Shown: positions 1 to 64,000 of the stretch, one piece after another | Layout of the letters: each line of letters opens with the position of its first letter | How positions within the stretch are numbered: the first letter of the stretch is position 1 | Source of the DNA: Arthrobacter sp. cf158 | GTDB lineage: Bacteria; Actinomycetota; Actinomycetes; Actinomycetales; Micrococcaceae | Reading direction: 5' to 3' | NCBI RefSeq assembly: GCF_900106835.1 | Contig: NZ_FNNR01000004.1 | Span: 1-64,000, forward strand | Length of the DNA: 64,000 nt | Program-made: the position numbers and the translations under genes | The notes under the pieces: generated by a model | Told to the model about the DNA's origin: nothing | Seen by the model: only the letters and a program-made list of their open reading frames with translations | Database searches by the model: none

Positions 1-589
1 GTGCGGGGTCTGCTGCGCCATAGATAGCGCCGCCGGCCACTGCCACTTCGGCACCGGCCTGCTGTACATCCCCGATGGTGGCCACCTTCACTCCTCCGGC
101 CACGGAGAACGGCACACGGGCCTCCGCCCCGGCACGAAGCAATCCGCTCAGATCAAAACCGGGTTTGGCTTGTTCGTCCAAACCAGCGTGCATCTCAACG
201 AACTTCGCACCCAACGCCCGGGCTTCCTTGGCACGGGTGACCTTATCCGCCACACCAATCAAGTCCACCACGATGCCCTTGTTATGGGCCTTGGCGGCCT
301 TCACGGCCCCCGCGATCGTGGAATCATCGGCCGTGCCGAGCACAGTCACCAGATCAGCGCCGGCCTTGAAAGCGATATCGGCTTCCAGCTCCCCGGCATC
401 CATGGTCTTCATGTCCGCGAAGACAATCTTGTCCGGGTGGGCTTCCTTGATCGCCGTGACAGCGGACAATCCCTCGGCCTTGATCAGCGGCGTGCCCAGT
501 TCAATGATGTCAACATACTCGGCAACCTGACCGGCCAGCGTCAGGGCCGCCTCGGTGGTCAAAACATCCATAGCAACTTGAAGCTTCAT
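1..589 (-). CDS. hxlA: 3-hexulose-6-phosphate synthase, 3' end outside window
   Basis: Reverse-strand frame opens with ATG at 589 and runs off the left edge with no stop. It begins MKLQVAMDVLTTEAAL and contains IELGTPLIKAEG, FADMKTMDAGE and VDLIGVADK, the signatures of the orotidine-5'-phosphate decarboxylase-like family of hexulose phosphate synthases. The enzyme condenses formaldehyde with ribulose 5-phosphate in the cytosolic ribulose monophosphate pathway. About 196 residues are visible of a usual ~210, so little is missing. A GGAA sits before the start. In the 152-bp gap to pepC a TTGACC (639-644) could be a -35 box, but no convincing -10 is seen. The isomerase partner HxlB would be expected just beyond the edge; that is inference. 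Confidence 0.9.
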   Translation of the reverse strand, partial: MKLQVAMDVLTTEAALTLAGQVAEYVDIIELGTPLIKAEGLSAVTAIKEAHPDKIVFADMKTMDAGELEADIAFKAGADLVTVLGTADDSTIAGAVKAAKAHNKGIVVDLIGVADKVTRAKEARALGAKFVEMHAGLDEQAKPGFDLSGLLRAGAEARVPFSVAGGVKVATIGDVQQAGAEVAVAGGAIYGAADPA

Positions 590-741
590 AACGGTTCCAT
601 TCATTCGATAGTGAACTACAGCTATATGCCTAATGGTCCGGTCAATGGAGGGTGGGGAATACGCTGATTAAGGATGGTAAAACCTACCTTTTAGGGTTGG
701 TCGCCGGGCTTGCCGCTGACCATGCCCAGGGGGTCGTTGGA

Positions 742-2121
742 CTATGCCAATGCCCCCATCGGGTCCCAGGCCGGCAGCACCGTTGGTTGCTTTCCGAGCG
801 CCACTTGCAGTTCCGCGGGCAATCGCGATTTGTCGACCACCACCTCGAAGACGTATTCGTCGAACCAGTTGTCGGCCATGGTGAAGAAGCCGTTCTCTCC
901 GGCCTCTTCGCCCCAACTGTTCTCAACCCTCCAGCGGCGCGTTCCGCCGTCGTGAATGTCAACTCCCGTAAGGAGCATCGCGTGGGTCATCGCCGACTCG
1001 CCATAGCGAACCCGGGCTTCCTTGCCCATGGCCAGCTCAGCACCATATAGGCCCGCGTAGTCGAACAACCGGGCATCCCAGATTCCGTCCTTGCGGACCA
1101 TGTGCGGTCCCACGTCGCACCCGAACCAGACCGGCTCGCCGTCCAGGATAGTGTCCCGGGCCAACTGCTTGGCCACCCCGATGTCAACGTTGAGGTACAA
1201 AACGGGGTGGGCTTCGATCACGTTCCCCAGGTGCTCAACAGTCAGGGTGCTTCCCTTGGCGTGCTCCGCCCTGGGGTCATCCACCAAGCAAACGTAATTA
1301 TCAAGGTCACTGGTGGTGTACTTGGACAGGAATTCATGTGGCGTCAGTGTGCCCACCCGATGGAAAGTCCTTTCATCATCCGTGTAGTCCCAATCGATGG
1401 CTGAGGGCGGTGTGCCCAGGTGCAGCGTCAGGATTCGGTGGACATCAGCAAGGATTCGGCTCTTCGCCCGGGCCAGGCCGGCAGCGTCATCCTGCTGAAT
1501 TGATCCGCGCAACTCCCAGGCACCCCGGCGCAGTACGGAACGAAGGATCGAGTTCATGCGCCCTGTGTTGGACGAGGACTCCGTTTCCGGCATGGCCGAC
1601 TTGGGCACCGCTCCATACTTCTGGAAGATGTTCACGGCCATATTCCACTGACCCCCGTCTCCGAGGACCGTGTGAAGCAGGTGTTGGACCAACCGATCGC
1701 CTTCGTCGCGGTCTGCCGTCTGCATGATGGACTCGAGGAAGTAGTTGGCGCGTTCCAGCTTGTCGAAATACATGGGGAAATTCTGCGAGAACTCGAAGTT
1801 CTTGACCCCCAGCTTCACGCGGGCTTCGGACCGCAGCAGGTTGAGTGCCGCGAAGAGCCAACAGCGGCCAGTCTTTTTCTGATGAGTAACCCGCCAGTCA
1901 TCCAGACGGTTCGACATGCTGTTGGATAATGCTGTGGCCACCTGATGGTCAATCGCGAGCTCATCAACGCTGACACGGACAATGGCATTCTGTTTGTGCT
2001 TCAGGTCAGGATCCGCGGCGAACGAGTCTCGCAGGGCCGATACCTGGTCTGCGGTCAGCGCTTTGGATTTGCGCATGTATTCGTCGGACGACGCACCGGC
2101 ATCCACATATCCCACGGTCAT
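742..2121 (-). CDS. pepC: aminopeptidase C (C1 family cysteine peptidase)
   Basis: 459 residues, the usual size for bleomycin hydrolase-type PepC. The papain-like triad is visible: Cys in GRCWLFAALN, His in AMTHAMLLTGV and Asn in RVENSWGEEAGENG. The enzyme is a cytosolic, normally hexameric aminopeptidase that trims peptides. The frame stays open to 2145, but ATG at 2121 is chosen because AAAGGA lies just upstream and the protein then starts MTVGYVDAG. It is transcribed in the same direction as hxlA downstream and the GAF-LytTR regulator gene upstream, with 125 bp between it and the regulator. No functional link with formaldehyde metabolism is evident. Confidence 0.93.
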   Translation of the reverse strand: MTVGYVDAGASSDEYMRKSKALTADQVSALRDSFAADPDLKHKQNAIVRVSVDELAIDHQVATALSNSMSNRLDDWRVTHQKKTGRCWLFAALNLLRSEARVKLGVKNFEFSQNFPMYFDKLERANYFLESIMQTADRDEGDRLVQHLLHTVLGDGGQWNMAVNIFQKYGAVPKSAMPETESSSNTGRMNSILRSVLRRGAWELRGSIQQDDAAGLARAKSRILADVHRILTLHLGTPPSAIDWDYTDDERTFHRVGTLTPHEFLSKYTTSDLDNYVCLVDDPRAEHAKGSTLTVEHLGNVIEAHPVLYLNVDIGVAKQLARDTILDGEPVWFGCDVGPHMVRKDGIWDARLFDYAGLYGAELAMGKEARVRYGESAMTHAMLLTGVDIHDGGTRRWRVENSWGEEAGENGFFTMADNWFDEYVFEVVVDKSRLPAELQVALGKQPTVLPAWDPMGALA

Positions 2122-2246
2122 CTTTTGATCCTTTTCCCTTGGCACAGCTTGCGGGCAACCGTATGTCGCGGCCCGGTCGGTTCACCAGGGAGCGCCGTTG
2201 AAGTGCAGAACGTTGCCGTTCGGCAGCTCATATGGTCCGCGGCACC

Positions 2247-3635
2247 TCAGATATTCAGCGCGCGTCGGACGGCGCGGTTGTTTCGACGGGATACCGGAAC
2301 CACGGTTTTCGCCGCATCGTCCATAATCAAGACAAGCTCGCCCTTCTCTTTCCGCTCAACTTCCCGAATGCGGCTGAGATTGACCAGATACTGTCGATGC
2401 ACACGCAGGAACGTGCCTGTGTCTGAAAGATCATGCTCGAGCTTGTCCAGGCCGGACAAGGCTGCCCGAAGGCGTCCTTCATCCGTGAGTAGCCAGACTT
2501 CATTCCCTTCCATTTCGGCCATGGTGACCTCTGACGTTGCCAGCATCATCATGCGGTTCTCCTCGCGGAGGGCGACAACTCGGCGGGAGTGTCCCAACAG
2601 GACGCCACCTGTCTCTGCTTGTGGAAAGTGTTCACCTGCGAAGGCGCCGAACGAGATCAGGTGCCCGATCAAGTTCTTCTGCAGGAAGACCGGGCGGATT
2701 CCTATCGATGATGGTTCATCGACGAGCGGTGTGAAGATCTGCGTGGAACCGGTCCAACCCGGGTCCACATTTGCCCGCTTTGTGGCATAGCGGGCCGCAT
2801 GGATGAAAGGAGGCAGCTGTGGGGTCCACCTCACCACGGGATCGATCGCTGGGGTGTTGCCGGGAACGCCCAGGATCACGCTCGCTATGTCGTCGGCAAT
2901 GACCACCGCTCCCGCCGTGTCGACGGCAACCATCGGCTCATTCGATCGTCCCCGGGCATGGGAATATGCAGCCAGCAGTTCGTTTCCCCCGTCATGGGCA
3001 CGCCGGCGCAAACTTTTCTGTGTATGGGTGGCGGAACTCTCCAGCCACTTCCTTGCAGAAAGAGGGAGATCTCCGCCCCAGCAGGAAATGTTCAGGACAG
3101 CGAGAGGCTCGCCATTTACCACCTCGCGCACGGCGATCGCTCCGCAAGACCAGCTGTGGAATGCCTGCAACCAATGCTCGGACTGCTTGATCATCACGGC
3201 ACGCCGGGTTTCGAGAGCTGTTCCCATACTGTTTGTTCCCACCGCGCTCTCGGACCAGCTGTACCAGGGGGCGAGTCCTCCCTCGGTGGCAACCGAACGC
3301 GTGTTTTTGTCCCCCCAAGCGGCAACAATTCTGCCGTTGGCATCCGCGATGGTCACCACCCCACCTGCGCTGGCCACCTCATGTGCCATGGCCGCTGCGC
3401 AGAAACCGAGTTCCGCGAACACCACGTCCTGGTCCAGCGACGACATAGTGGGGGAAACCGCGTTCGGTGCTTCCGAAAGGAAGGGGTCGATGCGGTAGAC
3501 GTCCCGGGATCGTTGCCAGGAAATCGCCACCTCGGGACGAACCCCGTCAAGGTCGTCTTCACCGTGGACGAATCGCTCCCATGCAACATATACAGGTGTG
3601 CGGGGCGTGGTCTGGAGCTGTTGTTCAATGCGCAC
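2247..3635 (-). CDS. GAF domain transcriptional regulator with C-terminal LytTR DNA-binding domain
   Basis: About 462 residues. The N-terminal two thirds resemble the AcoR-type sensor region: ISWQRSRDVYRIDP, then a GAF-like segment with GGVVTIADANGRIVAAWGD, SESAVGTNSMGTAL and FHSWSCGAIAVRE. The last ~100 residues match a LytTR domain (EVWLLTDEGRLRAALSGLDKLE, FLRVHRQYLVNLSRI). AcoR-like proteins normally carry an AAA+ domain and a Fis-type helix-turn-helix, so a GAF-LytTR architecture without AAA+ is less common. GTG at 3635 is preferred since AAGGCGG lies six bases upstream; ATG at 3665 is in frame but has no ribosome site. The ligand is unknown. Targets could include the co-directional pepC and hxlA; that is inference. 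Confidence 0.8.
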   Translation of the reverse strand: MRIEQQLQTTPRTPVYVAWERFVHGEDDLDGVRPEVAISWQRSRDVYRIDPFLSEAPNAVSPTMSSLDQDVVFAELGFCAAAMAHEVASAGGVVTIADANGRIVAAWGDKNTRSVATEGGLAPWYSWSESAVGTNSMGTALETRRAVMIKQSEHWLQAFHSWSCGAIAVREVVNGEPLAVLNISCWGGDLPLSARKWLESSATHTQKSLRRRAHDGGNELLAAYSHARGRSNEPMVAVDTAGAVVIADDIASVILGVPGNTPAIDPVVRWTPQLPPFIHAARYATKRANVDPGWTGSTQIFTPLVDEPSSIGIRPVFLQKNLIGHLISFGAFAGEHFPQAETGGVLLGHSRRVVALREENRMMMLATSEVTMAEMEGNEVWLLTDEGRLRAALSGLDKLEHDLSDTGTFLRVHRQYLVNLSRIREVERKEKGELVLIMDDAAKTVVPVSRRNNRAVRRALNI

Positions 3636-3900
3636 TGCGAACCGCCTTAGCGTTACTCGTCGCATCGGGGCCTGCCGCGGCAGGAACTGCAGATGCGACG
3701 AAACGGGCTTGACGATCCCAGGTGTTGCCCACGATCGACAAACAGCAGGTTCGGGTGGGCGTTGATCGCCAAGCATCCAACGGAGCGCATTCTCGCGGGA
3801 GTCGTTACGGACTCTATTGCGAGGCAACACGTTTGGCAAGGGAATCAGGGACTCGACCTTTGGCTCATGGAGGCGGCCGACCGACAGATAGAGTCTGTGG

Positions 3901-4464
3901 ATGAACCTCACGCATAGCCTGGATGTCATCCCGGCGATTGGAGATACCGGTCAGCTGCAGTTGCACCCTTTGGAGCTTTCAGATGCCACTGAGCTGGCTG
4001 CTGCGTACCTCCGCAACCGTGACCACCTTGCGCCTTGGGAACCTGTGCGTGATGACGCCTTTTTCACCACGGAAGGGCAGGCGGACGTCATCCGGGGCAA
4101 ACTGGACCTCTATGCAGCGGGCAGCGAAGTGCCCTGGGTGATCACCGGCACGAACGGAATCATTGGGATGATCACGCTCACCGGGATCGTCCGTGGCCCG
4201 TTCCTGAACGCCAACCTGGGTTACTGGATTGATGAGGCATGCACCGGCAAGGGCGCAGCGACAGGTGCCGCGTCCGCCGTCGTGATGATGGCTGCAGAGG
4301 CACTGGGCCTCCATCGCATCCAGGCTGCGACTCTGGTCCACAACGCAGCCTCGCAGGCTGTCCTGAAGCGGTGCGGGTTTGAGCGCATCGGTATGGCACC
4401 GTCCTACCTTCAGATCGCAGGGGAGTGGCAGGATCACATCCTGTTCCAGCGCATTCTGTTCTAA
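3901..4464 (+). CDS. GNAT family N-acetyltransferase (RimJ/RimL-like)
   Basis: 187 residues. It reads as a RimJ/RimL-type acetyltransferase: LHPLELSDATELAAAYLRNRDHLAPWEP at the N-terminus, GYWIDEACTGKGAATGAASAVVMMA as the acetyl-CoA pyrophosphate loop, and LHRIQAATLVHNAASQAVLKRCGFERIG in the C-terminal half. This family acetylates alpha-amino groups of ribosomal proteins or small amines, and the substrate cannot be read from sequence. It stands alone, divergent from the GAF-LytTR gene with 265 bp between the starts. That gap holds no recognised gene. Confidence 0.85.
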   Translation: MNLTHSLDVIPAIGDTGQLQLHPLELSDATELAAAYLRNRDHLAPWEPVRDDAFFTTEGQADVIRGKLDLYAAGSEVPWVITGTNGIIGMITLTGIVRGPFLNANLGYWIDEACTGKGAATGAASAVVMMAAEALGLHRIQAATLVHNAASQAVLKRCGFERIGMAPSYLQIAGEWQDHILFQRILF

Positions 4465-4679
4465 CCCCGCCCGGCAACAGGCCGCGGTCACCACCAGAGG
4501 GTACGCCAAGGGCGTAAAGCGCCCCAAAAAACCTTGAAAATCCGGTGATTTTGGTCAAAAAGGCGCGGAAACACGCGGAATTTGCTGGCCATGAGAGCCC
4601 AAGCTGGTAAGTTTTCGAACAGTGGCTTGCTCGCATTCCGCTTGAAAGCTCAAAAACGTATGAGTCCAGGAGGACGTAA

Positions 4680-4967
4680 ATGGCTAAGAACCGTAGTGAA
4701 CTCGTTGCAGAGGTAGCAGGCAAGGCTGGCACCAGCCAGGCAGCAGTCAACTCCGTGCTCGATGCACTGTTCGAAGTTTTCGAGACTTCTGTCGCCGCCG
4801 GCGAAAAGATCACCATCCCGGGCTGGCTCGCAGTTGAGCGCACCGACCGTGCAGCTCGCACCGGCCGCAACCCGCAGACCGGCGAAACCATCCAGATCGC
4901 AGCCGGCCACAGCGTCAAGCTGACCGCTGGCTCCAAGCTGAAGGCTGCTGTCGCCAAGAAGAAGTAA
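4680..4967 (+). CDS. hup: HU family nucleoid-associated DNA-binding protein
   Basis: 95 residues, the short bacterial HU form without the lysine-rich tail found in mycobacteria and streptomycetes. MAKNRSELVAEVAGKAG at the N-terminus and GRNPQTGETIQIAAGHSVKLTAG with the arm prolines are typical. HU binds and bends DNA non-specifically. The ribosome site AGGAGG is strong and the gene is followed closely by a perfect hairpin terminator, so it is probably a monocistronic, highly expressed unit. A candidate promoter (TTGCTG at 4582-4587 with GGTAAG at 4606-4611) is weak. Confidence 0.96.
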   Translation: MAKNRSELVAEVAGKAGTSQAAVNSVLDALFEVFETSVAAGEKITIPGWLAVERTDRAARTGRNPQTGETIQIAAGHSVKLTAGSKLKAAVAKKK

Positions 4968-4988
4968 TTACTCTTCGGCGAACGCCTT

Positions 4989-5022
4989 GAAGGGACGGCA
5001 ACCTGTTGGTTGCCGTCCCTTC
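4989..5022 (+). terminator. intrinsic terminator of hup
   Basis: Perfect 15-bp stem (4989-5003 with 5008-5022) and a 4-base TGTT loop, placed 21 bp after the HU stop codon. It is followed by a short T-containing stretch (TCTGCTTTGG) and not a full T-run. Confidence 0.85.
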
Positions 5023-5090
5023 TGCTTTGGGTAATGCACATAGCACCCTCCCGATTCGCAGCCCGGCGACCGGTAGCGGACAATGGATAA

Positions 5091-7313
5091 GTGCCATCAG
5101 CAAGAAGTTCCGCAACCGCCCCTTCGTCTGCTCCCAAGCCGGGAGCGCGGGGAGGCACTACAGCCGCGGGGATTTCCCTGCCATGGCAACTGGCAGGACT
5201 AGCTGCGCTGTTCCTGGTTCTGGCAGGGGCACTCATCTTCTCAGGAGCCTCCGCCGCCCGCCAGGTCTCGGACCCGGGCGCGTTGGTCCGGTGGGGCCTC
5301 CCCTTCGCGAAGGCCATCCACAATGTTTCCGTAGCCACAGTGGTTGGCGGCCTGATCTTTGCCGTGGGCATCCTGCCCAAAAACCTCGGCGGCTCCCGCT
5401 CCCGTGAGAAGGACCTCGACGCACCGGAGCATCCCGCTTTCGCCCGAGCACTGGCAGTTGCCGCTGCAGCGGGGGCGGCATGGACATTGTCCGCGGTCGC
5501 TGTATTGGTCCTCACCTACGCCGACGTAGCGGGCCAAGCACTTTCCGGAGACGCGGAGTTCACCCGCTCGCTGGTGTATTTCATGACGGACATCGAAACG
5601 GGCAAGGCCTGGCTCGCGGTCACCATCATCGCCGCCGTGGTCACCACCGCACTCTTCGGTGTCCGTTCCCTGACCGGCCTGGCGTTCACTCTCTTGCTGG
5701 CCTTGATCGGGCTCATTCCCACCGCCCTGATCGGTCACTCTTCAAGCTCCAGTGACCACGAAGGCGCCATCAACTCCCTGGGTCTCCACCTGGTGGGCGT
5801 GTCCACGTGGGTTGGCGGCATCATCATGCTTGCGGTCCTCTCGGGAATTCTCACGGGTTCCCGGAGCAACGGAACTCCGGACATCACCGGCCAAACCCTC
5901 CAGCGCTTCTCCTCGCTGGCAGGCTTCGCTTTCGTCCTGGTGTTCGCCTCGGGCGTCATCAACGCGGCCATCCGCGTCACCAACCCCGCAGACTTGTTCG
6001 GCTCGTCATACGGCCAACTCATCGTCGCCAAGGCACTCGCCACGCTGGTGCTGGGTGGAATCGGCTTCATGCACCGCCAGTGGGTCATTCCGCAGCTCGG
6101 CAAGAACGGTTCCATGTCTGCCCGCCGCGTGTTGTGGCAGCTGATTTTGGTGGAGCTGCTGGTGATGGGCGCGACGTCGGGACTCGCCGTAGCGCTGGGA
6201 CGCTCGGCACCGCCGCAGCCCACCACCTATGCACCTGATGCGTCGCCGTCGTTCATTCTCTCCGGCTACGAGCTCCCTCCTGAACTCACTCCGGAACGCT
6301 GGCTGACCGAGTGGCGTTTTGACTGGCTCTGGGTGGGGGTCGCGCTGTTCGGTGCGGTCACCTACATCATGGGCATCGTCAAGGTCCGCAAGCGTGGCGA
6401 CAAATGGTCCTGGTTCCGGTCAGTGAACTGGATGATCGGCCTGGTGGTGCTCACCTACATCACCTCGGGACCGCCGGCTGTCTACGGCCGTGTTTTGTTC
6501 TCTGCGCACATGGTGGACCACATGGCACTCACCATGGTGGCTCCGATCTTCCTGGTCCTCGGCGCACCGGTAACCCTTGCCCTGCGTGCCCTCCCGGCCA
6601 GGGGCGAAGGCGCCCACGGCTCACGGGGACTGCGCGAATGGTTGCTGCTGTTTGTGCACTCAAAGTTCTCGCAGATCGTGACGCACCCGTTGTTCGCTGC
6701 GGCAAACTTCGCAGGGTCCATCGTCCTGTTCTACTACTCGGACCTCTTCGGCCTGGCGATGCGTGAGCACGTGGGCCATGAGCTCATGAACGTGCACTTC
6801 CTGTTGACCGGTTACATCTTCGTGCTGAGCATGATCGGAAGCGACCCCCTGCCACGCCGCGCTCCGTACCCAATGCGCCTGCTCCTCCTGCTGGCCACCA
6901 TGGGCTTCCATGCCTTCTTCGGCGTGGCCATCATGGGTGGCACCGGGCTGCTGGCTGCAGATTACTTCGGCAACCTGGGCCGGGCATGGGGTCCGTCGGC
7001 CATTGGAGACCAGCAACTTGGCGGCGCCGTGGCGTGGGGCATCGGCGAAGTGCCTACATTGCTGGTGGCAATCGGAGTGGCAGTGATGTGGTCCCGCTCG
7101 GACGAACGGGAGACCCGCAGGGTGGATCGTGCAGCGGACAGGAATAACGACGCCGATCTCAGTGCTTACAACGATATGTTTGCCCGGCTCGCTGACCGCG
7201 ATGCCAAGCTGGCAAGCCGCACTGCCCAACCATCCAGGACGGCCCCGGCCGAACGCCCCACCACAGGCCCTGCCGGGCAGACTGAACCAAACACCAAGCT
7301 GGAAGGACGCTGA
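5091..7313 (+). CDS. CopD-type copper resistance/CtaG cytochrome oxidase assembly fusion membrane protein
   Basis: 740 residues with many hydrophobic segments. The N-terminal half (residues ~25-370) resembles CopD (LVRWGLPFAKAIHNVSVATVVGG, HLVGVSTWVGG with paired histidines). The C-terminal part (~400-680) is a caa3-type CtaG domain (SAHMVDHMALTMVAPIFLVLGAP, GYIFVLSMIGSDPLPRRAP). Such fusions are common in actinobacteria and are thought to handle copper for cytochrome oxidase assembly at the membrane. GTG at 5091 is the chosen start, with only a weak upstream GCGGA. The charged tail (REGDERETRRVDRA-like) is cytoplasmic or extracellular. The stop overlaps the ATG of the thioredoxin-NHL gene (TGATG), so the two are translationally coupled. 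Confidence 0.87.
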   Translation: MPSARSSATAPSSAPKPGARGGTTAAGISLPWQLAGLAALFLVLAGALIFSGASAARQVSDPGALVRWGLPFAKAIHNVSVATVVGGLIFAVGILPKNLGGSRSREKDLDAPEHPAFARALAVAAAAGAAWTLSAVAVLVLTYADVAGQALSGDAEFTRSLVYFMTDIETGKAWLAVTIIAAVVTTALFGVRSLTGLAFTLLLALIGLIPTALIGHSSSSSDHEGAINSLGLHLVGVSTWVGGIIMLAVLSGILTGSRSNGTPDITGQTLQRFSSLAGFAFVLVFASGVINAAIRVTNPADLFGSSYGQLIVAKALATLVLGGIGFMHRQWVIPQLGKNGSMSARRVLWQLILVELLVMGATSGLAVALGRSAPPQPTTYAPDASPSFILSGYELPPELTPERWLTEWRFDWLWVGVALFGAVTYIMGIVKVRKRGDKWSWFRSVNWMIGLVVLTYITSGPPAVYGRVLFSAHMVDHMALTMVAPIFLVLGAPVTLALRALPARGEGAHGSRGLREWLLLFVHSKFSQIVTHPLFAAANFAGSIVLFYYSDLFGLAMREHVGHELMNVHFLLTGYIFVLSMIGSDPLPRRAPYPMRLLLLLATMGFHAFFGVAIMGGTGLLAADYFGNLGRAWGPSAIGDQQLGGAVAWGIGEVPTLLVAIGVAVMWSRSDERETRRVDRAADRNNDADLSAYNDMFARLADRDAKLASRTAQPSRTAPAERPTTGPAGQTEPNTKLEGR

Positions 7314-9286
7314 TGAGCGAAACCGTACGCACCCAACTCCGGGTCCGGGCCTCCGAACTGGAGGGCCGCGGCTGGCTCAACACGGGCGGCAAGTCACTGG
7401 ACCTGGAATCCCTCCGGGGAAAGATCGTGCTGCTGGACTTCTGGACCTTCTGCTGCATCAACTGCCTGCACGTCCTGGATGAACTGCGCCCGCTCGAGGA
7501 AAAGTACTCGGACGTCCTGGTGACCGTTGGGGTGCACTCGCCCAAGTTTGAACATGAAGCGGATCCCGTCGCACTGGCATCTGCCGTTGAACGCTACGAA
7601 ATCCACCACCCCGTTCTGGATGATCCCGAACTGGCAACGTGGAAGGCCTACACAGCCCGCGCATGGCCAACCCTGGTGGTCATTGACCCCGAGGGCTACA
7701 TCGTGGCGCACCTTTCGGGCGAGGGCCACGCAGATGGCCTGGCCGTTCTGCTCGAGGAACTCGTGGCCGAGCACGAAGCCAAGGGAACCCTCCACCGCGG
7801 CAACGGCCCGTACGTGGCTCCGGTACCGACGTCGGGCACTTTGCGTTTCCCCGGAAAGGCCACTCAGCTGGCCAACGGCAACTACCTCGTAGTGGACTCG
7901 GGACACCACCGGCTGGTGGAACTCCGGCCCGATCTGGAGACCGTGGAGCGAGTCATTGGCTCGGGCACCAAGGGGTACCTGGACGGACAGGCGGAAATCG
8001 CGCAGTTCAACGAGCCGCAGGGCGTCGCTCTGCTCCCCTCCGAGCTTGCTTGGAAGCTGGGCTACGACGCCGTGGTGGCAGACACCGTCAACCACCGCTT
8101 GCGCGGTGTGACGCTGAGCTCCGGCTACGTGCAAACGGTAGCGGGCAACGGTGTACAGCGCCTGCTCGACGCCGGTCCCGCCCGGGTGACGGACACCGGC
8201 GCCGGCACGTGGTCTGAACATCACGACGGCGGCCAGGCCGACTTCGCTGCCGACGCCATCGATGTTGGGGCGCTGGGTCTGGGCACAGGGGTCTCCCTGT
8301 CCTCGCCGTGGGACGTGGTGTGGAGCGAGAAGCTGCAGCGCGTTGTTATCGCCATGGCAGGAACCCACCAGATCTTCGCCTTTGATCCCTTGAGCAACCA
8401 GGTTTCCATCCTGGCTGGTTCCGGACTTGAGGGCCTGTTGGATGGCAAGGCCGAGGAATCCTGGTTCGCGCAGTCGTCCGGCCTGGCCATCGACGCCGAC
8501 CACAACATCTGGGTTGCTGACTCGGAGACTTCATCCCTGCGCCGCCTGGTGGTCAGCGATTCCGGGGTGACCGTGGAAACCGCTGTAGGCAAGGGCCTGT
8601 TCGACTTCGGCTTCCGCGACGGCGATGCCACTGAAGCGCGTCTCCAGCACCCCTTGGGCGTCACAGTGCTTCCCGACGGCTCGGTGGCAATCGCCGATAC
8701 GTACAACGGTGCCGTTCGCAGGTATGACCCCGCCACCAAGTCCGTGTCCACGTTGGCGAGGGGCCTCGCTGAGCCAAGTGACGTGGTGGTGGTCCAGGTG
8801 GAAGGCAGCGAGCCCCTGCTGGTAGTGGTGGAGTCGAACAAGCACCAGCTGGTTCTGGTTCCCATCCCCAAGGAAGCCCAGCAGGTGGACGAAGGTGCCT
8901 CCCAGACACACCGTCCCAAGAGCCCGGTGACCCCGGGAAACCTGCAGCTCGCAGTCCGGTTCAAAGCCCCCACCGGCCAAAAACTGGACGACCGTTGGGG
9001 CGACCCCACACAGCTGAAGATCTCCTCCACACCGCCGGAACTGCTGGTCTCGGGAGGCGGAACCTCGGTGGGCTTGCTGCGCACCCTTGAGCTGTCCGCA
9101 GATGTTCCCGAGGGCATCCTTCACATCACGGCCCGCGCGGCCGCCTGCGATGGTCCCGAAACCGAGGACGGCGAAATTCCGGATCACGCAGCCTGCCACC
9201 TGTACCAGCAGGACTGGGGCATTCCCGTAGTCCTGCAGGCCGACGGCGAATCGGAGCTGGTACTGGACCTCCGCGGCATGGACTAA
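7313..9286 (+). CDS. thioredoxin-like domain plus NHL-repeat protein (NHLRC2-like)
   Basis: 657 residues. Residues ~10-150 form a TlpA/thioredoxin-like domain with LDFWTFCCINCLHVLDEL, where CINC supplies the CxxC redox pair, and AWPTLVVIDPEG with the cis-proline. From ~160 to 520 there are NHL/beta-propeller blades (FNEPQGVAL, QHPLGVTVLPDGSVAIADTYNGAVRRYD). The C-terminal ~130 residues are a further beta-rich region. This architecture matches animal NHLRC2 and its bacterial relatives. No signal peptide is seen, so it is probably cytosolic. Its ATG overlaps the CopD-CtaG stop, which suggests a joint role in copper or thiol chemistry; that is inference, as the bacterial family has no firm function. 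Confidence 0.85.
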   Translation: MSETVRTQLRVRASELEGRGWLNTGGKSLDLESLRGKIVLLDFWTFCCINCLHVLDELRPLEEKYSDVLVTVGVHSPKFEHEADPVALASAVERYEIHHPVLDDPELATWKAYTARAWPTLVVIDPEGYIVAHLSGEGHADGLAVLLEELVAEHEAKGTLHRGNGPYVAPVPTSGTLRFPGKATQLANGNYLVVDSGHHRLVELRPDLETVERVIGSGTKGYLDGQAEIAQFNEPQGVALLPSELAWKLGYDAVVADTVNHRLRGVTLSSGYVQTVAGNGVQRLLDAGPARVTDTGAGTWSEHHDGGQADFAADAIDVGALGLGTGVSLSSPWDVVWSEKLQRVVIAMAGTHQIFAFDPLSNQVSILAGSGLEGLLDGKAEESWFAQSSGLAIDADHNIWVADSETSSLRRLVVSDSGVTVETAVGKGLFDFGFRDGDATEARLQHPLGVTVLPDGSVAIADTYNGAVRRYDPATKSVSTLARGLAEPSDVVVVQVEGSEPLLVVVESNKHQLVLVPIPKEAQQVDEGASQTHRPKSPVTPGNLQLAVRFKAPTGQKLDDRWGDPTQLKISSTPPELLVSGGGTSVGLLRTLELSADVPEGILHITARAAACDGPETEDGEIPDHAACHLYQQDWGIPVVLQADGESELVLDLRGMD

Positions 9287-9300
9287 GCCTTAGCGACTGG

Positions 9301-9343
9301 AAAGGCCCGGGTTTGCCCTCCTCAGGGGTGGCCCGGGCCTTTT
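9301..9343 (+). terminator. intrinsic terminator after the thioredoxin-NHL gene
   Basis: AAAGGCCCGGG (9301-9311) pairs with CCCGGGCCTTT (9332-9342) and is followed by T residues. The loop contains a second small CCCT/AGGG pairing. It lies 15 bp after the stop codon. Confidence 0.88.
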
Positions 9344-9448
9344 CATGCCGCGGCAGCAGTTCCACGTTGGCCGTTCCTGAGCCGCGGATTATCCACATAG
9401 CCCACGTGGGCAGTGCTGGCTCTTTGCCTGGAACGGCAGGCTGAGGGG

Positions 9449-10426
9449 ATGGAAGCCGAGGAAGCCTTGCGACGTCTAGGGGGCGCGGCTAGACGGCCGG
9501 CCATGACCAGGCTCGGCGTCACCGACGCAGCGTTGAGACGTGCCAGCCGTGGAGGAGTGCTCCAGCCCGCGCGGGGAGTGTATGCCTTAGCCTCGGCTGA
9601 TGCCGCCCACGTCGGGTTGGTTACTAACCGTCAGCTGCTCACGTGCATTAGTGCTGCCGGTTTCTACAACCTCTGGGTACTGGCGAGCAGCGATTCCGTG
9701 CATGTGTACCAGGCCCGTGGCGATGCCGGAGTCGCAGCAATTCAGCACCGAGGGTTGCTGTTGCCTGCCCACCCATACCGCCCGGTCGCGTCCCTGGCCG
9801 ATGTGCTGATACATGCTTTGCGCTGCCGGCCGTGGACGGAGGCCTTGGTGATGGTGGAATGCGCCGTGGGCAGGGGTGACATGACAGTGGACTTCCTGCT
9901 GAGGCGTCTGGAGGGCAAAAGGAACGGCAAAGCCCGGGCTGTCCTCGGGTGGGTGGACCGCGGAGCGGAATCGCTGTTGGAGACGTTGGCCAGAACGCAC
10001 TTCCGGCTGGCGGGGATCAGCGTGCAAACACAGTTCTATCTGGAGGGTGTGGGCTACGTGGATCTAATTCTGGAGGGCTGGTTGCTAGTGGAGCTTGATG
10101 GTCGTCACCACTCTGACTGGGCTCAGGTTAAAAGGGACCATCGCCGAGGGAATGTCTCAGCTGTGAAGGGCTACACAGTGCTCCGCTACTACTACGCCGA
10201 CGTAGTCCACAACCCTGAGGAGATGGTTCAGGAGGTCTTGGCGGTGCTGGCCCGGGGAAACCGCTCAAGACACCGTCACGCTGAGCAAGGTTTTGCCGGC
10301 TCTAGAGAGGTCCATCCCCAGGAATCCAAGGAACTCGGGTGGGAATCGGGCCAGAAAGTTGCGGGGCGTGACACGGTTGGGCCACGGGGCGGGGAAGAAA
10401 AAGTCAGAAGGTCAGCAGGGGAGTGA
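9449..10426 (+). CDS. DUF559/AbiEi-antitoxin-like domain protein
   Basis: About 325 residues. The N-terminus (GAARRPAMTRLGVTDAALRRASRGGVLQPARGVYAL) resembles the winged-helix domain of AbiEi-type antitoxin-like proteins. Residues ~200-280 (YVDLILEGWLLVELDGRHH, then RDHRRGNVSAVKGYTVLRYYYADV) match DUF559, a Vsr-like nuclease fold. Such proteins are frequent orphans in Arthrobacter genomes and no toxin partner lies beside it. ATG at 9449 is used; a GTG at 9413 is in frame and neither has a good ribosome site. The last ~60 residues are charged and low in complexity, and the stop codon lies 23 bp inside the 3' end of the opposite-strand gene. Confidence 0.7.
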   Translation: MEAEEALRRLGGAARRPAMTRLGVTDAALRRASRGGVLQPARGVYALASADAAHVGLVTNRQLLTCISAAGFYNLWVLASSDSVHVYQARGDAGVAAIQHRGLLLPAHPYRPVASLADVLIHALRCRPWTEALVMVECAVGRGDMTVDFLLRRLEGKRNGKARAVLGWVDRGAESLLETLARTHFRLAGISVQTQFYLEGVGYVDLILEGWLLVELDGRHHSDWAQVKRDHRRGNVSAVKGYTVLRYYYADVVHNPEEMVQEVLAVLARGNRSRHRHAEQGFAGSREVHPQESKELGWESGQKVAGRDTVGPRGGEEKVRRSAGE

Positions 10427-11435
10427 CGGTGACCGTGTCTTCGCCAACGTCCAGCTGAGTAGTGAAGCTGAAGTCATGCTCCACGCTGAGGTCGTTGCCC
10501 AGGCCGCTGAAGAGGTTGATCTCGCGGGCGGTCAGGCGGGCCTTGCCGTTCAGGGGTGCCACTACCCATTTGCCGCTGAAGGGCTCGATGGTGATTTTGG
10601 GGTACTCCGTGATTTCCCATTTGATGGTTCCGTCCACAACCCGGGCGTTGCTGACATGGTAGAACGGGCAATCCGGCTGGAGTCGCTGCTGCTCGGTGGC
10701 TTGGGCGGCACACGTGTCCAGGAATTCCCGGACCTTTCCAGCGACGGCCTCGTTCATGGATTTCGTGGAGCGCGTCTGCAGGTTGAGGGGCGCCTGGCCG
10801 GCGTCGCGCGTGGTCACCAAGGCAGACGTCGCGGGGGCCTCGAAGTAGGTGCCGTTGAGGCTCGCTTCATACTTGCCGGGGAAGAACACGGCGAAGGTGT
10901 TACGGCCGTTGGGCATGTTCACGGGCACACCGTTGAGCGTGGCCTCGCTGGCGTTGACCACAGTGACCTCGATGGTGGGCAGCGTGGTGGGCACGAACGC
11001 CCATTTCGCGAAGAACAGCCATTGGGTCCCGGTGCGCTCCATCAGGAACTCGGTGTGGAGCTTACTGCCGTCCAGCGTGTAGTCCACCGGCACGGCCATC
11101 CGGTTGCTGCCGCGTGCTTCGGGGTTTCCCACCTTGACGTCGGACATTTTGGAGGCGGCGGTTTGGAGGGCTGTTCCATCGAGCATGGCCGCGTTGGAAC
11201 TGGGTACTTTGGCGCGGAGGAGCCCCAACGCTTCCTCGCCTTCACCCTTCTGCAGGGCTTCCAAATACTCCTTGACGGGCTGCTGGGGACTGGCCACCGA
11301 GGAGCTCACCAAGTTGATGCAGACGATCGCCCCGGCGGCAGCAAGCATCAGACCGAGCAGCCATCCGGCTGCGGTCTTGACGAACGCTTGACTCAACTGC
11401 ACGCCCTTTACGTTACCTGCCGCGGCAGCAATCAC
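10404..11435 (-). CDS. membrane-anchored hypothetical protein with extracytoplasmic domain
   Basis: 343 residues. One hydrophobic segment near the N-terminus (AAGWLLGLMLAAAGAIVCINLVSS, residues ~22-45) is followed by an extracellular-type region with PVKEYLEALQKGEGEEALGLL, which resembles the start of stress-type lumenal domains, and a C-terminal beta-rich part. I do not recognise a named family. The domain order is similar to TcaA/YvbJ-like proteins (one TM helix, then repeated small domains), but there is no zinc ribbon at the N-terminus. Start GTG 11435 is uncertain; GTG 11402 is possible. It converges on the DUF559 gene with a 23-bp overlap. Confidence 0.7.
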   Translation of the reverse strand: MIAAAAGNVKGVQLSQAFVKTAAGWLLGLMLAAAGAIVCINLVSSSVASPQQPVKEYLEALQKGEGEEALGLLRAKVPSSNAAMLDGTALQTAASKMSDVKVGNPEARGSNRMAVPVDYTLDGSKLHTEFLMERTGTQWLFFAKWAFVPTTLPTIEVTVVNASEATLNGVPVNMPNGRNTFAVFFPGKYEASLNGTYFEAPATSALVTTRDAGQAPLNLQTRSTKSMNEAVAGKVREFLDTCAAQATEQQRLQPDCPFYHVSNARVVDGTIKWEITEYPKITIEPFSGKWVVAPLNGKARLTAREINLFSGLGNDLSVEHDFSFTTQLDVGEDTVTVTPLLTF

Positions 11436-11547
11436 TGTGCAGGAAGACCCCGGACTGACTTATATCCACCGTTTGGAGAAGGCCCGACGGCGGGTGGCAG
11501 CACGCGGTGCCACCACCCGGCGTCGTGGTTTCTGCAGAGAAACAGGA

Positions 11548-13266
11548 CTAACGGCGGCGCCGTGATGATGTGCCGAAGACTCCGCGCATGAGGTCGCGCC
11601 CAAGCTGCGTTCCCATGGATCGGACCATGCTCTTGAGTCCGCCGCCCAGCGCTCCACCGAGGGCACCGGCGATGTCACCGAACATGCCGTCCTGCTGCGG
11701 GGCCGGGGCAGGAGCCGGGGCCGGAGGAGCCGGGTAAGACTCCGGGATCGATGCGGGCCGCGAGCTGGGCCTTCCGAGGATTTCTTCCTCGATCCGGCGG
11801 GCTTCGGCATCGATGTCTGCCTGGGAAGAGCCTGACGAGGAGCCGGAGGAAGATCCCGGCGAAGAGGCGGGCGCCGGCGGCATCCCCGGCGCGGCTTCGC
11901 CCGTGGGGGCAGCGGCCTGGCCATTCAGTTTCTCGTAGGCGGAGACGTTGTCCACTGCCGTGCCGTATTTGGCCAGCAGGGAGGACGCGGCCACGGTGCT
12001 CCGGATCAGGTCATCGGTGCTGGGGCCCATGACGGATTCGGGCGCCCGGAGCCGGGTGAGGGCCACGGGAGTGGGAGCACCTTTCTCATTCATGACCGTG
12101 ATGACGGCTTCACCGATCCCGGCAGTGGTGAGCGTCTCTTCGAGGTCGTAATCGCTCACCGGGAAGGTGGACACCGTTGCCTTAAGTGCTTTGGCGTCCT
12201 CGGGGGTGAAGGCGCGCAGGGCATGCTGCACACGGTTGGCCAGCTGGCCGAGGACGTCGGCGGGAACGTCCTTGGGAGTCTGGGTGACAAAGAAAATACC
12301 CACGCCCTTGGAACGGATGAGCCGGACCGTTGTGGTGATGGCTCCGAGGAAGGCCTTGGAAGCGCCGTTGAAGAGCAGGTGTGCCTCGTCCAGGAAGAAG
12401 ACCAGCTTGGGCTTGTCCAGGTCGCCGGCTTCCGGGAGGTCCTCGAACAGGTCCGCCAACAGCCACATCAGGAACGTGGAGAACAACAGGGGCTTGGTCT
12501 GCAGCGTGGGGAGTTCAAGGCAGCTGATCACACCGCGGCCATCCGGGGCTGTACGGAGGAGCTCGGCGGTATCGAACTCGGGTTCCCCGAAGAACTTCTC
12601 CATCCCTTGGGCCTCAAGGGTCACCAGTTCACGGAGGATCACGCCGGCCGTGGCCTTGGACAACCCGCCGAGGTTGGCGAGTTCGGCCTTGCCTTCGTCC
12701 GAGGTGAGGAACTGGATGACAGCCCTCAAATCCTTAAGATCAATAAGCTCAAGGTTGTTCTGGTCCGCGAAATGGAAGATCAGCTGGAGGCTGGATTCCT
12801 GGGTGTCGTTGAGGTCCATGATGCGGGACAGCAGGATGGGCCCAAACGAGGTAATGGTGGCGCGGACCGGGATGCCGTTGCCATCCCCACCGAGCGAGAG
12901 GAACTCAACCGGAAAATTCTTCGCAGACCAGTCCTGCCCCAGCGCCGACGTGCGCGCCGTGAGTTTCTCACTGCCGGTGGCCGGGGTGGCCAGCCCTGAC
13001 AGATCACCCTTGATGTCCGCGAGGAAAACCGGAACACCCGCCGTCGAAAGCTGCTCGGCAATCATGTGCAGCGTGACCGTCTTGCCGGTACCCGTGGCTC
13101 CGGCCACCAGCCCGTGCCGGTTCATCATGGCGAGCGGAAGCCGGACCTGCGCTTCCTTGTGGATCCCGCCGTCTACGATCGCGGCGCCGAGTTCAATGGT
13201 GGCACCTTCCAGGGTGTACCCCTGCTGGATGGTAGCGAGCTTTTCGGCAGTGGTTTTGTTAGCCAT
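11548..13266 (-). CDS. HerA-like helicase/DUF853 ATPase
   Basis: 572 residues. Walker A is GATGTGKT in LVAGATGTGKTVTLHMIAEQL and Walker B is KLVFFLDEAHLLF; a sensor region follows (IFFVTQTPKDVPADVLGQLANRVQHALRAF). This is the DUF853/YjgR branch of the HerA-FtsK ATPases, whose physiological role is not established. The C-terminus carries a Pro/Ala/Ser-rich linker (~residues 460-540) and ends in RRRR. MANKTT at 13266 is taken as start, six bases inside the longer frame from 13272. It is the last gene of a three-gene operon; the upstream GNAT stop is only about 10 bp away. Confidence 0.88.
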   Translation of the reverse strand: MANKTTAEKLATIQQGYTLEGATIELGAAIVDGGIHKEAQVRLPLAMMNRHGLVAGATGTGKTVTLHMIAEQLSTAGVPVFLADIKGDLSGLATPATGSEKLTARTSALGQDWSAKNFPVEFLSLGGDGNGIPVRATITSFGPILLSRIMDLNDTQESSLQLIFHFADQNNLELIDLKDLRAVIQFLTSDEGKAELANLGGLSKATAGVILRELVTLEAQGMEKFFGEPEFDTAELLRTAPDGRGVISCLELPTLQTKPLLFSTFLMWLLADLFEDLPEAGDLDKPKLVFFLDEAHLLFNGASKAFLGAITTTVRLIRSKGVGIFFVTQTPKDVPADVLGQLANRVQHALRAFTPEDAKALKATVSTFPVSDYDLEETLTTAGIGEAVITVMNEKGAPTPVALTRLRAPESVMGPSTDDLIRSTVAASSLLAKYGTAVDNVSAYEKLNGQAAAPTGEAAPGMPPAPASSPGSSSGSSSGSSQADIDAEARRIEEEILGRPSSRPASIPESYPAPPAPAPAPAPQQDGMFGDIAGALGGALGGGLKSMVRSMGTQLGRDLMRGVFGTSSRRRR

Positions 13267-13275
13267 GCGCATAGC

Positions 13276-13794
13276 TTAGCTGTGCACGGCAAGATCCTTG
13301 CTGAACGCCAAATGCTTGATTTCCTCGGGGTCCGCGGCGAGGTCGAACAGCGCTTTGTACCCTGTGGCCAAATACAGGTTCTTGGCCTCCGGCTGGCGCG
13401 GACCGGTGGTCAGGTAGAGCTTCCGGTAGCCGCGGCGGCGCGCTTCGTTTTCAAGTTCCGTCAGGACCAGGCGTGCCAGTCCACGACGCCGATGGGCTGA
13501 GTGTGTCCAGATCCGCTTGAGCTCTGCTGTGTGCTCGGCGTAACGGCGGAAGGCCCCGCCGGCCACGGATTCGCCGTTTTCCTGAATGATGATCAACGCT
13601 CCATGCGGGGCAGCGAATTCTTCGGCGGGGTAGCGGTTCAGTTCCTCCGCGGCCCCTTCGCTGCTGAACAGGTCCCCGTAGCGGGTGTTGTATTCGACCG
13701 CGAGCTCGTCCAGGAGCGGACGAACGCGGGGATCGCGCATGGGCAGGCTGAGGACGGTAAGGCCCGACGTCGGCAGGGTTGGCGTTGTTGTCAT
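13276..13794 (-). CDS. GNAT family N-acetyltransferase
   Basis: 172 residues. The acetyl-CoA loop is HSAHRRRGLARLVLTELENEARRRG, followed by KLYLTTGPRQPEAKNLYLATGY, typical of single-domain GNATs. It starts one base after the stop of the FAD/NAD(P)-binding gene and ends ~10 bp before the HerA-like gene, so the three are co-transcribed. The operon is divergent from the ABC transporter-LLM operon. In Bacillus subtilis the ytmI and yxeK operons include GNATs that N-acetylate S-alkylcysteines before monooxygenase attack, so this enzyme is a plausible functional partner. That role is inference. Confidence 0.82.
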   Translation of the reverse strand: MTTTPTLPTSGLTVLSLPMRDPRVRPLLDELAVEYNTRYGDLFSSEGAAEELNRYPAEEFAAPHGALIIIQENGESVAGGAFRRYAEHTAELKRIWTHSAHRRRGLARLVLTELENEARRRGYRKLYLTTGPRQPEAKNLYLATGYKALFDLAADPEEIKHLAFSKDLAVHS

Positions 13795-13795
13795 G

Positions 13796-15733
13796 TCAGG
13801 CCTTTCGCAGGGCGCCGGTAAGTTCGCGGGTAGTGGTCAGGGTTTCCAGGATCCGGCGCGCCAGGGCGTCGTTCTCCCGGAACGGTGCTGCATTGGTGTT
13901 GGGCCGGGCAAAGGCCCCCGCACCCCAACCGGACGTCCACGGGCCCACCGCAAACAATCCGTTCTGTGGAGTACCAACAGGGGACAATACCTGGTGATTC
14001 CCGGAGACCAGGAGTTTCCCGGTGGAGTGCGCGCCTTCGGAGGTGAGCAGCCTCTGTTCGGTGCCCCATCCGGCGTCGTGCAGGTCAGCCAGGGCGGGGT
14101 TTGCGGAGCGTTCAACCGAAGCTGAAGGCAGCCGGGCCTCGATGTAGGCGGACGCGTCAACCACCACGGGCGACTGGAACGAACCGGCCACGAACCGGCC
14201 TACGGAATCATCGGCACGCACCCACATGCCAGGACCCAGGAACTTCAGGAGACCTGCCCGGTGCAGCGCGAGCATCTCGCGGAGGCGGTGAGACGGCGGA
14301 CCGGAGTCCACAAAGCTGAAGAAACCGTGCCACCAGCCGTGGATGGTCTGCTGGGAGCGGGCGTTGAGCCGTTCCTGGGGAACCAGCCGGCCCAAGTCCA
14401 TATAAACGAATAACAGCGCAGTGAAGAGGGCCAGGGTCTGGGAGTGGTCCGGGCTGGTGCGGAGGGTGAGGTCGTTCTGGATGTAGGCGGCCACTGAGCG
14501 CTGGACGGTGTGGTGGTCCGCAAAGGCGCAGCCGCTCAACGGGTGGTCCAGTTTCTCCAGGTCCAGGCGCAGTGCGGGATTGGGCACGGCGAAGTTGACC
14601 AGGTCTTCCCGGGCGGAGCTGTACCAATCAACGGCGTCGAAGTGGGCCTCGAAGCTGGTCCACGTTCCCAGGACGCGTTCCGGGTAACCCGTGAACAGCT
14701 CACGGTAGTACGCGTAGCCTGCGTCCTTGGCGATGAGCGGCCAGAGCTGGGTACGGAAATCGAGTTCCTGGTGCTCGGCCAGCAACGCCTCCACAGCCTC
14801 GGCGGTAAAGTACCGCGGGCGGGCAACCGGCTCGCCGCGCAAAGTGGAGGAGATCTTGGAGTGGTACGGCACACCGCGTCGTGACCCTGCCCAGACCGTG
14901 GGTTCGGCGCCGGAGGGGACATAGTCCAGTTCGCCGTCGGGCCGTTCCTCGAAGCGGCCACCGCGACCCTCGAACAGCAACACCAACAGGTCCACGAATG
15001 CCAGGCCCATGCCGGCGACGATCACGTCCTGGCCGGCTTTCACGCCCGAGTAGTCCACGTCCGTGGTGTACGACGGCGGCGCATGGAACCCACCGTGTTT
15101 GGCGGCGAAGTCACTGAGACGTACGGATTCCGGGTCCGGCTGCGAGTCGGTGTGGCCCAGGGCGTACACCACGACGTCGGCAACCACCTCGGCGCCGGAG
15201 GCCAACCGAACGCGGTGCGTACCGGCGTCGTGCCCGCAAGCGGCAGCGGCTGTGACGCCGATGGCCGTGTCACGGTGCACCGTCACCGTGACCTGGGGGC
15301 CGAGCGCGGCAACAGCCCGGCCGAAAAACCACTCGAGGTACTTGCTTTGGAGTTGCCGGGTGGGAAAGGACGCCGGAGTCAGGGAGCGCAGTTGTGCGAG
15401 CAGGTGCGGTTCCAGCGCAGGAACGTCCCTGATGGTGCCATCCAGCACGCCCGCTGCCCATGTTGAAAGACCCGGGCCGTCCACCGTGGGGCCATCGCAG
15501 GCCACGGAGTCGTCGGTGAACATGGTGACGTCAGCGGCCGTTGAGTTGAGCAGCAGGCCGGGGTCCTGGTCATAGCGCCAGATCCTCCCGGACCCTGGCT
15601 GGTGCGGCTCGATGACGTGGATGTGCAGCGGACCGTCAAACAGGTCAGCGCGGTTCGCGGCCAGCCGTTCGAGGACGCCGGCCGTGCGCGGGCCGCCGCC
15701 GATGAAGGCGAGGGCGGGTACTCGTGACGGCAT
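13796..15733 (-). CDS. FAD/NAD(P)-binding protein (NAD_binding_9 family)
   Basis: 645 residues. The Rossmann motif FIGGGPRTAGVLERLAA is near the N-terminus and a second dinucleotide-binding region appears around VDYSGVKAGQDVIVAGMGLAFVDLLVLLFEGRGG. The family (flavoprotein monooxygenase-like, pfam13454) is poorly characterised. ATG 15733 is chosen because AGGAG lies five bases upstream; the frame itself is open to 15829. It heads the leftward operon with the GNAT and HerA-like genes, and its start faces the ABC transporter operon across 288 bp, an arrangement consistent with co-regulation. Confidence 0.85.
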   Translation of the reverse strand: MPSRVPALAFIGGGPRTAGVLERLAANRADLFDGPLHIHVIEPHQPGSGRIWRYDQDPGLLLNSTAADVTMFTDDSVACDGPTVDGPGLSTWAAGVLDGTIRDVPALEPHLLAQLRSLTPASFPTRQLQSKYLEWFFGRAVAALGPQVTVTVHRDTAIGVTAAAACGHDAGTHRVRLASGAEVVADVVVYALGHTDSQPDPESVRLSDFAAKHGGFHAPPSYTTDVDYSGVKAGQDVIVAGMGLAFVDLLVLLFEGRGGRFEERPDGELDYVPSGAEPTVWAGSRRGVPYHSKISSTLRGEPVARPRYFTAEAVEALLAEHQELDFRTQLWPLIAKDAGYAYYRELFTGYPERVLGTWTSFEAHFDAVDWYSSAREDLVNFAVPNPALRLDLEKLDHPLSGCAFADHHTVQRSVAAYIQNDLTLRTSPDHSQTLALFTALLFVYMDLGRLVPQERLNARSQQTIHGWWHGFFSFVDSGPPSHRLREMLALHRAGLLKFLGPGMWVRADDSVGRFVAGSFQSPVVVDASAYIEARLPSASVERSANPALADLHDAGWGTEQRLLTSEGAHSTGKLLVSGNHQVLSPVGTPQNGLFAVGPWTSGWGAGAFARPNTNAAPFRENDALARRILETLTTTRELTGALRKA

Positions 15734-15946
15734 GGGATCTCCTGAAAAACAGTGGTTGGTGCAGTCCAATCTAGGGACGTCCGGGCGGGCGGGTCGAGGA
15801 GCGGGTAACCGCCGTTCACCACGCGTCACGGAACGTCAAGACCCGCAAAACCACGACTCATTTGACGCTTGATGAACGCAATTGTGACGCCGTGCGTAGC
15901 CCTGAGAAGTCCTGCTAAGCCGGGTGAAGAAGTGCAAATTGCTGCC

Positions 15947-15976
15947 TTGCTGGCGGGTTTGGCACGCCCATAGATT
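15947..15976 (+). promoter_or_regulatory. candidate promoter of the ABC transporter-LLM operon
   Basis: TTGCTG (15947-15952), an 18-bp spacer and TAGATT (15971-15976) form a reasonable sigma-70 promoter 46 bp before the permease start. It sits in the 288-bp divergent gap. No CGGCAACC-type riboswitch core is visible here. Confidence 0.5.
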
Positions 15977-16021
15977 GGCAGCCATCCGATAGACAACAAC
16001 CGAACTGAAATGAGGTGGCGC

Positions 16022-16987
16022 ATGAGTGCAATCGCACCGCCTGCCACGGCGGACACTGCACCGCCCACCCCGGACTACTCCGAGTACAAGCTGGTCCCGG
16101 CCCGCCACCCGTGGCGATGGGTGGGGACCGTACTGGTTGCTGCCGGCGTCGCTGCCATCGCATGGTCCCTGGTGACCAACCCGCGCTGGGAGTGGGGTGT
16201 GGTGGCCGAATGGTTCACAGCACAGTCGGTGGTCAACGGGCTCATCGAGACCCTTAAACTCACTGCCATTTCCGGTGTGCTGGGATTCGTGCTCGGTTTC
16301 ATCCTCGCGCTCATGCGGCTGTCCGCTTCACCGCTGCTGGTCTCGGTGTCCTGGACGTTCTCCTGGATCTTCCGCTCCACTCCGCTGCTGGTCCAGCTCC
16401 TGCTTTGGTACAACCTGGGCTACCTGTACGAGAAGATCAGCCTGGGAATCCCCTTTACGGACGTCCGCTTCTTCGAAGCACAGACCACCACGCTCATCAG
16501 CCAGTTCGCCGCAGCAGTCCTGGGCCTCACCCTGAACCAGGCGGCCTACTCTGCGGAGATCATCCGTGGTGGCATTCTCTCCGTGGACCAAGGCCAGCTT
16601 GAAGCGGCCTCCGCCTTGGGCATCCCGGCGTGGAAGCGCTCCACCAGGATTGTGCTGCCGCAAGCCATGCGCGCCATCCTGCCCAACGCCTTCAACGAGA
16701 TCATTGGCCTGGTCAAGGGAACGTCGATTGTTTACGTCCTGGCCTACTCCGAGCTCTTCTATACGGTCCAGGTCATCTACAACCGGACCCAGCAGGTACT
16801 GCCGCTGCTGCTCGTTGCCACGCTCTGGTACGTGGTGATCACCTCCGTGCTGAGCGTCTTCCAGTACTACATAGAACGCCACTTCTCCAAGGGTGCCCTG
16901 CGCACGCTGCCGCTCACGCCCTTGCAGAAGGCCCGCAAGTTCTTCGCCACCCATGTTGCTGCCTCTCCCACGAAGGACGCCCGATGA
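16022..16987 (+). CDS. amino acid-type ABC transporter permease
   Basis: 321 residues of the His/Glu/Gln/Arg-type (polar amino acid) permease family. Several membrane segments are visible, and the EAA loop reads LEAASALGIPAWKRSTRIVLPQAMRAILP. FRSTPLLVQLLLWYNLGYLYE is also typical. ATG 16022 is selected over ATG 16010 because GAGGTGG lies directly upstream of it. It is the first gene of a seven-gene operon, and its stop overlaps the ATPase start (ATGA). Only one permease is present, so it probably acts as a homodimer. The substrate is probably a sulfur-containing amino acid, inferred from the downstream monooxygenases. Confidence 0.93.
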   Translation: MSAIAPPATADTAPPTPDYSEYKLVPARHPWRWVGTVLVAAGVAAIAWSLVTNPRWEWGVVAEWFTAQSVVNGLIETLKLTAISGVLGFVLGFILALMRLSASPLLVSVSWTFSWIFRSTPLLVQLLLWYNLGYLYEKISLGIPFTDVRFFEAQTTTLISQFAAAVLGLTLNQAAYSAEIIRGGILSVDQGQLEAASALGIPAWKRSTRIVLPQAMRAILPNAFNEIIGLVKGTSIVYVLAYSELFYTVQVIYNRTQQVLPLLLVATLWYVVITSVLSVFQYYIERHFSKGALRTLPLTPLQKARKFFATHVAASPTKDAR

Positions 16988-17865
16988 GCATCATCGCTGC
17001 ACGCAAAGAATCCACGACGACGGCACAGGCTGACGCTGAAAACCAGACCGCCGCCTCGGTTACCTCGACTCCAGTGGCCCCTGCCACCCGTGGACAGGTG
17101 GACATCAGCAACGTCCGGAAGTCCTTCGGCGTCACGGAGGTCCTCAAGGGTGTGTCCTTGTCCGTCCAGCCAGGCGGAGTGGCTGTGATCGTGGGCCCTT
17201 CCGGCTCTGGTAAGTCCACCCTGCTGCGCACCATTAACCACCTGGAAAAGGTGGACGGTGGTTATATCACCATCGATGGCGAACTGGTGGGCTACGAGGT
17301 CCGCGGAAACAAGCTCCACGAACTGCGCGAGAAAGACATCCTCAAGCAGCGTACCCACATCGGCATGGTGTTCCAGAGCTTCAACCTCTTCCCGCACCTC
17401 ACCGCCCTGGAGAATGTCATCGAGGCGCCGATCGTGGCGCAGAAGCGATCCAAAGCCGAAGCCCGGAAGCGTGGACTGGAGCTCCTGGACCGTGTGGGCC
17501 TGAAGGACCGTGCCGACGCCTACCCACGCCAGCTCTCCGGCGGTCAGCAGCAGCGCGTTGCGATTGCCCGTGCACTGGCGCTTGATCCCAAAATTCTGCT
17601 CTTCGACGAGCCCACGTCCGCACTTGACCCGGAACTCGTCAACGAGGTACTGGACGTCATCCGGGAACTCGCAAAGTCCGGCACAACGCTGATCATTGTG
17701 ACCCACGAGATGGGCTTTGCCCGGGACGTCGCGGACACCGTGGTCTTTATGGACCAAGGCCAGATTGTCGAGGCCGGCACACCGCAGGACATCTTCGCCA
17801 ACCCACGCGAGGAACGCACCCGCAGCTTCTTCTCCAAAGTCATCGAACCAGCTTTCAACATCTAG
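16984..17865 (+). CDS. amino acid-type ABC transporter ATP-binding protein
   Basis: 293 residues. Walker A is GPSGSGKST, the Q-loop is MVFQSFNLFPH, the ABC signature is LSGGQQQR and Walker B is ILLFDEPTSALDPE, with the switch histidine in VTHEMGF. A ~35-residue Thr/Ala-rich N-terminal extension (MSIIAARKES to VAPATRG) precedes the canonical start of the domain at VDISNVRKSFG. The ATG overlaps the permease stop. It energises import with the neighbouring permease and binding protein. Confidence 0.95.
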   Translation: MSIIAARKESTTTAQADAENQTAASVTSTPVAPATRGQVDISNVRKSFGVTEVLKGVSLSVQPGGVAVIVGPSGSGKSTLLRTINHLEKVDGGYITIDGELVGYEVRGNKLHELREKDILKQRTHIGMVFQSFNLFPHLTALENVIEAPIVAQKRSKAEARKRGLELLDRVGLKDRADAYPRQLSGGQQQRVAIARALALDPKILLFDEPTSALDPELVNEVLDVIRELAKSGTTLIIVTHEMGFARDVADTVVFMDQGQIVEAGTPQDIFANPREERTRSFFSKVIEPAFNI

Positions 17866-17875
17866 GACACCCTCC

Positions 17876-18856
17876 ATGCTTCGCAAGACCAAAACCAGGT
17901 TCCTGGCACTCGCTGTACTCCCCGCCGTCGTGCTTCCTGCGTTGGCCGGGTGCTCCGATCCCGGGGCGTCGGCCGCCAAGCCGGAGTCTGAGGCCGCCAA
18001 GAACGGCGTCGTCTACAACACCTCTGTTGACCAGAACCGGATCCGTGGGGAGAAAGACGCTGCCGCAGCGGGGGCCGTTCCTGCGGCCATTGCCAAGGAC
18101 GGCAAGCTCACCGTCGCCACCACTGCAGGTTCCATTCCGCTGTCCTTCCACGCCACGGATGACAAGACACCAATTGGCGTTGAGGTGGACATCGCCCAGC
18201 TCGTGGCCGACAAGCTCGGATTGGAACTGGACCTGCAGGTAACGTCCTGGGAGAACTGGCCGCTGAAGACCCAGTCCGGCGACTTTGAGGCAGTGTTCTC
18301 CAACGTGGGCATCAACGCAGCGCGTGTGAAGCTGTTCGATTTCTCCACCTACCGTGCTGCGTACATGGGTTTCGAAGCGAAGAAGAGCGCCAGTTACGAC
18401 ATCAAGGGCTCGGACGACATTTCCGGTCTGAAGATCTCCGTAGGTTCCGGCACCAACCAGGAGAAGATCCTGCTGGCCTGGAACAAGGAGCTTGAGGACA
18501 AGGGCAAAGCACCGGCCACGCTGCAGTACTACTCCTCGGACGCCGATACCATTCTGGCTCTCTCCTCAGGCCGCACTGACCTGAACCTGGCACCGTACCC
18601 ATCGGTCACGTACCGGGAGAACACCCGCGATGACCTGAAGGTAGTGGGCAAGGTTAACGCCGGCTGGCCGGCCGAGACCCTGGTGGCCGCCACCACCCTC
18701 AAGGGCAACGGACTGGCCCCGGCCATCACCGATGCCTTGAACTCCACCATCAAGGACGGCTCCTACGGCAAGGTCCTGGAACGCTGGGGTCTTTCCGAGG
18801 AAGCCATCCCGGAGTCCAAGACCGTCACCGAGGCCACCTTCGGAGCAGGCAAATGA
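17876..18856 (+). CDS. ABC transporter substrate-binding lipoprotein
   Basis: 326 residues of the polar amino acid-binding family (SBP_bac_3). The signal peptide ends in a lipobox LPALAGC, so it is a lipoprotein. The mature part has VEVDIAQLVADKLGLELDL, FEAVFSNVGINAARVKLFDFSTY and VGSGTNQEKILLAWNKEL. It is clearly paralogous to the binding protein encoded at 30996-31979, with matching DGKLTV, EVDIA, FDF.TYR and VGSGTNQE blocks. ATG 17876 follows the ATPase stop by 10 bp, and the stop overlaps the next ATG. Confidence 0.94.
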   Translation: MLRKTKTRFLALAVLPAVVLPALAGCSDPGASAAKPESEAAKNGVVYNTSVDQNRIRGEKDAAAAGAVPAAIAKDGKLTVATTAGSIPLSFHATDDKTPIGVEVDIAQLVADKLGLELDLQVTSWENWPLKTQSGDFEAVFSNVGINAARVKLFDFSTYRAAYMGFEAKKSASYDIKGSDDISGLKISVGSGTNQEKILLAWNKELEDKGKAPATLQYYSSDADTILALSSGRTDLNLAPYPSVTYRENTRDDLKVVGKVNAGWPAETLVAATTLKGNGLAPAITDALNSTIKDGSYGKVLERWGLSEEAIPESKTVTEATFGAGK

Positions 18857-20019
18857 AGTTCCAGGTCCTGGATATCATCCCGCACCTGAAGAACCCGGTC
18901 ACGGGGGAGATCGTCTCCACCGCTGACCGGCTGAACCAGGTAGTGGAGACAGCAAAGAGGTCCGAGGAACTCGGCTTGGACAGTTTCTCCGTGGGCGAGC
19001 GTCACGCAGGCGAGTTCGTCTCGTCATCGCCCACGACGGTCCTTGCCGCGATTGCCGCCGTCACCCACCGCATCCGCCTGCAGACCGGCGTCACCGTGCT
19101 CTCCGTCCTGGACCCGGTGCGGGTGGCCGAGGATTACGCCACCATCGACCAACTGAGCCGTGGCCGCTTGGAACTGGTGATCGGCAAGGGCAACGAAGTC
19201 CTGCAGTACCCGCTTTTTGGCCTGTCCCTGGATGACCAATGGGATCTGCTCGCGGAAAAGTACGCACTGCTGCGGACGTTGTGGCGCAAGGAAAGCGTCA
19301 CTTGGTCCGGTCGCTTCCGGCCCGCGCTCACCGAACCGACCACGACGACGCCGCGCCCCTTCGCGGGGTCGCCGCGGATTTGGCACGGCTCGGCTACAAC
19401 CCTGACGTCCGCTGCGCTCGCCGCCAAGTGGGGTGATCCGCTGTTCACGGCCAACGCCATCCAGCCGCGTGAAAACTACAAGGTCCTGATCGACCACTAC
19501 CGCGAAGAATACGAGCGTCATGGGCATGATCCGCGTCACCAGTACCTGGGCTCGGGCAGCGGGGCCGGTGGGGTGTTCATCGCGGACACCACTCAGGAAG
19601 CCATCCGCCAGTACGGTCCGGTCTATGAAGGTCTGACGGCCAACCGCAACGTCCCCGGCAACAACTCGCCATTCCGGGACATCCAGCACGCCGTAGCCGA
19701 GGGCCCGGCCCTGGTAGGCAGCCCTGAGCAGGTGATCGACAAGATCCTCAGCTACCACTCGCTGTACAACCACGATCTCCAGTCGATCTCCTTGCCCACC
19801 ACTCTGCCCTTCGAGCAGCAGCTCGAGATCCTGGAACGCTTCGCGCTGGAGGTCATCCCGGCCGTACGGGCCTCGGCGCCCACCACGCTGTGGGAAGCCG
19901 GGGATCCTTTTGCGGGCCGCCCCGAATCCGCCGGTGCCACCGAGCCGGACGCAGCAGCAGCAGTCACCGCAGACCACGCCTTGAACAGGAGCGACACCGC
20001 ACATGTCTACGCACACTGA
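18853..20019 (+). CDS. LLM class flavin-dependent oxidoreductase (first in operon)
   Basis: 388 residues of the bacterial luciferase-like monooxygenase family. GLDSFSVGERHAGEFVSSSPTTVLAAIAAVT and RVAEDYATIDQLSRGRLELVIGKG are characteristic. Such enzymes use FMNH2 and O2, often to oxidise or cleave sulfur compounds. The start codon overlaps the binding-protein stop (ATGA) and its 3' end overlaps the DUF1684 start by 17 bp, so all are translated from one message. An FMN reductase is not encoded in the operon and must come from elsewhere. Confidence 0.9.
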   Translation: MKFQVLDIIPHLKNPVTGEIVSTADRLNQVVETAKRSEELGLDSFSVGERHAGEFVSSSPTTVLAAIAAVTHRIRLQTGVTVLSVLDPVRVAEDYATIDQLSRGRLELVIGKGNEVLQYPLFGLSLDDQWDLLAEKYALLRTLWRKESVTWSGRFRPALTEPTTTTPRPFAGSPRIWHGSATTLTSAALAAKWGDPLFTANAIQPRENYKVLIDHYREEYERHGHDPRHQYLGSGSGAGGVFIADTTQEAIRQYGPVYEGLTANRNVPGNNSPFRDIQHAVAEGPALVGSPEQVIDKILSYHSLYNHDLQSISLPTTLPFEQQLEILERFALEVIPAVRASAPTTLWEAGDPFAGRPESAGATEPDAAAAVTADHALNRSDTAHVYAH

Positions 20020-20830
20020 AACAGCACTCGAATCCTTTGACGAAGAATGGCGGGAGTGGCATGCCGCGCATGAGCGCCACCGTGCCCACCCGCATGGCTT
20101 CCTCGCCGTCACCCACCTGCACTGGCTCAGCAGCGAAGCAACCCGGCTGGAAGGCGCGCCGGGCACCTGGAGCGCGGAGGACGACGTCGTACGTGTTGTC
20201 CTGGAGCCCGGCGAAAGCCTGCAGCAGGACGGAGTGGAACTGAGCGTCGGAGTGCCGGTTGTGCTGGGGCCGATCGCGGAACGCGGCGGGATCAACCTGG
20301 TGTCCGGCGACACTGTGATCGAAGTTGCCAAGCGCGGCGGCGAATACATCGTGCGGCCGCGGAACCCATCGAATGCCCTCTTGCAGGAGTATCAAGGTAC
20401 GCCGGCCTACACGCCCAACGCTGCCTTTGCCGTTGGAGGGACGTTCGTCCCCTTCGAGGCGCCGCGCCCCACCACGGTGGGTGCCGCCGTTGAAGGCATC
20501 CAGCACGTTTACGAAGCCCCGGGCGAGATCCGGTTCAAGCTCGCAGGCGAGGAGCTGGTGCTGACCGCGTTCAACGGGCACGCGCCGGGCTCGCTCTCCG
20601 TGCTGTTCACCGACCAGACCTCGGGCAAGACCACCTACGCGGCCAACCGTTCGCTGTCCGTGGTGCCCGCCGAAGATGGCTCCGTGCAACTCGACTTCAA
20701 CCGGGCAGTGAACCTGCCCTGCGCGTACACCGACCTCGCGACCTGCCCGCTGCCGCCCGCCGAAAACCGGCTTCCGGTGGCCATCGAGGCCGGCGAAAAG
20801 ACCCCCTACGAACGTCAGGACCAGAAGTGA
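20003..20830 (+). CDS. DUF1684 family protein
   Basis: 275 residues. The family signature is clear in the C-terminal third: LDFNRAVNLPCAYTDLATCPLPPAENRLPVAIEAGEK, together with the N-terminal FDEEWREWHAAHERHRAHPHGFLAVTHLHWL. No signal peptide or membrane segment is seen, so it should be cytosolic. The biochemical role of DUF1684 is unknown to me. Two cysteines and a DFNRA block are the candidate functional residues. Its position between two LLM genes, overlapping both neighbours (17 bp and 4 bp), argues for a role in the same oxidative pathway. Confidence 0.88.
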   Translation: MSTHTETALESFDEEWREWHAAHERHRAHPHGFLAVTHLHWLSSEATRLEGAPGTWSAEDDVVRVVLEPGESLQQDGVELSVGVPVVLGPIAERGGINLVSGDTVIEVAKRGGEYIVRPRNPSNALLQEYQGTPAYTPNAAFAVGGTFVPFEAPRPTTVGAAVEGIQHVYEAPGEIRFKLAGEELVLTAFNGHAPGSLSVLFTDQTSGKTTYAANRSLSVVPAEDGSVQLDFNRAVNLPCAYTDLATCPLPPAENRLPVAIEAGEKTPYERQDQK

Positions 20831-21885
20831 GCACTGTAGCCAAGGCCGGGTTCCTGGCCATTGAACTCGATGGCGCCGGGTATGAGGACCTTGCCCGCGC
20901 TGTCCTCTCCGCCGAGTCCGCTGGTTTCCACGTGGCAACCTTCAAGGACGCGCCGGAAGCGGGCCGGGCCAACGCCCTGCAGCGCGCCGCCTTCGCAGGC
21001 CCCCTAACCCGGACCATCGCCGTCGTGCCGGAGGTGGACACCGTATATACGGAGCCCTTCCACATCTCCACGCAGCTGGCGAGTCTGGACTACGTGTCCG
21101 GCGGGCGTGCCGGGTGGATCGCTACCGCAGCGGTGGCACCCGAGGCTGCCGCCGCCGTCGGACGTTCCTTCGTTGAAGGTGACGCGCTGGCGCAGGAGGC
21201 TGCCGCGTCCATCGAGGTTGGACGCCGGCTGTGGGATTCCTGGGAGGACGACGCCGTGATCCGCGATGTCGCCACCGGCCGCTACATCGACGTCGACAAG
21301 CTGCACTACGCAGACTTTGAAACCCCGGCGGACTTTTCCGGGGCCGGCTATTCGGTGAAAGGCCCGTCCATCATTCCGCGGCCGCTCCAGGGCCAGCTGC
21401 CGGTGTTGGCCCCGGCGTCGCTGGTGGGCGAGGGCCTGGTTCCTGCCGATGCCGTGGACGCCGTCCTGGTCAGCGCGCCGACTCCGGAGCTGCTTGCCGG
21501 GGAGGTTCGTGACGTGCGCGCGCGACTCGGTGCCTCCGTGGCGATTGTTGCGGAGCTCGACGTCGTCCTGGACGCGCGTGGGCAGGCTGCGGCCTCACGT
21601 TCAGTGGCCTTCCAAGGCGACCGTGCGGGATATGTTGGCTCGGCGGCCGGTCTCACCGACCTTCTGGCCTCACTCCTTCAAGAGGCCGACGGCGTCCGTC
21701 TCCACCCAGCCGTTGTGGAAATTGAGCTCGACGAACTGTCACGGCTTGTCCTCCCGGAGCTGAGGCGCCGCGGTTCGCTGCGTGCGCCGATCCAGGACGG
21801 CACGTTCCGCGACGTGCTCGGGCTGGAGCGCCCGGAAAGCCGCTATTCGACGACTGCCGCGGCCAGTGCTGCTGCCGGAAATTAA
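20827..21885 (+). CDS. LLM class flavin-dependent oxidoreductase (second in operon, divergent)
   Basis: 352 residues. It is a shortened, divergent luciferase-like protein: YEDLARAVLSAESAGFHVATFKDAP takes the place of the usual opening, and FHISTQLASLDYVSGGRAGWI matches the LLM barrel motif. Start is GTG (GTGA overlap with the DUF1684 stop). The central region is Ala/Val-rich, and active-site identity cannot be judged. It could be a paralogous subunit paired with one of the other LLM proteins, as in two-component monooxygenases; this is inference. Confidence 0.82.
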   Translation: MSTVAKAGFLAIELDGAGYEDLARAVLSAESAGFHVATFKDAPEAGRANALQRAAFAGPLTRTIAVVPEVDTVYTEPFHISTQLASLDYVSGGRAGWIATAAVAPEAAAAVGRSFVEGDALAQEAAASIEVGRRLWDSWEDDAVIRDVATGRYIDVDKLHYADFETPADFSGAGYSVKGPSIIPRPLQGQLPVLAPASLVGEGLVPADAVDAVLVSAPTPELLAGEVRDVRARLGASVAIVAELDVVLDARGQAAASRSVAFQGDRAGYVGSAAGLTDLLASLLQEADGVRLHPAVVEIELDELSRLVLPELRRRGSLRAPIQDGTFRDVLGLERPESRYSTTAAASAAAGN

Positions 21886-21894
21886 GGGGACCCC

Positions 21895-23247
21895 ATGACA
21901 CAGCACAACCGTGCTATTTTCCAGCCGAGCGGCCAGATCCAGTTCGGCATCTTCTTCCAAGGAGTGAACTCCGGGACCATCTGGAAAGCCCAGGAATCAG
22001 GCTCACAGACGGACTTCGAGTCGTTCCGGCACATCGTCCAGACTGCCGAGCGCGGAAAGTTCGCGGCCTTCTTCCTGGGCGAAGGGCTGCGCCTCCGTGA
22101 ACACCTCGGACGCCCGCATGCCTTGGACGTTGTGGGTAGGCCCGACGCTCAGACCATGCTTGCCGCACTCGCCGCCGTGACCACCAACATCGGCCTGGTG
22201 GCCACGCAGAACACCACCTACAACGATCCCGCAGACCTCGCGCACCGCTTGTCTTCCCTGGACCTGATTTCTGGTGGACGCGCTGCGTGGAACGTGGTGA
22301 CCACGGATAACGCCTGGACGGGAGCCAACTTCCGCCGTGGTGGCTATCTGGACCACGCTGACCGCTACAAGCACGCCGAGGCGTTCGTGGAAACCGCCAA
22401 GCGCATCTGGGACTCCTGGGAGACTCCGTCCGGCCCGGCCCGCCGTGTGGTGCACGAAGGCCAGCACTACACCGTGGACGTCACTCCGCGTTTGCCGCGA
22501 AGCGCCCAGTACCGTCCTGTGCTCTTCCAGGCCGGCGACTCCCCGGAAGGCCGCGACTTCGCAGCCCGGCAGGCAGACGTGATCTTCTCCGCCCACCCCA
22601 AATTCGATAACGCCGTGGAGTTCCGCCGCGACATCGTGGCACGGTCCGTGGCTGCGGGCCGCGGAGCCAATGCCGTCCAGATCATGCCGGCCAGCGAGTT
22701 CATCCTGGCAGCCACTGACCAGGAAGCCCAGGAAAAGAAGGCTTGGGTCCGTAGCCTGCAGATCGGACCGCAGCAGGCCATCGCGTACCTGGAGCAGTTC
22801 TGGGGCCGGGAGCTTTCTTCCTATGACCCGGATGGTCCCTTGCCGGAGATCGACCCCGTGGTGGAGGAAACCTCGGAGACCCGTGGCAGCGGCTTCCATG
22901 GTGCCAAGGCAAGGCAACTTGCCGATCAGTGGCGGGCTGAGGCAAAGGACAAGGGCTTCTCCATCCGCCAGTTTGTCACCTCGAAGACTGCGCGCATCGA
23001 TGCCACCTTCACCGGCTCCTACACCGCGGTGGCGGACCACCTCGCCGAATATGCACGGGTTGGGGCCGTGGACGGGTTCAACATTTCACCGTGGCTCATC
23101 CCCACAGGTCTGGACGACATCGTGAACCACCTGGTGCCCGAACTCCAGGAACGCGGCGTCTACCCGACGGAATACCGTGGGACTACCCTGCGGGAAAACC
23201 TGGGGCTCGAGACGCCGGTGCGGTCCGAAGACCCGGTACAGGTCTGA
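21895..23247 (+). CDS. NtaA/SnaA/DszA-type FMN-dependent monooxygenase
   Basis: 450 residues, the usual length of the NtaA/SnaA/SoxA(DszA) family. Diagnostic blocks are FGIFFQGVNSGTIWK, AERGKFAAFFLGEGL, SSLDLISGGRAAWNVVTTDN and FRRGGYLDHADRYKHAEAFVE. Members cleave C-S or C-N bonds (DszA, nitrilotriacetate and EDTA monooxygenases, and B. subtilis YtnJ acting on N-acetylated S-alkylcysteines). It is the last gene of the operon, 9 bp after the preceding stop, and is followed by a long inverted repeat. The substrate is not readable from sequence. Confidence 0.92.
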   Translation: MTQHNRAIFQPSGQIQFGIFFQGVNSGTIWKAQESGSQTDFESFRHIVQTAERGKFAAFFLGEGLRLREHLGRPHALDVVGRPDAQTMLAALAAVTTNIGLVATQNTTYNDPADLAHRLSSLDLISGGRAAWNVVTTDNAWTGANFRRGGYLDHADRYKHAEAFVETAKRIWDSWETPSGPARRVVHEGQHYTVDVTPRLPRSAQYRPVLFQAGDSPEGRDFAARQADVIFSAHPKFDNAVEFRRDIVARSVAAGRGANAVQIMPASEFILAATDQEAQEKKAWVRSLQIGPQQAIAYLEQFWGRELSSYDPDGPLPEIDPVVEETSETRGSGFHGAKARQLADQWRAEAKDKGFSIRQFVTSKTARIDATFTGSYTAVADHLAEYARVGAVDGFNISPWLIPTGLDDIVNHLVPELQERGVYPTEYRGTTLRENLGLETPVRSEDPVQV

Positions 23248-23264
23248 TGACTCGGCTGATTAAT

Positions 23265-23350
23265 TTTGCTGGATCATTCCTGCGCCGCTTGGCTGGGACC
23301 CCGGAATTCCGTAGTTCTACGTTCCAGCGGCGCGGAATGATCCAGCAGAA
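23265..23350. repeat. long imperfect inverted repeat after the LLM operon
   Basis: A 25-base arm at 23264-23288 pairs with 23327-23350 with one bulged base and one mismatch; the 38-base interior can fold further (GCTGGGA with TTCCAGC). It sits between the convergent ends of the LLM operon and the FG-GAP gene. It may serve as a bidirectional terminator, but it is longer than most and has no T-run, so a small palindromic repeat element is an alternative. Confidence 0.75.
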
Positions 23351-23436
23351 TGACACGCCGGACACCACGGACGCTGCCCGCGGCACCATCAATCTCCAGC
23401 TGACGGTGTGGGGTCAGGCGCTTTAGCCCCCGGAGG

Positions 23437-24633
23437 CTAGAGAAGTTGGCGGAAGACGTTCCAGCCACTGCCCACGGGTCCGTAGGGACCCCAAAGGACA
23501 GCCGTGGACGCGCCTGAGGAGTAGGTGACCAGGTCACCGTTGCCGTTGATCGCGGCGAGGTCGTTGTACCTCGAGTGGCTGAAACTTCCCAAGCCGGCGA
23601 TCTCGGAAAAGACGCCCCAGCCGCTGCTGATCATGGAAGACGGTTGCCATCCGCCTGTGCCATTGGCCGGGTAGAGGAAGAGGCGGCCGCTGCTGTCACG
23701 GGCGTAGATCTCCACGGGTCCGTCGCCATTGATGTCACCTGCGGTGATGAGCTTGTCCATGACCTGCCAGCCTTGGCCGATCTTGGTGGGGGAGAGCCAC
23801 CCCCCGTTGCCGTCGCCGGGATAAAGGTAAAGATCTCCGGCTGCATTCCGCGCCAGGACGTCGTTCATGCCGTCACCGTTGAAGTCCCCAGGGCCCACGA
23901 TGGAGTCAAAGACGTTCCAGCCTTGGCCTACCTGTTCCCTGGCGAGCCACCCGCCGTCACCGTCACCCGGGTAAAGGAAGAGCCGGCCTGCGGAGTCCCG
24001 GGCCAGGAGATCGTTGAAGCCATCGCCGTCAAAATCGCCGGGGGAGAAAACGATGTCAAAGATGTTCCATCCCTGCCCAACCTGTACGGGTTCGTCCCAT
24101 TCGCCCCGGTACGTTGGGCATGCGCCCTCACAACCGCCCTTGATATAGGTGTAAGTCCGGGGGTAGAGGATGAGCCGGCCATCGGCCGTGCGGCCCAGCG
24201 GTTCGAAGTTTCCCCGGCCCGTCCAGCCCATGGCCCTGCTGGAGGCTTTGATGGGCTTCGTTTCAGCGCTCAACTGGGTGCCGGTGGGGCACCCTGGTTC
24301 GCCGGGGGTGAGCGGGTGGACCCTCATCGAGATGCGGCTGCCCTGGTCCTCGGCCAGGACCCGCAGGGTATCCCCTTGCCGTTCCTCCGGGAGGGGCACA
24401 CCGTCGCGCAACCACTCCAGGGTAATGGCGTCGCCGCTGCCGTCAGGGTTCCGGCAACCAAAATAGTCATAGTTGTATTGACGACGCATTTCGGCACCAA
24501 CATAAGGAACGCCGTCGATGACTGGCGTCGGCTGGGACGCCGCGGAGACTGGCCCTGGACCCACCAGACTGGCCGACAGGGCCACAGCTGCAATAGTTGC
24601 GAGCTTTAGAGCGCGCGCTCGGAATGTCCCCAT
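23437..24633 (-). CDS. secreted FG-GAP/VCBS-repeat protein
   Basis: 398 residues. A Sec signal peptide (LKLATIAAVALSASLVGPGPVSAA) is followed by an Ig-like region with VPYVGAEMRR and C-containing loops, then about five repeats of ~48 residues. The repeats share PGDFDGDGFNDLLARDSAGRLFLYPGDGDGGW, with Ca2+-binding-like DxDGDGxxD loops, and VGQGWNVFD. This is a seven-bladed-propeller-type fold typical of extracellular adhesive or enzyme-associated modules. No catalytic domain is present. It stands alone and converges on the LLM operon. Ribosome site GGGGGGAAAC precedes ATG 24633. Confidence 0.88.
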   Translation of the reverse strand: MGTFRARALKLATIAAVALSASLVGPGPVSAASQPTPVIDGVPYVGAEMRRQYNYDYFGCRNPDGSGDAITLEWLRDGVPLPEERQGDTLRVLAEDQGSRISMRVHPLTPGEPGCPTGTQLSAETKPIKASSRAMGWTGRGNFEPLGRTADGRLILYPRTYTYIKGGCEGACPTYRGEWDEPVQVGQGWNIFDIVFSPGDFDGDGFNDLLARDSAGRLFLYPGDGDGGWLAREQVGQGWNVFDSIVGPGDFNGDGMNDVLARNAAGDLYLYPGDGNGGWLSPTKIGQGWQVMDKLITAGDINGDGPVEIYARDSSGRLFLYPANGTGGWQPSSMISSGWGVFSEIAGLGSFSHSRYNDLAAINGNGDLVTYSSGASTAVLWGPYGPVGSGWNVFRQLL

Positions 24634-24707
24634 TTTGTTTCCCCCCGGAAGCCGGCACTCATGGTGCGTAGGTTTGTGCTGAGATTACCGTACTTCCGGA
24701 AGCGCGG

Positions 24708-25148
24708 TCAGGGGTGTCCGGGGGCCACCATGAAGACATCGATCGGGTCCTCGGATTCCAGCTCAAAGCCGTGACGCTCATAAAGGCCGCGGGCCGGGCT
24801 TCCTTGCAGCACGTCCAGACGGAACGGGCGTTCGTCCGCTGATGCCTCCATGATGTGCCGAAGCACCGCCCCGCCCAACCCTTTGCCTTGGTGCGCCGGA
24901 GCCACATAGAAATGTTCAATCCACTGGCTGTCCGGCTCGGGACGGAGCGCGATCACACCGGCGTCCACACCGTCGGAATGGATGATGTACGTGTGCTCGG
25001 GCTGGAAGCCGTTCAGGAAGCGCTCGCGGACTCTAACAGGATCGTAACGCTGCAACCGCTCCAGGTCAGGGCGCATCACCACGGCGCGCAATTCGGCGAT
25101 CCATGCAGCGTCAGTAGCCACGGAGGGGCGGAGGACGAAATCAGGCAT
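24708..25148 (-). CDS. GNAT family N-acetyltransferase
   Basis: 146 residues. Core motif HFYVAPAHQGKGLGGAVLRHIME (Q-x-x-G-x-G/A loop) and LDVLQGSPARGLYERHGFELES are diagnostic. The N-terminus reads FVLRPSVATDAAWIAELRAVVMRPDLERL. Substrate unknown. It is on the same strand as the FG-GAP and sigma factor genes but separated by 74 bp and ~80 bp, with a hairpin on the sigma side. Confidence 0.87.
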   Translation of the reverse strand: MPDFVLRPSVATDAAWIAELRAVVMRPDLERLQRYDPVRVRERFLNGFQPEHTYIIHSDGVDAGVIALRPEPDSQWIEHFYVAPAHQGKGLGGAVLRHIMEASADERPFRLDVLQGSPARGLYERHGFELESEDPIDVFMVAPGHP

Positions 25149-25200
25149 GCCACCAGCCTATGGGGTCCTGGGCTGGAATCCTGGGGTTCGCTGGTACTCC

Positions 25201-25227
25201 CTCAGGGCCGCAGCAAGCGGCCCTGAG
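25201..25227 (-). terminator. hairpin at the 3' end of the sigma factor gene
   Basis: Perfect 11-bp stem (25201-25211 with 25217-25227) around a 5-base loop, immediately after the annotated sigma-factor stop at 25228. No T-run follows on the reverse strand. If the gene were read in the alternative frame, its stop (25202-25204) would lie within this stem. Confidence 0.6.
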
Positions 25228-26058
25228 TCATGATGGTGTAGTGGATGACGAGGGTGGCGAGCTCTTGCGAGGCCGCAGCGAAGGCTTTGGCTGTGACCAG
25301 CGAGCTGGCCGCATAGGCGATTGAACATCGATGAGATCCAGCAACCGGGCGGTGCACCGCGTGCACTTCTCAAGGTGGAGCCGGACCCTTTCCCGGGATC
25401 GCTTGCGGAGTCCTTTGCGTGCGTAGGCACCCAGCTGGCTTGAATACTCGCGGCAATCAGCGCTTACAGACTCGCTGACATGTTGCTGGAGGTACACCTG
25501 CCTCAGACGCTCTCTGGCGCGCAGTGCCAGCGATGAGACACCGTTGGCACTAAGCCCGAGCATCTTCGAGGCGGCAGCTGGTTTCATGCCTTCAATGTCC
25601 ACATACCAGAGAACTGCCCGCCAGCGTTCAGGGAGGGCTTTGAATGCCTGGGCCACAGCAGCGGACTCGAACCTGGTCATGACGGGATCATGATGGACAT
25701 CCGGTGAGTCCAAGACAAAGGGATCATCCGTTGGCCGGGTCCGCGATCCGGAACGATTGACCTTATGGGCGATGCGCCGGACAGTTGTGAGCAAGTAGGC
25801 ACGGAAGCACGTGTCCGGGCCCTTGCCGGCAGCCAGCGATTCGAACACCGAGGCAAAGGCGTCCGCGACGACGTCGTCCACGTCAGCAGAGTTGTCTGTT
25901 TGCTCTTCAGCGACGTGACGGGCCATGCTCCGATGACGTTCGAAGAGTGTCTCGAAAGCGGCTTTATCGCCTGAACGCACACGCTCCACCCGGCCCGCGT
26001 CGCTGTCGTCCAGAGCCACGGGCCAGCCGGATCCAGTGCCACGCGGTGTTGAGCCCAC
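25228..26058 (-). CDS. sigma-70 family RNA polymerase sigma factor with C-terminal zinc-finger-like motif
   Basis: 276 residues as read. Sigma region 2 is VRSGDKAAFETLFERHRSMARHVAEE and region 4 is FKALPERWRAVLWYVDIEGMKPAAASKMLGLSANGVSSLALRARERLRQ. The C-terminal extension has an HxxxCxxC-type motif (HLEKCTRCTARLLDL) like that of zinc-binding anti-sigma domains. The last ~30 residues (from about 25325) are Pro/Ser-rich with lower third-position GC, while the -1 register (offset +2) reads a plausible Ala/Leu-rich tail ending at 25202, so a frameshift near the 3' end is likely. GTG 26058 has GGGGG upstream; an internal start is possible. It is divergent from tatA across 371 bp. Confidence 0.82.
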   Translation of the reverse strand: MGSTPRGTGSGWPVALDDSDAGRVERVRSGDKAAFETLFERHRSMARHVAEEQTDNSADVDDVVADAFASVFESLAAGKGPDTCFRAYLLTTVRRIAHKVNRSGSRTRPTDDPFVLDSPDVHHDPVMTRFESAAVAQAFKALPERWRAVLWYVDIEGMKPAAASKMLGLSANGVSSLALRARERLRQVYLQQHVSESVSADCREYSSQLGAYARKGLRKRSRERVRLHLEKCTRCTARLLDLIDVQSPMRPARWSQPKPSLRPRKSSPPSSSTTPS

Positions 26059-26429
26059 ATCGGCCCCCGATTTCGGACACGGCTCTTCCCACGGGTAAAC
26101 CGGACTGAGAATGTGCCGTGTTTACGGGGCCACGCTGCTGTAGCCCCCGCGCGGTCGCCATATCCAGGGTTCGCGCTCCACACACAGCGTAAGAGCAAGC
26201 TGCCCATAGCCGGATGGGGAACGTAGCTCATTTGGTGCCCTGACCCAGCAACCGCGACATGCCCAGTGGATCGACGACGTCGGCGCCACTTTCGGCCCTG
26301 GCACCTTCAGGGACGCGTCGGCCACTTTTCTTGGGAGGAGCGTCTCCAGCAGGCGCCCGCCAAAAAATGAGACACGAATCAGGTCTCAAGCGCACTTTGT
26401 AGATGTATCCATAGAGAAAGGGCTCCCAC
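26059..26429. other. 371-bp divergent intergenic region between sigma factor and tatA
   Basis: No credible gene is seen; short open frames here are poor in coding signal. A GTAAAC/GTTTAC inverted pair at 26095-26100 and 26120-26125 lies just upstream of the sigma factor start and could be a regulator or ECF promoter element. This is only a weak suggestion. Confidence 0.5.
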
Positions 26430-26684
26430 ATGAAGCTCGAAGGCTGGCACATCCTCATCATCATCGTCCTGGCACTGTTGCTCTTTGCGGCGCCGAAGCT
26501 GCCCATCTTGGCGCGCAGCCTTGGGCAATCGATGCGGATCCTCAGGTCCGACGTCCGGACGATGAAGGGTGAGGTCGCTGACACCACAGCCGAGGGATCC
26601 CCGCCTGAGCCTGAGTCTGAGCCCGAGTCGGTGGTGGGTCCGAAGCCCTCCGCGTCGCACAGTTCAACCGCAGACCGCGTCTAG
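26430..26684 (+). CDS. tatA: twin-arginine translocase TatA/TatE family subunit
   Basis: 84 residues. One N-terminal transmembrane helix (WHILIIIVLALLLFAAPKLP) is followed by the amphipathic helix (ILARSLGQSMRILRSDVRTMKGE), the canonical TatA layout, and an acidic Pro/Glu/Ser-rich tail. TatA forms the export pore for folded proteins. It precedes tatC by 25 bp. Because actinobacteria usually encode tatAC elsewhere, near proteasome accessory genes, this is probably an additional copy (inference). Confidence 0.92.
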   Translation: MKLEGWHILIIIVLALLLFAAPKLPILARSLGQSMRILRSDVRTMKGEVADTTAEGSPPEPESEPESVVGPKPSASHSSTADRV

Positions 26685-26709
26685 AGAAGTGACAGAAACC
26701 AATCGCGGC

Positions 26710-27558
26710 ATGGCCGGCCAGGGAGCCAGGGGAAGCGGACGGAAGGGCAACCCCGAAGCCCGGATGGCTCTTCTGGAGCACCTCAAGGAACTGAGGACCC
26801 GACTCTTCAGGGCTGGCATCGGTGTCATTGGCGGCACTGTGTTGGCGTTCATTGTTTATCAGCCGCTTCTGGACGCTTTGATCGAGCCCATCAAAGTCCT
26901 CAATGAGAAAGATGGACGGGCGTCCACTCTCAACTTCGATGGTGTGGCCAGTTCCTTCGATCTAATGATCCAGGTATCTGTCTTTCTTGGTTTGATCCTT
27001 GCCAGCCCCGTGTGGATCTATCAGTTGTGGGCATACATTGTGCCCGGGTTACACAAGAAGGAGCGGCGTATGGCTCTGGCTTTCGTGGCAGCGGCCGTGC
27101 CCTTGTTCCTCGCCGGCATCCTTCTGGCCTGGCTTGTACTGCCGAACGCCGTGCGGGTACTCACTGAGTTCACGCCCACCGGTGGATCCAACTTCATCAG
27201 CGCCACCACGTATTTGGCGTTCGTCCTGAGACTCCTCCTGGCCTTCGGTATTTCGTTCCTTGTGCCAGTTGTCTTGGTCGGGCTGAATTTGGCTGGGGTC
27301 ATCAAGGGAGTCCAACTCATCAAGAGCTGGCGCATCACGCTTTTCCTGGTGTGTCTCTTTGCTGCAATGGCTGCTCCCGGGGGCGACGCCATGAGCATGT
27401 TCTATCTTGCTGCACCGATGTTGCTCTTGTTCTTTGTGGCAATCGGGATTTGCCTTCTCAATGACCGGCGCAGGGCGCGTCGCTCAATCAAGCGCTCTGC
27501 CGACATTGACGCTTCGGCCGCCCAGGCCACCCCAGCCCCGGATCTGGAGAGTCTCTAG
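26710..27558 (+). CDS. tatC: Sec-independent protein translocase TatC
   Basis: About 282 residues with six transmembrane segments. The N-terminal signature ARMALLEHLKELRTRLF and the central LASPVWIYQLWAYIVPGLHKKERR are typical of TatC, the receptor for twin-arginine signal peptides. ATG 26710 is used; GTG 26689, five bases after the tatA stop, is an equally possible coupled start. A charged C-terminal tail (RRARRSIKRS) follows the last membrane helix. A strong hairpin at 27959-27996 may end this transcript. Confidence 0.94.
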   Translation: MAGQGARGSGRKGNPEARMALLEHLKELRTRLFRAGIGVIGGTVLAFIVYQPLLDALIEPIKVLNEKDGRASTLNFDGVASSFDLMIQVSVFLGLILASPVWIYQLWAYIVPGLHKKERRMALAFVAAAVPLFLAGILLAWLVLPNAVRVLTEFTPTGGSNFISATTYLAFVLRLLLAFGISFLVPVVLVGLNLAGVIKGVQLIKSWRITLFLVCLFAAMAAPGGDAMSMFYLAAPMLLLFFVAIGICLLNDRRRARRSIKRSADIDASAAQATPAPDLESL

Positions 27559-28077
27559 GCGTGGGACACAACGACGCCGACCTCGCTGGTGGTTGCGGTG
27601 GCCCGGAACCGAGATGCGCACGGTCACGTCCCGAGGTGCGGCTTTCAGCTTCAAAGCGTATGGAGGGCGATGCAGATTGCTACGGGATTGTTCGGCTTCC
27701 CGAGCTGACGTGGATTGAGGAACCGGCAGACGCAGAGTGTCGGACTGTTCCGGCCTCGTTGCGACGTCAGCGCGGGACCATCTCGAGGGCGAGCGGCGTC
27801 TGCGTGGACCGGAAGACTGTGCCAGCCCATCGGCGTCAGGACACCAGGGGGGACTACATGGGATCCCTGAACGTATCTTCAGCGAATCAAGTGGCCTGTC
27901 AATCTCTGGGGCGGACCGCTTTACAGATGAGCAGCCGAGGAGAGCGGCAGAGCGATTGCGAGTATGAGTCTGATGCGACGTTCAGACTCATACTCGTATT
28001 TCATTAAAAAGCGGGATCACCGGAATTCCAGTTGCCGTGTTCGCTGGTAACCGCGCTAATAGCTCCAATTCTTTTGA
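27559..28077. other. 519-bp region between tatC and the Tat-signal gene
   Basis: A 148-codon open frame covers much of it, but its composition (Arg/Cys/Ser-rich, no recognised motif, no good ribosome site) does not look coding. The most striking content is the 15-bp inverted repeat near its right end. Confidence 0.55.
27959..27996 (+). terminator. strong hairpin downstream of tatC
   Basis: CGAGTATGAGTCTGA (27959-27973) pairs perfectly with 27982-27996 around an 8-base loop and is followed by TATTTCATT. It is AT-richer than the surroundings. It lies 400 bp after tatC and 82 bp from the 3' end of the convergent Tat-signal gene, so it may terminate the tat transcript. Confidence 0.75.
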
Positions 28078-28686
28078 TCAGGCACTGAAAGCCCCGGTGA
28101 AATTGAGTGTACCGAGGCCACCTACCACGACTCCCGTAGCTGTGGAGTTGATGTTCCAGCAAAGGGTCTGTGGGCATTCGACCTTGAGGAGGAATGGAAG
28201 ACCTTCAAGAATGAAAATAAAGCTGATGCAGATGCTCTTTGGTACTACGGAATATCCACTAAGAATGCTGCCGCCATTCGGGAAGCTAATTCCGGTGAAG
28301 ATGAGGTTTTCCCATACGGCGCTGATAGCACCCAGCGTGCCCTGCCCGGCACCAAGGTTGATTGTCTGAGTGTAGGTTTGTCCATTGGACATAGTGAGCG
28401 TCGCGCTCGTTGTGAGAATCGTGTATGTGGGTGCAAAAAGGGAAAGGTCGCAACCCATCGCGTTGATGTTAAAGGCGCTGGTAAATGCGAGCGTCCCTTT
28501 TCCGCCTACGACGATGGCTTGTGAAGTGAACGCGCCTACGGAACCTGTTGAAAAGCACGTAGGGCAACTGGGCAGGGTGGACGCGCTGGCGGCCGGTGCG
28601 GCGACTGCTGCCATGATGGCTGGTGCAGCCCAGGCTGCACCTTTGGTTACTTGACGGCGTGTGGGACTGCTGGGAATGGTGGCCAC
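28078..28686 (-). CDS. exported protein with Tat signal and six cysteines
   Basis: 202 residues. N-terminus PTRRQVTKGAAWAAPAIMAAV fits a twin-arginine signal (TRRxVxK then a hydrophobic Ala-rich stretch), ending near ASAS. Six cysteines follow (CPTC, then single Cys, then ECPQTLC region). The segment VVGGKGTLAFTSAF (residues 59-72) recurs as VVGGLGTLNFTGAF (187-200), an internal repeat. GTG 28686 is preceded by GAGAGG. I do not recognise a named family; related signal peptides head many small surface proteins of Arthrobacter and corynebacteria. It converges on tatAC and is followed upstream by the MauE-type gene, suggesting a linked export and folding function. Confidence 0.82.
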   Translation of the reverse strand: MATIPSSPTRRQVTKGAAWAAPAIMAAVAAPAASASTLPSCPTCFSTGSVGAFTSQAIVVGGKGTLAFTSAFNINAMGCDLSLFAPTYTILTTSATLTMSNGQTYTQTINLGAGQGTLGAISAVWENLIFTGISFPNGGSILSGYSVVPKSICISFIFILEGLPFLLKVECPQTLCWNINSTATGVVVGGLGTLNFTGAFSA

Positions 28687-28797
28687 TGGCTACCTCTCGA
28701 TTGAAGGGTGCTTTTGCATGGAAAACCAGGACCTCGTCCGGGCCTTTCAAGTATGGAAGTCCACCTCACGTCAAGCGAGCCTTGTGCACCTTAAGTA

Positions 28798-29745
28798 CTA
28801 AGCCTTTGTTGTGAGGTTATCGGCAGTCAGGGCGTCACTGACAGCACTGACCAGGCTTGTCACCGCGGCTATCCCGGCACCGTCACTGGGTTCCGTCGCT
28901 ACGATCCCGTCTCTGCCCACGAGCAGTGCGGTTGGATAGTAGGTCACTCCTGCAAGCCGCGATCCCATTGAACCGACGTCCGCGAAAGTGACCCCCGGGG
29001 TCAGGCCGGGTGCCACGGTAACAACTGTTGCGTTTGGCTCCAGTGACCCTGCTGAGGAGATGGCCTCCGCGAGGGCCAGATCGTTCTCCTCGCCCTCTCC
29101 CAGGAAGACGAGGACGCCGGCGCGGCCAGCCAGATGGTCACTCAGGGCAACGTCGTCGCCGTTCGCCGCCCGGAAAACCAATTGGCTCGAACGGAGTACG
29201 CGGGGAACCATCAACGTGCTGCCGGAAGGGGGCGCCGGCGCTGAGGCCATGGTCCACCCCAGGGCTGCAACTACGGTCATCATCAACGCCACTGTCAGGG
29301 TGGGAACCACCCGCTCAGGGAACCACAGGAAGTCTGGTCTCAAGGTGGCACCTGCCAACGCAAGTACAAGGAATATCGCGTTCCTGGCGATGGTGCGTCG
29401 CGTGACGTCGGATTTGGTACCAAAGCAGGAACAGGAAGCATCCGTCACACGCACATGGGCCCGATACACGATCCACAGCAATACGATGCCGACCAAAACG
29501 GTCAGCCACGCAGCCAGAAAACCGTAGAATCCGGGGAGAATGAGAAGGAATGCGGCGAGCATCAATTCACCCCACGGAATAATCCGGGCCGCAAATGGAA
29601 CAGAGCTTATCCATGAAAGGCCCAGCCCTGTGAGAGCTTCATTCATGGTCCATGGCCGCCTAATTTTTGAAACTGCGGCCCAGGTTAGGATTCCCGCAAC
29701 CAATACAGTGCAGGCAGCACCCAAACTGCTGAGAAGGATAAACAT
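28798..29745 (-). CDS. MauE/DoxX-type membrane protein with degenerate thioredoxin-like domain
   Basis: 315 residues. The N-terminal ~150 residues hold four to five transmembrane helices with the MauE-type CSCFG motif (VTDASCSCFGTKSDVTRRTIARNA), after LTWAAVSKIRRPW. The C-terminal part (from ~190) is a thioredoxin-fold-like region (DHLAGRAGVLVFLGEGEENDLALAEAI, YYPTALLVGRDGIVA) in which the usual CxxC after the first strand is replaced by GEGEEND. MauE-family proteins support disulfide formation in exported enzymes such as methylamine dehydrogenase. Here it is transcribed upstream of the cysteine-containing Tat-signal gene (111 bp gap). No mau genes are present. Confidence 0.85.
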   Translation of the reverse strand: MFILLSSLGAACTVLVAGILTWAAVSKIRRPWTMNEALTGLGLSWISSVPFAARIIPWGELMLAAFLLILPGFYGFLAAWLTVLVGIVLLWIVYRAHVRVTDASCSCFGTKSDVTRRTIARNAIFLVLALAGATLRPDFLWFPERVVPTLTVALMMTVVAALGWTMASAPAPPSGSTLMVPRVLRSSQLVFRAANGDDVALSDHLAGRAGVLVFLGEGEENDLALAEAISSAGSLEPNATVVTVAPGLTPGVTFADVGSMGSRLAGVTYYPTALLVGRDGIVATEPSDGAGIAAVTSLVSAVSDALTADNLTTKA

Positions 29746-29984
29746 GGGGTAAGTCTACTCACGTGCAGAACCCGGTTTTATCGATGCTGGGATCCGACGA
29801 ATTAAAGATGCGGTGGATCCAGTGAAATCAGGGGTTTCATGTGCAACGGCAAATTGCCGTGAGCGCAAACGGGAACAAAGTCCTGGAGAAGTGCCGGGAG
29901 GGGTGTGTGCCTGGACGGCGCAACGTACTAGGCGGAAGCGTTCCCGCCACCCGTAGGATGAAGCGGACGAAAGGTGCCGCCCTC

Positions 29985-30914
29985 ATGGTTACACGCGAAG
30001 AAGTAGAAGCCGCATATTCACGGACATCAGGCTGGGTTCGCCACACACCCTTGGCCGAGAGCGGCAACCAGGAACCGTATCACCTGTGGTTCAAATGCGA
30101 GTACATGCAGCACACGGGCTCATTCAAGGCCCGCGGTGCGTTCAACCGGCTGCTGGCGGCGAAGGAGAACGGCGAACTGGATCCGGAGGTTGGGATCGTG
30201 GTGGCTTCCGGTGGCAACGCCGGCCTGGCCAACGCCTACGCAGCCGCGAAACTGGGCGTGCCAGCCACTGTGTTCGTTCCCGAATCCGCACCGGCGAACA
30301 AGGTGCACAAGCTGTACGCCATTGGCGCGAAGGTAGTGCAGGGCGGCAGCGAATATGCCGAGGCGTATGCCGCCGCCATCCGCTTCGCCGAGGAGAAGGG
30401 CGCGGTCTACTGCCACGCCTATGACCAGCCGGAAATCGTGGCCGGAGCCGGCGGTGTGGGACTGGAACTGCTGGATGAACTGCCCGACGTCGACACGATC
30501 GTTGTTGCTGTTGGCGGCGGCGGGTTGATGGGCGGCATTGCGGCAGCCGCCGAAGGCCGGGCGCACGTGGTGGGTGTTGAACCGGAGACTGTCCCTACCC
30601 TGCACACGGCATTGGCCAAGGGCGAGCCGGTGGACGTGGCAGTCTCCGGCATTGCAGCCGATTCGCTGGGTGCCCGCCGGATTGGCGAGATTGGCTTCGG
30701 AGTGGCCCGCCGTACGGGTGTGCAAAGCGTCCTTGTCAGCGACGAGGACATCGTCCAGGCCCGGCGCGACCTGTGGGAGAAGCACCGCATCGTGGTGGAG
30801 CACGGGGCAGCTGCAGCGTACGCGGCGCTGTTGTCCGGGGCGTATAAACCGCACGACGGCGAGACCGTTGCGGTGATTCTCTGCGGCGCCAACACGGACC
30901 CCGCACACTTCTAA
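29985..30914 (+). CDS. PLP-dependent threonine/serine dehydratase-like enzyme
   Basis: 309 residues, fold type II. The PLP lysine lies in HTGSFKARGAFNRLL, the phosphate-binding loop is VVASGGNAGLANAYAA, and the glycine-rich region is VAVGGGGLMGGIAA. It is close to serine/threonine ammonia-lyases (about 310-330 residues) and lacks a regulatory ACT domain, so it resembles a catabolic-type enzyme. HAEKLP-type substrate details are not resolvable. ATG 29985 is chosen with AAAGGTG upstream; ATG 29958 is in frame. It is divergent from the MauE gene and convergent with the binding-protein gene, with a hairpin between. Confidence 0.88.
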   Translation: MVTREEVEAAYSRTSGWVRHTPLAESGNQEPYHLWFKCEYMQHTGSFKARGAFNRLLAAKENGELDPEVGIVVASGGNAGLANAYAAAKLGVPATVFVPESAPANKVHKLYAIGAKVVQGGSEYAEAYAAAIRFAEEKGAVYCHAYDQPEIVAGAGGVGLELLDELPDVDTIVVAVGGGGLMGGIAAAAEGRAHVVGVEPETVPTLHTALAKGEPVDVAVSGIAADSLGARRIGEIGFGVARRTGVQSVLVSDEDIVQARRDLWEKHRIVVEHGAAAAYAALLSGAYKPHDGETVAVILCGANTDPAHF

Positions 30915-30930
30915 GCCCCACACCACGCAA

Positions 30931-30963
30931 GAATCCCCGCCGATTGATGTCCGGCGGGGATTC
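30931..30963. terminator. bidirectional hairpin terminator
   Basis: Perfect 12-bp stem (30931-30942 with 30952-30963) around a 9-base loop, between the convergent stops of the dehydratase gene (30914) and the second binding-protein gene (30996). A T-run is absent on either side. Confidence 0.75.
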
Positions 30964-30995
30964 GACGTCGGCAGGGTGCCCTGCCGCAGCGGTTC

Positions 30996-31979
30996 CTACT
31001 TCTTGGGCAGGCCTGCCGGGTTCAGTTCGGACGCCGGGATGGCCTCGGAGGAAAGCCCCCAGCGGTCCAGGATCTTGGCGTAGTTGCCATCCTTGATGAG
31101 GGTGTTGAGCGCAGCTTGGGCGGCCACTGCCAGGCCGTTGTCCTTCTTGGTGGTGAAGGCGATCTCGGCCTTCAGCGGCCAGCCGCCTTCCAGCGTGCCA
31201 ACTTCCTTGGTCTTCCCATCCTTTGCGGCCTTGTAGGCTGCGGAGGCGTTCGGCCCGAACGTCAGGTCAGCGCGACCTGACTGGAGGGCGAGCTGGGAGG
31301 CGGAGTCGTCGTCGTAATACTGGAACTCAACCGGCTTCAGGCCGTTCTTCTTGTTCTCTTCGTCCCAGCGGACCAGGATGGCTTCCTGGTTGGTGCCTGA
31401 GCCAACGATGATGCGCTTACCAGCAACGTCCTTGGCTTCCTTGATGGTGGAAATGTCCGAGTCTGACTTGGCGTAGAAGCCCAGGAGGTCGTTGCGGTAG
31501 GTGGCGAAGTCGAACTTTTCCTTGCGGGCTTCAGTAACAGTCACATTGGACAGGACGGCCTCGTACTTGCCTGATTCGACGCCAAGGGGCCAGTCCGCCC
31601 ATGCGACGGGAAGAACCTCAACCTGCAGTCCCAGCGTCTCGCCCACGGCGTAGGCAATGTCCACCTCACTGCCAATCAGCGTCTTGTTGTCAGTGGCGAA
31701 CGTGCTCAACGGTGGTGTGCCGCCGGTGGTCACGACGGTCAGCTTGCCGTCCGCCTTGATGGCGTCCGGAACCTTGGCGGCGGCTGCGGAATCAACGGTC
31801 ACCTTGACGCGGTCCTGCTGCGGGGTCAGGTTGAATTCCTTGGTGGTGCTGGCGGATGAGCTGGATACCGACGGCGCCGTCGCCGCCGTTGCGCCCGGGT
31901 CCGAGCAGGCCGCGAGCCCCAGCAGGGCGGTGGCGGCCAGGGCCGCGGTCACGCCGGATTTGGCTGCGAAACGTGCCAT
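30996..31979 (-). CDS. ABC transporter substrate-binding lipoprotein (paralog of the operon protein)
   Basis: 327 residues. Lipobox LLGLAAC follows a typical lipoprotein signal, and the body is polar amino acid-type SBP_bac_3 (SEVDIAYAVGETLGLQVEV, EAVLSNVTVTEARKEKFDFATYR, VGSGTNQEAILVRWDEEN). It aligns through most of its length with the binding protein at 17876-18856. No permease or ATPase lies next to it, so it may feed the same transporter as a second, differently selective binding protein (inference). CAAGGAG precedes ATG 31979. It is divergent from the LLM gene at 32265. Confidence 0.9.
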   Translation of the reverse strand: MARFAAKSGVTAALAATALLGLAACSDPGATAATAPSVSSSSASTTKEFNLTPQQDRVKVTVDSAAAAKVPDAIKADGKLTVVTTGGTPPLSTFATDNKTLIGSEVDIAYAVGETLGLQVEVLPVAWADWPLGVESGKYEAVLSNVTVTEARKEKFDFATYRNDLLGFYAKSDSDISTIKEAKDVAGKRIIVGSGTNQEAILVRWDEENKKNGLKPVEFQYYDDDSASQLALQSGRADLTFGPNASAAYKAAKDGKTKEVGTLEGGWPLKAEIAFTTKKDNGLAVAAQAALNTLIKDGNYAKILDRWGLSSEAIPASELNPAGLPKK

Positions 31980-32205
31980 GAGTTCTCCTTGGGTTGCCCG
32001 AAACGGGACGTCTGATGCGTGCTTGTGGCTGCAACTATCCGGTAGCCCTTGGGAGGTGGTCAAAGCGCCCTGAAACGCTGGGATACAGGGGGTCACGGCG
32101 GTTAATCGGGCGTCGAACGGTGTCACAAAAGCACCCCGGGAACCTGGAGAAACCACCGCGCGACGCAACTCACAGAAATAAGCCGGGTGCCGCCGTCGTT
32201 GTGGC

Positions 32206-32224
32206 TAGAGTGCCCGGCAACCAA
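32206..32224 (+). promoter_or_regulatory. candidate promoter -10 and CCGGCAACC leader in divergent region
   Basis: In the 285-bp gap between the binding-protein and LLM genes, TAGAGT (32206-32211) resembles an actinobacterial -10 box but no clean -35 is visible. Immediately after, CCCGGCAACC occurs, a string found in SAM-binding riboswitch cores. The flanking pairing is not convincing enough to call a riboswitch, and the element would otherwise fit sulfur-responsive control of this locus. Confidence 0.3.
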
Positions 32225-32264
32225 CCGTGCGGGCGCCGCGAAACGTACTGAAAGGCATTTCCCC

Positions 32265-33254
32265 GTGACTGTTCCTCTTTCCATCCTGGACCTGGCGACC
32301 ATCGGGAAGGGCCAGACGGTGGCGGAAAGCCTCGCGGGCAGTGTGGCCATGGCGCAGAAGGCCGAAGAGTTGGGCTATCGCCGGGTCTGGTACGCGGAGC
32401 ACCACAACATGTCCGCCATCGCTTCGTCGGCCACCAGCGTCTTGATCGCCCATGTGGCCGCGCACACCAATTCCATCCGGCTCGGCGCAGGTGGCGTCAT
32501 GTTGCCCAACCACTCGCCCTTGACCATCGCTGAGCAGTTCGGGACATTGGAGACGCTGCACCCGGGCAGGATCGACCTCGGCCTGGGCCGTGCTCCTGGC
32601 AGCGACCAGAACACCATGCGTGCGCTGCGCCGCGACCATATGTCCTCTGACGCTTTCCCGCAGGACGTCCTGGAGCTCCAGGGCTACCTCACCGGCCCCA
32701 CGCGCATCCAAGGTGTTGAAGCGACGCCGGGCAAGGGCACCAACGTTCCGCTGTACATCCTGGGATCCTCGCTGTTCGGCGCGCAGCTGGCCGCCCAACT
32801 GGGGCTTCCGTATGCCTTTGCTTCCCACTTCGCCCCTGCCGCGCTGCAGGATGCCGTGGCCATTTATCGTCGTGACTTCAAGCCTTCGGCGCAGTTGTCG
32901 GAGCCGCACGTCATTGCCGGCGTGAACGTCACCGCAGCGGACAGCAATGCCGAGGCACAGGCTATCCATCTCGCAGTCAAGCGCGCCCGGGTCTCGCTGT
33001 TCTTCGGCGGCGGCCGCGAGTTCACGGACGACGAAGCGGACATGGTCCTCGATTCCCCGCAGGGCCAGCACATCGCCCAAATGATGAAATTCTCTGCCGT
33101 GGGCACCAAGGACGTCGTCCGGGACTACCTTGATGAGTTCACCAAGCACGCTGACGCGGATGAGCTGATTGTGGCCCACCAGAGCGTCGGCACCGGGGAG
33201 CGCTTGCGGTCCGTGGAGCTCGTGGCGGACGTCGCGGGCCTGGTTCCCGCATAA
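32265..33254 (+). CDS. LLM class flavin-dependent oxidoreductase (MsnO8-like subfamily)
   Basis: 329 residues. N-terminus [45 protein letters not shown] and [43 protein letters not shown] are hallmarks of the small luciferase-like family usually annotated MsnO8. GTG 32265 is used with AAAGG ten bases upstream. It is divergent from the orphan binding-protein gene. Function is unknown; family members are widely tied to sulfur or xenobiotic metabolism. Confidence 0.9.
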
Positions 33255-33350
33255 ATCCAAGGAAAAGCTTTACTCGTTTGCAATCAGGGAGGTATGCAAG
33301 CGAAACCGTCCGGGCGGAAACTGTAGCTATCCGCTTCGGAAGGATTCGCC

Positions 33351-35987
33351 ATGCCTACGCACCTGAACCAGTCGGTCGCCGACTCTGCACTGCTGATGAA
33401 ATCGCTCCCGCTTGGCCTGCTCCGGACCTTCCTGCAGTCGGACGCGGAGAACGGTATTACGCCCCAGCTCTTCTCAGAGCTCAAGGTGCTGGCGCGCGTC
33501 CCGGGCCTGCTGGTGGCCTGCAACTACGGCGGTACGCTCTGCTCCGCAGAGGGTGTGTCCACGGAGACCCTTCCTTTGGACAGCGCAGCAGTGGCACTCC
33601 GTGCCCTCGCAGCCTTGCCGAACACCCATACGGCCATCATCTCCGGCAGGTCGCTGAGGGACTTGGCTGCAGTGTCCAGGCTTCCGGCCGAGGTTCACCT
33701 GGTGGGGTCCCACGGTGTGGAGTTCGACATGGGCTATGCCTACACGCTCTCCCTCGCTACGGAGCAGCTCCTCCAACAGGTGGCTACGGCGCTGACCGAG
33801 GCCGTGGGGTTCGAGAAGGGCGTCAGCATTGTTCGCAAGCCGGTGGGCCTGGCCGTGCACACCAGGCCCGCGACGCCCGAGGTAGTGGACCGCGTCATTT
33901 TCAGGGCCCAGCAGATCGCCATTGAATGCGGGCTGTACTTCATCATTGACGGTTCCGTCCTTGACCTCACGGTTGAGGAACCCGCCAAGGGCCAGGCGCT
34001 GGAGCAGCTACGCGCACGGCTCGGGGTCAGCGCCGCGCTGTACGCGGGGGACGCCGAAAGTGACGAGAAAGCACTGGCCACCCTGCGCGGACCGGACCTC
34101 GGTTTGCATGTGGGATCGGGGGATACGACGGCGGCACACACCCTTCCGGACCCGGAAGCCTTTGCGCGCGTGCTGGCTTTGTTGTTCGAACTGCGGCGGG
34201 CCTGGCTTTTTGGCGAGGACGCCGTCGGTTTGGAGCGGCATTCGATGATCGGCAACGGAAGCTCCACGGCATTGCTCACACCGGATGCCAAGGTTTGTTG
34301 GATGAGCCATCCGCTGCCCGATTCGGGATCGTTGTTTGCCCATATCCTGGGAGGGGATCCCGCGGGGCACTTCAGCATTGAGCCCATGAAGCCCTCGCCG
34401 GTATTGGCGCAGCGCTATGTGGACAACACCATGATTGTGGAGACACGTTGGGCGGACGTTACTGTCACCGATTACCTGGAGCCTGCCCCTGAGGGCATCA
34501 CCAGCCTGGTCCGCGTACTTTCCGGCACGGGAAGGGCCCGGGTGGTGTTCGCACCAAGACCGGACTATGCCAATGCGCCGTTCAGCATGGAGGCCCGCGG
34601 CGAGGAAGTGCACATCATCGGCACCTCGGATCCGATCATCCTCTCCGCGCCGGGAGTCACGTTCCTCATCACGAGCGACGGAAAGTACGCCACGGCAACC
34701 GCGGAAATCTCCCTCCAGGACGGCCCGATCGTGCTGAACCTGCGGTGCGGCGATACTGAGCCGCCACCCGCGGACCCGGCGGGCGAACCCAACCGTCGTG
34801 CCGCCGTCGGGCAGGTAGCGCGTGAGTGGGTCAAGGCGCTGCAGTTGCCCAGCATCAAAACCTCGCTGGTGCGGCGCTCGGCCCTGGTGTTGAAGTCGTT
34901 GGTCCATGAGCCCACCGGCGCCGTCCTCGCAGCGCCCACCACGTCCTTGCCGGAAGGCATCGGGGGGACGCGAAACTGGGACTACCGGTATTGCTGGCTG
35001 CGTGACGGGTCCATGACGGTGAACTCGTTGGTTTCGCTGGGATCCACGGATGAAGCGGACGGGTTCCTGCGCTGGCTGGGACGCATCCTGGACAACGCCC
35101 CCGGCCCGGAATGGTTGCACCCCTTGTACTCCGTGACCGGTTCCCCGTTGTCCACGGAAGCAATCGTGGAAAGCCTGCCTGGCTATGCGGGTTCGCGGCC
35201 CGTGCGCATCGGCAACGCGGCTGACCACCAGGTCCAGCTGGATGTCTTTGGGCCCATCGCAGAACTGATTCACGATCTGGCGGAGCGGCGCGGATTCCTG
35301 CCGGAGGAGCACTGGTTCCTCATGGAGCAGATGGCGCACGCGGTACTTGCCCGCTGGCACGAGCCGGACCACGGCATTTGGGAAGCCCGCCGGCCGCCGC
35401 GGCATCATGTGTACACCAAAGTCATGTGCTGGGTGACGCTGGACCGCGCTGGGCGGACCGCCACGCTCCACGGCCGTTCACCTCACGCGGACTGGGCGCC
35501 CACGGCCGCCACGATCCGGGAAGAAGTTCTCCGTGAAGGCTGGGACTCGTCCGCTGCGTCGTACACGGTGGCCTACGACAGTCCGGACCTGGACGCCGCG
35601 GTCCTGCACATCGGGATCTCGGGCCTTCTGGATGTCCAGGACCAGCGGTTCCTGGATACCGTGACGGCCGTTGAGCGGGAGTTGCGGGTGGGGCCCACAG
35701 TGTTCCGGTACAGGTACGACGACGGCCTGCCGGGTTTGGAGGGCGGCTTCCACATCTGCACCACCTGGCTGATAGAGGCCTACCTCGCGGTTGGCCGTTT
35801 GGACGATGCGCTGGAGTTGTTCAACCAATTGGTGGCGTTGTTCGGGCCTACGGGTTTGCTGCCGGAGGAGTACGACCCCGGGACTGAGACGCACCTGGGC
35901 AACCATCCCCAGGCGTACTCGCATTTGGGCTTCATCCGTTGCGCACAGCTCCTGGACCATTACCTGGCCAGCGCGGACGTGGAGTAG
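33351..35987 (+). CDS. degenerate trehalose-phosphatase domain fused to GH15 glycosidase
   Basis: 878 residues. Residues ~50-275 match OtsB-type HAD phosphatases: motif II region IISGRSL (~96-103), HGVEF, and a motif IV-like GDAESDE (233-239). But motif I, normally DFDGTL, reads NYGGTL (58-63), so both catalytic aspartates are absent and this domain cannot be a normal HAD phosphatase. From ~295 the protein is a GH15 glucoamylase/trehalase-type domain, with an N-terminal beta-sandwich and catalytic barrel (GGTRNWDYRYCWLRDGSM ~538-555; LPEEYDPGTETHLGN ~835). GH15 trehalases are known in actinobacteria, so trehalose hydrolysis is likely. The domain could sense trehalose 6-phosphate. GGAAGG precedes ATG. 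Confidence 0.86.
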   Translation: MPTHLNQSVADSALLMKSLPLGLLRTFLQSDAENGITPQLFSELKVLARVPGLLVACNYGGTLCSAEGVSTETLPLDSAAVALRALAALPNTHTAIISGRSLRDLAAVSRLPAEVHLVGSHGVEFDMGYAYTLSLATEQLLQQVATALTEAVGFEKGVSIVRKPVGLAVHTRPATPEVVDRVIFRAQQIAIECGLYFIIDGSVLDLTVEEPAKGQALEQLRARLGVSAALYAGDAESDEKALATLRGPDLGLHVGSGDTTAAHTLPDPEAFARVLALLFELRRAWLFGEDAVGLERHSMIGNGSSTALLTPDAKVCWMSHPLPDSGSLFAHILGGDPAGHFSIEPMKPSPVLAQRYVDNTMIVETRWADVTVTDYLEPAPEGITSLVRVLSGTGRARVVFAPRPDYANAPFSMEARGEEVHIIGTSDPIILSAPGVTFLITSDGKYATATAEISLQDGPIVLNLRCGDTEPPPADPAGEPNRRAAVGQVAREWVKALQLPSIKTSLVRRSALVLKSLVHEPTGAVLAAPTTSLPEGIGGTRNWDYRYCWLRDGSMTVNSLVSLGSTDEADGFLRWLGRILDNAPGPEWLHPLYSVTGSPLSTEAIVESLPGYAGSRPVRIGNAADHQVQLDVFGPIAELIHDLAERRGFLPEEHWFLMEQMAHAVLARWHEPDHGIWEARRPPRHHVYTKVMCWVTLDRAGRTATLHGRSPHADWAPTAATIREEVLREGWDSSAASYTVAYDSPDLDAAVLHIGISGLLDVQDQRFLDTVTAVERELRVGPTVFRYRYDDGLPGLEGGFHICTTWLIEAYLAVGRLDDALELFNQLVALFGPTGLLPEEYDPGTETHLGNHPQAYSHLGFIRCAQLLDHYLASADVE

Positions 35988-36005
35988 CCCGGCCAAAGGA
36001 CAGCG

Positions 36006-36932
36006 CTACGCGAGCAACAACGCCACGGCGATCATTGCCGGTACCGCCACGATGGTGGTGATGAGCACGGTGTCCTTGGCCACGGTGATTCCGGCCTGGT
36101 AGCGGTTGGCCGCCACGAACACGTTCTGGGCTGTGGGCAACGCGGAGGTGACCACCACGGCAAACAGGGCGTGCCCCTCCATGCCCAGGGCAAAGCGTGC
36201 AAAGAGGTAGGCGATCAGCGGGTGGACAATCAACTTAAACCCGCTCGCCAACAAGGTGTCCAGCCTGCGTCCGGCGGACTTCTGCAGGGGCTTGGATCCG
36301 TTGAGGCTCATGCCAAACGCCATGAGCATGGCCGGGATCGCTGCGCCGCCAATGAGGTGGATGGGCTCCAGAATGAGCGTGGGCACCTGGAAACCAGTAC
36401 CTGCCACCAGCAGGCCCAGTGCTGAGCCCACAATCATGGGGTTCTTCACGATCATCAACAGGAAACGCAGGGGAGTGGTGCGGTGGGAGCTGGTGCTGGC
36501 ATCGAGGGCCATCAAGTACATCGGTGTGAAGAACGCCAGCTGGAAAATCAGCAGGGGCGCCACATAGCTGGCATCGCCCAGGACGAACACGGCAATGGGG
36601 ATGCCGAGGTTGGCCGAGTTGGCCAGCGACGAACTCATCGATGACATGAGCGCCTCCGGCATGCTGCGTTTGAGCCAGAACTTGACGATCAGGAAGAACA
36701 GCAGCCCTGTGATGACGGCGCCTACCGCGGTCACCAAGAGAGGCGCGGCAAAAACATCGTGCAGCTTGGCCTTGCTCAGGGTTTCGAACAAGAGCGCCGG
36801 ACTCGCCACGAAGAACGTCAGCGAACTCAGCACCGAGCGGGCATTCTCACCCAGAATGCCGCGACGCCCAACGAACATGCCAACCAGGATGATGGCCCAG
36901 ACAACAAAAAACCCGGACAGGACGCCGATCAT
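36006..36932 (-). CDS. AEC family transporter
   Basis: 308 residues with about ten hydrophobic segments; ILVGMFVGRRGIL at the N-terminus, SSSLANSANLGIPIAVFVLGD and SALPTAQNVFVAANRY near the C-terminus are typical of the auxin efflux carrier/malate permease family. Members carry organic acids or related compounds; the direction and substrate cannot be read. It lies convergent to the trehalose-phosphatase-GH15 gene, with only 18 bp between the stops. No operon partner. Confidence 0.88.
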   Translation of the reverse strand: MIGVLSGFFVVWAIILVGMFVGRRGILGENARSVLSSLTFFVASPALLFETLSKAKLHDVFAAPLLVTAVGAVITGLLFFLIVKFWLKRSMPEALMSSMSSSLANSANLGIPIAVFVLGDASYVAPLLIFQLAFFTPMYLMALDASTSSHRTTPLRFLLMIVKNPMIVGSALGLLVAGTGFQVPTLILEPIHLIGGAAIPAMLMAFGMSLNGSKPLQKSAGRRLDTLLASGFKLIVHPLIAYLFARFALGMEGHALFAVVVTSALPTAQNVFVAANRYQAGITVAKDTVLITTIVAVPAMIAVALLLA

Positions 36933-37040
36933 GACAGCGGACGGGTGGGGTTTCGGCGGGTCACGGTTCCCAGCCTAGCCAGAGACGGCATCCGAGTAAG
37001 CGTTTTCAGGCGGAAGTTCCGTTATGTGGACGCCACAACG

Positions 37041-37080
37041 CGCTCGACGCCGGCACCCCAGTGAGTGCCGGCGTCGAGCG
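37041..37080 (-). terminator. hairpin terminator downstream of panD
   Basis: Perfect 16-bp stem (37041-37056 with 37065-37080) around an 8-base loop, 13 bp beyond the panD stop codon on the reverse strand. No reverse-strand T-run follows. Confidence 0.8.
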
Positions 37081-37093
37081 TTGTTGTTGAGCC

Positions 37094-37525
37094 TTAGCTC
37101 AGGTGCGCTGCGTTGCTGAGGGCGTGCGGCGGACGCATGAGTCCGGGCGTGTGGCCCTCCGCGGGGTCGTTTCCGAGCTGCAGGATCTTGTTGTCCTTGC
37201 CCACGTGGACCACCTTGGGTTGGTACGCCCGGGCCTCTTCCGTGGTCATTTCCGCGTAGGTGATCAGGATGACGGTGTCGCCGACGTGGACCATGTGGGC
37301 GGCCGCGCCGTTGATCCCGATCACGCCGGAACCGCGCTCGCCGGCAATGGTGTACGTCTCCAGCCGGGCGCCGTTGGTGACGTCCACAATGGAGACGAGC
37401 TCACCGGGAAGGATGTCGGCCGCGTCCAGGAGGTCCAGGTCGACAGTGACCGAACCGACGTAGTGGAGGTCGGCATGGGTCACCGTTGCACGGTGGATCT
37501 TGGACTTGAACATTGTGCGGATCAT
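37094..37525 (-). CDS. panD: aspartate 1-decarboxylase
   Basis: 143 residues. The self-cleavage site is visible as Gly24-Ser25 in [13 protein letters not shown], producing the pyruvoyl group after processing, and Thr57/Tyr58 ([33 protein letters not shown]) are conserved. It converts L-aspartate to beta-alanine for pantothenate and CoA synthesis. The C-terminal tail extends beyond the E. coli enzyme (~126 residues), which is usual in actinobacteria. It is not next to panB/panC here. Start ATG 37525. Confidence 0.96.
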
Positions 37526-37587
37526 AATGCGTTCAGTTTAGCGCGGCACCCTCGTCCGGCGCTGTGACGTACCAGACGTTCGCCCGA

Positions 37588-37624
37588 GAGGTCAGCGGCG
37601 TCAGGATGCCACGCCGCTGACCTC
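37588..37624 (-). terminator. hairpin overlapping the rhaB 3' end
   Basis: GAGGTCAGCGGCGT (37588-37601) pairs with 37611-37624 around a 9-base loop. The rhaB stop codon (37601-37603) straddles the stem-loop junction, so the hairpin includes the final codons. Termination activity is uncertain, as no T-run follows. Confidence 0.55.
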
Positions 37625-39109
37625 GTGGGATGGCTCGTAGTTTTCCAAGCTGGTTCCCGCGACCACAAGCCCCCGCAGCTCAGCCAATCCGCCCGTCACC
37701 ACGCCCGCAGCGCGTGCCTGCACCAGGACATTGCCCTGCGCGGTCGCCTCAACAGGTCCAGCAACCACGGTTTTGCCCGTGGCGTCCGCAGTGAGCTGGC
37801 AGAGGAGCCGGTTCTGCGAACCTCCGCCCACAATGTGCACCACTCCGGTGCTGCGGCCCGTTAGCCGCTCTGCTTCGGCCAGAGTCCGGGCATACCCGGC
37901 GGCGAGGCTGTCCATGATGCAACGCACGACGGCGGCGGGCCGGTCCGGGAGCACGGCACCGGTGTTGCGCACGGCAGCGCGGATGCGGTCCGGCATGTTG
38001 TCCGGCGCCGTGAACGCGGGGTCGTCAGCGTTGATCTGCGGACCGCCGGTTGGCAGTGCCGCAGCCGAATCGAGCAACGCGGGCAGCGACTGGCTGAATC
38101 CCTGCGCAGCCCAGGCCCTCTGGCATTCGCTGAGCAACCACAGGCCACCGACATTGCGGAGGTACCGGATAGTGCCGTCCACGCCGCGTTCGTTGGTGAA
38201 GTTGGCCTTCCGGCTCGGTTCAGTGAGCACGGGCTTGTTCAGTTCCACGCCCACCAGCGACCACGTGCCGGAAGAGATGTAGGCAAAGGGCTGTTCCTGC
38301 GCGGGAACGGCTGCCACTGCCGAGGCTGTGTCATGTGAGCCCACAGCCACTACCGCGGTGTCCGCTGGCAAGCCCGTCTGCTCAAGGATCGCCGGCAACA
38401 GTGTGCCCACGGTTTCTCCGGGCTGGATGAGCTCAGGGAAGATGTTCCTGGGCAGGCCCAGGGCGTCCAGGAACCCCGTGGCCCACTCGCCCGCAACAGC
38501 GTCGAACAGCCCGGTAGTGGAGGCGTTGGTGGCCTCGGTGCGGCGCTCACCGGTGAGCAGGAACGCGATCAGGTCCGGAATCAGAAGAGCCTGCACACCG
38601 TCCAGATTCGGTTCTGAAGCGAGCTGATACACGGTGTTGAACTGCAAATACTGCAAGCCGGTGGTGGCGTACAGCTTCTCAGGGGGAATAACTGCATGGA
38701 CCCGCTCCACCGTGGCCCGGCTGCGCTCGTCCCGGTAGCTGAACGGAACCGAGGTGAGTTCGCCGGCGTCGTTCACCAGGCCGTAGTCCACAGCCCAGGT
38801 GTCGATGCCGATGCTGGTGATGTGCTCGCCGTTCGTGGCCGCCACGTCAGCGGCAGCCGCCAGACCCTTGAGTACCTCAGCGAACAGGGCGTCGAAGTCC
38901 CAGCGGAGGCCGCCGTCGAGCTCTACCACCCCGTTGGGGAAGCGGTGGATCGTCTCGAGGGCCACTCCTGTGGACGGGGAGACGCGACCCAGCATGACGC
39001 GGCCGGAGGAGGCGCCGATGTCGATGGCGGCAAATACCTGGTTTGCCTGCGGAGCGGACACCGCCCCAGCGTGTGCCGGGGCGGTGTCCGTGGTGGTTCC
39101 GTTGGTCAC
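37601..39109 (-). CDS. rhaB: rhamnulokinase (FGGY family)
   Basis: 502 residues. FGGY kinase N-terminus VFAAIDIGASSGRVMLGRVSP, with the family-specific SIGIDTWAVDYGLVNDAGEL, and the C-terminal GGGSQNRLLCQLTADATGKTVVAGPVEATAQGN. It phosphorylates L-rhamnulose at C1. It is the last gene of the rhaM-rhaI-rhaD-rhaB operon, 8 bp after the aldolase/dehydrogenase stop. A short Thr/Ala-rich N-terminal extension (~25 residues) precedes the fold. Confidence 0.94.
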   Translation of the reverse strand: MTNGTTTDTAPAHAGAVSAPQANQVFAAIDIGASSGRVMLGRVSPSTGVALETIHRFPNGVVELDGGLRWDFDALFAEVLKGLAAAADVAATNGEHITSIGIDTWAVDYGLVNDAGELTSVPFSYRDERSRATVERVHAVIPPEKLYATTGLQYLQFNTVYQLASEPNLDGVQALLIPDLIAFLLTGERRTEATNASTTGLFDAVAGEWATGFLDALGLPRNIFPELIQPGETVGTLLPAILEQTGLPADTAVVAVGSHDTASAVAAVPAQEQPFAYISSGTWSLVGVELNKPVLTEPSRKANFTNERGVDGTIRYLRNVGGLWLLSECQRAWAAQGFSQSLPALLDSAAALPTGGPQINADDPAFTAPDNMPDRIRAAVRNTGAVLPDRPAAVVRCIMDSLAAGYARTLAEAERLTGRSTGVVHIVGGGSQNRLLCQLTADATGKTVVAGPVEATAQGNVLVQARAAGVVTGGLAELRGLVVAGTSLENYEPSHEVSGVAS

Positions 39110-39117
39110 TGTCGGTC

Positions 39118-41160
39118 CTAGCGGAGGAAGGCTGCTGCCACGCCGGCGTCCACGGGGATGTGGAGGCCGGTGGTGTGGGAGAGCTCGTTGCTGGTGAGCA
39201 CGGACGCGGCGTTGGCCACGTGTTCCGGAAGGACTTCGCGCTTGAGGAGCGTGCGCTGGGCGTAGTACTTGCCCAGTTCCTGCTCGTCCACGCCGTACAC
39301 CGCGGCGCGCTTGGCGCCCCAGCCGCCGGCGAAGATGCCGGAGCCGCGGACCACGCCGTCGGGGTTGATGCCGTTGACGCGGACACCGTACTCGCCCAGT
39401 TCGGCGGCGAGCAAGCGGACCTGATGCGCCTGGTCAGCCTTGGTGGCGGAGTAGGCGATGTTGTTGGGGCCGGCGAACACGGAGTTCTTGGAGGAGATGT
39501 AGATGATGTCTCCACCGAGGCCCTGATCGATCATCACCTTGGCCGCGGCCTTGGACACCAGGAACGAGCCCTTGGCCATGACGTTGTGCTGGAGGTCCCA
39601 GTCCTTCTCCGTGGTTTCCAGCAGCGGCTTGGAGATGGACAAGCCGGCGTTGTTGACTACCAGGTCCAGGCCACCGAACGCGAGCACCGCTTCCTGGATC
39701 GCGGCAGCAATCTGGGCCTCGTCGGTCACGTCGGCCTGGACGCCGATGGCGACGTCGGAACCGCCCAGCTCCTCGGCCACCTTCTGGGCGTTCTCAAGGT
39801 TCAGATCGGCAATCACGACGCACGCGCCGTCGGACGCCAGACGGGTGGCGATCGCCTTGCCAATGCCCGACGCCGCTCCGGTCACCAGCGCGATGCGGGT
39901 GGCGTGGGACTTGGGCTTGGGCATGCGGGCGAGCTTGGCTTCTTCCAAGGCCCAGTACTCGATGCGGAATTTCTCGGATTCCTCGATGGGGGCGTAGGTG
40001 GAGATGGCCTCGGCGCCGCGCATCACGTTGATGGCGTTGATGTAGAACTCGCCGGCCACGCGGGCGGTCTGCTTGTCCTTGCCGAAGGAGAACATGCCCA
40101 CGCCGGGGATCAGCACGATTGCTGGATCGGCCCCGCGCAGTGCCGGGCTGTTTTCGTCTGCATGGCGGTCGTAGTACGCCTGGTAGTCCTCGCGGTACGC
40201 GGCGTGCAGTTCCTTGAGGCGGTTGGTTGACTCCTCGATGGTGGCGTCGGCCGGCAGGTCCAAGACCAGGGGCTTGACCTTGGTGCGCAGGAAGTGGTCC
40301 GGGCATGAGGTGCCCAGCGCGCCGAGGCGCGGGTGCTCTGCGGACTCGAGGAATTCAAGCACGACGGCCTCATCACTGAAGTGCCCCAGCTGCGGCTTGT
40401 CGGTGGAGGCCAGGCCGCGGATCACGGGAGCGAGGGCGGCTGCTTTGGCTTTTCTTTCAGTTTCCGGGAGGGCGCTGTAGCCGGCGAGCTTGGCACCAAA
40501 GGGCTCGGCCTTGCCGTTGTCCTTGATGTAGTTCTCGGCCTGGTCAATGATCCAGAGCGAGTTGGCCTCTGCTTCTTCACTGGTGGCGCCCCAGGCAGTG
40601 ATGCCGTGGCCGCCCAGGATGGTGCCGATGGCCTGCGGGTTGGCTTCCTTGATCGCCGCGATGTCCAAGCCGAGCTGGAATCCGGGACGGCGCCAGGGAA
40701 CCCACACCACCTTGCTGCCGAAGACCTTGGAGGTCAGGGCTTCGCCGTCCACCGCCGTCGCGATGGCAATCCCCGAGTCAGGGTGCAGGTGGTCAACGTG
40801 CGCAGCGTCCACCAGGCCGTGCATGGCGGTATCGATGGACGGCGCAGCGCCGCCCTTTCCGTGCAGGCAGTAATCGAACGCGGCCACCATTTCGTCTTCA
40901 CGCTCGACGCCGGGGTAAACGGACTTCAGTGCCTGCAAGCGGTCCAGCCGGAGGACGGCCAGGTTCTCAGCCTTCAGCGTGCCGAGGTCTCCGCCGGAGC
41001 CTTTGACCCACAGGAGTTCAACGTCCTGGCCAGTGACAGGATCCTTCTCGGTGCCCTTGGCGGAGGTGTTGCCGCCGGCGAAGTTGGTGTTCCGCTTGTC
41101 CGCGCCGAGGCGGTTGGAACGGGAAATCAGCTCTTCAACAGTCTTGGTTGTGTTCTGCAT
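39118..41160 (-). CDS. bifunctional rhamnulose-1-phosphate aldolase/short-chain dehydrogenase
   Basis: 680 residues in two parts. Residues ~1-420 are a class II aldolase/adducin-type domain (SNRLGADKRNTNFAGGNTSAKG; HVDHLHPDSGIAIATAVDGE with zinc-binding histidines). Residues ~430-680 are an SDR with TGAASGIGKAIATRLA, NNAG and YSATKADQ (Tyr-x-x-x-Lys). These RhaD-type fusions make lactaldehyde plus DHAP, with the SDR reducing or oxidising lactaldehyde. ATG 41160 is used since AAGG is seven bases upstream; ATG 41166 is an alternative. It starts 12 bp after the rhaI stop. Confidence 0.93.
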   Translation of the reverse strand: MQNTTKTVEELISRSNRLGADKRNTNFAGGNTSAKGTEKDPVTGQDVELLWVKGSGGDLGTLKAENLAVLRLDRLQALKSVYPGVEREDEMVAAFDYCLHGKGGAAPSIDTAMHGLVDAAHVDHLHPDSGIAIATAVDGEALTSKVFGSKVVWVPWRRPGFQLGLDIAAIKEANPQAIGTILGGHGITAWGATSEEAEANSLWIIDQAENYIKDNGKAEPFGAKLAGYSALPETERKAKAAALAPVIRGLASTDKPQLGHFSDEAVVLEFLESAEHPRLGALGTSCPDHFLRTKVKPLVLDLPADATIEESTNRLKELHAAYREDYQAYYDRHADENSPALRGADPAIVLIPGVGMFSFGKDKQTARVAGEFYINAINVMRGAEAISTYAPIEESEKFRIEYWALEEAKLARMPKPKSHATRIALVTGAASGIGKAIATRLASDGACVVIADLNLENAQKVAEELGGSDVAIGVQADVTDEAQIAAAIQEAVLAFGGLDLVVNNAGLSISKPLLETTEKDWDLQHNVMAKGSFLVSKAAAKVMIDQGLGGDIIYISSKNSVFAGPNNIAYSATKADQAHQVRLLAAELGEYGVRVNGINPDGVVRGSGIFAGGWGAKRAAVYGVDEQELGKYYAQRTLLKREVLPEHVANAASVLTSNELSHTTGLHIPVDAGVAAAFLR

Positions 41161-41171
41161 GTTCATGCCTT

Positions 41172-42338
41172 TTATGCGCCCCATCCGGCTTGCTGGCCGC
41201 CTGCGCGGTCCTCGTTGATCTTCTTCTGGTATCCGCTGGCCTTGTACGCGGCCATCGGGTCGGCGGGCAGGCCGCGGGATTCGCGCCACTCAGCCAGGAC
41301 CGGGCGGACATCGGTGTAGAAGGCATCGTTGAAGATGCCGTTGGCGGCCAGGACATCCCCGGCACGCTGTGCTTCGGAGAGTGCTGCGGTGTCCACCAGC
41401 AGGGCGCGGGCGGTCATTTCCTGGACGTTGAGGACCGAGCGGATCTGGCCCGGGATCTTCTCTTCGAGGTTGTGGCACTGGTCCAACATCAGCGCGACAC
41501 CGGAGTCCTTGCCGAAGCCACCACCGCGGATGACCTCGTGCATGATGCGGAACAGCTGGAACGGATCAGCTGCGCCAACAATCAGGTCATCATCGGCGTA
41601 GAAGCGGGAGTTGAAGTCGAACGAGCCCAGCTTGCCCAGACGCAGGAGCTGCATCACGATGAACTCGATGTTGGTGCCCGGGGCGTGGTGGCCGGTGTCC
41701 AGGCAGACGAAGGCCTTCTCACCCAGTGCAAGGGTCTGAGCGTAGGACGTTCCCCAGTCCGGAACATCGGTGTGATAGAAAGCGGGTTCGAAGAACTTGT
41801 ATTCCAAGACCAGGCGCTGCTGGTCACCGAGGCCCGCGTAGATTTCCTGGAGCGACTCTGCCAGGCGGTCCTGGCGGCCGCGGATGTCATCCTGGCCGGG
41901 GTAGTTGGTGCCATCAGCAAGCCAGATCTTCAGGTCCTTGGACCCGGTGGCGTGCATGATCTCGATGCACTCCAGGTGGTGATCGATGGCCCGGCGGCGC
42001 ACGGACTCGTTGGACGAGGTCAGGGAGCCGAACTTGTACTCGTCATCCTGGAAAGTGTTGGAGTTGATGGTGCCCAGCCCCACGCCCAGGCCAGCGGCGT
42101 ATTCGCGGAGGGCGGCGTAGTCATCAACCTTGTCCCAGGGAATGTGCAGTGCCACAGTAGGAGCGAGCCCCGTGAGTTCGTGAACCTTGGCGGCGTCGGC
42201 GATCTTTTCCTGAACGGTGCGCGGAGTACCCGGGGTGCCGAAGACCTTGAACCGGGTCCCGGAATTTCCGTAGGCCCAGGACGGCACTTCAATGGCCAGT
42301 TCCCCTAGACGGCCCAGGGCCGATTCTGTGGTGTTCAT
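41172..42338 (-). CDS. rhaI: L-rhamnose isomerase
   Basis: 388 residues of the actinobacterial/Pseudomonas-type rhamnose isomerase (TIM barrel). Metal-site motifs include LALHIPWDK-like TVALHIPWDKVDDYA, KIWLADGTNYPGQDD, LEYKFFEPAFYHTDVPDWGT and CLDTGHHAPGTNIEF. It converts L-rhamnose to L-rhamnulose. ATG 42338 overlaps the rhaM stop by 4 bp. This is the larger-scale RhaI type and not the E. coli RhaA type. Confidence 0.93.
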   Translation of the reverse strand: MNTTESALGRLGELAIEVPSWAYGNSGTRFKVFGTPGTPRTVQEKIADAAKVHELTGLAPTVALHIPWDKVDDYAALREYAAGLGVGLGTINSNTFQDDEYKFGSLTSSNESVRRRAIDHHLECIEIMHATGSKDLKIWLADGTNYPGQDDIRGRQDRLAESLQEIYAGLGDQQRLVLEYKFFEPAFYHTDVPDWGTSYAQTLALGEKAFVCLDTGHHAPGTNIEFIVMQLLRLGKLGSFDFNSRFYADDDLIVGAADPFQLFRIMHEVIRGGGFGKDSGVALMLDQCHNLEEKIPGQIRSVLNVQEMTARALLVDTAALSEAQRAGDVLAANGIFNDAFYTDVRPVLAEWRESRGLPADPMAAYKASGYQKKINEDRAGGQQAGWGA

Positions 42339-42739
42339 GCTTGTTCCTTTTGGTATTCGTGGGCGGCGTGCTTATTGATGTGTGTGGGGTAGGCGGCATC
42401 TGTGACGCCTGCTGCGGCGAGCTGATCCTCAAGGTTGAAAACTTCCTCGACGATTTCAAAGCCCTGGTCTGGAGGGAGGTCACTGTTGGCGAACAAGGAT
42501 GCCATCTCGGCCTGCCAGCGGGCGTTAACCTCAGTGATTGCCATGCGGGCCTGCGCTTCCGCGTAGTCTTCGCATTCCAGGTAGCCGATCAGCTGGCCAT
42601 CGGGAGCAAGGAACAGGGAGTAGTTGTTCCACCCTGCGTTTTTCAATGCGGACAGCATCTCCGGCCATACGGCGGCGTGGCGCTGCTTGTACTCGGCCAT
42701 CAGTTCCGGCTGGACTGAAGAGCGGAAACAAACCCTCAT
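42335..42739 (-). CDS. rhaM: L-rhamnose mutarotase
   Basis: 134 residues (usual ~105-110), the extra length being a C-terminal tail. MRVCFRSSVQPELMAEYKQRHAAVWPEMLSALKNAGWNNYSLFL matches RhaM, including the His in QRHAAVWPEM, with a conserved Trp/Tyr pair. It interconverts rhamnose anomers. It is the first gene of the rhamnose operon, divergent from the LacI regulator across 126 bp that contain two operators. Confidence 0.92.
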   Translation of the reverse strand: MRVCFRSSVQPELMAEYKQRHAAVWPEMLSALKNAGWNNYSLFLAPDGQLIGYLECEDYAEAQARMAITEVNARWQAEMASLFANSDLPPDQGFEIVEEVFNLEDQLAAAGVTDAAYPTHINKHAAHEYQKEQA

Positions 42740-42764
42740 GTGCGGATCTCCAGGGTTACTCGTC

Positions 42765-42794
42765 TTTGAATCGTTTCATTTGTTACGATTCAAA
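42765..42794. promoter_or_regulatory. tandem LacI-type operators in rhaM/lacI intergenic region
   Basis: TGAATCGTTTCA (42767-42778) and TGTTACGATTCA (42781-42792) are LacI-type palindromes with central CG, spaced 14 bp. Together they form a TTTGAATCG-N12-CGATTCAAA inverted repeat. The position between divergent starts suits autoregulation and control of the rhamnose operon. Confidence 0.75.
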
Positions 42795-42865
42795 TTACCC
42801 TCGTAAACGGGAGGGTGTCAAGGCGTTTCCAACACATTGACGTCAGCCAGCGGAGATCGGAAAGC

Positions 42866-43876
42866 ATGTCCCAGACAGCCAGCATCAAAGACGTTGCCAC
42901 TCACGCCCAGGTAGCAGTGGGAACTGTTTCCAATGTGCTGAACTATCCGGACAGGGTTTCGCAGAGGACCAAGGAACGCGTCCTGAAATCCATCGCTGAG
43001 CTCGGCTTCGTCCGCAACGACGCCGCCCGTCAGCTCCGCGCCGGCCAAAGCCGCACCATTGGCCTGATCGTGCTGGACGTTGGAAACCCCTTCTTCTCCT
43101 CCGTGGCTCGCGCGGCGGAAGATGCCGCTGCGGCCCTGGGAAGCGTGGTGCTGGTAGGGGACAGTGGGCAGGACTCCTCCCGCGAAGCGCACTACATGGA
43201 CCTCTTCCAGGAGCAGCGGGTACAGGGTCTCTTGATTTCTCCGGTGGGCGACGTTTCAGGGCGCATTGATACGCTCCGCGAACGCGGCGTGCCCACGGTT
43301 CTGGTGGACGAACTCGCGGACACCGATCGCTGCAGCTCAGTCTCCGTGGACGACCAGGAAGGTGGCTACTTGGCCGCCAAGCACCTGCTGGACACGGGCC
43401 GCCGTCGTCTGGCCTTTGTTGGTACGCCGTCCATCCGGCAGGTGGCCAGCCGACTCAAGGGCGCGCAGCGCGCCGTGGGGGAGGTTACCGGCGCCAGCAT
43501 TGAGGTACTCGACTCCGCCGGGCAGACCGTCCTCGCCGGACGGCAGGTGGGCAACAAGCTGGTGGAGCGCTCGCCGGAAAAGCGTCCCGAAGCCGTTTTC
43601 TGCTCCAACGACCTTCTGGCGCTCGGCGTCATGCAATCGTTGACCATGCTGCGGACCGTCCGGATTCCGGAGGACATCGCGCTGATTGGTTACGACGACA
43701 TCGATTTCGCCATTTCTGCGGTGGTCCCACTGTCTTCCATCCGTCAGCCTACTGAGGCGCTGGGCCGGACCGCGATCGAGCTGCTCGCGGAAGAACAGGA
43801 GAGCGGCGGAACCAAGCACCGCGCCGTCGTGTTCACGCCCGAGCTGGTGGTCCGCCAAAGTACAGCCGGTGCTTAG
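42866..43876 (+). CDS. LacI family regulator of the rhamnose operon
   Basis: 336 residues. The HTH is ASIKDVATHAQVAVGTVSNVLNYPDRVSQRTKERV, followed by a hinge and a periplasmic-binding-type domain (RTIGLIVLDVGNPFFSSVARAAEDAA; FCSNDLLALGVMQSL; IGYDDIDFAISAVVPLSSIRQP). ATG 42866 is preceded by GGAAAG; an upstream in-frame ATG at 42815 is not favoured. Divergence from rhaM and the two operators in between support rhamnose-responsive repression (inference). Confidence 0.9.
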   Translation: MSQTASIKDVATHAQVAVGTVSNVLNYPDRVSQRTKERVLKSIAELGFVRNDAARQLRAGQSRTIGLIVLDVGNPFFSSVARAAEDAAAALGSVVLVGDSGQDSSREAHYMDLFQEQRVQGLLISPVGDVSGRIDTLRERGVPTVLVDELADTDRCSSVSVDDQEGGYLAAKHLLDTGRRRLAFVGTPSIRQVASRLKGAQRAVGEVTGASIEVLDSAGQTVLAGRQVGNKLVERSPEKRPEAVFCSNDLLALGVMQSLTMLRTVRIPEDIALIGYDDIDFAISAVVPLSSIRQPTEALGRTAIELLAEEQESGGTKHRAVVFTPELVVRQSTAGA

Positions 43877-43882
43877 CTGCGC

Positions 43883-43981
43883 TCCTGCCCAGTTAGTCCC
43901 CAAAAAAGCCCGGGTTCCCGCGAGCAGTTTCGCGGAAAGCCGGGCTTTTTGCCCCCCGCGGCCTCGGCTAACTGGGCAGGA
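43883..43981. repeat. nested inverted repeat with internal terminator
   Basis: TCCTGCCCAGTTAG (43883-43896) pairs with CTAACTGGGCAGGA (43968-43981). Inside it lies the stem AAAAAGCCCGG (43903-43913) with CCGGGCTTTTT (43940-43950), which ends in a T-run. The whole fills the gap between convergent lacI and aldose epimerase genes. It can act as a bidirectional terminator, but the outer arms are unusual. Confidence 0.75.
43903..43950 (+). terminator. rho-independent terminator of lacI
   Basis: The 11-bp stem ends in five T residues on the plus strand and begins with five A residues, so it also works on the minus strand. An inner CCGCGA/TCGCGG pairing lies in the loop. Confidence 0.85.
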
Positions 43982-43986
43982 ACGCG

Positions 43987-44898
43987 CTACACGGTGTAGA
44001 TGCTCCAGGATGCTGTGTGCTCGGCCCCGGGTTCCAGGCGGATCAGGTCTGTGCCGCTGTTGAAGGCATCCGGCGGGCAGGTCATGGGCTCCACGGCCAG
44101 GCCGATCCTGCCCGGAACCGGTGCCGGCTTGTCAGCCGTATGGATTTGCAGCCACTGGCAGCTTTCGTCCCAGGACATCCCGACGCCGGACCCTCCGACG
44201 CCGGTGCCCGCCGGGTCCCGCACGGAAAGCCGCGCCAGCCCGTCGTCGAACGCTATTCCTGTGAAGGCGTGGTCGATCTCGGTGCTGCCGATGGCCCGGG
44301 GGGTACGGAAGTCGTAGGCGTGCCCGTCCACGCCCGCGACACCAACGGGCAACAACCTGTCGGGCGTGACCTCAAGGAACGAGTCAGCAGCGAACTCCAG
44401 GATCCACTCGTCCAAAGGCGAGGATCCGGCCACGAGATACGGGTGCGGGCACACGCCATAGGGTGCCGCGATGCTGCCGGCGTTCCGGGCCGTGACCGAC
44501 GTGTGAAGCCCGGCGTCGTCCAGCACAAACCGGGCCGAAAGCTCCAGCGCGAACGGGTAACCCGCCGTGGGACCCACAGTGCACGTCAACGTGAGTGACC
44601 CGGCGTCGGACTCTTTTGGAGTCCAATCGAGCGGGAAGGCCAGGCCGTGCAGGGCCGTTTGCCGCTCTGGTTCGTTGACGGGCAACTGGTGATCGACGCC
44701 GTCGAAACTGTACCTGCCGTCCGCGATCCGGTTGGGCCAGGGTGCAGCGATGATGCCGCGGTAATCCGGGATCGGACCGCCCTCCGGGAACGGGACAACC
44801 AGGTCCCTGCCCTGGAACTGCAGAACGCGCAGCGCGGCCGCGCGGGCGGTCACAACTGCTGTGTAACCGCCCGCGCTCAGCGTGAATTCAGTGCTCAC
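43987..44898 (-). CDS. aldose 1-epimerase family protein
   Basis: 303 residues. GalM-like family: [29 protein letters not shown] and [14 protein letters not shown], with catalytic-type His in GVCPHPYL and a C-terminal glutamate in [16 protein letters not shown]. It interconverts sugar anomers. GTG 44898 overlaps the araA stop (GTGA), so it is co-translated with araA. In this context it should act on L-arabinose; the substrate is inferred from operon position. Confidence 0.88.
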
Positions 44899-46430
44899 AG
44901 GCCGCCGGCCAGCTTGTAGTACGCGGCGTTCCAGTTGAGTTCCCTCTTGAACTGTTTGATGGTGGTGTCCTCGTCGATGGTGAGAAGTTCGGTCTTGGCG
45001 ATTTCGGCGAAGTCCTCGAACACCTCCAGACCCACCTGCGTGGACAATACCGAGTGGTGCGCGGCGCCGGCAGTGAGCCACGCGGCGGCGGATGTGGCGA
45101 AGTTGGGTTTAGGTTCCCAGAGCGCGCGGGCCACGGGCAAGTTGGGCAGCGGCTGGTCGAGGTCGACGACGTCCACCACGTTCGCCACCAAGCGGAACCG
45201 GTCGCGCATATCGGACAGTGCGACGACGATTCCCGGCCCGGCGTCGGTATCGAACACCATGCGGACGGGGTCTTCCTTGCCGCCGATTCCCAGCGGGTGG
45301 ATCTCCACACGCGGTTTCTTGGCGGTCAGCGATGGGCAGACCTCCAACATGTGGGCACCCAGGATTTTCTCGCTGCCTGGCTCCAAGTGATACGTGTAGT
45401 CCTCCATCAGCGAGGCACCGCCGGGCAGGTCCCCGCCCATGACCTTGGCCGCGCGGACCAGGATGGCGGTTTTCCAGTCGCCTTCGGCGCCGAAGCCGTA
45501 GCCGTCAGCCATGAGGCGCTGGACTGCCATACCAGGGAGTTGGCGCAGTTCGCCGAGGTCCTCGAAGGAGGTGGTGAAGGCCGCAGAACCGTTGGCCTCC
45601 AGGAAGCTGCGCAGGCCAAGTTCGATCTTGGCGCTGTACCGCAGCGATTCGTGGCGGGCACCGCCGGCCTTCAGCTCGTCAGCCACGTCGTAAAGGCGCT
45701 CGTACTCGGCAACCAAAGCATCGACGTCGGACTCGTTGGAACCGTGGACCGCCTCGGCGAGCTCGTTGACGGACCACGTGTTCACCGAGACGCCGAAGCG
45801 CAGCTCGGCTTCGGTCTTGTCGCCCTCGGTGACGGCGACGTTGCGCATGTTGTCGCCGAAGCGGGTGAGCTTCAGCGTACGGACGGCGGCCCAACCAGCC
45901 GAGGCACGCTGCCAAGCGCCCACTTGGCGGGCGACCTCGGGATTACTGACATGCCCGACGACGGTCTTCCGCGGCACGCCGAGGCGCGACTGGATGTACC
46001 CGAACTCGCGGTCACCGTGGGCCGCCTGGTTGAGGTTCATGAAGTCGAAGTCGATGTCCGCCCAAGGAAGGTCCCGGTTGGCTTGGGTGTGCAGGTGCAG
46101 CAACGGCTTACGGAGCAGGTCCAGGCCCTGGATCCACATCTTTGCGGGGCTGAAGGTGTGCATCCAGGCGGTCACGCCGATCACTGAATCATCGGCGTTG
46201 GCCTCGAGTGCGGTGCGGCGGATGGCGTCAGAATCGGTGAGGACCGGCTTCCAGACGAGCTTCACCGGCACGTCGCTGCTGGCGTTCAGGGCGTTGGCAA
46301 TCTCCTGCGACTGCGCTGCGACCTGCTTGAGGACGTCCTCACCGTACAGGTGCTGGCTGCCGGTGAGGAACCAGACCTCGAACTGTTCGAGGGACGTGTT
46401 GTTCGCAGATGATGTGGTGGCGCTGGGCAT
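44895..46430 (-). CDS. araA: L-arabinose isomerase
   Basis: 511 residues, the usual ~500. N-terminal [21 protein letters not shown] and internal [60 protein letters not shown] and [13 protein letters not shown] match the family and include the metal-binding Glu/His residues. It makes L-ribulose from L-arabinose. ATG 46430 has AGGAG upstream; the frame extends further back to 46610 without support. It follows araD by 62 bp. Confidence 0.96.
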
Positions 46431-46492
46431 TTTCGTGGCTCCTGGGTGTAGTCCGGGGGTTTGGGGCGCTGGCGGCTGCCGGCTGAGGCGGG

Positions 46493-47200
46493 TTAGCGGC
46501 CGTAGACGTTCTGGTATCGGTCGTAGAGCGACTCGATCTTGGCTGGGTCGATGGGCAGCGGATCGCCGAGCTGGCGGGAGATGTGGACCGTCCTGGCCAC
46601 TTCCTCGCACATCACGGCGGCTTTGACTGCGCTGCGGGCGTCCTTGCCGATGGTGAAAGGCCCATGGTTTTGCATGAGCACCGCGGGGGAGTTGGAGTTC
46701 TTGAGGGTCTCCACAATGCCCTGGCCGATGGAGTCGTCGCCTATGAGCGCGAACGGTCCCACGGGAATGGATCCGCCGAATTCATCGCCCATCATGGTCA
46801 GTACGCAGGGGATTTCCTCACCGCGCGCGGCCCAGGCCGTGGCATAGGTGGAGTGCGTGTGCACCACGCCGCCCACCTCTGGCATGTGCCGGTACACGTA
46901 GGCATGGGCGGCGGTATCAGAGGACGGGGAGAGGTCCGGGTTGCCCCAGTCCACGGTTCCCGCGCTGCCGGTGTTCATTCCCCGCACAGGTGTGCCATAA
47001 AGATCGGTGACCACCATGAGCTCCGGTGTGAGCTCGTCGTAGGAAACGCCGGACGGCTTGATGACCATGAGATCGTGCCCCGGGACGCGACCCGAGACGT
47101 TGCCCGCTGTCCAGACCACCAGTTCGTACCGGGTCAGCTCGGCGTGGAGTTCGCAGACTTCTTTGCGGACCCGGGCGATGGTTTCCAGCAGGGCGCTCAT
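46493..47200 (-). CDS. araD: L-ribulose-5-phosphate 4-epimerase
   Basis: 235 residues of the class II aldolase/adducin family. Zinc-binding histidines are visible in [18 protein letters not shown] and the second in [10 protein letters not shown], and [28 protein letters not shown] is diagnostic. It converts L-ribulose 5-phosphate to D-xylulose 5-phosphate. ATG 47200 overlaps the araB stop by 4 bp. Confidence 0.95.
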
Positions 47201-48918
47201 GCGGAGGCTCCTTCCGGGACGGTGGCTCCGCTTGCCGAGCCCTGAATTGCTGCGCGCTGGATGGCCTTGAGGCGGTGCATAACGTTATTGGTGCCGCGGC
47301 CAAAGTAGTCGTGCAAGGTCCGGTATTCCTGGAAGAGGACCTCGTAGGCGGCCACGTTTTCCGGGATCGGCGTGTAGACAGCGCCCGGAGCCGAGGCCAT
47401 GGCGGCGGCGGCTTCACGGATGTCCTTGTACTTCCCGGCAGCCACTGCAGCATGGATGGCCGAGCCCAGCGCGGGGCCCTGTTCGGAACCGATGGTGGAG
47501 AGCTGCAGGCCGGTGATGTCGGCGTACACCTGCATCAGGAATTTGTTCTTCAGGAGCCCGCCGGCCACGATGAATTCCTTGACCGGGACGCCGGAATCGC
47601 GGAAGGCATCCACGATGGTGCGGGTGCCGAACGCTGTGGCTTCAAGCAACGCCCGGTAGGTGTCCTCGGGTTTGGTGGCCAGCGTTTGGCCCACCACGGT
47701 GCCGGAGAGTTCGTGGTCCACCAGCACGGAGCGGTTGCCCGAGTGCCAGTCCAACGCGATGAGGCCGTGCTCGCCAATGGCCTGCTTCTCTGCGAGTTCG
47801 GTGAGGTATTCGTGGATGCCTAGGCCCTTATCCTTGGCGGCTTGGTGGTATTCGGGTGGGACACCGTTCTTGGTGAACCAGCCGAAGATGTCGCCCACTC
47901 CTGACTGGCCTGCTTCGTAGCCCCACAGCCCGTCTACGATTCCGCCGTCCACCACGCCGCACATGCCCGGGACTTCACGCAGGACATCGCCGTTCATGAC
48001 GTGGCACGTGGACGTGCCCATGATCGCGACGAGCTGTCCGGGCTGGACCGCGTTTGCGGCCGGGGCGGTGACGTGGGCGTCCACGTTGCCCACGGCCACA
48101 GCGATCCCTGCCGGAAGTCCGGTCCATGCTGCTGCTTCTTCGGTCAGATAGCCCGCGGCATCTCCCAAGCGGCCGATGGTGTGTTCAAGCTTTGCGGACA
48201 CAAAGTCCTTGAAGTCCGGGTTGAGTGCAACCAGGAAGTCCTCGGACGGGTACTTTCCGTCCTGGTAGATGCCTTTGTACCCGGCGGTGCAGGCATTGCG
48301 GACGTAACTGCCGCAGAGTTGCCAGACGATCCAGTCGGCTGCCTCAACCCAGCGGTCCATAGCGCCGTAGACTTCAGGGTCTTCCTCCAGGAGTTGCAGG
48401 CCCTTGGCGAACTCCCATTCCGAGGAAATCAGGCCACCGTAGCGCGGTAGCCAAGCCTCGCCGCGTTCTTCGGCGAGCTGGTTGATGCGGTCTGCCTGCG
48501 GCTGGGCTGCGTGGTGACGCCACAGTTTCACGAATGCGTGCGGCCGGTCAGCGAAGCGTTCCAGTTCGTTCAGCGGCGTGCCCTCCGCCGTCGTCGGAAC
48601 CATGGTGCACGCGGTGAAGTCGGTGGCGATGCCCACCACATGTTCCGGGTTTACACCGGCGTCAGCGACGGCGGCCGGTACAGCATTGCGCAGGACGTCG
48701 CGGTAGTCGTTGGGCACCTGGAGGGCCCAATCGGCGGGGAGCCGCTGGCCGCTGCCGGGAAGGTTTTCTGTTACGACGGCGTGCGGGTACTCGAAGACCC
48801 CGCTGCCGAGTTCTGCGCCATCCGAAACACGCACAACGACGGCGCGCCCGGACAAAGTGCCGTAGTCCACGCCGATGACAAACTGCTGATCGAGCGGGAG
48901 GTCTTGAGAGCTGTACAT
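47197..48918 (-). CDS. araB: ribulokinase
   Basis: 573 residues, the length of AraB kinases. N-terminus DQQFVIGVDYGTLSGRAVVVRVSDGAELGS, RHHAAQPQADRINQLAEERGEAWLPRYGGLISSEW and the C-terminal EFIVAGGLLKNKFLMQVYADITGLQLS are typical. It phosphorylates L-ribulose at C5. First gene of the araB-araD-araA-epimerase operon with GGAG before ATG 48918 and a LacI-type operator upstream. Confidence 0.96.
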   Translation of the reverse strand: MYSSQDLPLDQQFVIGVDYGTLSGRAVVVRVSDGAELGSGVFEYPHAVVTENLPGSGQRLPADWALQVPNDYRDVLRNAVPAAVADAGVNPEHVVGIATDFTACTMVPTTAEGTPLNELERFADRPHAFVKLWRHHAAQPQADRINQLAEERGEAWLPRYGGLISSEWEFAKGLQLLEEDPEVYGAMDRWVEAADWIVWQLCGSYVRNACTAGYKGIYQDGKYPSEDFLVALNPDFKDFVSAKLEHTIGRLGDAAGYLTEEAAAWTGLPAGIAVAVGNVDAHVTAPAANAVQPGQLVAIMGTSTCHVMNGDVLREVPGMCGVVDGGIVDGLWGYEAGQSGVGDIFGWFTKNGVPPEYHQAAKDKGLGIHEYLTELAEKQAIGEHGLIALDWHSGNRSVLVDHELSGTVVGQTLATKPEDTYRALLEATAFGTRTIVDAFRDSGVPVKEFIVAGGLLKNKFLMQVYADITGLQLSTIGSEQGPALGSAIHAAVAAGKYKDIREAAAAMASAPGAVYTPIPENVAAYEVLFQEYRTLHDYFGRGTNNVMHRLKAIQRAAIQGSASGATVPEGASA

Positions 48919-48991
48919 GGGGTCTCCATCCGGCTGGCCAAGGCCTCATTGCCGGGGGTCGGGGTGGAAAAGTGAAGAAGGTCTGATGCAA

Positions 48992-49007
48992 TTGTTAGCG
49001 CTCACAA
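48992..49007 (-). promoter_or_regulatory. LacI-type operator upstream of araB
   Basis: TTGTTAGCGCTCACAA is a near-perfect palindrome centred on GCGC, 74 bp before the araB start. It matches the consensus TGTKAGCGCTMACA of LacI-family arabinose regulators in actinobacteria and is likely bound by the adjacent regulator. Confidence 0.75.
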
Positions 49008-49071
49008 CTTTGATGTCAAGAGCGGTCCGCATGGATCGGGGGCTCATGACGCTACTTGCTTGGGGGAGGTG

Positions 49072-50094
49072 CTAACTTGAGGCGGGCGCCGTGGTGGAGC
49101 GGACCACCAGACGTGGCGTGACGGTGGCAGCTGAGACGGTGTCGCCGTTTTCCAGACGATCCAACAACAACCCGATGCAGCGCTGGCCGAGTTCCTCGAA
49201 ATCCTGGGCCACGGTTGTCAGTGGGGGGATGAAGTAGGCGGACTCCGGCTGGTCATCGAAGCCCACTACGCTGATGTCGTTGGGAACGTGGACGCCTGCT
49301 TCATGGAATGCGCGGAGGACGCCAAGGGCCATCTGGTCGTTGGCCACGAACAGGGCCGTCACAGAGCGGTCCGCAGCGATTCTTAGGCCTTCGCGGTAAC
49401 CGCACTCAGCACTCCAGTCGCCCTCGATCAGCGTGGCGGGCTCAAAGCCGGCCTGAGTGAGTGCGTCCTGCCAGCCCTCGATGCGTGCTGCCGCGTCGAT
49501 CCAATCCACCGGCCCGGACAGATGGCCTATCTGGGTGTGCCCGAGGTCCAGGAGATGTTGAACTGCCAGGTGGGCCCCGTGACGCTGATCCACGGTGGCA
49601 CCGCTCAGTTGCTCATCGCCCACGGATCCCACGGCAACCAGCGGAACGTGGGCGGTGATGCCCCGAAGGACATCGAAGGTACCGGGGTGGGGGACCGTCA
49701 CCACGATGCCGTCCACGCCTTGGTCCATGAAATGCGCTATGGCGTCCTTGATGGTCTCCGGCGTGACCTCCCGCAAAGCGGCTACGCTGACGAAATAGCC
49801 GGCATCCCGTGCGGCCTGCTGCACACCCAGGAGGGTATGGGACGGCCCGTACTGCGCCATCTCGCTGCCCAGCACTCCAATGGTTTGGGAGCGTCGGGTC
49901 ACCAGGCTGCGTGCGGCCGTGTTTCGGCGGTAGCCAAGCTCGGTGATGGCCTGTTCAACGCGCTCGCGGGTTTTGGAACTCACATTGGGATGGTTGTTCA
50001 AGACGCGCGAAACGGTCTGATGCGAGACGCCCGCCACGCGGGCCACATCCTCCATGACAGGAGGCCGCTGATGTGCAGATTGTTCGATGCTCAC
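49072..50094 (-). CDS. LacI family regulator, likely of the arabinose operon
   Basis: About 340 residues. HTH PPVMEDVARVAGVSHQTVSRVLNNHPNVSSKTRERV and the ligand-binding core (SQTIGVLGSEMAQYGPSHTLLGVQQAARDAGY; VANDQMALGVLRAFHEAG; VGFDDQPESAYFIPPLTTVAQDFEELG). GTG 50094 is chosen; GTG 50112 is also in frame. It sits between xylAB and araBDA on the same strand, so its messages could come from the xyl transcript. The operator at 48992-49007 lies directly downstream, and the arabinose assignment rests on position. Confidence 0.85.
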   Translation of the reverse strand: MSIEQSAHQRPPVMEDVARVAGVSHQTVSRVLNNHPNVSSKTRERVEQAITELGYRRNTAARSLVTRRSQTIGVLGSEMAQYGPSHTLLGVQQAARDAGYFVSVAALREVTPETIKDAIAHFMDQGVDGIVVTVPHPGTFDVLRGITAHVPLVAVGSVGDEQLSGATVDQRHGAHLAVQHLLDLGHTQIGHLSGPVDWIDAAARIEGWQDALTQAGFEPATLIEGDWSAECGYREGLRIAADRSVTALFVANDQMALGVLRAFHEAGVHVPNDISVVGFDDQPESAYFIPPLTTVAQDFEELGQRCIGLLLDRLENGDTVSAATVTPRLVVRSTTAPASS

Positions 50095-50123
50095 CCTGTC
50101 ACGATAGAGCACCGGTGCGCGGA

Positions 50124-51554
50124 TCAGCCTTTCGCGACCCCCGCAGCGTAACGCCGGTACCGGTCCAAGAACGCGGGAACCCCGGAAGCACTCTGGGGTG
50201 TCAGCTCCAAGCCTTCAAGCTTCCAATCCGGGAGCTGCCCGGTCAGCACGCCCGCTGCCTGCCGGGCGGCGCCATCGGCCACGTACTCTCCGGGCTTTGG
50301 CACGAAGACCGGCACGCCGAATGCTGAGACGGCAATCTGTTGGACGGCCTCCGATTGCGCGCCGCCACCCACCAGGATGACGCGCTGGGCCAAGACGCCT
50401 TGGGCTTGAAGTGCCGCCAGGCCATCCGCGAGGGAGCACAGCACTCCCTCCACTGCGGCCCGGGCCAGATTGGCAGGTGAGTAGTTGGACACCGTGATGC
50501 CGTGGAGAGATCCCGTGGCGTCCGGCAGATTGGGTGTCCGTTCGCCCTCAAAATACGGGACGAGCGTTAGCCCGTCGGCACCCTCCGGGGCGGACAAGGC
50601 CAGATCGCTGAGTTCTGTCAGGCTCACGCCAAGTAAGGAAGCTGTGGCATCGAAAATTCGTGTCGCGTTAAGTGTGCACGCCAGCGGAAGGTAGTTACCG
50701 GTTGCGTCGGCGAAGCCTGCCACCAGGCCGCTGGCGTCCTGCGCCGGCACATCCGATACCGCGAACACAGTTCCCGACGTTCCAATGGAAATGACTACAT
50801 CACCCACTGCGGCGCTGACGCCCAGGCCCGCTGCAGCATTGTCGCCCGCGCCTGGACCGATCAAGGCGCCCGCAGGGGTCTTGCCCGCCGCTTCCAAAGG
50901 TCCGACGACGGTTGGCAGCACTGGGACGTGGCCCAGGGTTCGCTCCAGGACCTGTGGCAAGTACTCGCCGGTGCCAGCCGAGAAGTAGCCTGTGCCGGAG
51001 GCGTCGGAGCGATCAGTTCGGAGGAGTTCCAACGATGCCGGTCCTGTGCCTGGACCATGGCCGGCCAAGCGCCATGACAGCCAATCGTGGGGGAGGCAGA
51101 CCGCGGCCGTTAGCCGGGCATTGCCGGGTTCGTTCCGCGCCAGCCAGCGGAGCTTGGTGGCGGTCAAGGATGCCACAGGAACAGTTCCCGTGGTGGATGC
51201 CCAATATAGGCCGCCGGCAGCGGCATCGCCGCCACCGGCTTCAAGGATTAACTCCTCTGCGTCGGGCGCCGAGCGGGTATCGTTCCACAGCAAGGCTGGT
51301 CGGACGACGTTGCCGGATTCGTCCAAGCACACCATGCCGTGCTGCTGGCCGCCAATGGAGACGGCATCGACGTCGTCCAGGCCGCCCGCGTCCGTCATCG
51401 CCTCCTGTAGCGCCGTCCACCAGTGATCCGGGTGTACCTCCGTGCCGTCAGGGTGGGAAGCCCGGCCCTGGCGAACCAAGGCGCCGGTGACTGAGTCCCG
51501 GATGATCACTTTGCAGGACTGGGTAGAACTGTCGATCCCGGCTACGAGAGGCAT
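50124..51554 (-). CDS. xylB: xylulokinase
   Basis: 476 residues of FGGY kinases with [50 protein letters not shown], and the C-terminal [42 protein letters not shown]. It phosphorylates D-xylulose at C5. Start ATG 51554 with AAAGGA upstream. It follows xylA by 87 bp that contain a perfect hairpin. Confidence 0.95.
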
Positions 51555-51581
51555 GCGTTAATCCTTTGGATGACCGCCACC

Positions 51582-51612
51582 GGACCTGCCAGGAAATGGT
51601 CCTGGCAGGTCC
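51582..51612 (-). ncRNA. hairpin in the xylA-xylB intergenic region
   Basis: GGACCTGCCAGGA (51582-51594) pairs perfectly with 51600-51612 around a 5-base loop, between the xylA stop and the xylB start. It has no T-run. It probably stabilises or processes the message so that xylA and xylB levels differ. I do not class it as a full terminator. Confidence 0.5.
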
Positions 51613-51641
51613 CGGCGACGGGAATTCAGTGATGGAGTGAT

Positions 51642-52829
51642 TCAGCGTGCGCCGAGAAGGTGCTCGATGGCCAGCTGGTTGAGGCGGACGAAGGCGAACG
51701 AGCGCTCGGCCGCCTGATCGGCGTCGAACGTTTCGAAGGCGCTGGCATCAGCCAGCAGCTCCGCCGTGGTCTCGCCAGTGTTCAGCGTGGGCACGCCCAG
51801 CTCGAACACGCCCGAGGTAGCCAGCGCTTCCTGGACTGCCGGGTCTGCGCGGAAGGCCAGGGCACGTTCCTTGAGCAGCAGGTACATGGACATGTTGGAC
51901 TTGGCCGATTCCCAGACTCCGTCATAGCCGTCAGTCCGGGACGGCTTGTAGTCGAAGTGGCGGGGGCCGTCGTACTTGGGTCCGCCGTTGGGGAAGCCGT
52001 TCTCCAGCAGATCCACCGTGAAGAAGGCGCTGGTGAGGTCACCGTGGCCGAAGACCAGGTCTTGGTCGTACTTAATGCCACGCTGGCCGTTGAGGTCGAT
52101 GTGGAAGAGTTTGCCTGCCCACAGGGCCTGCGCGATGCCATGGGTGAAGTTCAGGCCAGCCATCTGCTCGTGGCCCGTCTCCGGATTGAGGCCCACGATG
52201 TCGCCGTGTTCCAGCTGTGCGATGAAGGCAAGACCATGGCCAACGGTGGGGAGGAAGATGTCACCGCGGGGTTCGTTTGGCTTGGGTTCAAGGGCGATCC
52301 GCAGGCCGTAGCCCTTTTCCTTGATGTAGCCGGCGGCAGTGTCCACGCCTTCCTTCATGCGGTCCAGTGCTGCGGCGAGATCCTTGGAGCCATCGTATTC
52401 GCTGCCTTCACGGCCGCCCCACATCACGAACGTATCAGCGCCAAGCTCTGCGGCGAGATCGATGTTGCGGAGGATCTTGCTCAGGGCGAACCGGCGGACC
52501 GAGCGGTCGTTTGACGTGAAGCCGCCGTCCTTGAAGACGGGGTGGCTGAACAGGTTGGTGGTGACCATGGGTACCTTGAGGCCCGTCTCAGCCAGTGCAC
52601 CCTTGAAGTTCTTCAGGATGAGGTCGCGCTCTGAGGCGGTGGCATCGAAGGGGACCAGATCATTGTCGTGGAACGTGATGCCGTACGCGCCGAGCTCGCT
52701 GAGCTTATGCACAGCTTCCACAGGGTCCAGCGCCGGACGGGTGGCTACGCCGAAGGGGTCGGCGCCAGTCCAACCGACGGTCCAGAGGCCAAAGGTGAAG
52801 CGGTCCTGCGGGGTAGGCTGCGGGGTCAT
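51642..52829 (-). CDS. xylA: xylose isomerase
   Basis: 395 residues, actinobacterial class I size. Metal and substrate motifs: [11 protein letters not shown] with the catalytic His, [51 protein letters not shown] and [20 protein letters not shown]. It converts D-xylose to D-xylulose. ATG 52829 follows AAAGGAG. The frame continues to 52880 without a good start. It is divergent from the ROK regulator. Confidence 0.97.
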
Positions 52830-52880
52830 ATTTGCTCCTTTGCAAAGCACTGGGAAGAGGTTGGAAGAAAAGCCCTCCAA

Positions 52881-52901
52881 TTAGTTTTCAATCTGAACTA
52901 T
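52881..52901. promoter_or_regulatory. candidate XylR operator between xylA and ROK gene
   Basis: TTAGTT-N9-AACTA forms a short inverted repeat (TAGTT 52882-52886 with AACTA 52896-52900) that resembles the xylose operators of ROK-type XylR proteins (TTAGTT...AACTAA). It lies about 50 bp before xylA and 20 bp before the regulator start. Confidence 0.65.
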
Positions 52902-52918
52902 ATGGGGGATGATGGATC

Positions 52919-54178
52919 ATGGTCAATGGAAGCCGCATAAATTCTTCGAATCCGCAGGGAGGTCCCACGCCAGTGAACGAATCAGCCGCGCCCGGCCGCG
53001 TCGGTGATGTCCGCCGTCGAAATCTTTCGCTCGTCCTGGACTCCATTGCCCGCACCGGGGACGCCAAGCCCAGCCGCGCACAGCTCGCTGCCGGAACCGG
53101 ACTCACCAAAGCCGCTGTCTCCAGTCTTGTTGCAGACCTCGTGGAGTCCGGGCTGGTGTCTGAAGTTGGCCTCTACCGTGACGGGGAGCGGGGGCGGCCC
53201 GGGCAGGGGCTTGAACTCAGTGCGCGCCGTGGCGTTGTGGGCATGGAAATCAACGTTGACTACCTCGCTGTGGGGCTGGTGGATCTGGGTGGAAACCTCC
53301 GGTTTCATTCGACTGTCGAGTCGAGAAACCGCGGGCTTGCGCCGGACAAGGTCATGGAGCGCCTGGGGGCCCTGACGGCTGAGGTCAAAGCTGCGGCCGC
53401 TGCGGAGAACATCGCCATCCTGGGTGGCGGGTTGGCGGTCCCGGGGCTGGTGGATGAGCAGCGGAATGTTGTGGTGTCCGCCCCAAACCTCCATTGGGAG
53501 CGCGAGCAACTCAACCCGCAGTCGCTGCTGGAAGGCGCGCCCCTTGGTGTCCGGCTGTCCAATGAGGCCAACAGTGCGGCTCTCGGGGAGCTTTGGTATG
53601 GCGCCGGGCAGCCGGATTTCCTCTACGTGTCCGGCGAGGTCGGCGTTGGTGGCGGGGTCATTATTGCTTCGGAGCTCTATACCGGACCCGGCGGCTCGGC
53701 GGGCGAACTTGGCCACATTGTGGTGCACCCGGAAGGTCCGGCCTGCTCCTGTGGGGGGTCGGGATGCCTGGAAACCTTCGCCGGCCAGGAGGCCATTTTT
53801 GAGGCCGCCGGGACCCCCGCAGGCTCGCTGGGCGAACGCACGCACCTGCTGCTTGGCGCCCTCGCCGCGGAGGATCCCCGGGCCACCAAAGCCGTTCACG
53901 ACGCCGGGAGGTACTTGGGCATTGCGCTCGCATCTTCTGCCCGGCTGATGGACATTGAAGCCGTGGTCCTCGGTGGCCACTTCGCTTTGCTGGCGGACTG
54001 GCTCAAGCCCTCGCTGCTTTCAAGTCTGGAGCGTTATGCGCCGGGGTTGCTGGATCCAAGCCGCCTGACGGTGTCCGGCCTGGAGCATTCCGGGACTCTC
54101 TTGGGCGCAGCGGGACAAGTAATCCGCTCCGTCATTGAGTCGCCCTTCGAGTTCCTGTTGGCCAGCAAGCTGGCGTAG
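52919..54178 (+). CDS. ROK family regulator (XylR-type)
   Basis: 419 residues. The N-terminal winged helix (VGDVRRRNLSLVLDSIARTGDAKPSRAQLAAGTGLTKAAVSSLVADLVESGLVSEVG) is followed by a ROK sugar kinase-like domain with HIVVHPEGPACSCGGSGCLETFAGQEAI, the zinc site with CxCGxxGCLE. ROK repressors with this architecture include XylR. It is divergent from xylA with an inverted repeat between. It is probably a xylose-responsive repressor; ligand inferred from context. ATG 52919 is used; GTG 52973 is an alternative. Confidence 0.9.
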   Translation: MVNGSRINSSNPQGGPTPVNESAAPGRVGDVRRRNLSLVLDSIARTGDAKPSRAQLAAGTGLTKAAVSSLVADLVESGLVSEVGLYRDGERGRPGQGLELSARRGVVGMEINVDYLAVGLVDLGGNLRFHSTVESRNRGLAPDKVMERLGALTAEVKAAAAAENIAILGGGLAVPGLVDEQRNVVVSAPNLHWEREQLNPQSLLEGAPLGVRLSNEANSAALGELWYGAGQPDFLYVSGEVGVGGGVIIASELYTGPGGSAGELGHIVVHPEGPACSCGGSGCLETFAGQEAIFEAAGTPAGSLGERTHLLLGALAAEDPRATKAVHDAGRYLGIALASSARLMDIEAVVLGGHFALLADWLKPSLLSSLERYAPGLLDPSRLTVSGLEHSGTLLGAAGQVIRSVIESPFEFLLASKLA

Positions 54179-54321
54179 TCGGAAATCCCGGTGGCCGCCT
54201 TGCGCGGTACCCGGCGATGGCGTTTGCATCAGGGGAGGGCGGGCGCTTCCCTTGGATCATCAGTATGCTTACTATTGTTGGGTCAGTTACTCGCGCAAAC
54301 TACCCCACGGACGAGTGCCCC

Positions 54322-55401
54322 ATGACTACACAAGACTCAGCCCAGACCAGCGCAGCCAAGGCCAGGACCGCTCCTTCCCCGGAGGACCCCCGCAAGCCGG
54401 ACAGCCCCAACGACCTCGCCAAACCCACCTGGATGTACATCGCCAAGCGGACCCTGCGGGAGTTCACCAAGGACCAATGTCCGGACGCCGCTGCCGGCCT
54501 CACCTACTACGGTGTCCTTGCCCTGTTCCCTGCGCTCCTTGCCTTGGTATCCCTGCTGGGAATCTTCGGGGACGCAGGGAAGACCACGTCCGCACTGCTG
54601 GATATCGTGCAGCAGTTCGCTCCAGGACCAGGTGTTGACACTCTGCGGCAGCCCATTGAGGAGCTGACAAAGTCCAATGCGGCCGGTTTCGCCCTGGTCC
54701 TGGGCATCGTGGTGGCCCTGTGGTCAGCCTCCGGTTACGTCACCGCGTTCAGCCGCGCCATGAACCGTGTCTATGAAGTGGACGAAGGGCGCGGCTTCAT
54801 CAAACTGCGTGGCACGATGCTTGCGGTCACCGTTGTGGCGGTTGTGGGGGCGGCGCTGGCAGCCGCGATGCTGGTTCTGAGTGGGCCGGTGGTGGAGGCC
54901 ATCGGCGGTGCCATCGGATTGTCGGAAACGTTCCTGACGGTGTGGAACATTGCCAAGTGGCCGGCTCTGGTGATCGTGGTGGTGGCCATCATTGCGGTGC
55001 TCTACTACTTCACTCCCAACGTCAAGCAGCCCAAGTTCCGGTGGATGAGCATGGGATCGCTGATTGCGTTGGTGATTTTCTCCGTGGCATCGCTCGGCTT
55101 CGGCTTCTACGTAGCCAATTTCAGCAATTACAACAAGACCTACGGTGCCCTGGCCGGCGTCATCATCATGCTGCTGTGGCTCTGGATCCTCAACATGTCC
55201 TTGCTGTTTGGTGCCGAGTTCGACGCAGAAATGGAACGTGGCCGCCAACTCCAAGGCGGCATTGAAGCAGAAGAAAGCATTCAACTCCCGCCGCGCGATA
55301 CCAAGAAGAGCGACAAGCTACAGGAAAAGGAAGACGCCGATATCCGTCGTGGCGAGGAAATCCGCGAAACCCAGAGCGACACAACACAAGGGGGCAAGTA
55401 G
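54322..55401 (+). CDS. YihY/virulence factor BrkB family membrane protein
   Basis: 359 residues. Four to six transmembrane helices lie between residues ~60 and 310 after a hydrophilic N-terminus, with DQCPDAAAGLTYYGVLALFPALLALVSLLG typical of the family and FYVANFSNYNKTYGALAGVIIMLLWLWILNMSLLFGAEFDAEMERGRQLQGG as the family hallmark. The C-terminus is charged (Lys/Asp/Glu-rich). Function of YihY proteins is unclear; early reports of RNase BN activity were not upheld. ATG 54322 is chosen since the upstream frame lacks support. Confidence 0.92.
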   Translation: MTTQDSAQTSAAKARTAPSPEDPRKPDSPNDLAKPTWMYIAKRTLREFTKDQCPDAAAGLTYYGVLALFPALLALVSLLGIFGDAGKTTSALLDIVQQFAPGPGVDTLRQPIEELTKSNAAGFALVLGIVVALWSASGYVTAFSRAMNRVYEVDEGRGFIKLRGTMLAVTVVAVVGAALAAAMLVLSGPVVEAIGGAIGLSETFLTVWNIAKWPALVIVVVAIIAVLYYFTPNVKQPKFRWMSMGSLIALVIFSVASLGFGFYVANFSNYNKTYGALAGVIIMLLWLWILNMSLLFGAEFDAEMERGRQLQGGIEAEESIQLPPRDTKKSDKLQEKEDADIRRGEEIRETQSDTTQGGK

Positions 55402-55406
55402 CCGGA

Positions 55407-55619
55407 ATGGAAACTTCAGTCATGGGCCACACCAAGCTCAAGTCCATCAAAAACGGCGACAGCGTACAGATCAACGGTGAGGTTTTCCGGGTCAGCGCCG
55501 TGCAGCCCCAGGAAGGCTCGCGGAGCATCACGCTTGAACTTCAAGCGCACGACGGCGGCTCGGTCACCTTGATCGGCCTGCCGAAAGCGCGGGTGAAGCT
55601 CGCTGCGCGAGCTTCCTGA
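55407..55619 (+). CDS. small hypothetical protein
   Basis: 70 residues, starting ATG 55407 five bases after the YihY stop and ending 57 bp before the globin. The sequence (KLKSIKNGDSVQINGEVFRVSAVQPQEGSRSITLELQAHDGGSVTLIGLPKARVKL) suggests a small beta-barrel, SH3- or KOW-like fold. I know no family name. High third-position GC and its spacing support coding. An internal ATG (55422) is possible. Confidence 0.65.
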   Translation: METSVMGHTKLKSIKNGDSVQINGEVFRVSAVQPQEGSRSITLELQAHDGGSVTLIGLPKARVKLAARAS

Positions 55620-55676
55620 GCCACCCTGAAGAGACGGCCCTTCCCCGACTGACCGCCCTCGTGCCATCGTTTCATC

Positions 55677-56126
55677 ATGCAGACGGTGTTTGAGGCGGCG
55701 GGTGGCAACGCGTTCTTTGTGTCGTTGGCTGAGGCCTGGCACATCCGGGTGGTTGCGGACGAGGTGGTGGGGCACGCGTTCCGTCACGGCGTGCGCCCCG
55801 AACACATCGAGCGGCTGGCCGCCTACTGGAGCGAGGCCCTGGGTGGCCCGCCGTTGTACTCGGGCACCTACGGTGACGAAACTTCCGTGGTGAGGATGCA
55901 CAGCGGGAATGGGCCACACGAGGAGATGGACCGCCGAGCCATTGAGTGTTTCGACCAGGCTCTGACCGATGTTGGGGTGGGGGAGGCACGCCTCCGGGAA
56001 GTCCTGCACGCCTACTTTGCCTGGGCCACTACCAACACAATGGCCTGCTACGAACACTCAGCAGAGGATGTCCCTGCAGGGCTGCTGATTCCCAAGTGGT
56101 CCTGGGACGGGTTGGAACCCGGCTAA
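55677..56126 (+). CDS. group II truncated hemoglobin-like globin
   Basis: 149 residues. AAGGNAFFVSLAEAWHIRVVADEVVGHAF, RLAAYWSEALGGPPLYS and VVRMHSGNGPHEEMDRRAIECFDQAL match the actinobacterial truncated globin family, with the histidine of RMHSGNG as the likely proximal haem ligand and the WSEALGGPP motif characteristic of TrHb2. Globins of this group bind O2 or NO. It is transcribed with or just after the YihY and small protein genes. The start ATG 55677 lacks a strong ribosome site. Confidence 0.82.
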   Translation: MQTVFEAAGGNAFFVSLAEAWHIRVVADEVVGHAFRHGVRPEHIERLAAYWSEALGGPPLYSGTYGDETSVVRMHSGNGPHEEMDRRAIECFDQALTDVGVGEARLREVLHAYFAWATTNTMACYEHSAEDVPAGLLIPKWSWDGLEPG

Positions 56127-56130
56127 AGGC

Positions 56131-56301
56131 TCAGGCTTCGGCGGGGAAACCCTGATCGGCGTCATCCCACCAGCCCTCCCAGGCGCTGGAGGTCAGCCGC
56201 ACAGAAACAGCGGGGGAGTGCTCGGTGTTGGATTCGCCGGAAGGGCCGCTGTGGCTGCCGCCGGCGTCAAGGAAAAAGTTCAGGGTCTTCAAGAGCATCA
56301 T
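56131..56301 (-). CDS. small hypothetical protein (56 residues)
   Basis: Reverse-strand frame opening ATGATG at 56301 with AAAGGA seven bases upstream and ending TGA at 56131. It reads MMLLKTLNFFLDAGGSHSGP, then a polar middle and a C-terminal SAWEGWWDDADQGFPAEA, with high third-position GC. No family recognised; the Trp-rich C-terminal end is notable. It converges tightly on the globin gene, with four bp between the stops. Too short for most ORF callers. Confidence 0.6.
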   Translation of the reverse strand: MMLLKTLNFFLDAGGSHSGPSGESNTEHSPAVSVRLTSSAWEGWWDDADQGFPAEA

Positions 56302-56823
56302 GGTGGTGTCCTTTCAGGGGTTTCGTGGACGTCTTTGTCCAGGTAAAACCAGCGTAGGTGGCCATTGTTTCCTCCCATCGACGCAATGTTTCAGCTGTGT
56401 ACCATTTATCTCACCTGCGCCTTCCAAGACTTACAGCTGACACAAAGGCCAGCGTACGGTCACCACCTTCTTTGAAACTCAAAGCTCCGCGACACGCGCA
56501 CAATTCGGCGTGTCCACCGATGCCAGCAATCAAAGTGGGTGGTGGCCGCACCGTTCACGAGCCAGTCACGCTGAAGGCCCGACGGCGGCACTTACCCAGC
56601 GTCGTCGTCGAGCCTTTTCTTGGGGTGGCCCGTGCGGCAGGGGCCACGCAGCTTCCTTTGTGCCCGGCAAAGGGGCTGGCGACGCCCGGATTCGGGTGTC
56701 GCCAGCGACTATGGGTGGCACAGGACAGCAAGAGCGGGCCCCTGCCGTGACCTTGGCAGGAGCCCGCTGGCTTTGGAGCGATCCTCCCGCGGCGCTTAGG
56801 GCATCCGCGGGAGGATCACGTTG
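56302..56823. other. 522-bp intergenic region with four hairpins
   Basis: No credible gene. Its second half holds a run of stem-loops: 56625-56631/56641-56647 (7 bp), 56676-56687/56694-56705 (12 bp, one G-U), 56732-56745/56754-56767 (one mismatch) and 56780-56792/56805-56817 (13 bp, perfect). The last is the probable terminator of the leftward isomerase gene. Confidence 0.7.
56780..56817 (-). terminator. hairpin terminator of the isomerase-DUF993-dehydrogenase operon
   Basis: Perfect 13-bp stem (56780-56792 with 56805-56817) and a 12-base loop, 7 bp beyond the stop codon of the reverse-strand isomerase gene. No T-run follows. Confidence 0.75.
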
Positions 56824-57666
56824 TTAGGCGAACGGGAGGACGAGCTCCGCGTAGCGCTGCTTCATGGTTTCCAGGACGCTGTCCCCATCGGCATCCCAGA
56901 TTTCCTGGTTGAAGATCTCAACCTCTACGTCGCCCTTGTATCCGGCGTCCCTGACCCAGGTGCCGATGGTGGCGAAGTCGATGACGCCGTCGCCCATCAT
57001 GCCGCGGGACAACAGCGCGTCCGCGGCAATGGGCAGGTTGAAGTCGCATACCTGGTAGGAGGCAATGCGGTTCTCATGCCCGGCGCGTTCGATCTGCGCC
57101 TTCAGTTCAGGATCCCACCAGACGTGGAAGGTATCGACGGCGACGCCGACATCCTTTGCGTCGTAGGGTGCGGCAAGGTCCAATGCCTGGCCAAGGGTAG
57201 AGATCAGCGCGCGGTCCGCTGCATACATCGGGTGCAGGGGCTCCAGTACCAATCGGACGCCGCTTTCAGAGGCGAAGGGAACCAATTCCTCGAGCCGGTC
57301 GGCCACGCGTTGGCGGGCGGCGACGACGTCCTTCTCACCGGGAGCAAGCCCACCAACCACCAGGAAGAGCTCCTGGGTGTCCAAGGCAACCGCTTCGCGG
57401 ACGGCTTCGAAGTTGTCGGCCAGCGCTGCGGCCTGTCCTTCGGCGTCGGCCGCCGTGAGGAAGCCACCGCGGCACAACGAGGAAACGCGGAGCCCGGCGT
57501 CCTTGATGAGCTTGGCTGCCTTGTCCAAGCCAGCCTCGGCAACACGGTCACGCCACGGCCCGATCGCGGGGATGCCCGCGCGGGCACAACCGTCAACGGC
57601 CTCAGCCAAGGTCCACTTTTTGGTGGTGGCGCTGTTCAGGGAGAGTCGCGAGAAATCGGAGCTCAT
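56824..57666 (-). CDS. sugar phosphate isomerase/epimerase family protein (TIM barrel)
   Basis: 280 residues of the xylose isomerase-like AP2Ec family. Metal-binding residues are suggested by LEPLHPMYAADRALI, VDTFHVWWDPEL, CDFNLP and the final VEVEIFNQEIWD. The substrate is unknown. Its ATG overlaps the DUF993 stop by 4 bp (ATGA). It is last in a three-gene leftward operon. Confidence 0.87.
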   Translation of the reverse strand: MSSDFSRLSLNSATTKKWTLAEAVDGCARAGIPAIGPWRDRVAEAGLDKAAKLIKDAGLRVSSLCRGGFLTAADAEGQAAALADNFEAVREAVALDTQELFLVVGGLAPGEKDVVAARQRVADRLEELVPFASESGVRLVLEPLHPMYAADRALISTLGQALDLAAPYDAKDVGVAVDTFHVWWDPELKAQIERAGHENRIASYQVCDFNLPIAADALLSRGMMGDGVIDFATIGTWVRDAGYKGDVEVEIFNQEIWDADGDSVLETMKQRYAELVLPFA

Positions 57667-58877
57667 GCGCCCACCCCGTTGATCCGCAGGAAGTCAGACA
57701 TCCGGAACGCGGCAAGTGACGGATCCTTCAACAGGCCGGCCTGGTCTGCCAGTTCGAACGTCTTGGCCAAGTGCAGTACCGAGCGGCCCGAGTGCAGGCC
57801 ACCCACCATCTGGAAACCGGGCTGCTTGCCGTTGAGCCAGGACATGAAGGCGATGCCGGTCTTGTAGTAGAACGTGGGTGCGCTGAAGATGTGCTTCCCG
57901 AGCTCGCGGGTGGAGTCCAGGATGGCGCGCCCTTCCGCACCTTGGCCGGCGTCGTACTTCTGCAAGGCGACCGAAGCGGCCGGGTAGATGGCCGCGAAGA
58001 TGCCCAGCAGAGCGTCCGAGTGGTGGGTTTCGTCGCCGTCGATCAATTCCGGGTAGTTGAAGTCGTCGCCGGTGTAGAGGCGGACGCCTTCCGGCAGGTT
58101 GGCGCGGAGGGCGACCTCGTGTGAGGCATCCAGCAGCGAAACCTTCACGCCGTCAACCTTGTCCGCGTGTTCACGGATCAGGCTGAGGAACGTTTCGGTG
58201 GCGACGGAGACGTCGTCGGAGCCCCAGTAGCCAGCCAGTGCGGGGTCAAACATGGTGCCGAGCCAGTGCAGGATCACGGGCTGGTCAACTTCCTGAAGCA
58301 GCGTCGAGTAGACGTGCAGGTAGTCGTCGGCACCGTTGGCAACCTTGGCCAGGGCGCGGGAGGCCATGAGGATGACCTTGGGTCCGGCCTCACTGACGAC
58401 GGCGATCTGCTCACGGTAAGCGTCGATGACGGCCTGGATTCCGGCCGCACCCTCAGGGAGCGTCGCAATGTCCAGCTGGTCGGTGCCCGCGCCGCAGGAC
58501 ACGAGGTCGCGAACGGACTTACCGGCGATAGCGGCGTTGCCCGCTGCCACGACGGAAGCGGCCTCTGCGCCGGTGCGCTTAATGAGCTGCTGGGTAGCGG
58601 CCCAGTCCAAGCCCATGCCGCGCTGCGCCGTATCCATGGCATCGGCGACGCCCAGGCCATAGGACCACAATTCGTGCCGGTAAGCCAGGGTGGCATCCCA
58701 GTCGAGCTGCGCCGGGGCGCCGGGGGTGTTGTCCGCAGCGACCTCGGGGATGACGTGCGCTGCGGCGTAGGCGCGGCGGGCAGTCAGCGGGGCTGTGGGC
58801 TTGACCCACGCAGTGGCGGGCTGGAGGCGGTACTCGCGGGTGCCGCCGTCGTCAGTGGGAAGAATCAGTGACGTCAT
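57663..58877 (-). CDS. DUF993 family protein (dihydrodipicolinate synthase/NAL-like)
   Basis: 404 residues. DUF993 belongs to the class I aldolase superfamily near dihydrodipicolinate synthase; DKVDGVKVSLLDASHEVALRANLPEGVRLYTGDDFNYPELIDGDETHHSDALLGIF contains the candidate Schiff-base lysine (~residue 245). Other marks are ATAWVKPTAPLTARRAYAAAHVIPE and the C-terminal MSDFLRINGVGA. Its catalytic chemistry is unreported to my knowledge. ATG 58877 shares a base with the stop of the dehydrogenase gene (TAATG), so the genes are coupled. Confidence 0.85.
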   Translation of the reverse strand: MTSLILPTDDGGTREYRLQPATAWVKPTAPLTARRAYAAAHVIPEVAADNTPGAPAQLDWDATLAYRHELWSYGLGVADAMDTAQRGMGLDWAATQQLIKRTGAEAASVVAAGNAAIAGKSVRDLVSCGAGTDQLDIATLPEGAAGIQAVIDAYREQIAVVSEAGPKVILMASRALAKVANGADDYLHVYSTLLQEVDQPVILHWLGTMFDPALAGYWGSDDVSVATETFLSLIREHADKVDGVKVSLLDASHEVALRANLPEGVRLYTGDDFNYPELIDGDETHHSDALLGIFAAIYPAASVALQKYDAGQGAEGRAILDSTRELGKHIFSAPTFYYKTGIAFMSWLNGKQPGFQMVGGLHSGRSVLHLAKTFELADQAGLLKDPSLAAFRMSDFLRINGVGA

Positions 58878-60046
58878 TAGAGGCTGATCTCCGGGATGTC
58901 GATGGTGCGGCGCTCGGCCGAGGACTGGAGGCCGAGCTCGGCCAGCTGAACGCCGCGGGCTGCGGAGAGCAAGCCGAAGCGGTGCTCGCGGCCAGCGACG
59001 ACGTCGCGCAGGAATTCTTCCCACTGCAGCTTGAAGCCGTTGTCCAGTTCAGCGTTGGCGGGGACTTCCTGCCACTGGCTGCGGAAGGATTCGGTAACGG
59101 GCAGGTCCGGGTTCCAGACGGGCTTGGGGGTGTGGGCACGCTGCTGCGCAACGCACTTGTTCAAACCGGCGACGGCGGAACCGTGCGTACCGTCGATCTG
59201 GAACTCAACCAATTCGTCGCGGTAGACGCGGACGGCCCAGGAGGAGTTGATCTGGCCGATGACGTCGTCGCCGCCCGGGGTTTCGAGTTCGAAGATGCCG
59301 TAGGAGGCGTCGTCGGCGGTGGCCTTGTATTCCTTGCCGGCCTCGTCCCAACGTGCGGGGATGTGGGTGGCGGTCTTGGCGTTGACGCTCTTGACCTTGC
59401 CGATGATGCCTTCAAGGACGTAGTTCCAGTGGCAGAACATGTCCGTGGTCATTCCGCCGCCGTCTTCCTTGCGGTAGTTCCAGGACGGGCGCTGTGCAGC
59501 CTGGACGTCGCCTTCGAAGACCCAGTAGCCGAATTCGCCACGGATGGACAGGATGCGGCCAAAGAAGCCTTCGTCCACCAGGCGACGGAGCTTGACCAGG
59601 CCGGGGAGGTACAGCTTGTCATGCACGACGCCTGCGGTGACGCCGGATTCCTTGCCGATCCGGGCGAGCTCGATTGCTTCTTCCAGGGTTTCGGCCGTGG
59701 GCTTCTCGGTGAAGATGTGCTTGCCGGCGCGAATTGCCTTCTTCAGGGTGGCGGCCCGGAGGCTGGTCATGGAAGCGTCAAACACGATGTCCACGGTGGG
59801 GTCGGCGATGACTGCGTCCAGGTCGGTGGACCATTCGGAGACTTTGTGGAGCTCGGCGAGCTCGCGGATCTTGGCTTCGTTGCGGCCAACCAGGATGGGT
59901 TCAACCTGAACCTTGGTGCCGTCTTCCAGGGTGAAGCCGCCGGCGTCGCGGATGGGGAGGATGGACCGCAGCAGGTGCTGGCGGTAGCCCATACGGCCGG
60001 TGATGCCGTTCATGGCGATACGGATCGTCTTTGTTTCGAAGCCCAT
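58877..60046 (-). CDS. Gfo/Idh/MocA family oxidoreductase
   Basis: 389 residues. The N-terminal Rossmann domain begins IRIAMNGITGRMGYRQHLLRSI, and the family motif is KHIFTEKPTAETLEEAIELARIGKES (EKP). A C-terminal domain has FGYWVFEGDVQAAQRPSWNYRKEDGGGMTTDMFCHW. It oxidises a sugar or inositol hydroxyl with NAD(P). ATG 60046 follows GGAG. It heads the leftward operon and is divergent from the LacI gene with two operators between. Confidence 0.9.
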   Translation of the reverse strand: MGFETKTIRIAMNGITGRMGYRQHLLRSILPIRDAGGFTLEDGTKVQVEPILVGRNEAKIRELAELHKVSEWSTDLDAVIADPTVDIVFDASMTSLRAATLKKAIRAGKHIFTEKPTAETLEEAIELARIGKESGVTAGVVHDKLYLPGLVKLRRLVDEGFFGRILSIRGEFGYWVFEGDVQAAQRPSWNYRKEDGGGMTTDMFCHWNYVLEGIIGKVKSVNAKTATHIPARWDEAGKEYKATADDASYGIFELETPGGDDVIGQINSSWAVRVYRDELVEFQIDGTHGSAVAGLNKCVAQQRAHTPKPVWNPDLPVTESFRSQWQEVPANAELDNGFKLQWEEFLRDVVAGREHRFGLLSAARGVQLAELGLQSSAERRTIDIPEISL

Positions 60047-60108
60047 GTTTTCTCCAGTGCCTTGTGTGCCGGTCGCTGTGCGGATGCCGGTGCTTGCTGA
60101 TGTCATGT

Positions 60109-60124
60109 GGGAAAGCGCATTCCC
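60109..60124 (-). promoter_or_regulatory. LacI-type operator 1
   Basis: GGGAAAGCGCATTCCC is a near-perfect palindrome centred on CGC, between the Gfo/Idh start (60046) and the LacI start (60245). Confidence 0.7.
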
Positions 60125-60159
60125 GTTGCAATCGATCATGCACCATGGCGCGCCGGGTT

Positions 60160-60173
60160 GGCAAGCGCTTTCC
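60160..60173 (-). promoter_or_regulatory. LacI-type operator 2
   Basis: GGCAAGCGCTTTCC has a perfect AAGCGCTT core with one mismatched flank. Its centre is about 50 bp from operator 1, roughly five helical turns, so looping or cooperative binding is plausible. Confidence 0.65.
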
Positions 60174-60244
60174 CGAAAATCGGAAGGGAACTGCCATAAT
60201 TTCCTTAGCGCCAGTCCCGACGCTTGCAGAAAAGGAGGGCCCCC

Positions 60245-61282
60245 GTGGCCGCCAGCACACTGAGTGAAGTTGCCCGTTTGGCCGGGGTTTCCCTGGCCAC
60301 GGCGTCCCGAGTCCTGAACGGCTCATCCCGAAAGCCGGCTGAGGACATCGCAGAGCGCGTCCGGGAAGCCGCCGACAAGCTCGGCTATGTTCCCAACGCG
60401 CAGGCACAGGCGCTCGCAAAGTCCAGTTCGGGCTTGATCGGCCTCATTGTTCACGACATCGCCGATCCCTACTTCGCGGCCATCGCCCGTGGCGTCCAGG
60501 AAGCAGCCCGCCAGCAGAACCGCATGGTGTTGCTGGCCAGTACATCCGGCGCCGCGCAGGACGAGAAAGAGGCAGTGGCCGCCTTTGCCGCCCGGCGTGC
60601 CGATTCCATCGTGATCGCCGGCTCGCGTTCCGTGCGCGCCGAGGACAAGCAGGGCAACATCGAGCTCGCCGCCGAGTTGGATCGCTACTGCCGCAATGGC
60701 GGACACGTGGGGGTTGTTGGCCACCCGGTAGTTGGGGCCTCGACTACCGAGGGTTACCACGTGGTGAAGGTCCCCAATGAGGAACTCGCCGCCGGCCTTG
60801 CTGCCGATTTGGCCGCCACGCACCACGGTGACTTCCTGATCATTGCCGGCCCGGAGGGCCTGTACACCTCCGACGACCGGGTCCGCGGCTTCCAACGTGG
60901 ACTCGCCGACGCCGGGAAGCCCGCTGCAGAGGTGATTCGCACCGGCTTCAACCGTGCCGGGGGCTACGAGGCCGGATTGGCGCTCGCAGACCGGATCAAG
61001 GCTTCCGCGGAACGGCTCTGCATCTTCGCCGTCAACGACGTCATGGCCATTGGCGTCACGGCGGCCCTGCGCCCCGAGGGTGTCTGGATACCCCGCGATG
61101 CCACGATTGCCGGCTTTGACGATATTGAAACCCTGCGCGACTTCCGGCCGGCCTTGTCTACCGTCCACCTGCCACTCGAGGACATCGGGCGTCTTGCTGC
61201 CGGAGATCCCGACACCCCTCCCGTCAGCGGCGTGGTCAAGCTCCGCCGCAGCACGGAAACGCCGGTGGAATCGCAGGCATGA
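60245..61282 (+). CDS. LacI family transcriptional regulator
   Basis: 345 residues. HTH TLSEVARLAGVSLATASRVLNGSSRKPAEDIAERVREAADKLGYVPNAQAQALA, then a sugar-binding domain (SGLIGLIVHDIADPYFAAIARGVQEAARQQN; FAVNDVMAIGVTAALRPEG; AGFDDIETLRDFRPALSTVHLP). GTG 60245 follows AAAGGAGG. It is divergent from the Gfo/Idh operon and likely represses it. Its stop overlaps the alpha/beta hydrolase start. Confidence 0.9.
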   Translation: MAASTLSEVARLAGVSLATASRVLNGSSRKPAEDIAERVREAADKLGYVPNAQAQALAKSSSGLIGLIVHDIADPYFAAIARGVQEAARQQNRMVLLASTSGAAQDEKEAVAAFAARRADSIVIAGSRSVRAEDKQGNIELAAELDRYCRNGGHVGVVGHPVVGASTTEGYHVVKVPNEELAAGLAADLAATHHGDFLIIAGPEGLYTSDDRVRGFQRGLADAGKPAAEVIRTGFNRAGGYEAGLALADRIKASAERLCIFAVNDVMAIGVTAALRPEGVWIPRDATIAGFDDIETLRDFRPALSTVHLPLEDIGRLAAGDPDTPPVSGVVKLRRSTETPVESQA

Positions 61283-62025
61283 CTCTGCCGCACATCACGG
61301 CGCCCGGGGCACTCACGGTCATTCCCGCCGTCGGGCGTTCCGGCGCGGTGGCGCCCGCTGTGCTGGTGTTGCCCGGAGGGGGCTACGCAAAAGTGGCCGG
61401 CCATGAGGCCGAGCCCGTGGCTGAATGGCTCGCCTCGCTGGGAATCCACGCGTTCGTGCTGCGATATCCGGTGGCGCCGCATCGACACCCGGCGCCGCTG
61501 GCCGCCGCGAAGCAAGCCATGTTGTGGATCCGCTCTGGCGGGCACGGCCTTGCTGTTGATTCGTCGCGCGTGGGTGTCCTGGGATTTTCCGCAGGCGGGC
61601 ACCTTGCTGCCAGCCTGTCCGTGGCGGTGTCCACCGGCGACACCGCGTTGGACGTTTCCGCGGCTGTGCCGGACCTCAGTATCCTCTGCTATCCAGTGAT
61701 TTCCCTGGTGGACTCCGCACATCAGGGGTCTGTGGACAACTTGCTGGGCGTGGATGCAGGCAGGGATGTACTGCAGGAATTGTCAGCGGAGCTGCACGTT
61801 TCCCCGGAGACTCCGCCCGCCTTCGTTTGGCACACGGCCGATGACCAATCCGTTCCTGTCAGCCACAGTCTCCTCTACGCAGGAGCGCTCAGCAGGGCCG
61901 GAGTTGCTGCGGAGCTGCATGTGTTCCCGCATGGTGTTCACGGCATCGGCATGGCTGTTGGGGCGCCGGGCGCGGAGCAGTGGACGGCTCTCTGTACCGC
62001 GTGGCTCAGCCGAAGGTGGGCCTAG
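61279..62025 (+). CDS. alpha/beta hydrolase
   Basis: 248 residues. The nucleophile elbow is GFSAGGHLAAS, with VLPGGGYAKVAGHEAEPVAEWLASLGIHAFVLRYPVAP and a C-terminal HGVHGIGMA holding the catalytic His. This subfamily resembles acetyl esterases and xylan-type esterases that remove acyl groups from sugars. ATG 61279 overlaps the LacI stop (ATGA), so both share one message. It converges on the isomerase gene with a 4-bp overlap. Confidence 0.87.
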   Translation: MTLPHITAPGALTVIPAVGRSGAVAPAVLVLPGGGYAKVAGHEAEPVAEWLASLGIHAFVLRYPVAPHRHPAPLAAAKQAMLWIRSGGHGLAVDSSRVGVLGFSAGGHLAASLSVAVSTGDTALDVSAAVPDLSILCYPVISLVDSAHQGSVDNLLGVDAGRDVLQELSAELHVSPETPPAFVWHTADDQSVPVSHSLLYAGALSRAGVAAELHVFPHGVHGIGMAVGAPGAEQWTALCTAWLSRRWA

Positions 62026-62795
62026 TCTTCGCCCAGCGTGATCGTGTGCAGGAAGGCGGCGTCGTTGAGCACGTTGTCCGGAAGGTCGTCCTCCACAAAT
62101 TCCAGCATGATGTCCATGTCCTTGCCATTGCCCCGCAGGACATCGGTAACGGTCTGCCACAGCAGCTTCCGGTTCCGCAGCGGAAAGCGCTCGGCCTCGG
62201 GCCCCCACGAGAAACAGTGCACGCCCATGACATGCGGGAGGACGTGGTGGAGCGAGTCCAGTGCTTGCTGATCGGAAAGCCCGACGGCGGGCTGCCAGTA
62301 AGTGCCGACGTTGGCGTGGTTAACCCGGTTCAAGAGGTCCAGGGTGGTAGCAGGAGAGTCGGTGAGGGTGTTCCCGTGATACTCGAAAGCGATGGCGATT
62401 CCGCGTTCGGCAGCCCGATCGGCAATGCGACGGGTGTCCTTCACCACTGCGTCCCAGTGTTCCCGGCTGGCGCCAGCCGAACCGAGTTCCCCGGCCCATA
62501 CCCTGATCCTTGGGGCGCCAAGCGGGGTGGCGAGGTCCAGGACGCGGCCGAAGTCTCCAAAGGCGCCGCAGCGGTAGTACGAGCCGAGGGATAGGACCGT
62601 CAGCCCAGCGGCTTGCGTGGCGCTCTTGGCGTGCGCGGCTGATTCAGCATCGCTGACGTGGACGTCAGTGCCCCATTCGATGCCAGCCAGGCCGGCGTCC
62701 GAGGAAATGCGGACGACGTCGTCAATCCCGCGTGATCGCAGGGTGACGGAACAAATGCCGGGCGTGAGGTCAGCCGGAGTGGTGAGGTCGATCAT
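62022..62795 (-). CDS. sugar phosphate isomerase/epimerase family protein (TIM barrel)
   Basis: 257 residues, again AP2Ec-type: TPGICSVTLRSRGIDDVVRISSDAGLAGIEWGTDVHVSD, AFEYHGNTLTD (Glu/His metal ligands), GTYWQPAV and a C-terminal MLEFVEDDLP with the metal-binding glutamate. It is not closely related to the 56824 protein. It is transcribed leftward on its own and converges on the hydrolase gene. Substrate unknown. Confidence 0.85.
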   Translation of the reverse strand: MIDLTTPADLTPGICSVTLRSRGIDDVVRISSDAGLAGIEWGTDVHVSDAESAAHAKSATQAAGLTVLSLGSYYRCGAFGDFGRVLDLATPLGAPRIRVWAGELGSAGASREHWDAVVKDTRRIADRAAERGIAIAFEYHGNTLTDSPATTLDLLNRVNHANVGTYWQPAVGLSDQQALDSLHHVLPHVMGVHCFSWGPEAERFPLRNRKLLWQTVTDVLRGNGKDMDIMLEFVEDDLPDNVLNDAAFLHTITLGED

Positions 62796-62870
62796 GCTTC
62801 ACAGGATACCGGGAATGCGCTTACCCGGTAAGGGTGTATCGTCTGTTGAACACAAATGAACGCTACTGGT

Positions 62871-63113
62871 TTACAGAGCTATCCAGTATCGACGGATCGG
62901 CTCGGTCACTCCCAGCTCCGGCGGGAAACTCTGGGGCGGGCGGACACTCTCCAGCGCGCCGCCGCAAGCTTCGATGGTGCGGGCTGAGGCGGGGTTGGAT
63001 TCTTTGCACGTCACCAAGACGCGCTCCAATCCGAGGGTGCGCCCTCCTGGAGGGCGCCTCTGAGGGCCAGCTTGGCCAGGCTCCGGCCCCCTGGCGCTGG
63101 GCCTGATTCCATT
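62871..63113 (-). pseudogene. remnant of a GNAT acetyltransferase gene
   Basis: The reverse strand spells a GNAT C-terminal half in three frames: GIRPSARG (~63110-63087), then GRSLAKLALRGALQE after a one-base insertion in a G-run, then LERVLVTCKESNPASARTIEACGGALESV to IRRYWIAL and a stop at 62871 after a one-base deletion. No N-terminal half is present before the ArsR gene. The continuous 92-codon frame at 62863-63141 is only a shadow of this. Confidence 0.7.
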
Positions 63114-63137
63114 GGGTGAGCGTATTACGGCCGTGAA

Positions 63138-63476
63138 TCACGCCTCTGAGGAAGGGGCGGCCGGGCGGGTGGTGGTGCGCTTCCGGACCTCACGCAGCAC
63201 TATCTGCTCGGGGCAGACGGTTGACAAGAAGTCGCCGACTGAAAGGGCCAGGCGTTCACCTGCAAGGGAGTACAGGATGCGGTTTGCGTCGCGGCGCTCC
63301 GTGACCAGGCCGGCCTGGCGCAGCACGCTCAAGTGCCGCGAGATGGTGGGACCTGTGGCATTGAACCTCGAAGCGATCTGGCCGGCGGCCAACTCGCCAT
63401 CCTTGAGGTCCTGCAGAATCTGACGCCTGGTGGGGTGCGCAAGTGCGGCGAAGATGTCTGATGCTGTATCTGCCAT
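63138..63476 (-). CDS. ArsR family transcriptional regulator
   Basis: 112 residues. Winged HTH DIFAALAHPTRRQILQDLKDGELAAGQIASRFNATGPTISRHLSVLRQAGLVTERRDANRILYSL is typical. There is no obvious metal-binding CxC set in the alpha-3 helix (no ELCVCDL), so it is probably not an arsenic sensor. Cys in STVCPE is single. Divergent from the NAD-dependent epimerase gene with an operator between. Confidence 0.92.
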   Translation of the reverse strand: MADTASDIFAALAHPTRRQILQDLKDGELAAGQIASRFNATGPTISRHLSVLRQAGLVTERRDANRILYSLAGERLALSVGDFLSTVCPEQIVLREVRKRTTTRPAAPSSEA

Positions 63477-63483
63477 GTTTGCA

Positions 63484-63503
63484 ATATAGCACAGTGGCTA
63501 TAT
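63484..63503. promoter_or_regulatory. palindromic operator between ArsR and epimerase genes
   Basis: ATATAGC-N6-GCTATAT is a perfect 7-bp palindrome immediately upstream of the ArsR start (63476) and 41 bp before the epimerase start (63544). It suits ArsR autorepression and repression of the divergent gene. Confidence 0.8.
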
Positions 63504-63543
63504 ACAGTTTAGCTTCATTGCTAATAAGCGAAGGAGCAAGATC

Positions 63544-64000
63544 ATGCGTGTAGCTATCACCGGCGGTACGGGCTTTGTGGGACGTCACCTTGCAGAGCGG
63601 CTCAACAGCGAGGACACTGTCATCGTCTCCAGGCGGACGGGCGTGCAGATCAATGATGTGGATGCCTTGGCGGCTGCCTTCAGTGGCTGTGACGTGGTGG
63701 CTCATTGTGCCGGCATCAATCGGGAAATCGGTGACCAGACCTTCGATCGTGTCCACGTCGACGGCACCCGCGCTGTCATAGAGGCCGCCCGAAGGGCGGG
63801 CGTCCAGCGGATCGTCATGTTGAGCTTCCTCAGGGCCAGGCCCGGCTGCGGTTCGGCCTATCACGAGACCAAGTGGGCTGCCGAGGAACTCCTGCGCCAA
63901 TCCGGCAGTGCCTACACGATCCTCAAATCCGGAATGATCTATGGCCCGGGCGACCATATGGTGGATCACGTAACCAAGGCCGTGCGGACTTTTCCGGTTT
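63544..64000 (+). CDS. NAD-dependent epimerase/dehydratase family protein, 3' end outside window
   Basis: The frame begins MRVAITGGTGFVGRHLAERL with the Gly-rich NAD(P) loop and continues through VVAHCAGINREIGDQTFDRVHVDGTRAVIEAARRAGV, YHETKWAAEELLRQSG (Tyr-x-x-x-Lys) and LKSGMIYGPGDHMVDHV to the window edge. About 152 residues are visible. This is the atypical SDR group that includes complex I NDUFA9-like proteins. AAGGAGC precedes ATG 63544. Divergent ArsR and the operator suggest inducible control. Confidence 0.9.
   Translation, partial: MRVAITGGTGFVGRHLAERLNSEDTVIVSRRTGVQINDVDALAAAFSGCDVVAHCAGINREIGDQTFDRVHVDGTRAVIEAARRAGVQRIVMLSFLRARPGCGSAYHETKWAAEELLRQSGSAYTILKSGMIYGPGDHMVDHVTKAVRTFPV

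Follow-up and report, generated by a model that had tools for sequence, protein, structure and literature searches.

The CmoO/CmoJ pathway of the Bacillus subtilis ytm/ytn genes follows a salvage logic of acetylation, oxidation and cleavage, as set out in the accessible parts of PMC10863075 and PMC12757645, and the sulfenate product of CmoJ is reduced ahead of deacetylation (accessible part of PMC10863075). How closely does a nine-gene block of the soil bacterium Arthrobacter sp. cf158 resemble this system? The block occupies positions 13276-23247 of the window, the whole stretch of 64,000 nucleotides that was analyzed, and like ytm/ytn it combines an acetyltransferase with an ABC transporter for amino acids, a monooxygenase of the CmoJ family and one more luciferase-like monooxygenase (LLM). 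Unlike ytm/ytn, the block is without a deacetylase and carries an extra FzmM-like FAD protein, a DUF1684 protein and LLM2, a short degenerate NtaA-like LLM. The B. subtilis yxe/scm system, to the extent covered by an excerpt of PMC9706529, has an acetyltransferase, ABC transporter and NtaA-type monooxygenase in common with the block, but the block has neither a YxeP-type deacetylase nor any other yxe-only gene, and it encodes three LLMs rather than one. An earlier note on this DNA had drawn a parallel with the degradation of S-substituted cysteines in B. subtilis, such as S-(2-succino)cysteine; the parallel holds at the level of the gene set and is closer to ytm (CmoO/CmoJ) than to yxe, and nothing tested points to S-(2-succino)cysteine itself. 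Corynebacterium glutamicum seuABC is reportedly a possible precedent; nothing relevant to it was among the literature matches listed, which does not imply that such work is unpublished. No paper was found that joined at least three of S-alkylcysteine, luciferase-like monooxygenase, N-acetyltransferase and actinobacteria.

We put the probability that the locus is a module for scavenging sulfur from N-acetyl S-substituted cysteines at roughly one half; it would then be a variant of CmoO/CmoJ N-acetyl S-alkylcysteine salvage with a different enzyme set.

Organization and conservation of the gene block

All nine genes described in the earlier note are present. The GNAT and FzmM-like FAD monooxygenase genes are read leftward, and those for a cystine-type ABC transporter, LLM1, DUF1684, LLM2 and an NtaA-type LLM rightward:

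13276..13794, minus strand: GNAT N-acetyltransferase, 172 aa (PF00583, 58.5 bits, cut-off 20.7)
13796..15733, minus strand: FAD/NAD(P)-binding monooxygenase, FzmM/CreE fold family (PF13454; PDB 8cp2, E 6.7e-74)
15734..16009, no strand: divergent regulatory region, 276 bp (alignment of 38 genus sequences)
16010..16987, plus strand: ABC permease, polar amino acid/cystine type (PF00528; TIGR01726, 63.2 bits, cut-off 42.2)
16984..17865, plus strand: ABC ATPase, 293 aa, ATG at 16984 (PF00005; EhuA/TcyN-like)
17876..18856, plus strand: lipoprotein solute-binding protein (SBP), SBP_bac_3 (PF00497)
18853..20019, plus strand: LLM1, CE1758/Atu2307-like luciferase-like monooxygenase (TIGR04036, 262.8 bits, below cut-off 479.1)
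20003..20830, plus strand: DUF1684 protein, 275 aa (PF07920, 149.6 bits)
20720..20746, plus strand: Cx7C motif of DUF1684 (Cys240, Cys248), kept in relatives
20827..21885, plus strand: LLM2, short degenerate NtaA-like LLM (TIGR03860, 137.6 bits, below cut-off 279.7)
21895..23247, plus strand: NtaA/DmoA-type FMN monooxygenase (TIGR03860, 351.2 bits, cut-off 279.7; YtnJ/CmoJ, E 1.3e-63)

The rightward operon is tight: 4-bp overlaps join permease to ATPase, SBP to LLM1 and DUF1684 to LLM2, LLM1 and DUF1684 overlap by 17 bp, and the only gaps are those of 10 bp from ATPase to SBP and 9 bp from LLM2 to NtaA. Translation of the FAD protein likely begins at ATG 15733 rather than at GTG 15829. LLM1, a candidate for the CmoO-type sulfoxidase, matches no NCBIfam family above cut-off, its best ones included.

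With LLM2 as the query against 99 related genomes, matches of at least 388 bits were found in 41 of the 61 genus genomes, the window's own included, which indicates that the gene block is more than a chance arrangement. Regions were taken from 38 of the 40 other matching genomes (G019 and G032 were left out) and one contig (L119) was too short, leaving 37 usable genus loci, across which gene order and strands are identical. The GNAT, FAD protein, permease, ATPase, SBP, LLM2 and NtaA genes each occur in 37/37, a count that for LLM2 arises by construction, the loci having been picked by LLM2. LLM1 is present in 24 and absent from 13, and DUF1684 is present in 32 and absent or truncated in five, so neither gene is essential. 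In Kribbella (L107) the unit is rearranged onto one strand.

Divergent region and leader peptides

The genus has also kept some stretches of the 276-bp divergent region. The 38 aligned sequences place a leftward -10-like TAGATT at 15773-15768, GCGTMA-type repeats at about 15810-15860, and a rightward TTGCTG (15947-15952) and TAGATT (15971-15976) with an 18-bp spacer. A shared promoter region of this kind fits the divergent regulon that had been proposed; what does not is the lack of a second convincing genomic site for the repeat pattern. When up to three mismatches were allowed, the genome yielded one perfect site (the one here) and two 3-mismatch sites, and the reversed control 1 and 3, a weak negative because the scan used one rigid pattern. 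No Rfam element was found in the window at the gathering threshold.

In other loci, mostly those of Streptomyces relatives, leader peptides lie upstream of LLM2 in 14 cases, an enrichment that is post hoc because the leader pattern was written after three annotated leaders were known. At one locus (L077) a leader peptide stands ahead of SfnG-SsuE, and the leader at another (L111) does not end in Cys and precedes another gene. Nowhere in the window does the cysteine-ending leader pattern match; a leader candidate of 18 codons, read by eye within 15734-16009, was discarded, since it is not kept in aligned relatives.

The LLM2-NtaA pair

In 67 of 80 wider loci, a set dominated by actinobacteria, no more than 300 bp separate LLM2 from NtaA; in a further 11 the distance is at most 2.5 kb. 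Sequence comparison reveals that LLM2 has lost residues that are invariant in NtaA, and chains A and B of 7e36 match LLM2 and NtaA; LLM2 was compared also by its predicted model. Judged from these sequence features, LLM2 and NtaA probably constitute one enzyme, in which NtaA would be the catalytic subunit and LLM2 its partner, lacking an FMN site. RS14725/RS14730 and RS14155-RS14165 of Gordonia NB4-1Y, going by the accessible part of the source, may also be LLM2-NtaA pairs and are not counted here.

Adjacent short and long LLM genes are likewise a feature of the heterodimeric LLMs NtfO1-NtfO2 and StmO1-StmO2, which hydroxylate polyketides in biosynthesis (for NtfO1-NtfO2, an excerpt of PMC8027225); the window pair, in contrast, is known from its genes and is a proposed heterodimer. 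Following this precedent, the pair might be a hydroxylase that detoxifies or tailors a non-sulfur compound, which we regard as very improbable in view of the dedicated amino-acid-type importer, the retention of the block in the genus and the absence of a biosynthetic cluster within the ten flanking genes examined.

The best PDB matches of NtaA are YtnJ/CmoJ and the Burkholderia pseudomallei enzyme 3sdo, at 218.9 and 218.8 bits, a level score by which CmoJ function is not proven and the assignment is one of family only. At that family level, the CmoO/CmoJ type is represented by the GNAT gene in the cluster and by an NtaA score over the TIGR03860 cut-off. DszA/BdsA and EDTA monooxygenase (5dqp, E 7.7e-39) are also among the matches. 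Membership of the latter in the NtaA family would suit C-N cleavage of the nitrilotriacetate or EDTA type, acting on an amino-polycarboxylate or another N-substituted amino acid to obtain nitrogen or carbon, and so would the amino-acid-type transporter, the kinship of the FAD protein with an N-hydroxylase and a DAO-type oxidase in a Rhodococcoides locus (see below). We consider C-N cleavage quite improbable, since CmoJ, BdsA/DszA and 3sdo all outscore EDTA monooxygenase, and relatives possess cysteine-ending leaders and sulfur-related neighbors.

FAD protein and transporter

The FAD protein is similar over its full length to the FzmM/CreE-type aspartate N-hydroxylase 8cp2, and the two have their fold and FAD-site residues in common: by-hand residue reading finds positions Arg13, Asn62, Arg577 and Arg593 kept, and the catalytic Asn62 of the class B FAD site, Asn95 in the window protein (P0002), is present in 52/52 aligned relatives. 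The aspartate-binding residues differ: Arg276, Arg416 and Asn413 align with Val, Gly and Met, and the Arg cluster with residues other than Arg, in a helical part where the alignment is uncertain. L-aspartate N-hydroxylase was rejected as the identity of the protein because the Arg cluster is lost.

The best NCBIfam match of the permease is the cystine permease PRK15100, below its cut-off, and the EhuA and TcyN matches of the ATPase are both below their equivalog cut-offs. Alignments of the SBP (P0005) place Pro293 where AncQR and AncCDT-1 carry Asp, and the SBP Arg is retained in 76/76 aligned relatives.

The DUF1684 protein

The predicted DUF1684 model (pLDDT 86.3) matches 4fj4_A structurally with Z 21.3. 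Haloarchaeal DUF1684 proteins (4dlh, 4fj4, HVO_1043) have a similar fold (Z 14.0-21.3 over four entries) and the Cx7C motif; unlike them, the window protein is encoded with LLM monooxygenases and has a longer N-terminal part. FHA-like matches to residues 30-114, with Z about 5-7, were not counted as meaningful, and a flavin reductase identity was rejected, since each of the six structures matched with E no higher than 0.001 is itself a DUF1684 protein. A full-text search turned up one paper on DUF1684; published work assigned one such protein to a thiol-relay group by its Cx7C motif, which Cys240 and Cys248 supply here. The motif is found in 30/30 loci drawn over the phylum, the window included, and in 13/14 complete rows of one alignment (A1); Kribbella DUF1684 is without the first Cys. 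We propose it as a Cx7C thiol protein that could reduce the sulfenate from CmoJ-type cleavage.

Sulfur genes near related loci

The Rhodococcoides locus (L041) has, in a row, genes for an M20 amidohydrolase, permease, ATPase, SBP, DAO, GNAT, LLM1, LLM2 and NtaA, and its amidohydrolase, directly before the permease, scores 282.6 bits against TIGR01891 (cut-off 153.75). An M20 gene is near in 3 of the 80 wider loci; no M20 deacetylase gene was found in the 40 genus regions, and the window genome has 13 M20 matches elsewhere. SfnG-like genes occur in 9/80 and SsuE-like genes in 6/80 loci, counted without a control set, and a sulfatase, an arylsulfate sulfotransferase and an SsuA-type SBP are neighbors in one relative (L112). 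In the published IGTS8 proteome, the three consecutive genes peg5783-5785 are up with dibenzothiophene in place of sulfate; their order is that of a Rhodococcus locus (L211), a match made from species, gene order and annotation rather than from sequence. The relatives' leader peptides and SfnG/SsuE genes, the Rhodococcoides deacetylase and the IGTS8 proteome point to a sulfur role.

Could the sulfur come from other sources? Dsz/SfnG-like desulfurization of other organosulfur compounds (sulfonates, sulfones, sulfonate esters), with the GNAT serving detoxification, would account for the SfnG-like and SsuE-like genes, the L112 neighbors and the DszA/BdsA matches of NtaA, and Gordonia NTA-monooxygenase genes, likened here by description and not by sequence, are induced on organosulfonates according to the accessible part of that report. 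Against this, the linked transporter is of amino-acid type, with its invariant SBP Arg, no usable genus locus lacks the GNAT, and the Rhodococcoides locus adds an M20 amidohydrolase; we consider such a role rather unlikely.

Discussion

What route would a module for N-acetyl S-substituted cysteines follow? Sequence shows which families the genes belong to, that the unit is conserved, that LLM2 lacks residues invariant in NtaA, that the Cx7C motif is retained and that relatives have a sulfur context; the substrate, the order of steps, the heterodimer and the redox role of DUF1684 are what we infer. The transporter would import a thioether with a carboxylate group, either a cysteine S-conjugate or the N-acyl form of one, which the GNAT would N-acetylate or keep acetylated. 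The FAD monooxygenase and/or LLM1 may then oxidize the sulfur to a sulfoxide, and a heterodimer of NtaA, providing the FMN site, with its degenerate partner LLM2 would split the C-S bond by oxidation, with an N-acetylcysteine sulfenate and an aldehyde or keto acid as products. The Cx7C thiols of DUF1684 might help to reduce the sulfenate back to the thiol, from which a deacetylase whose gene lies elsewhere would release cysteine. It is unlikely, though worth stating, that DUF1684 represents a previously undescribed class of sulfenate reductases acting on small molecules and that the unit is dedicated to salvage of mercapturates (N-acetyl S-conjugates), with C-S cleavage by a heterodimer of an active NtaA and a flavin-less LLM2; such a reading would account for an importer that has lost the amine-binding Asp, for Cx7C thiols beside a sulfenate-producing enzyme and for the conservation of a degenerate LLM.

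Public annotation describes the widespread actinobacterial LLM2/NtaA pair only as oxidoreductases. If the salvage reading is true, this pair and DUF1684, a little-studied family, would gain a testable role, and cysteine-conjugate salvage, studied in Bacillus, would extend to the actinobacteria with another enzyme set.

Gene content and conservation of the block

All nine genes described in the earlier note at 13276-23247 are present in the window, in two divergent groups:

13276-13794, leftwards: GNAT
13796-15733, leftwards: FAD/NAD(P)-binding protein (FAD protein)
16010-23247, rightwards: permease, ATPase, lipoprotein solute-binding protein (SBP), the luciferase-like monooxygenase (LLM) LLM1, DUF1684, the short LLM2, and the NtaA/DmoA-type FMN monooxygenase NtaA

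Rightward neighbors overlap or lie at most 10 bp apart. The window yielded no tRNA gene and no Rfam match at the gathering threshold. Upstream of the block, the protein encoded at 7313-9286 combines a thioredoxin-like domain with NHL repeats.

With LLM2 as query against 99 related genomes, a match of at least 388 bits was obtained in 41 of the 61 genomes of the genus, the window's own counted. Loci were fetched for 38 of the 40 non-window genomes (G019 and G032 were left out), and 37 were usable once a short contig, L119, had been set aside. GNAT, FAD protein, permease, ATPase, SBP, LLM2 and NtaA are found in constant order in all 37, LLM2 by construction as the search query. LLM1 occurs in 24 and DUF1684 in 32. 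All nine genes are present in 21 loci, 11 lack LLM1 only, three lack DUF1684 only and two lack both; because each is missing from some loci, LLM1 and DUF1684 are frequent yet dispensable parts. Among the five loci without an intact DUF1684, L151 and L153 retain pieces of its end between LLM1 and LLM2 (about 8560-8820 and about 8560-8870 of the respective locus), the L153 remnant apparently having lost an internal part but not the end with the Cx7C. Outside the genus the gene set is reshuffled: a Kribbella locus (L107) carries, on a single strand, permease, ATPase, SBP, GNAT, LLM2, NtaA, FAD protein, a further LLM, DUF1684 and LLM1, and a Blastococcus locus (L108) has eight of the nine parts spread over both strands.

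Proteins of the block

In the wider LLM2 set (the best 80 of at least 511 loci), LLM2 lies within 300 bp of NtaA in 67 loci and within 2.5 kb in 11 more; NtaA was not seen in two of the 80, both of which end within about 1.1 kb of the contig end. When 48 LLM2 sequences were aligned with 26 of NtaA, the NtaA invariants Asn133, Thr136, Arg157, Tyr158, Gln212, Ser216 and Arg220 (numbered as in the window's NtaA, P0009) proved to be substituted in most or all rows of LLM2, which has an invariant of its own, WDSWE. The available part of PMC8027225 describes the LLM pair NtfO1-NtfO2 as a heterodimer, with FMN docked in NtfO2 at Thr133, His151, Tyr155 and Gln203; in our reading by motif these would be P0009 Thr136, His154, Tyr158 and Gln212, the His154 position being His in 16 of the 26 NtaA rows. 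For LLM2, the structure model has a pLDDT of 84.9, with a weak stretch at about 140-180; it matches NtaA-type LLMs, CmoJ included, and chain A of 7e36, a structure of the NtfO1-NtfO2/StmO1-StmO2 type. We infer that LLM2 serves as a flavin-less partner subunit. The window's genome has a second LLM2-NtaA copy (L155, G000:C14:397474-411442), which neighbors a MetN-like ATPase that at 305.9 bits falls short of the cut-off of 499.7, a MetI-like permease, a peptide-type SBP and other LLM genes; another pair (L097) lies on a contig labelled Candidatus Melainabacteria, possibly through contamination or transfer.

The FAD protein aligns over its full length with the L-aspartate N-hydroxylase 8cp2 (E 6.7e-74). 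Compared by hand, with residue names from the accessible part of PMC10404684, the Arg13, Asn62, Arg577 and Arg593 positions are retained, Arg266 is Lys, and Arg276, Arg409, Arg412, Asn413 and Arg416 have been replaced; the Asn62 and the Lys at 266 are each found in 52 of 52 aligned relatives. With the five replacements, aspartate is an unlikely substrate, and the enzyme may act on another amine or on a thioether sulfur. Arg203 of the SBP, the residue that usually binds the carboxylate, is retained in 76 of 76 aligned relatives. The Asp of AncQR/AncCDT-1 is the residue that usually binds the amine; in its place Pro stands in 57 of 57 rows from the genus, with paralogs counted, and in 18 of 19 others, which hints at a ligand that is N-acylated or otherwise amine-free. 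Such a ligand sits uneasily with a need for GNAT. A second SBP_bac_3 gene in the window (30999-32168, - strand), without permease or ATPase, likewise has Pro, as judged by eye, where the amine ligand would be; next to it lie genes for an LLM (32187-33251, +) and for a PLP-dependent enzyme (29841-30911, +).

The DUF1684 model (pLDDT 86.3) has strong matches only to haloarchaeal DUF1684 structures, among them 4fj4_A (Z 21.3, rmsd 2.7, 173 aligned), titled as a mercury complex. A Cx7C motif, Cys240 and Cys248 in the window, is kept in 30/30 loci, the window's own included, drawn from 39 DUF1684 matches in 119 genomes of the phylum; it is found in 13 of 14 complete alignment rows (the exception is Kribbella) and in the DUF1684 of the Rhodococcus locus L211. 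HVO_1043 was placed in a thiol-relay group for its conserved Cx7C (PMC9426492, seen in part). Outside the Arthrobacter group DUF1684 occurs in 8 of 71 LLM2 loci, against about 0.15 expected from roughly 0.1 per megabase (39 matches/119 genomes) over at most about 1.5 Mb, a rough figure given differing genome sets, a 60-bit cut-off and genomes taken as a few megabases each. In B. subtilis the redoxin-like YtnI may fill the sulfenate-reduction slot. In CmoJ chemistry, according to the part of PMC10863075 available, reduction of the sulfenate product precedes its deacetylation.

Sulfur context and regulation

In the divergent region, a promoter-like TTGCTG-TAGATT pair is retained in the rightward direction and a TAGATT in the leftward one, together with repeats of GCGTMA type; these repeats (15810-15860), spaced by about 10-11 bp, sit between the two promoters and are conserved in the genus. 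The block contains no regulator gene. A genome scan with one rigid repeat pattern gave no second convincing site, so we infer sulfur control of the window operon from relatives only. Among six annotated plasmid regions read, three (L111, L114, L115) have a 'putative leader peptide' near LLM2, two of the three leaders ending in Cys-Arg-Pro and that of L111 having no Cys near its end; L111 also encodes ssuE, and L112 carries a sulfatase-like gene, an arylsulfate sulfotransferase and an SsuA-type SBP. For mycobacteria, short cysteine-rich ORFs with a regulatory effect on operons have been described (PMC9094748, seen in part, citing Canestrari 2020). A leader pattern written post hoc from the annotated leaders gave 18 matches in 130 sources (2,281,929 bases). 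Of these, 14 lie upstream of LLM2 at a distance of up to about 430 bp and four elsewhere; the window has none. The matching loci are mostly from Streptomyces relatives, plus Pseudonocardia (L098) and Protofrankia (L100). One of the four other matches (L077) precedes SfnG (631.6 bits, cut-off 382.95) and SsuE (219.1, cut-off 164.05), followed by an acyl-CoA dehydrogenase-like gene and then an LLM. SfnG-like genes (phmmer E < 1e-25, which can take in other LLMs) occur in 9 and SsuE-like genes in 6 of the best 80 of at least 511 loci, counts that have no control set.

In Rhodococcus qingshengii IEGM 1359 (L211), permease, ATPase, SBP, DAO-type oxidase (DAO) and GNAT lie about 5 kb before LLM2, NtaA and DUF1684, with both groups on one strand. 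In strain IGTS8, the part of PMC8557817 available (Table 1) reports that peg5783 (ABC ATPase), peg5784 (periplasmic binding protein) and peg5785 (sarcosine oxidase, which we take to be of the DAO family) are up when dibenzothiophene takes the place of sulfate in the culture. Their order is that of ATPase, SBP and DAO in L211, and by species, order and annotation they are probably the same genes. The NtaA-type peg3535 and peg5732, also up, are not assignable to an L211-type locus, and the GNAT of such a locus is not among the proteins of that table.

An M20 (deacetylase-type) gene lies nearby in three of the best 80 of at least 511 loci and in none of 40 genus regions; in Rhodococcoides L041, M20 amidohydrolase, permease, ATPase, SBP, DAO, GNAT, LLM1, LLM2 and NtaA stand in a row. 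Unlike both B. subtilis operon types, the window block has no in-cluster deacetylase, and therefore we do not count it as a member of either. The earlier note had proposed a route for an S-alkylated amino acid, likened to both operons. A route for an S-substituted amino acid, as in that note, is the best reading of the block, with the CmoO/CmoJ S-alkylcysteine salvage pathway a better analogue than YxeK.
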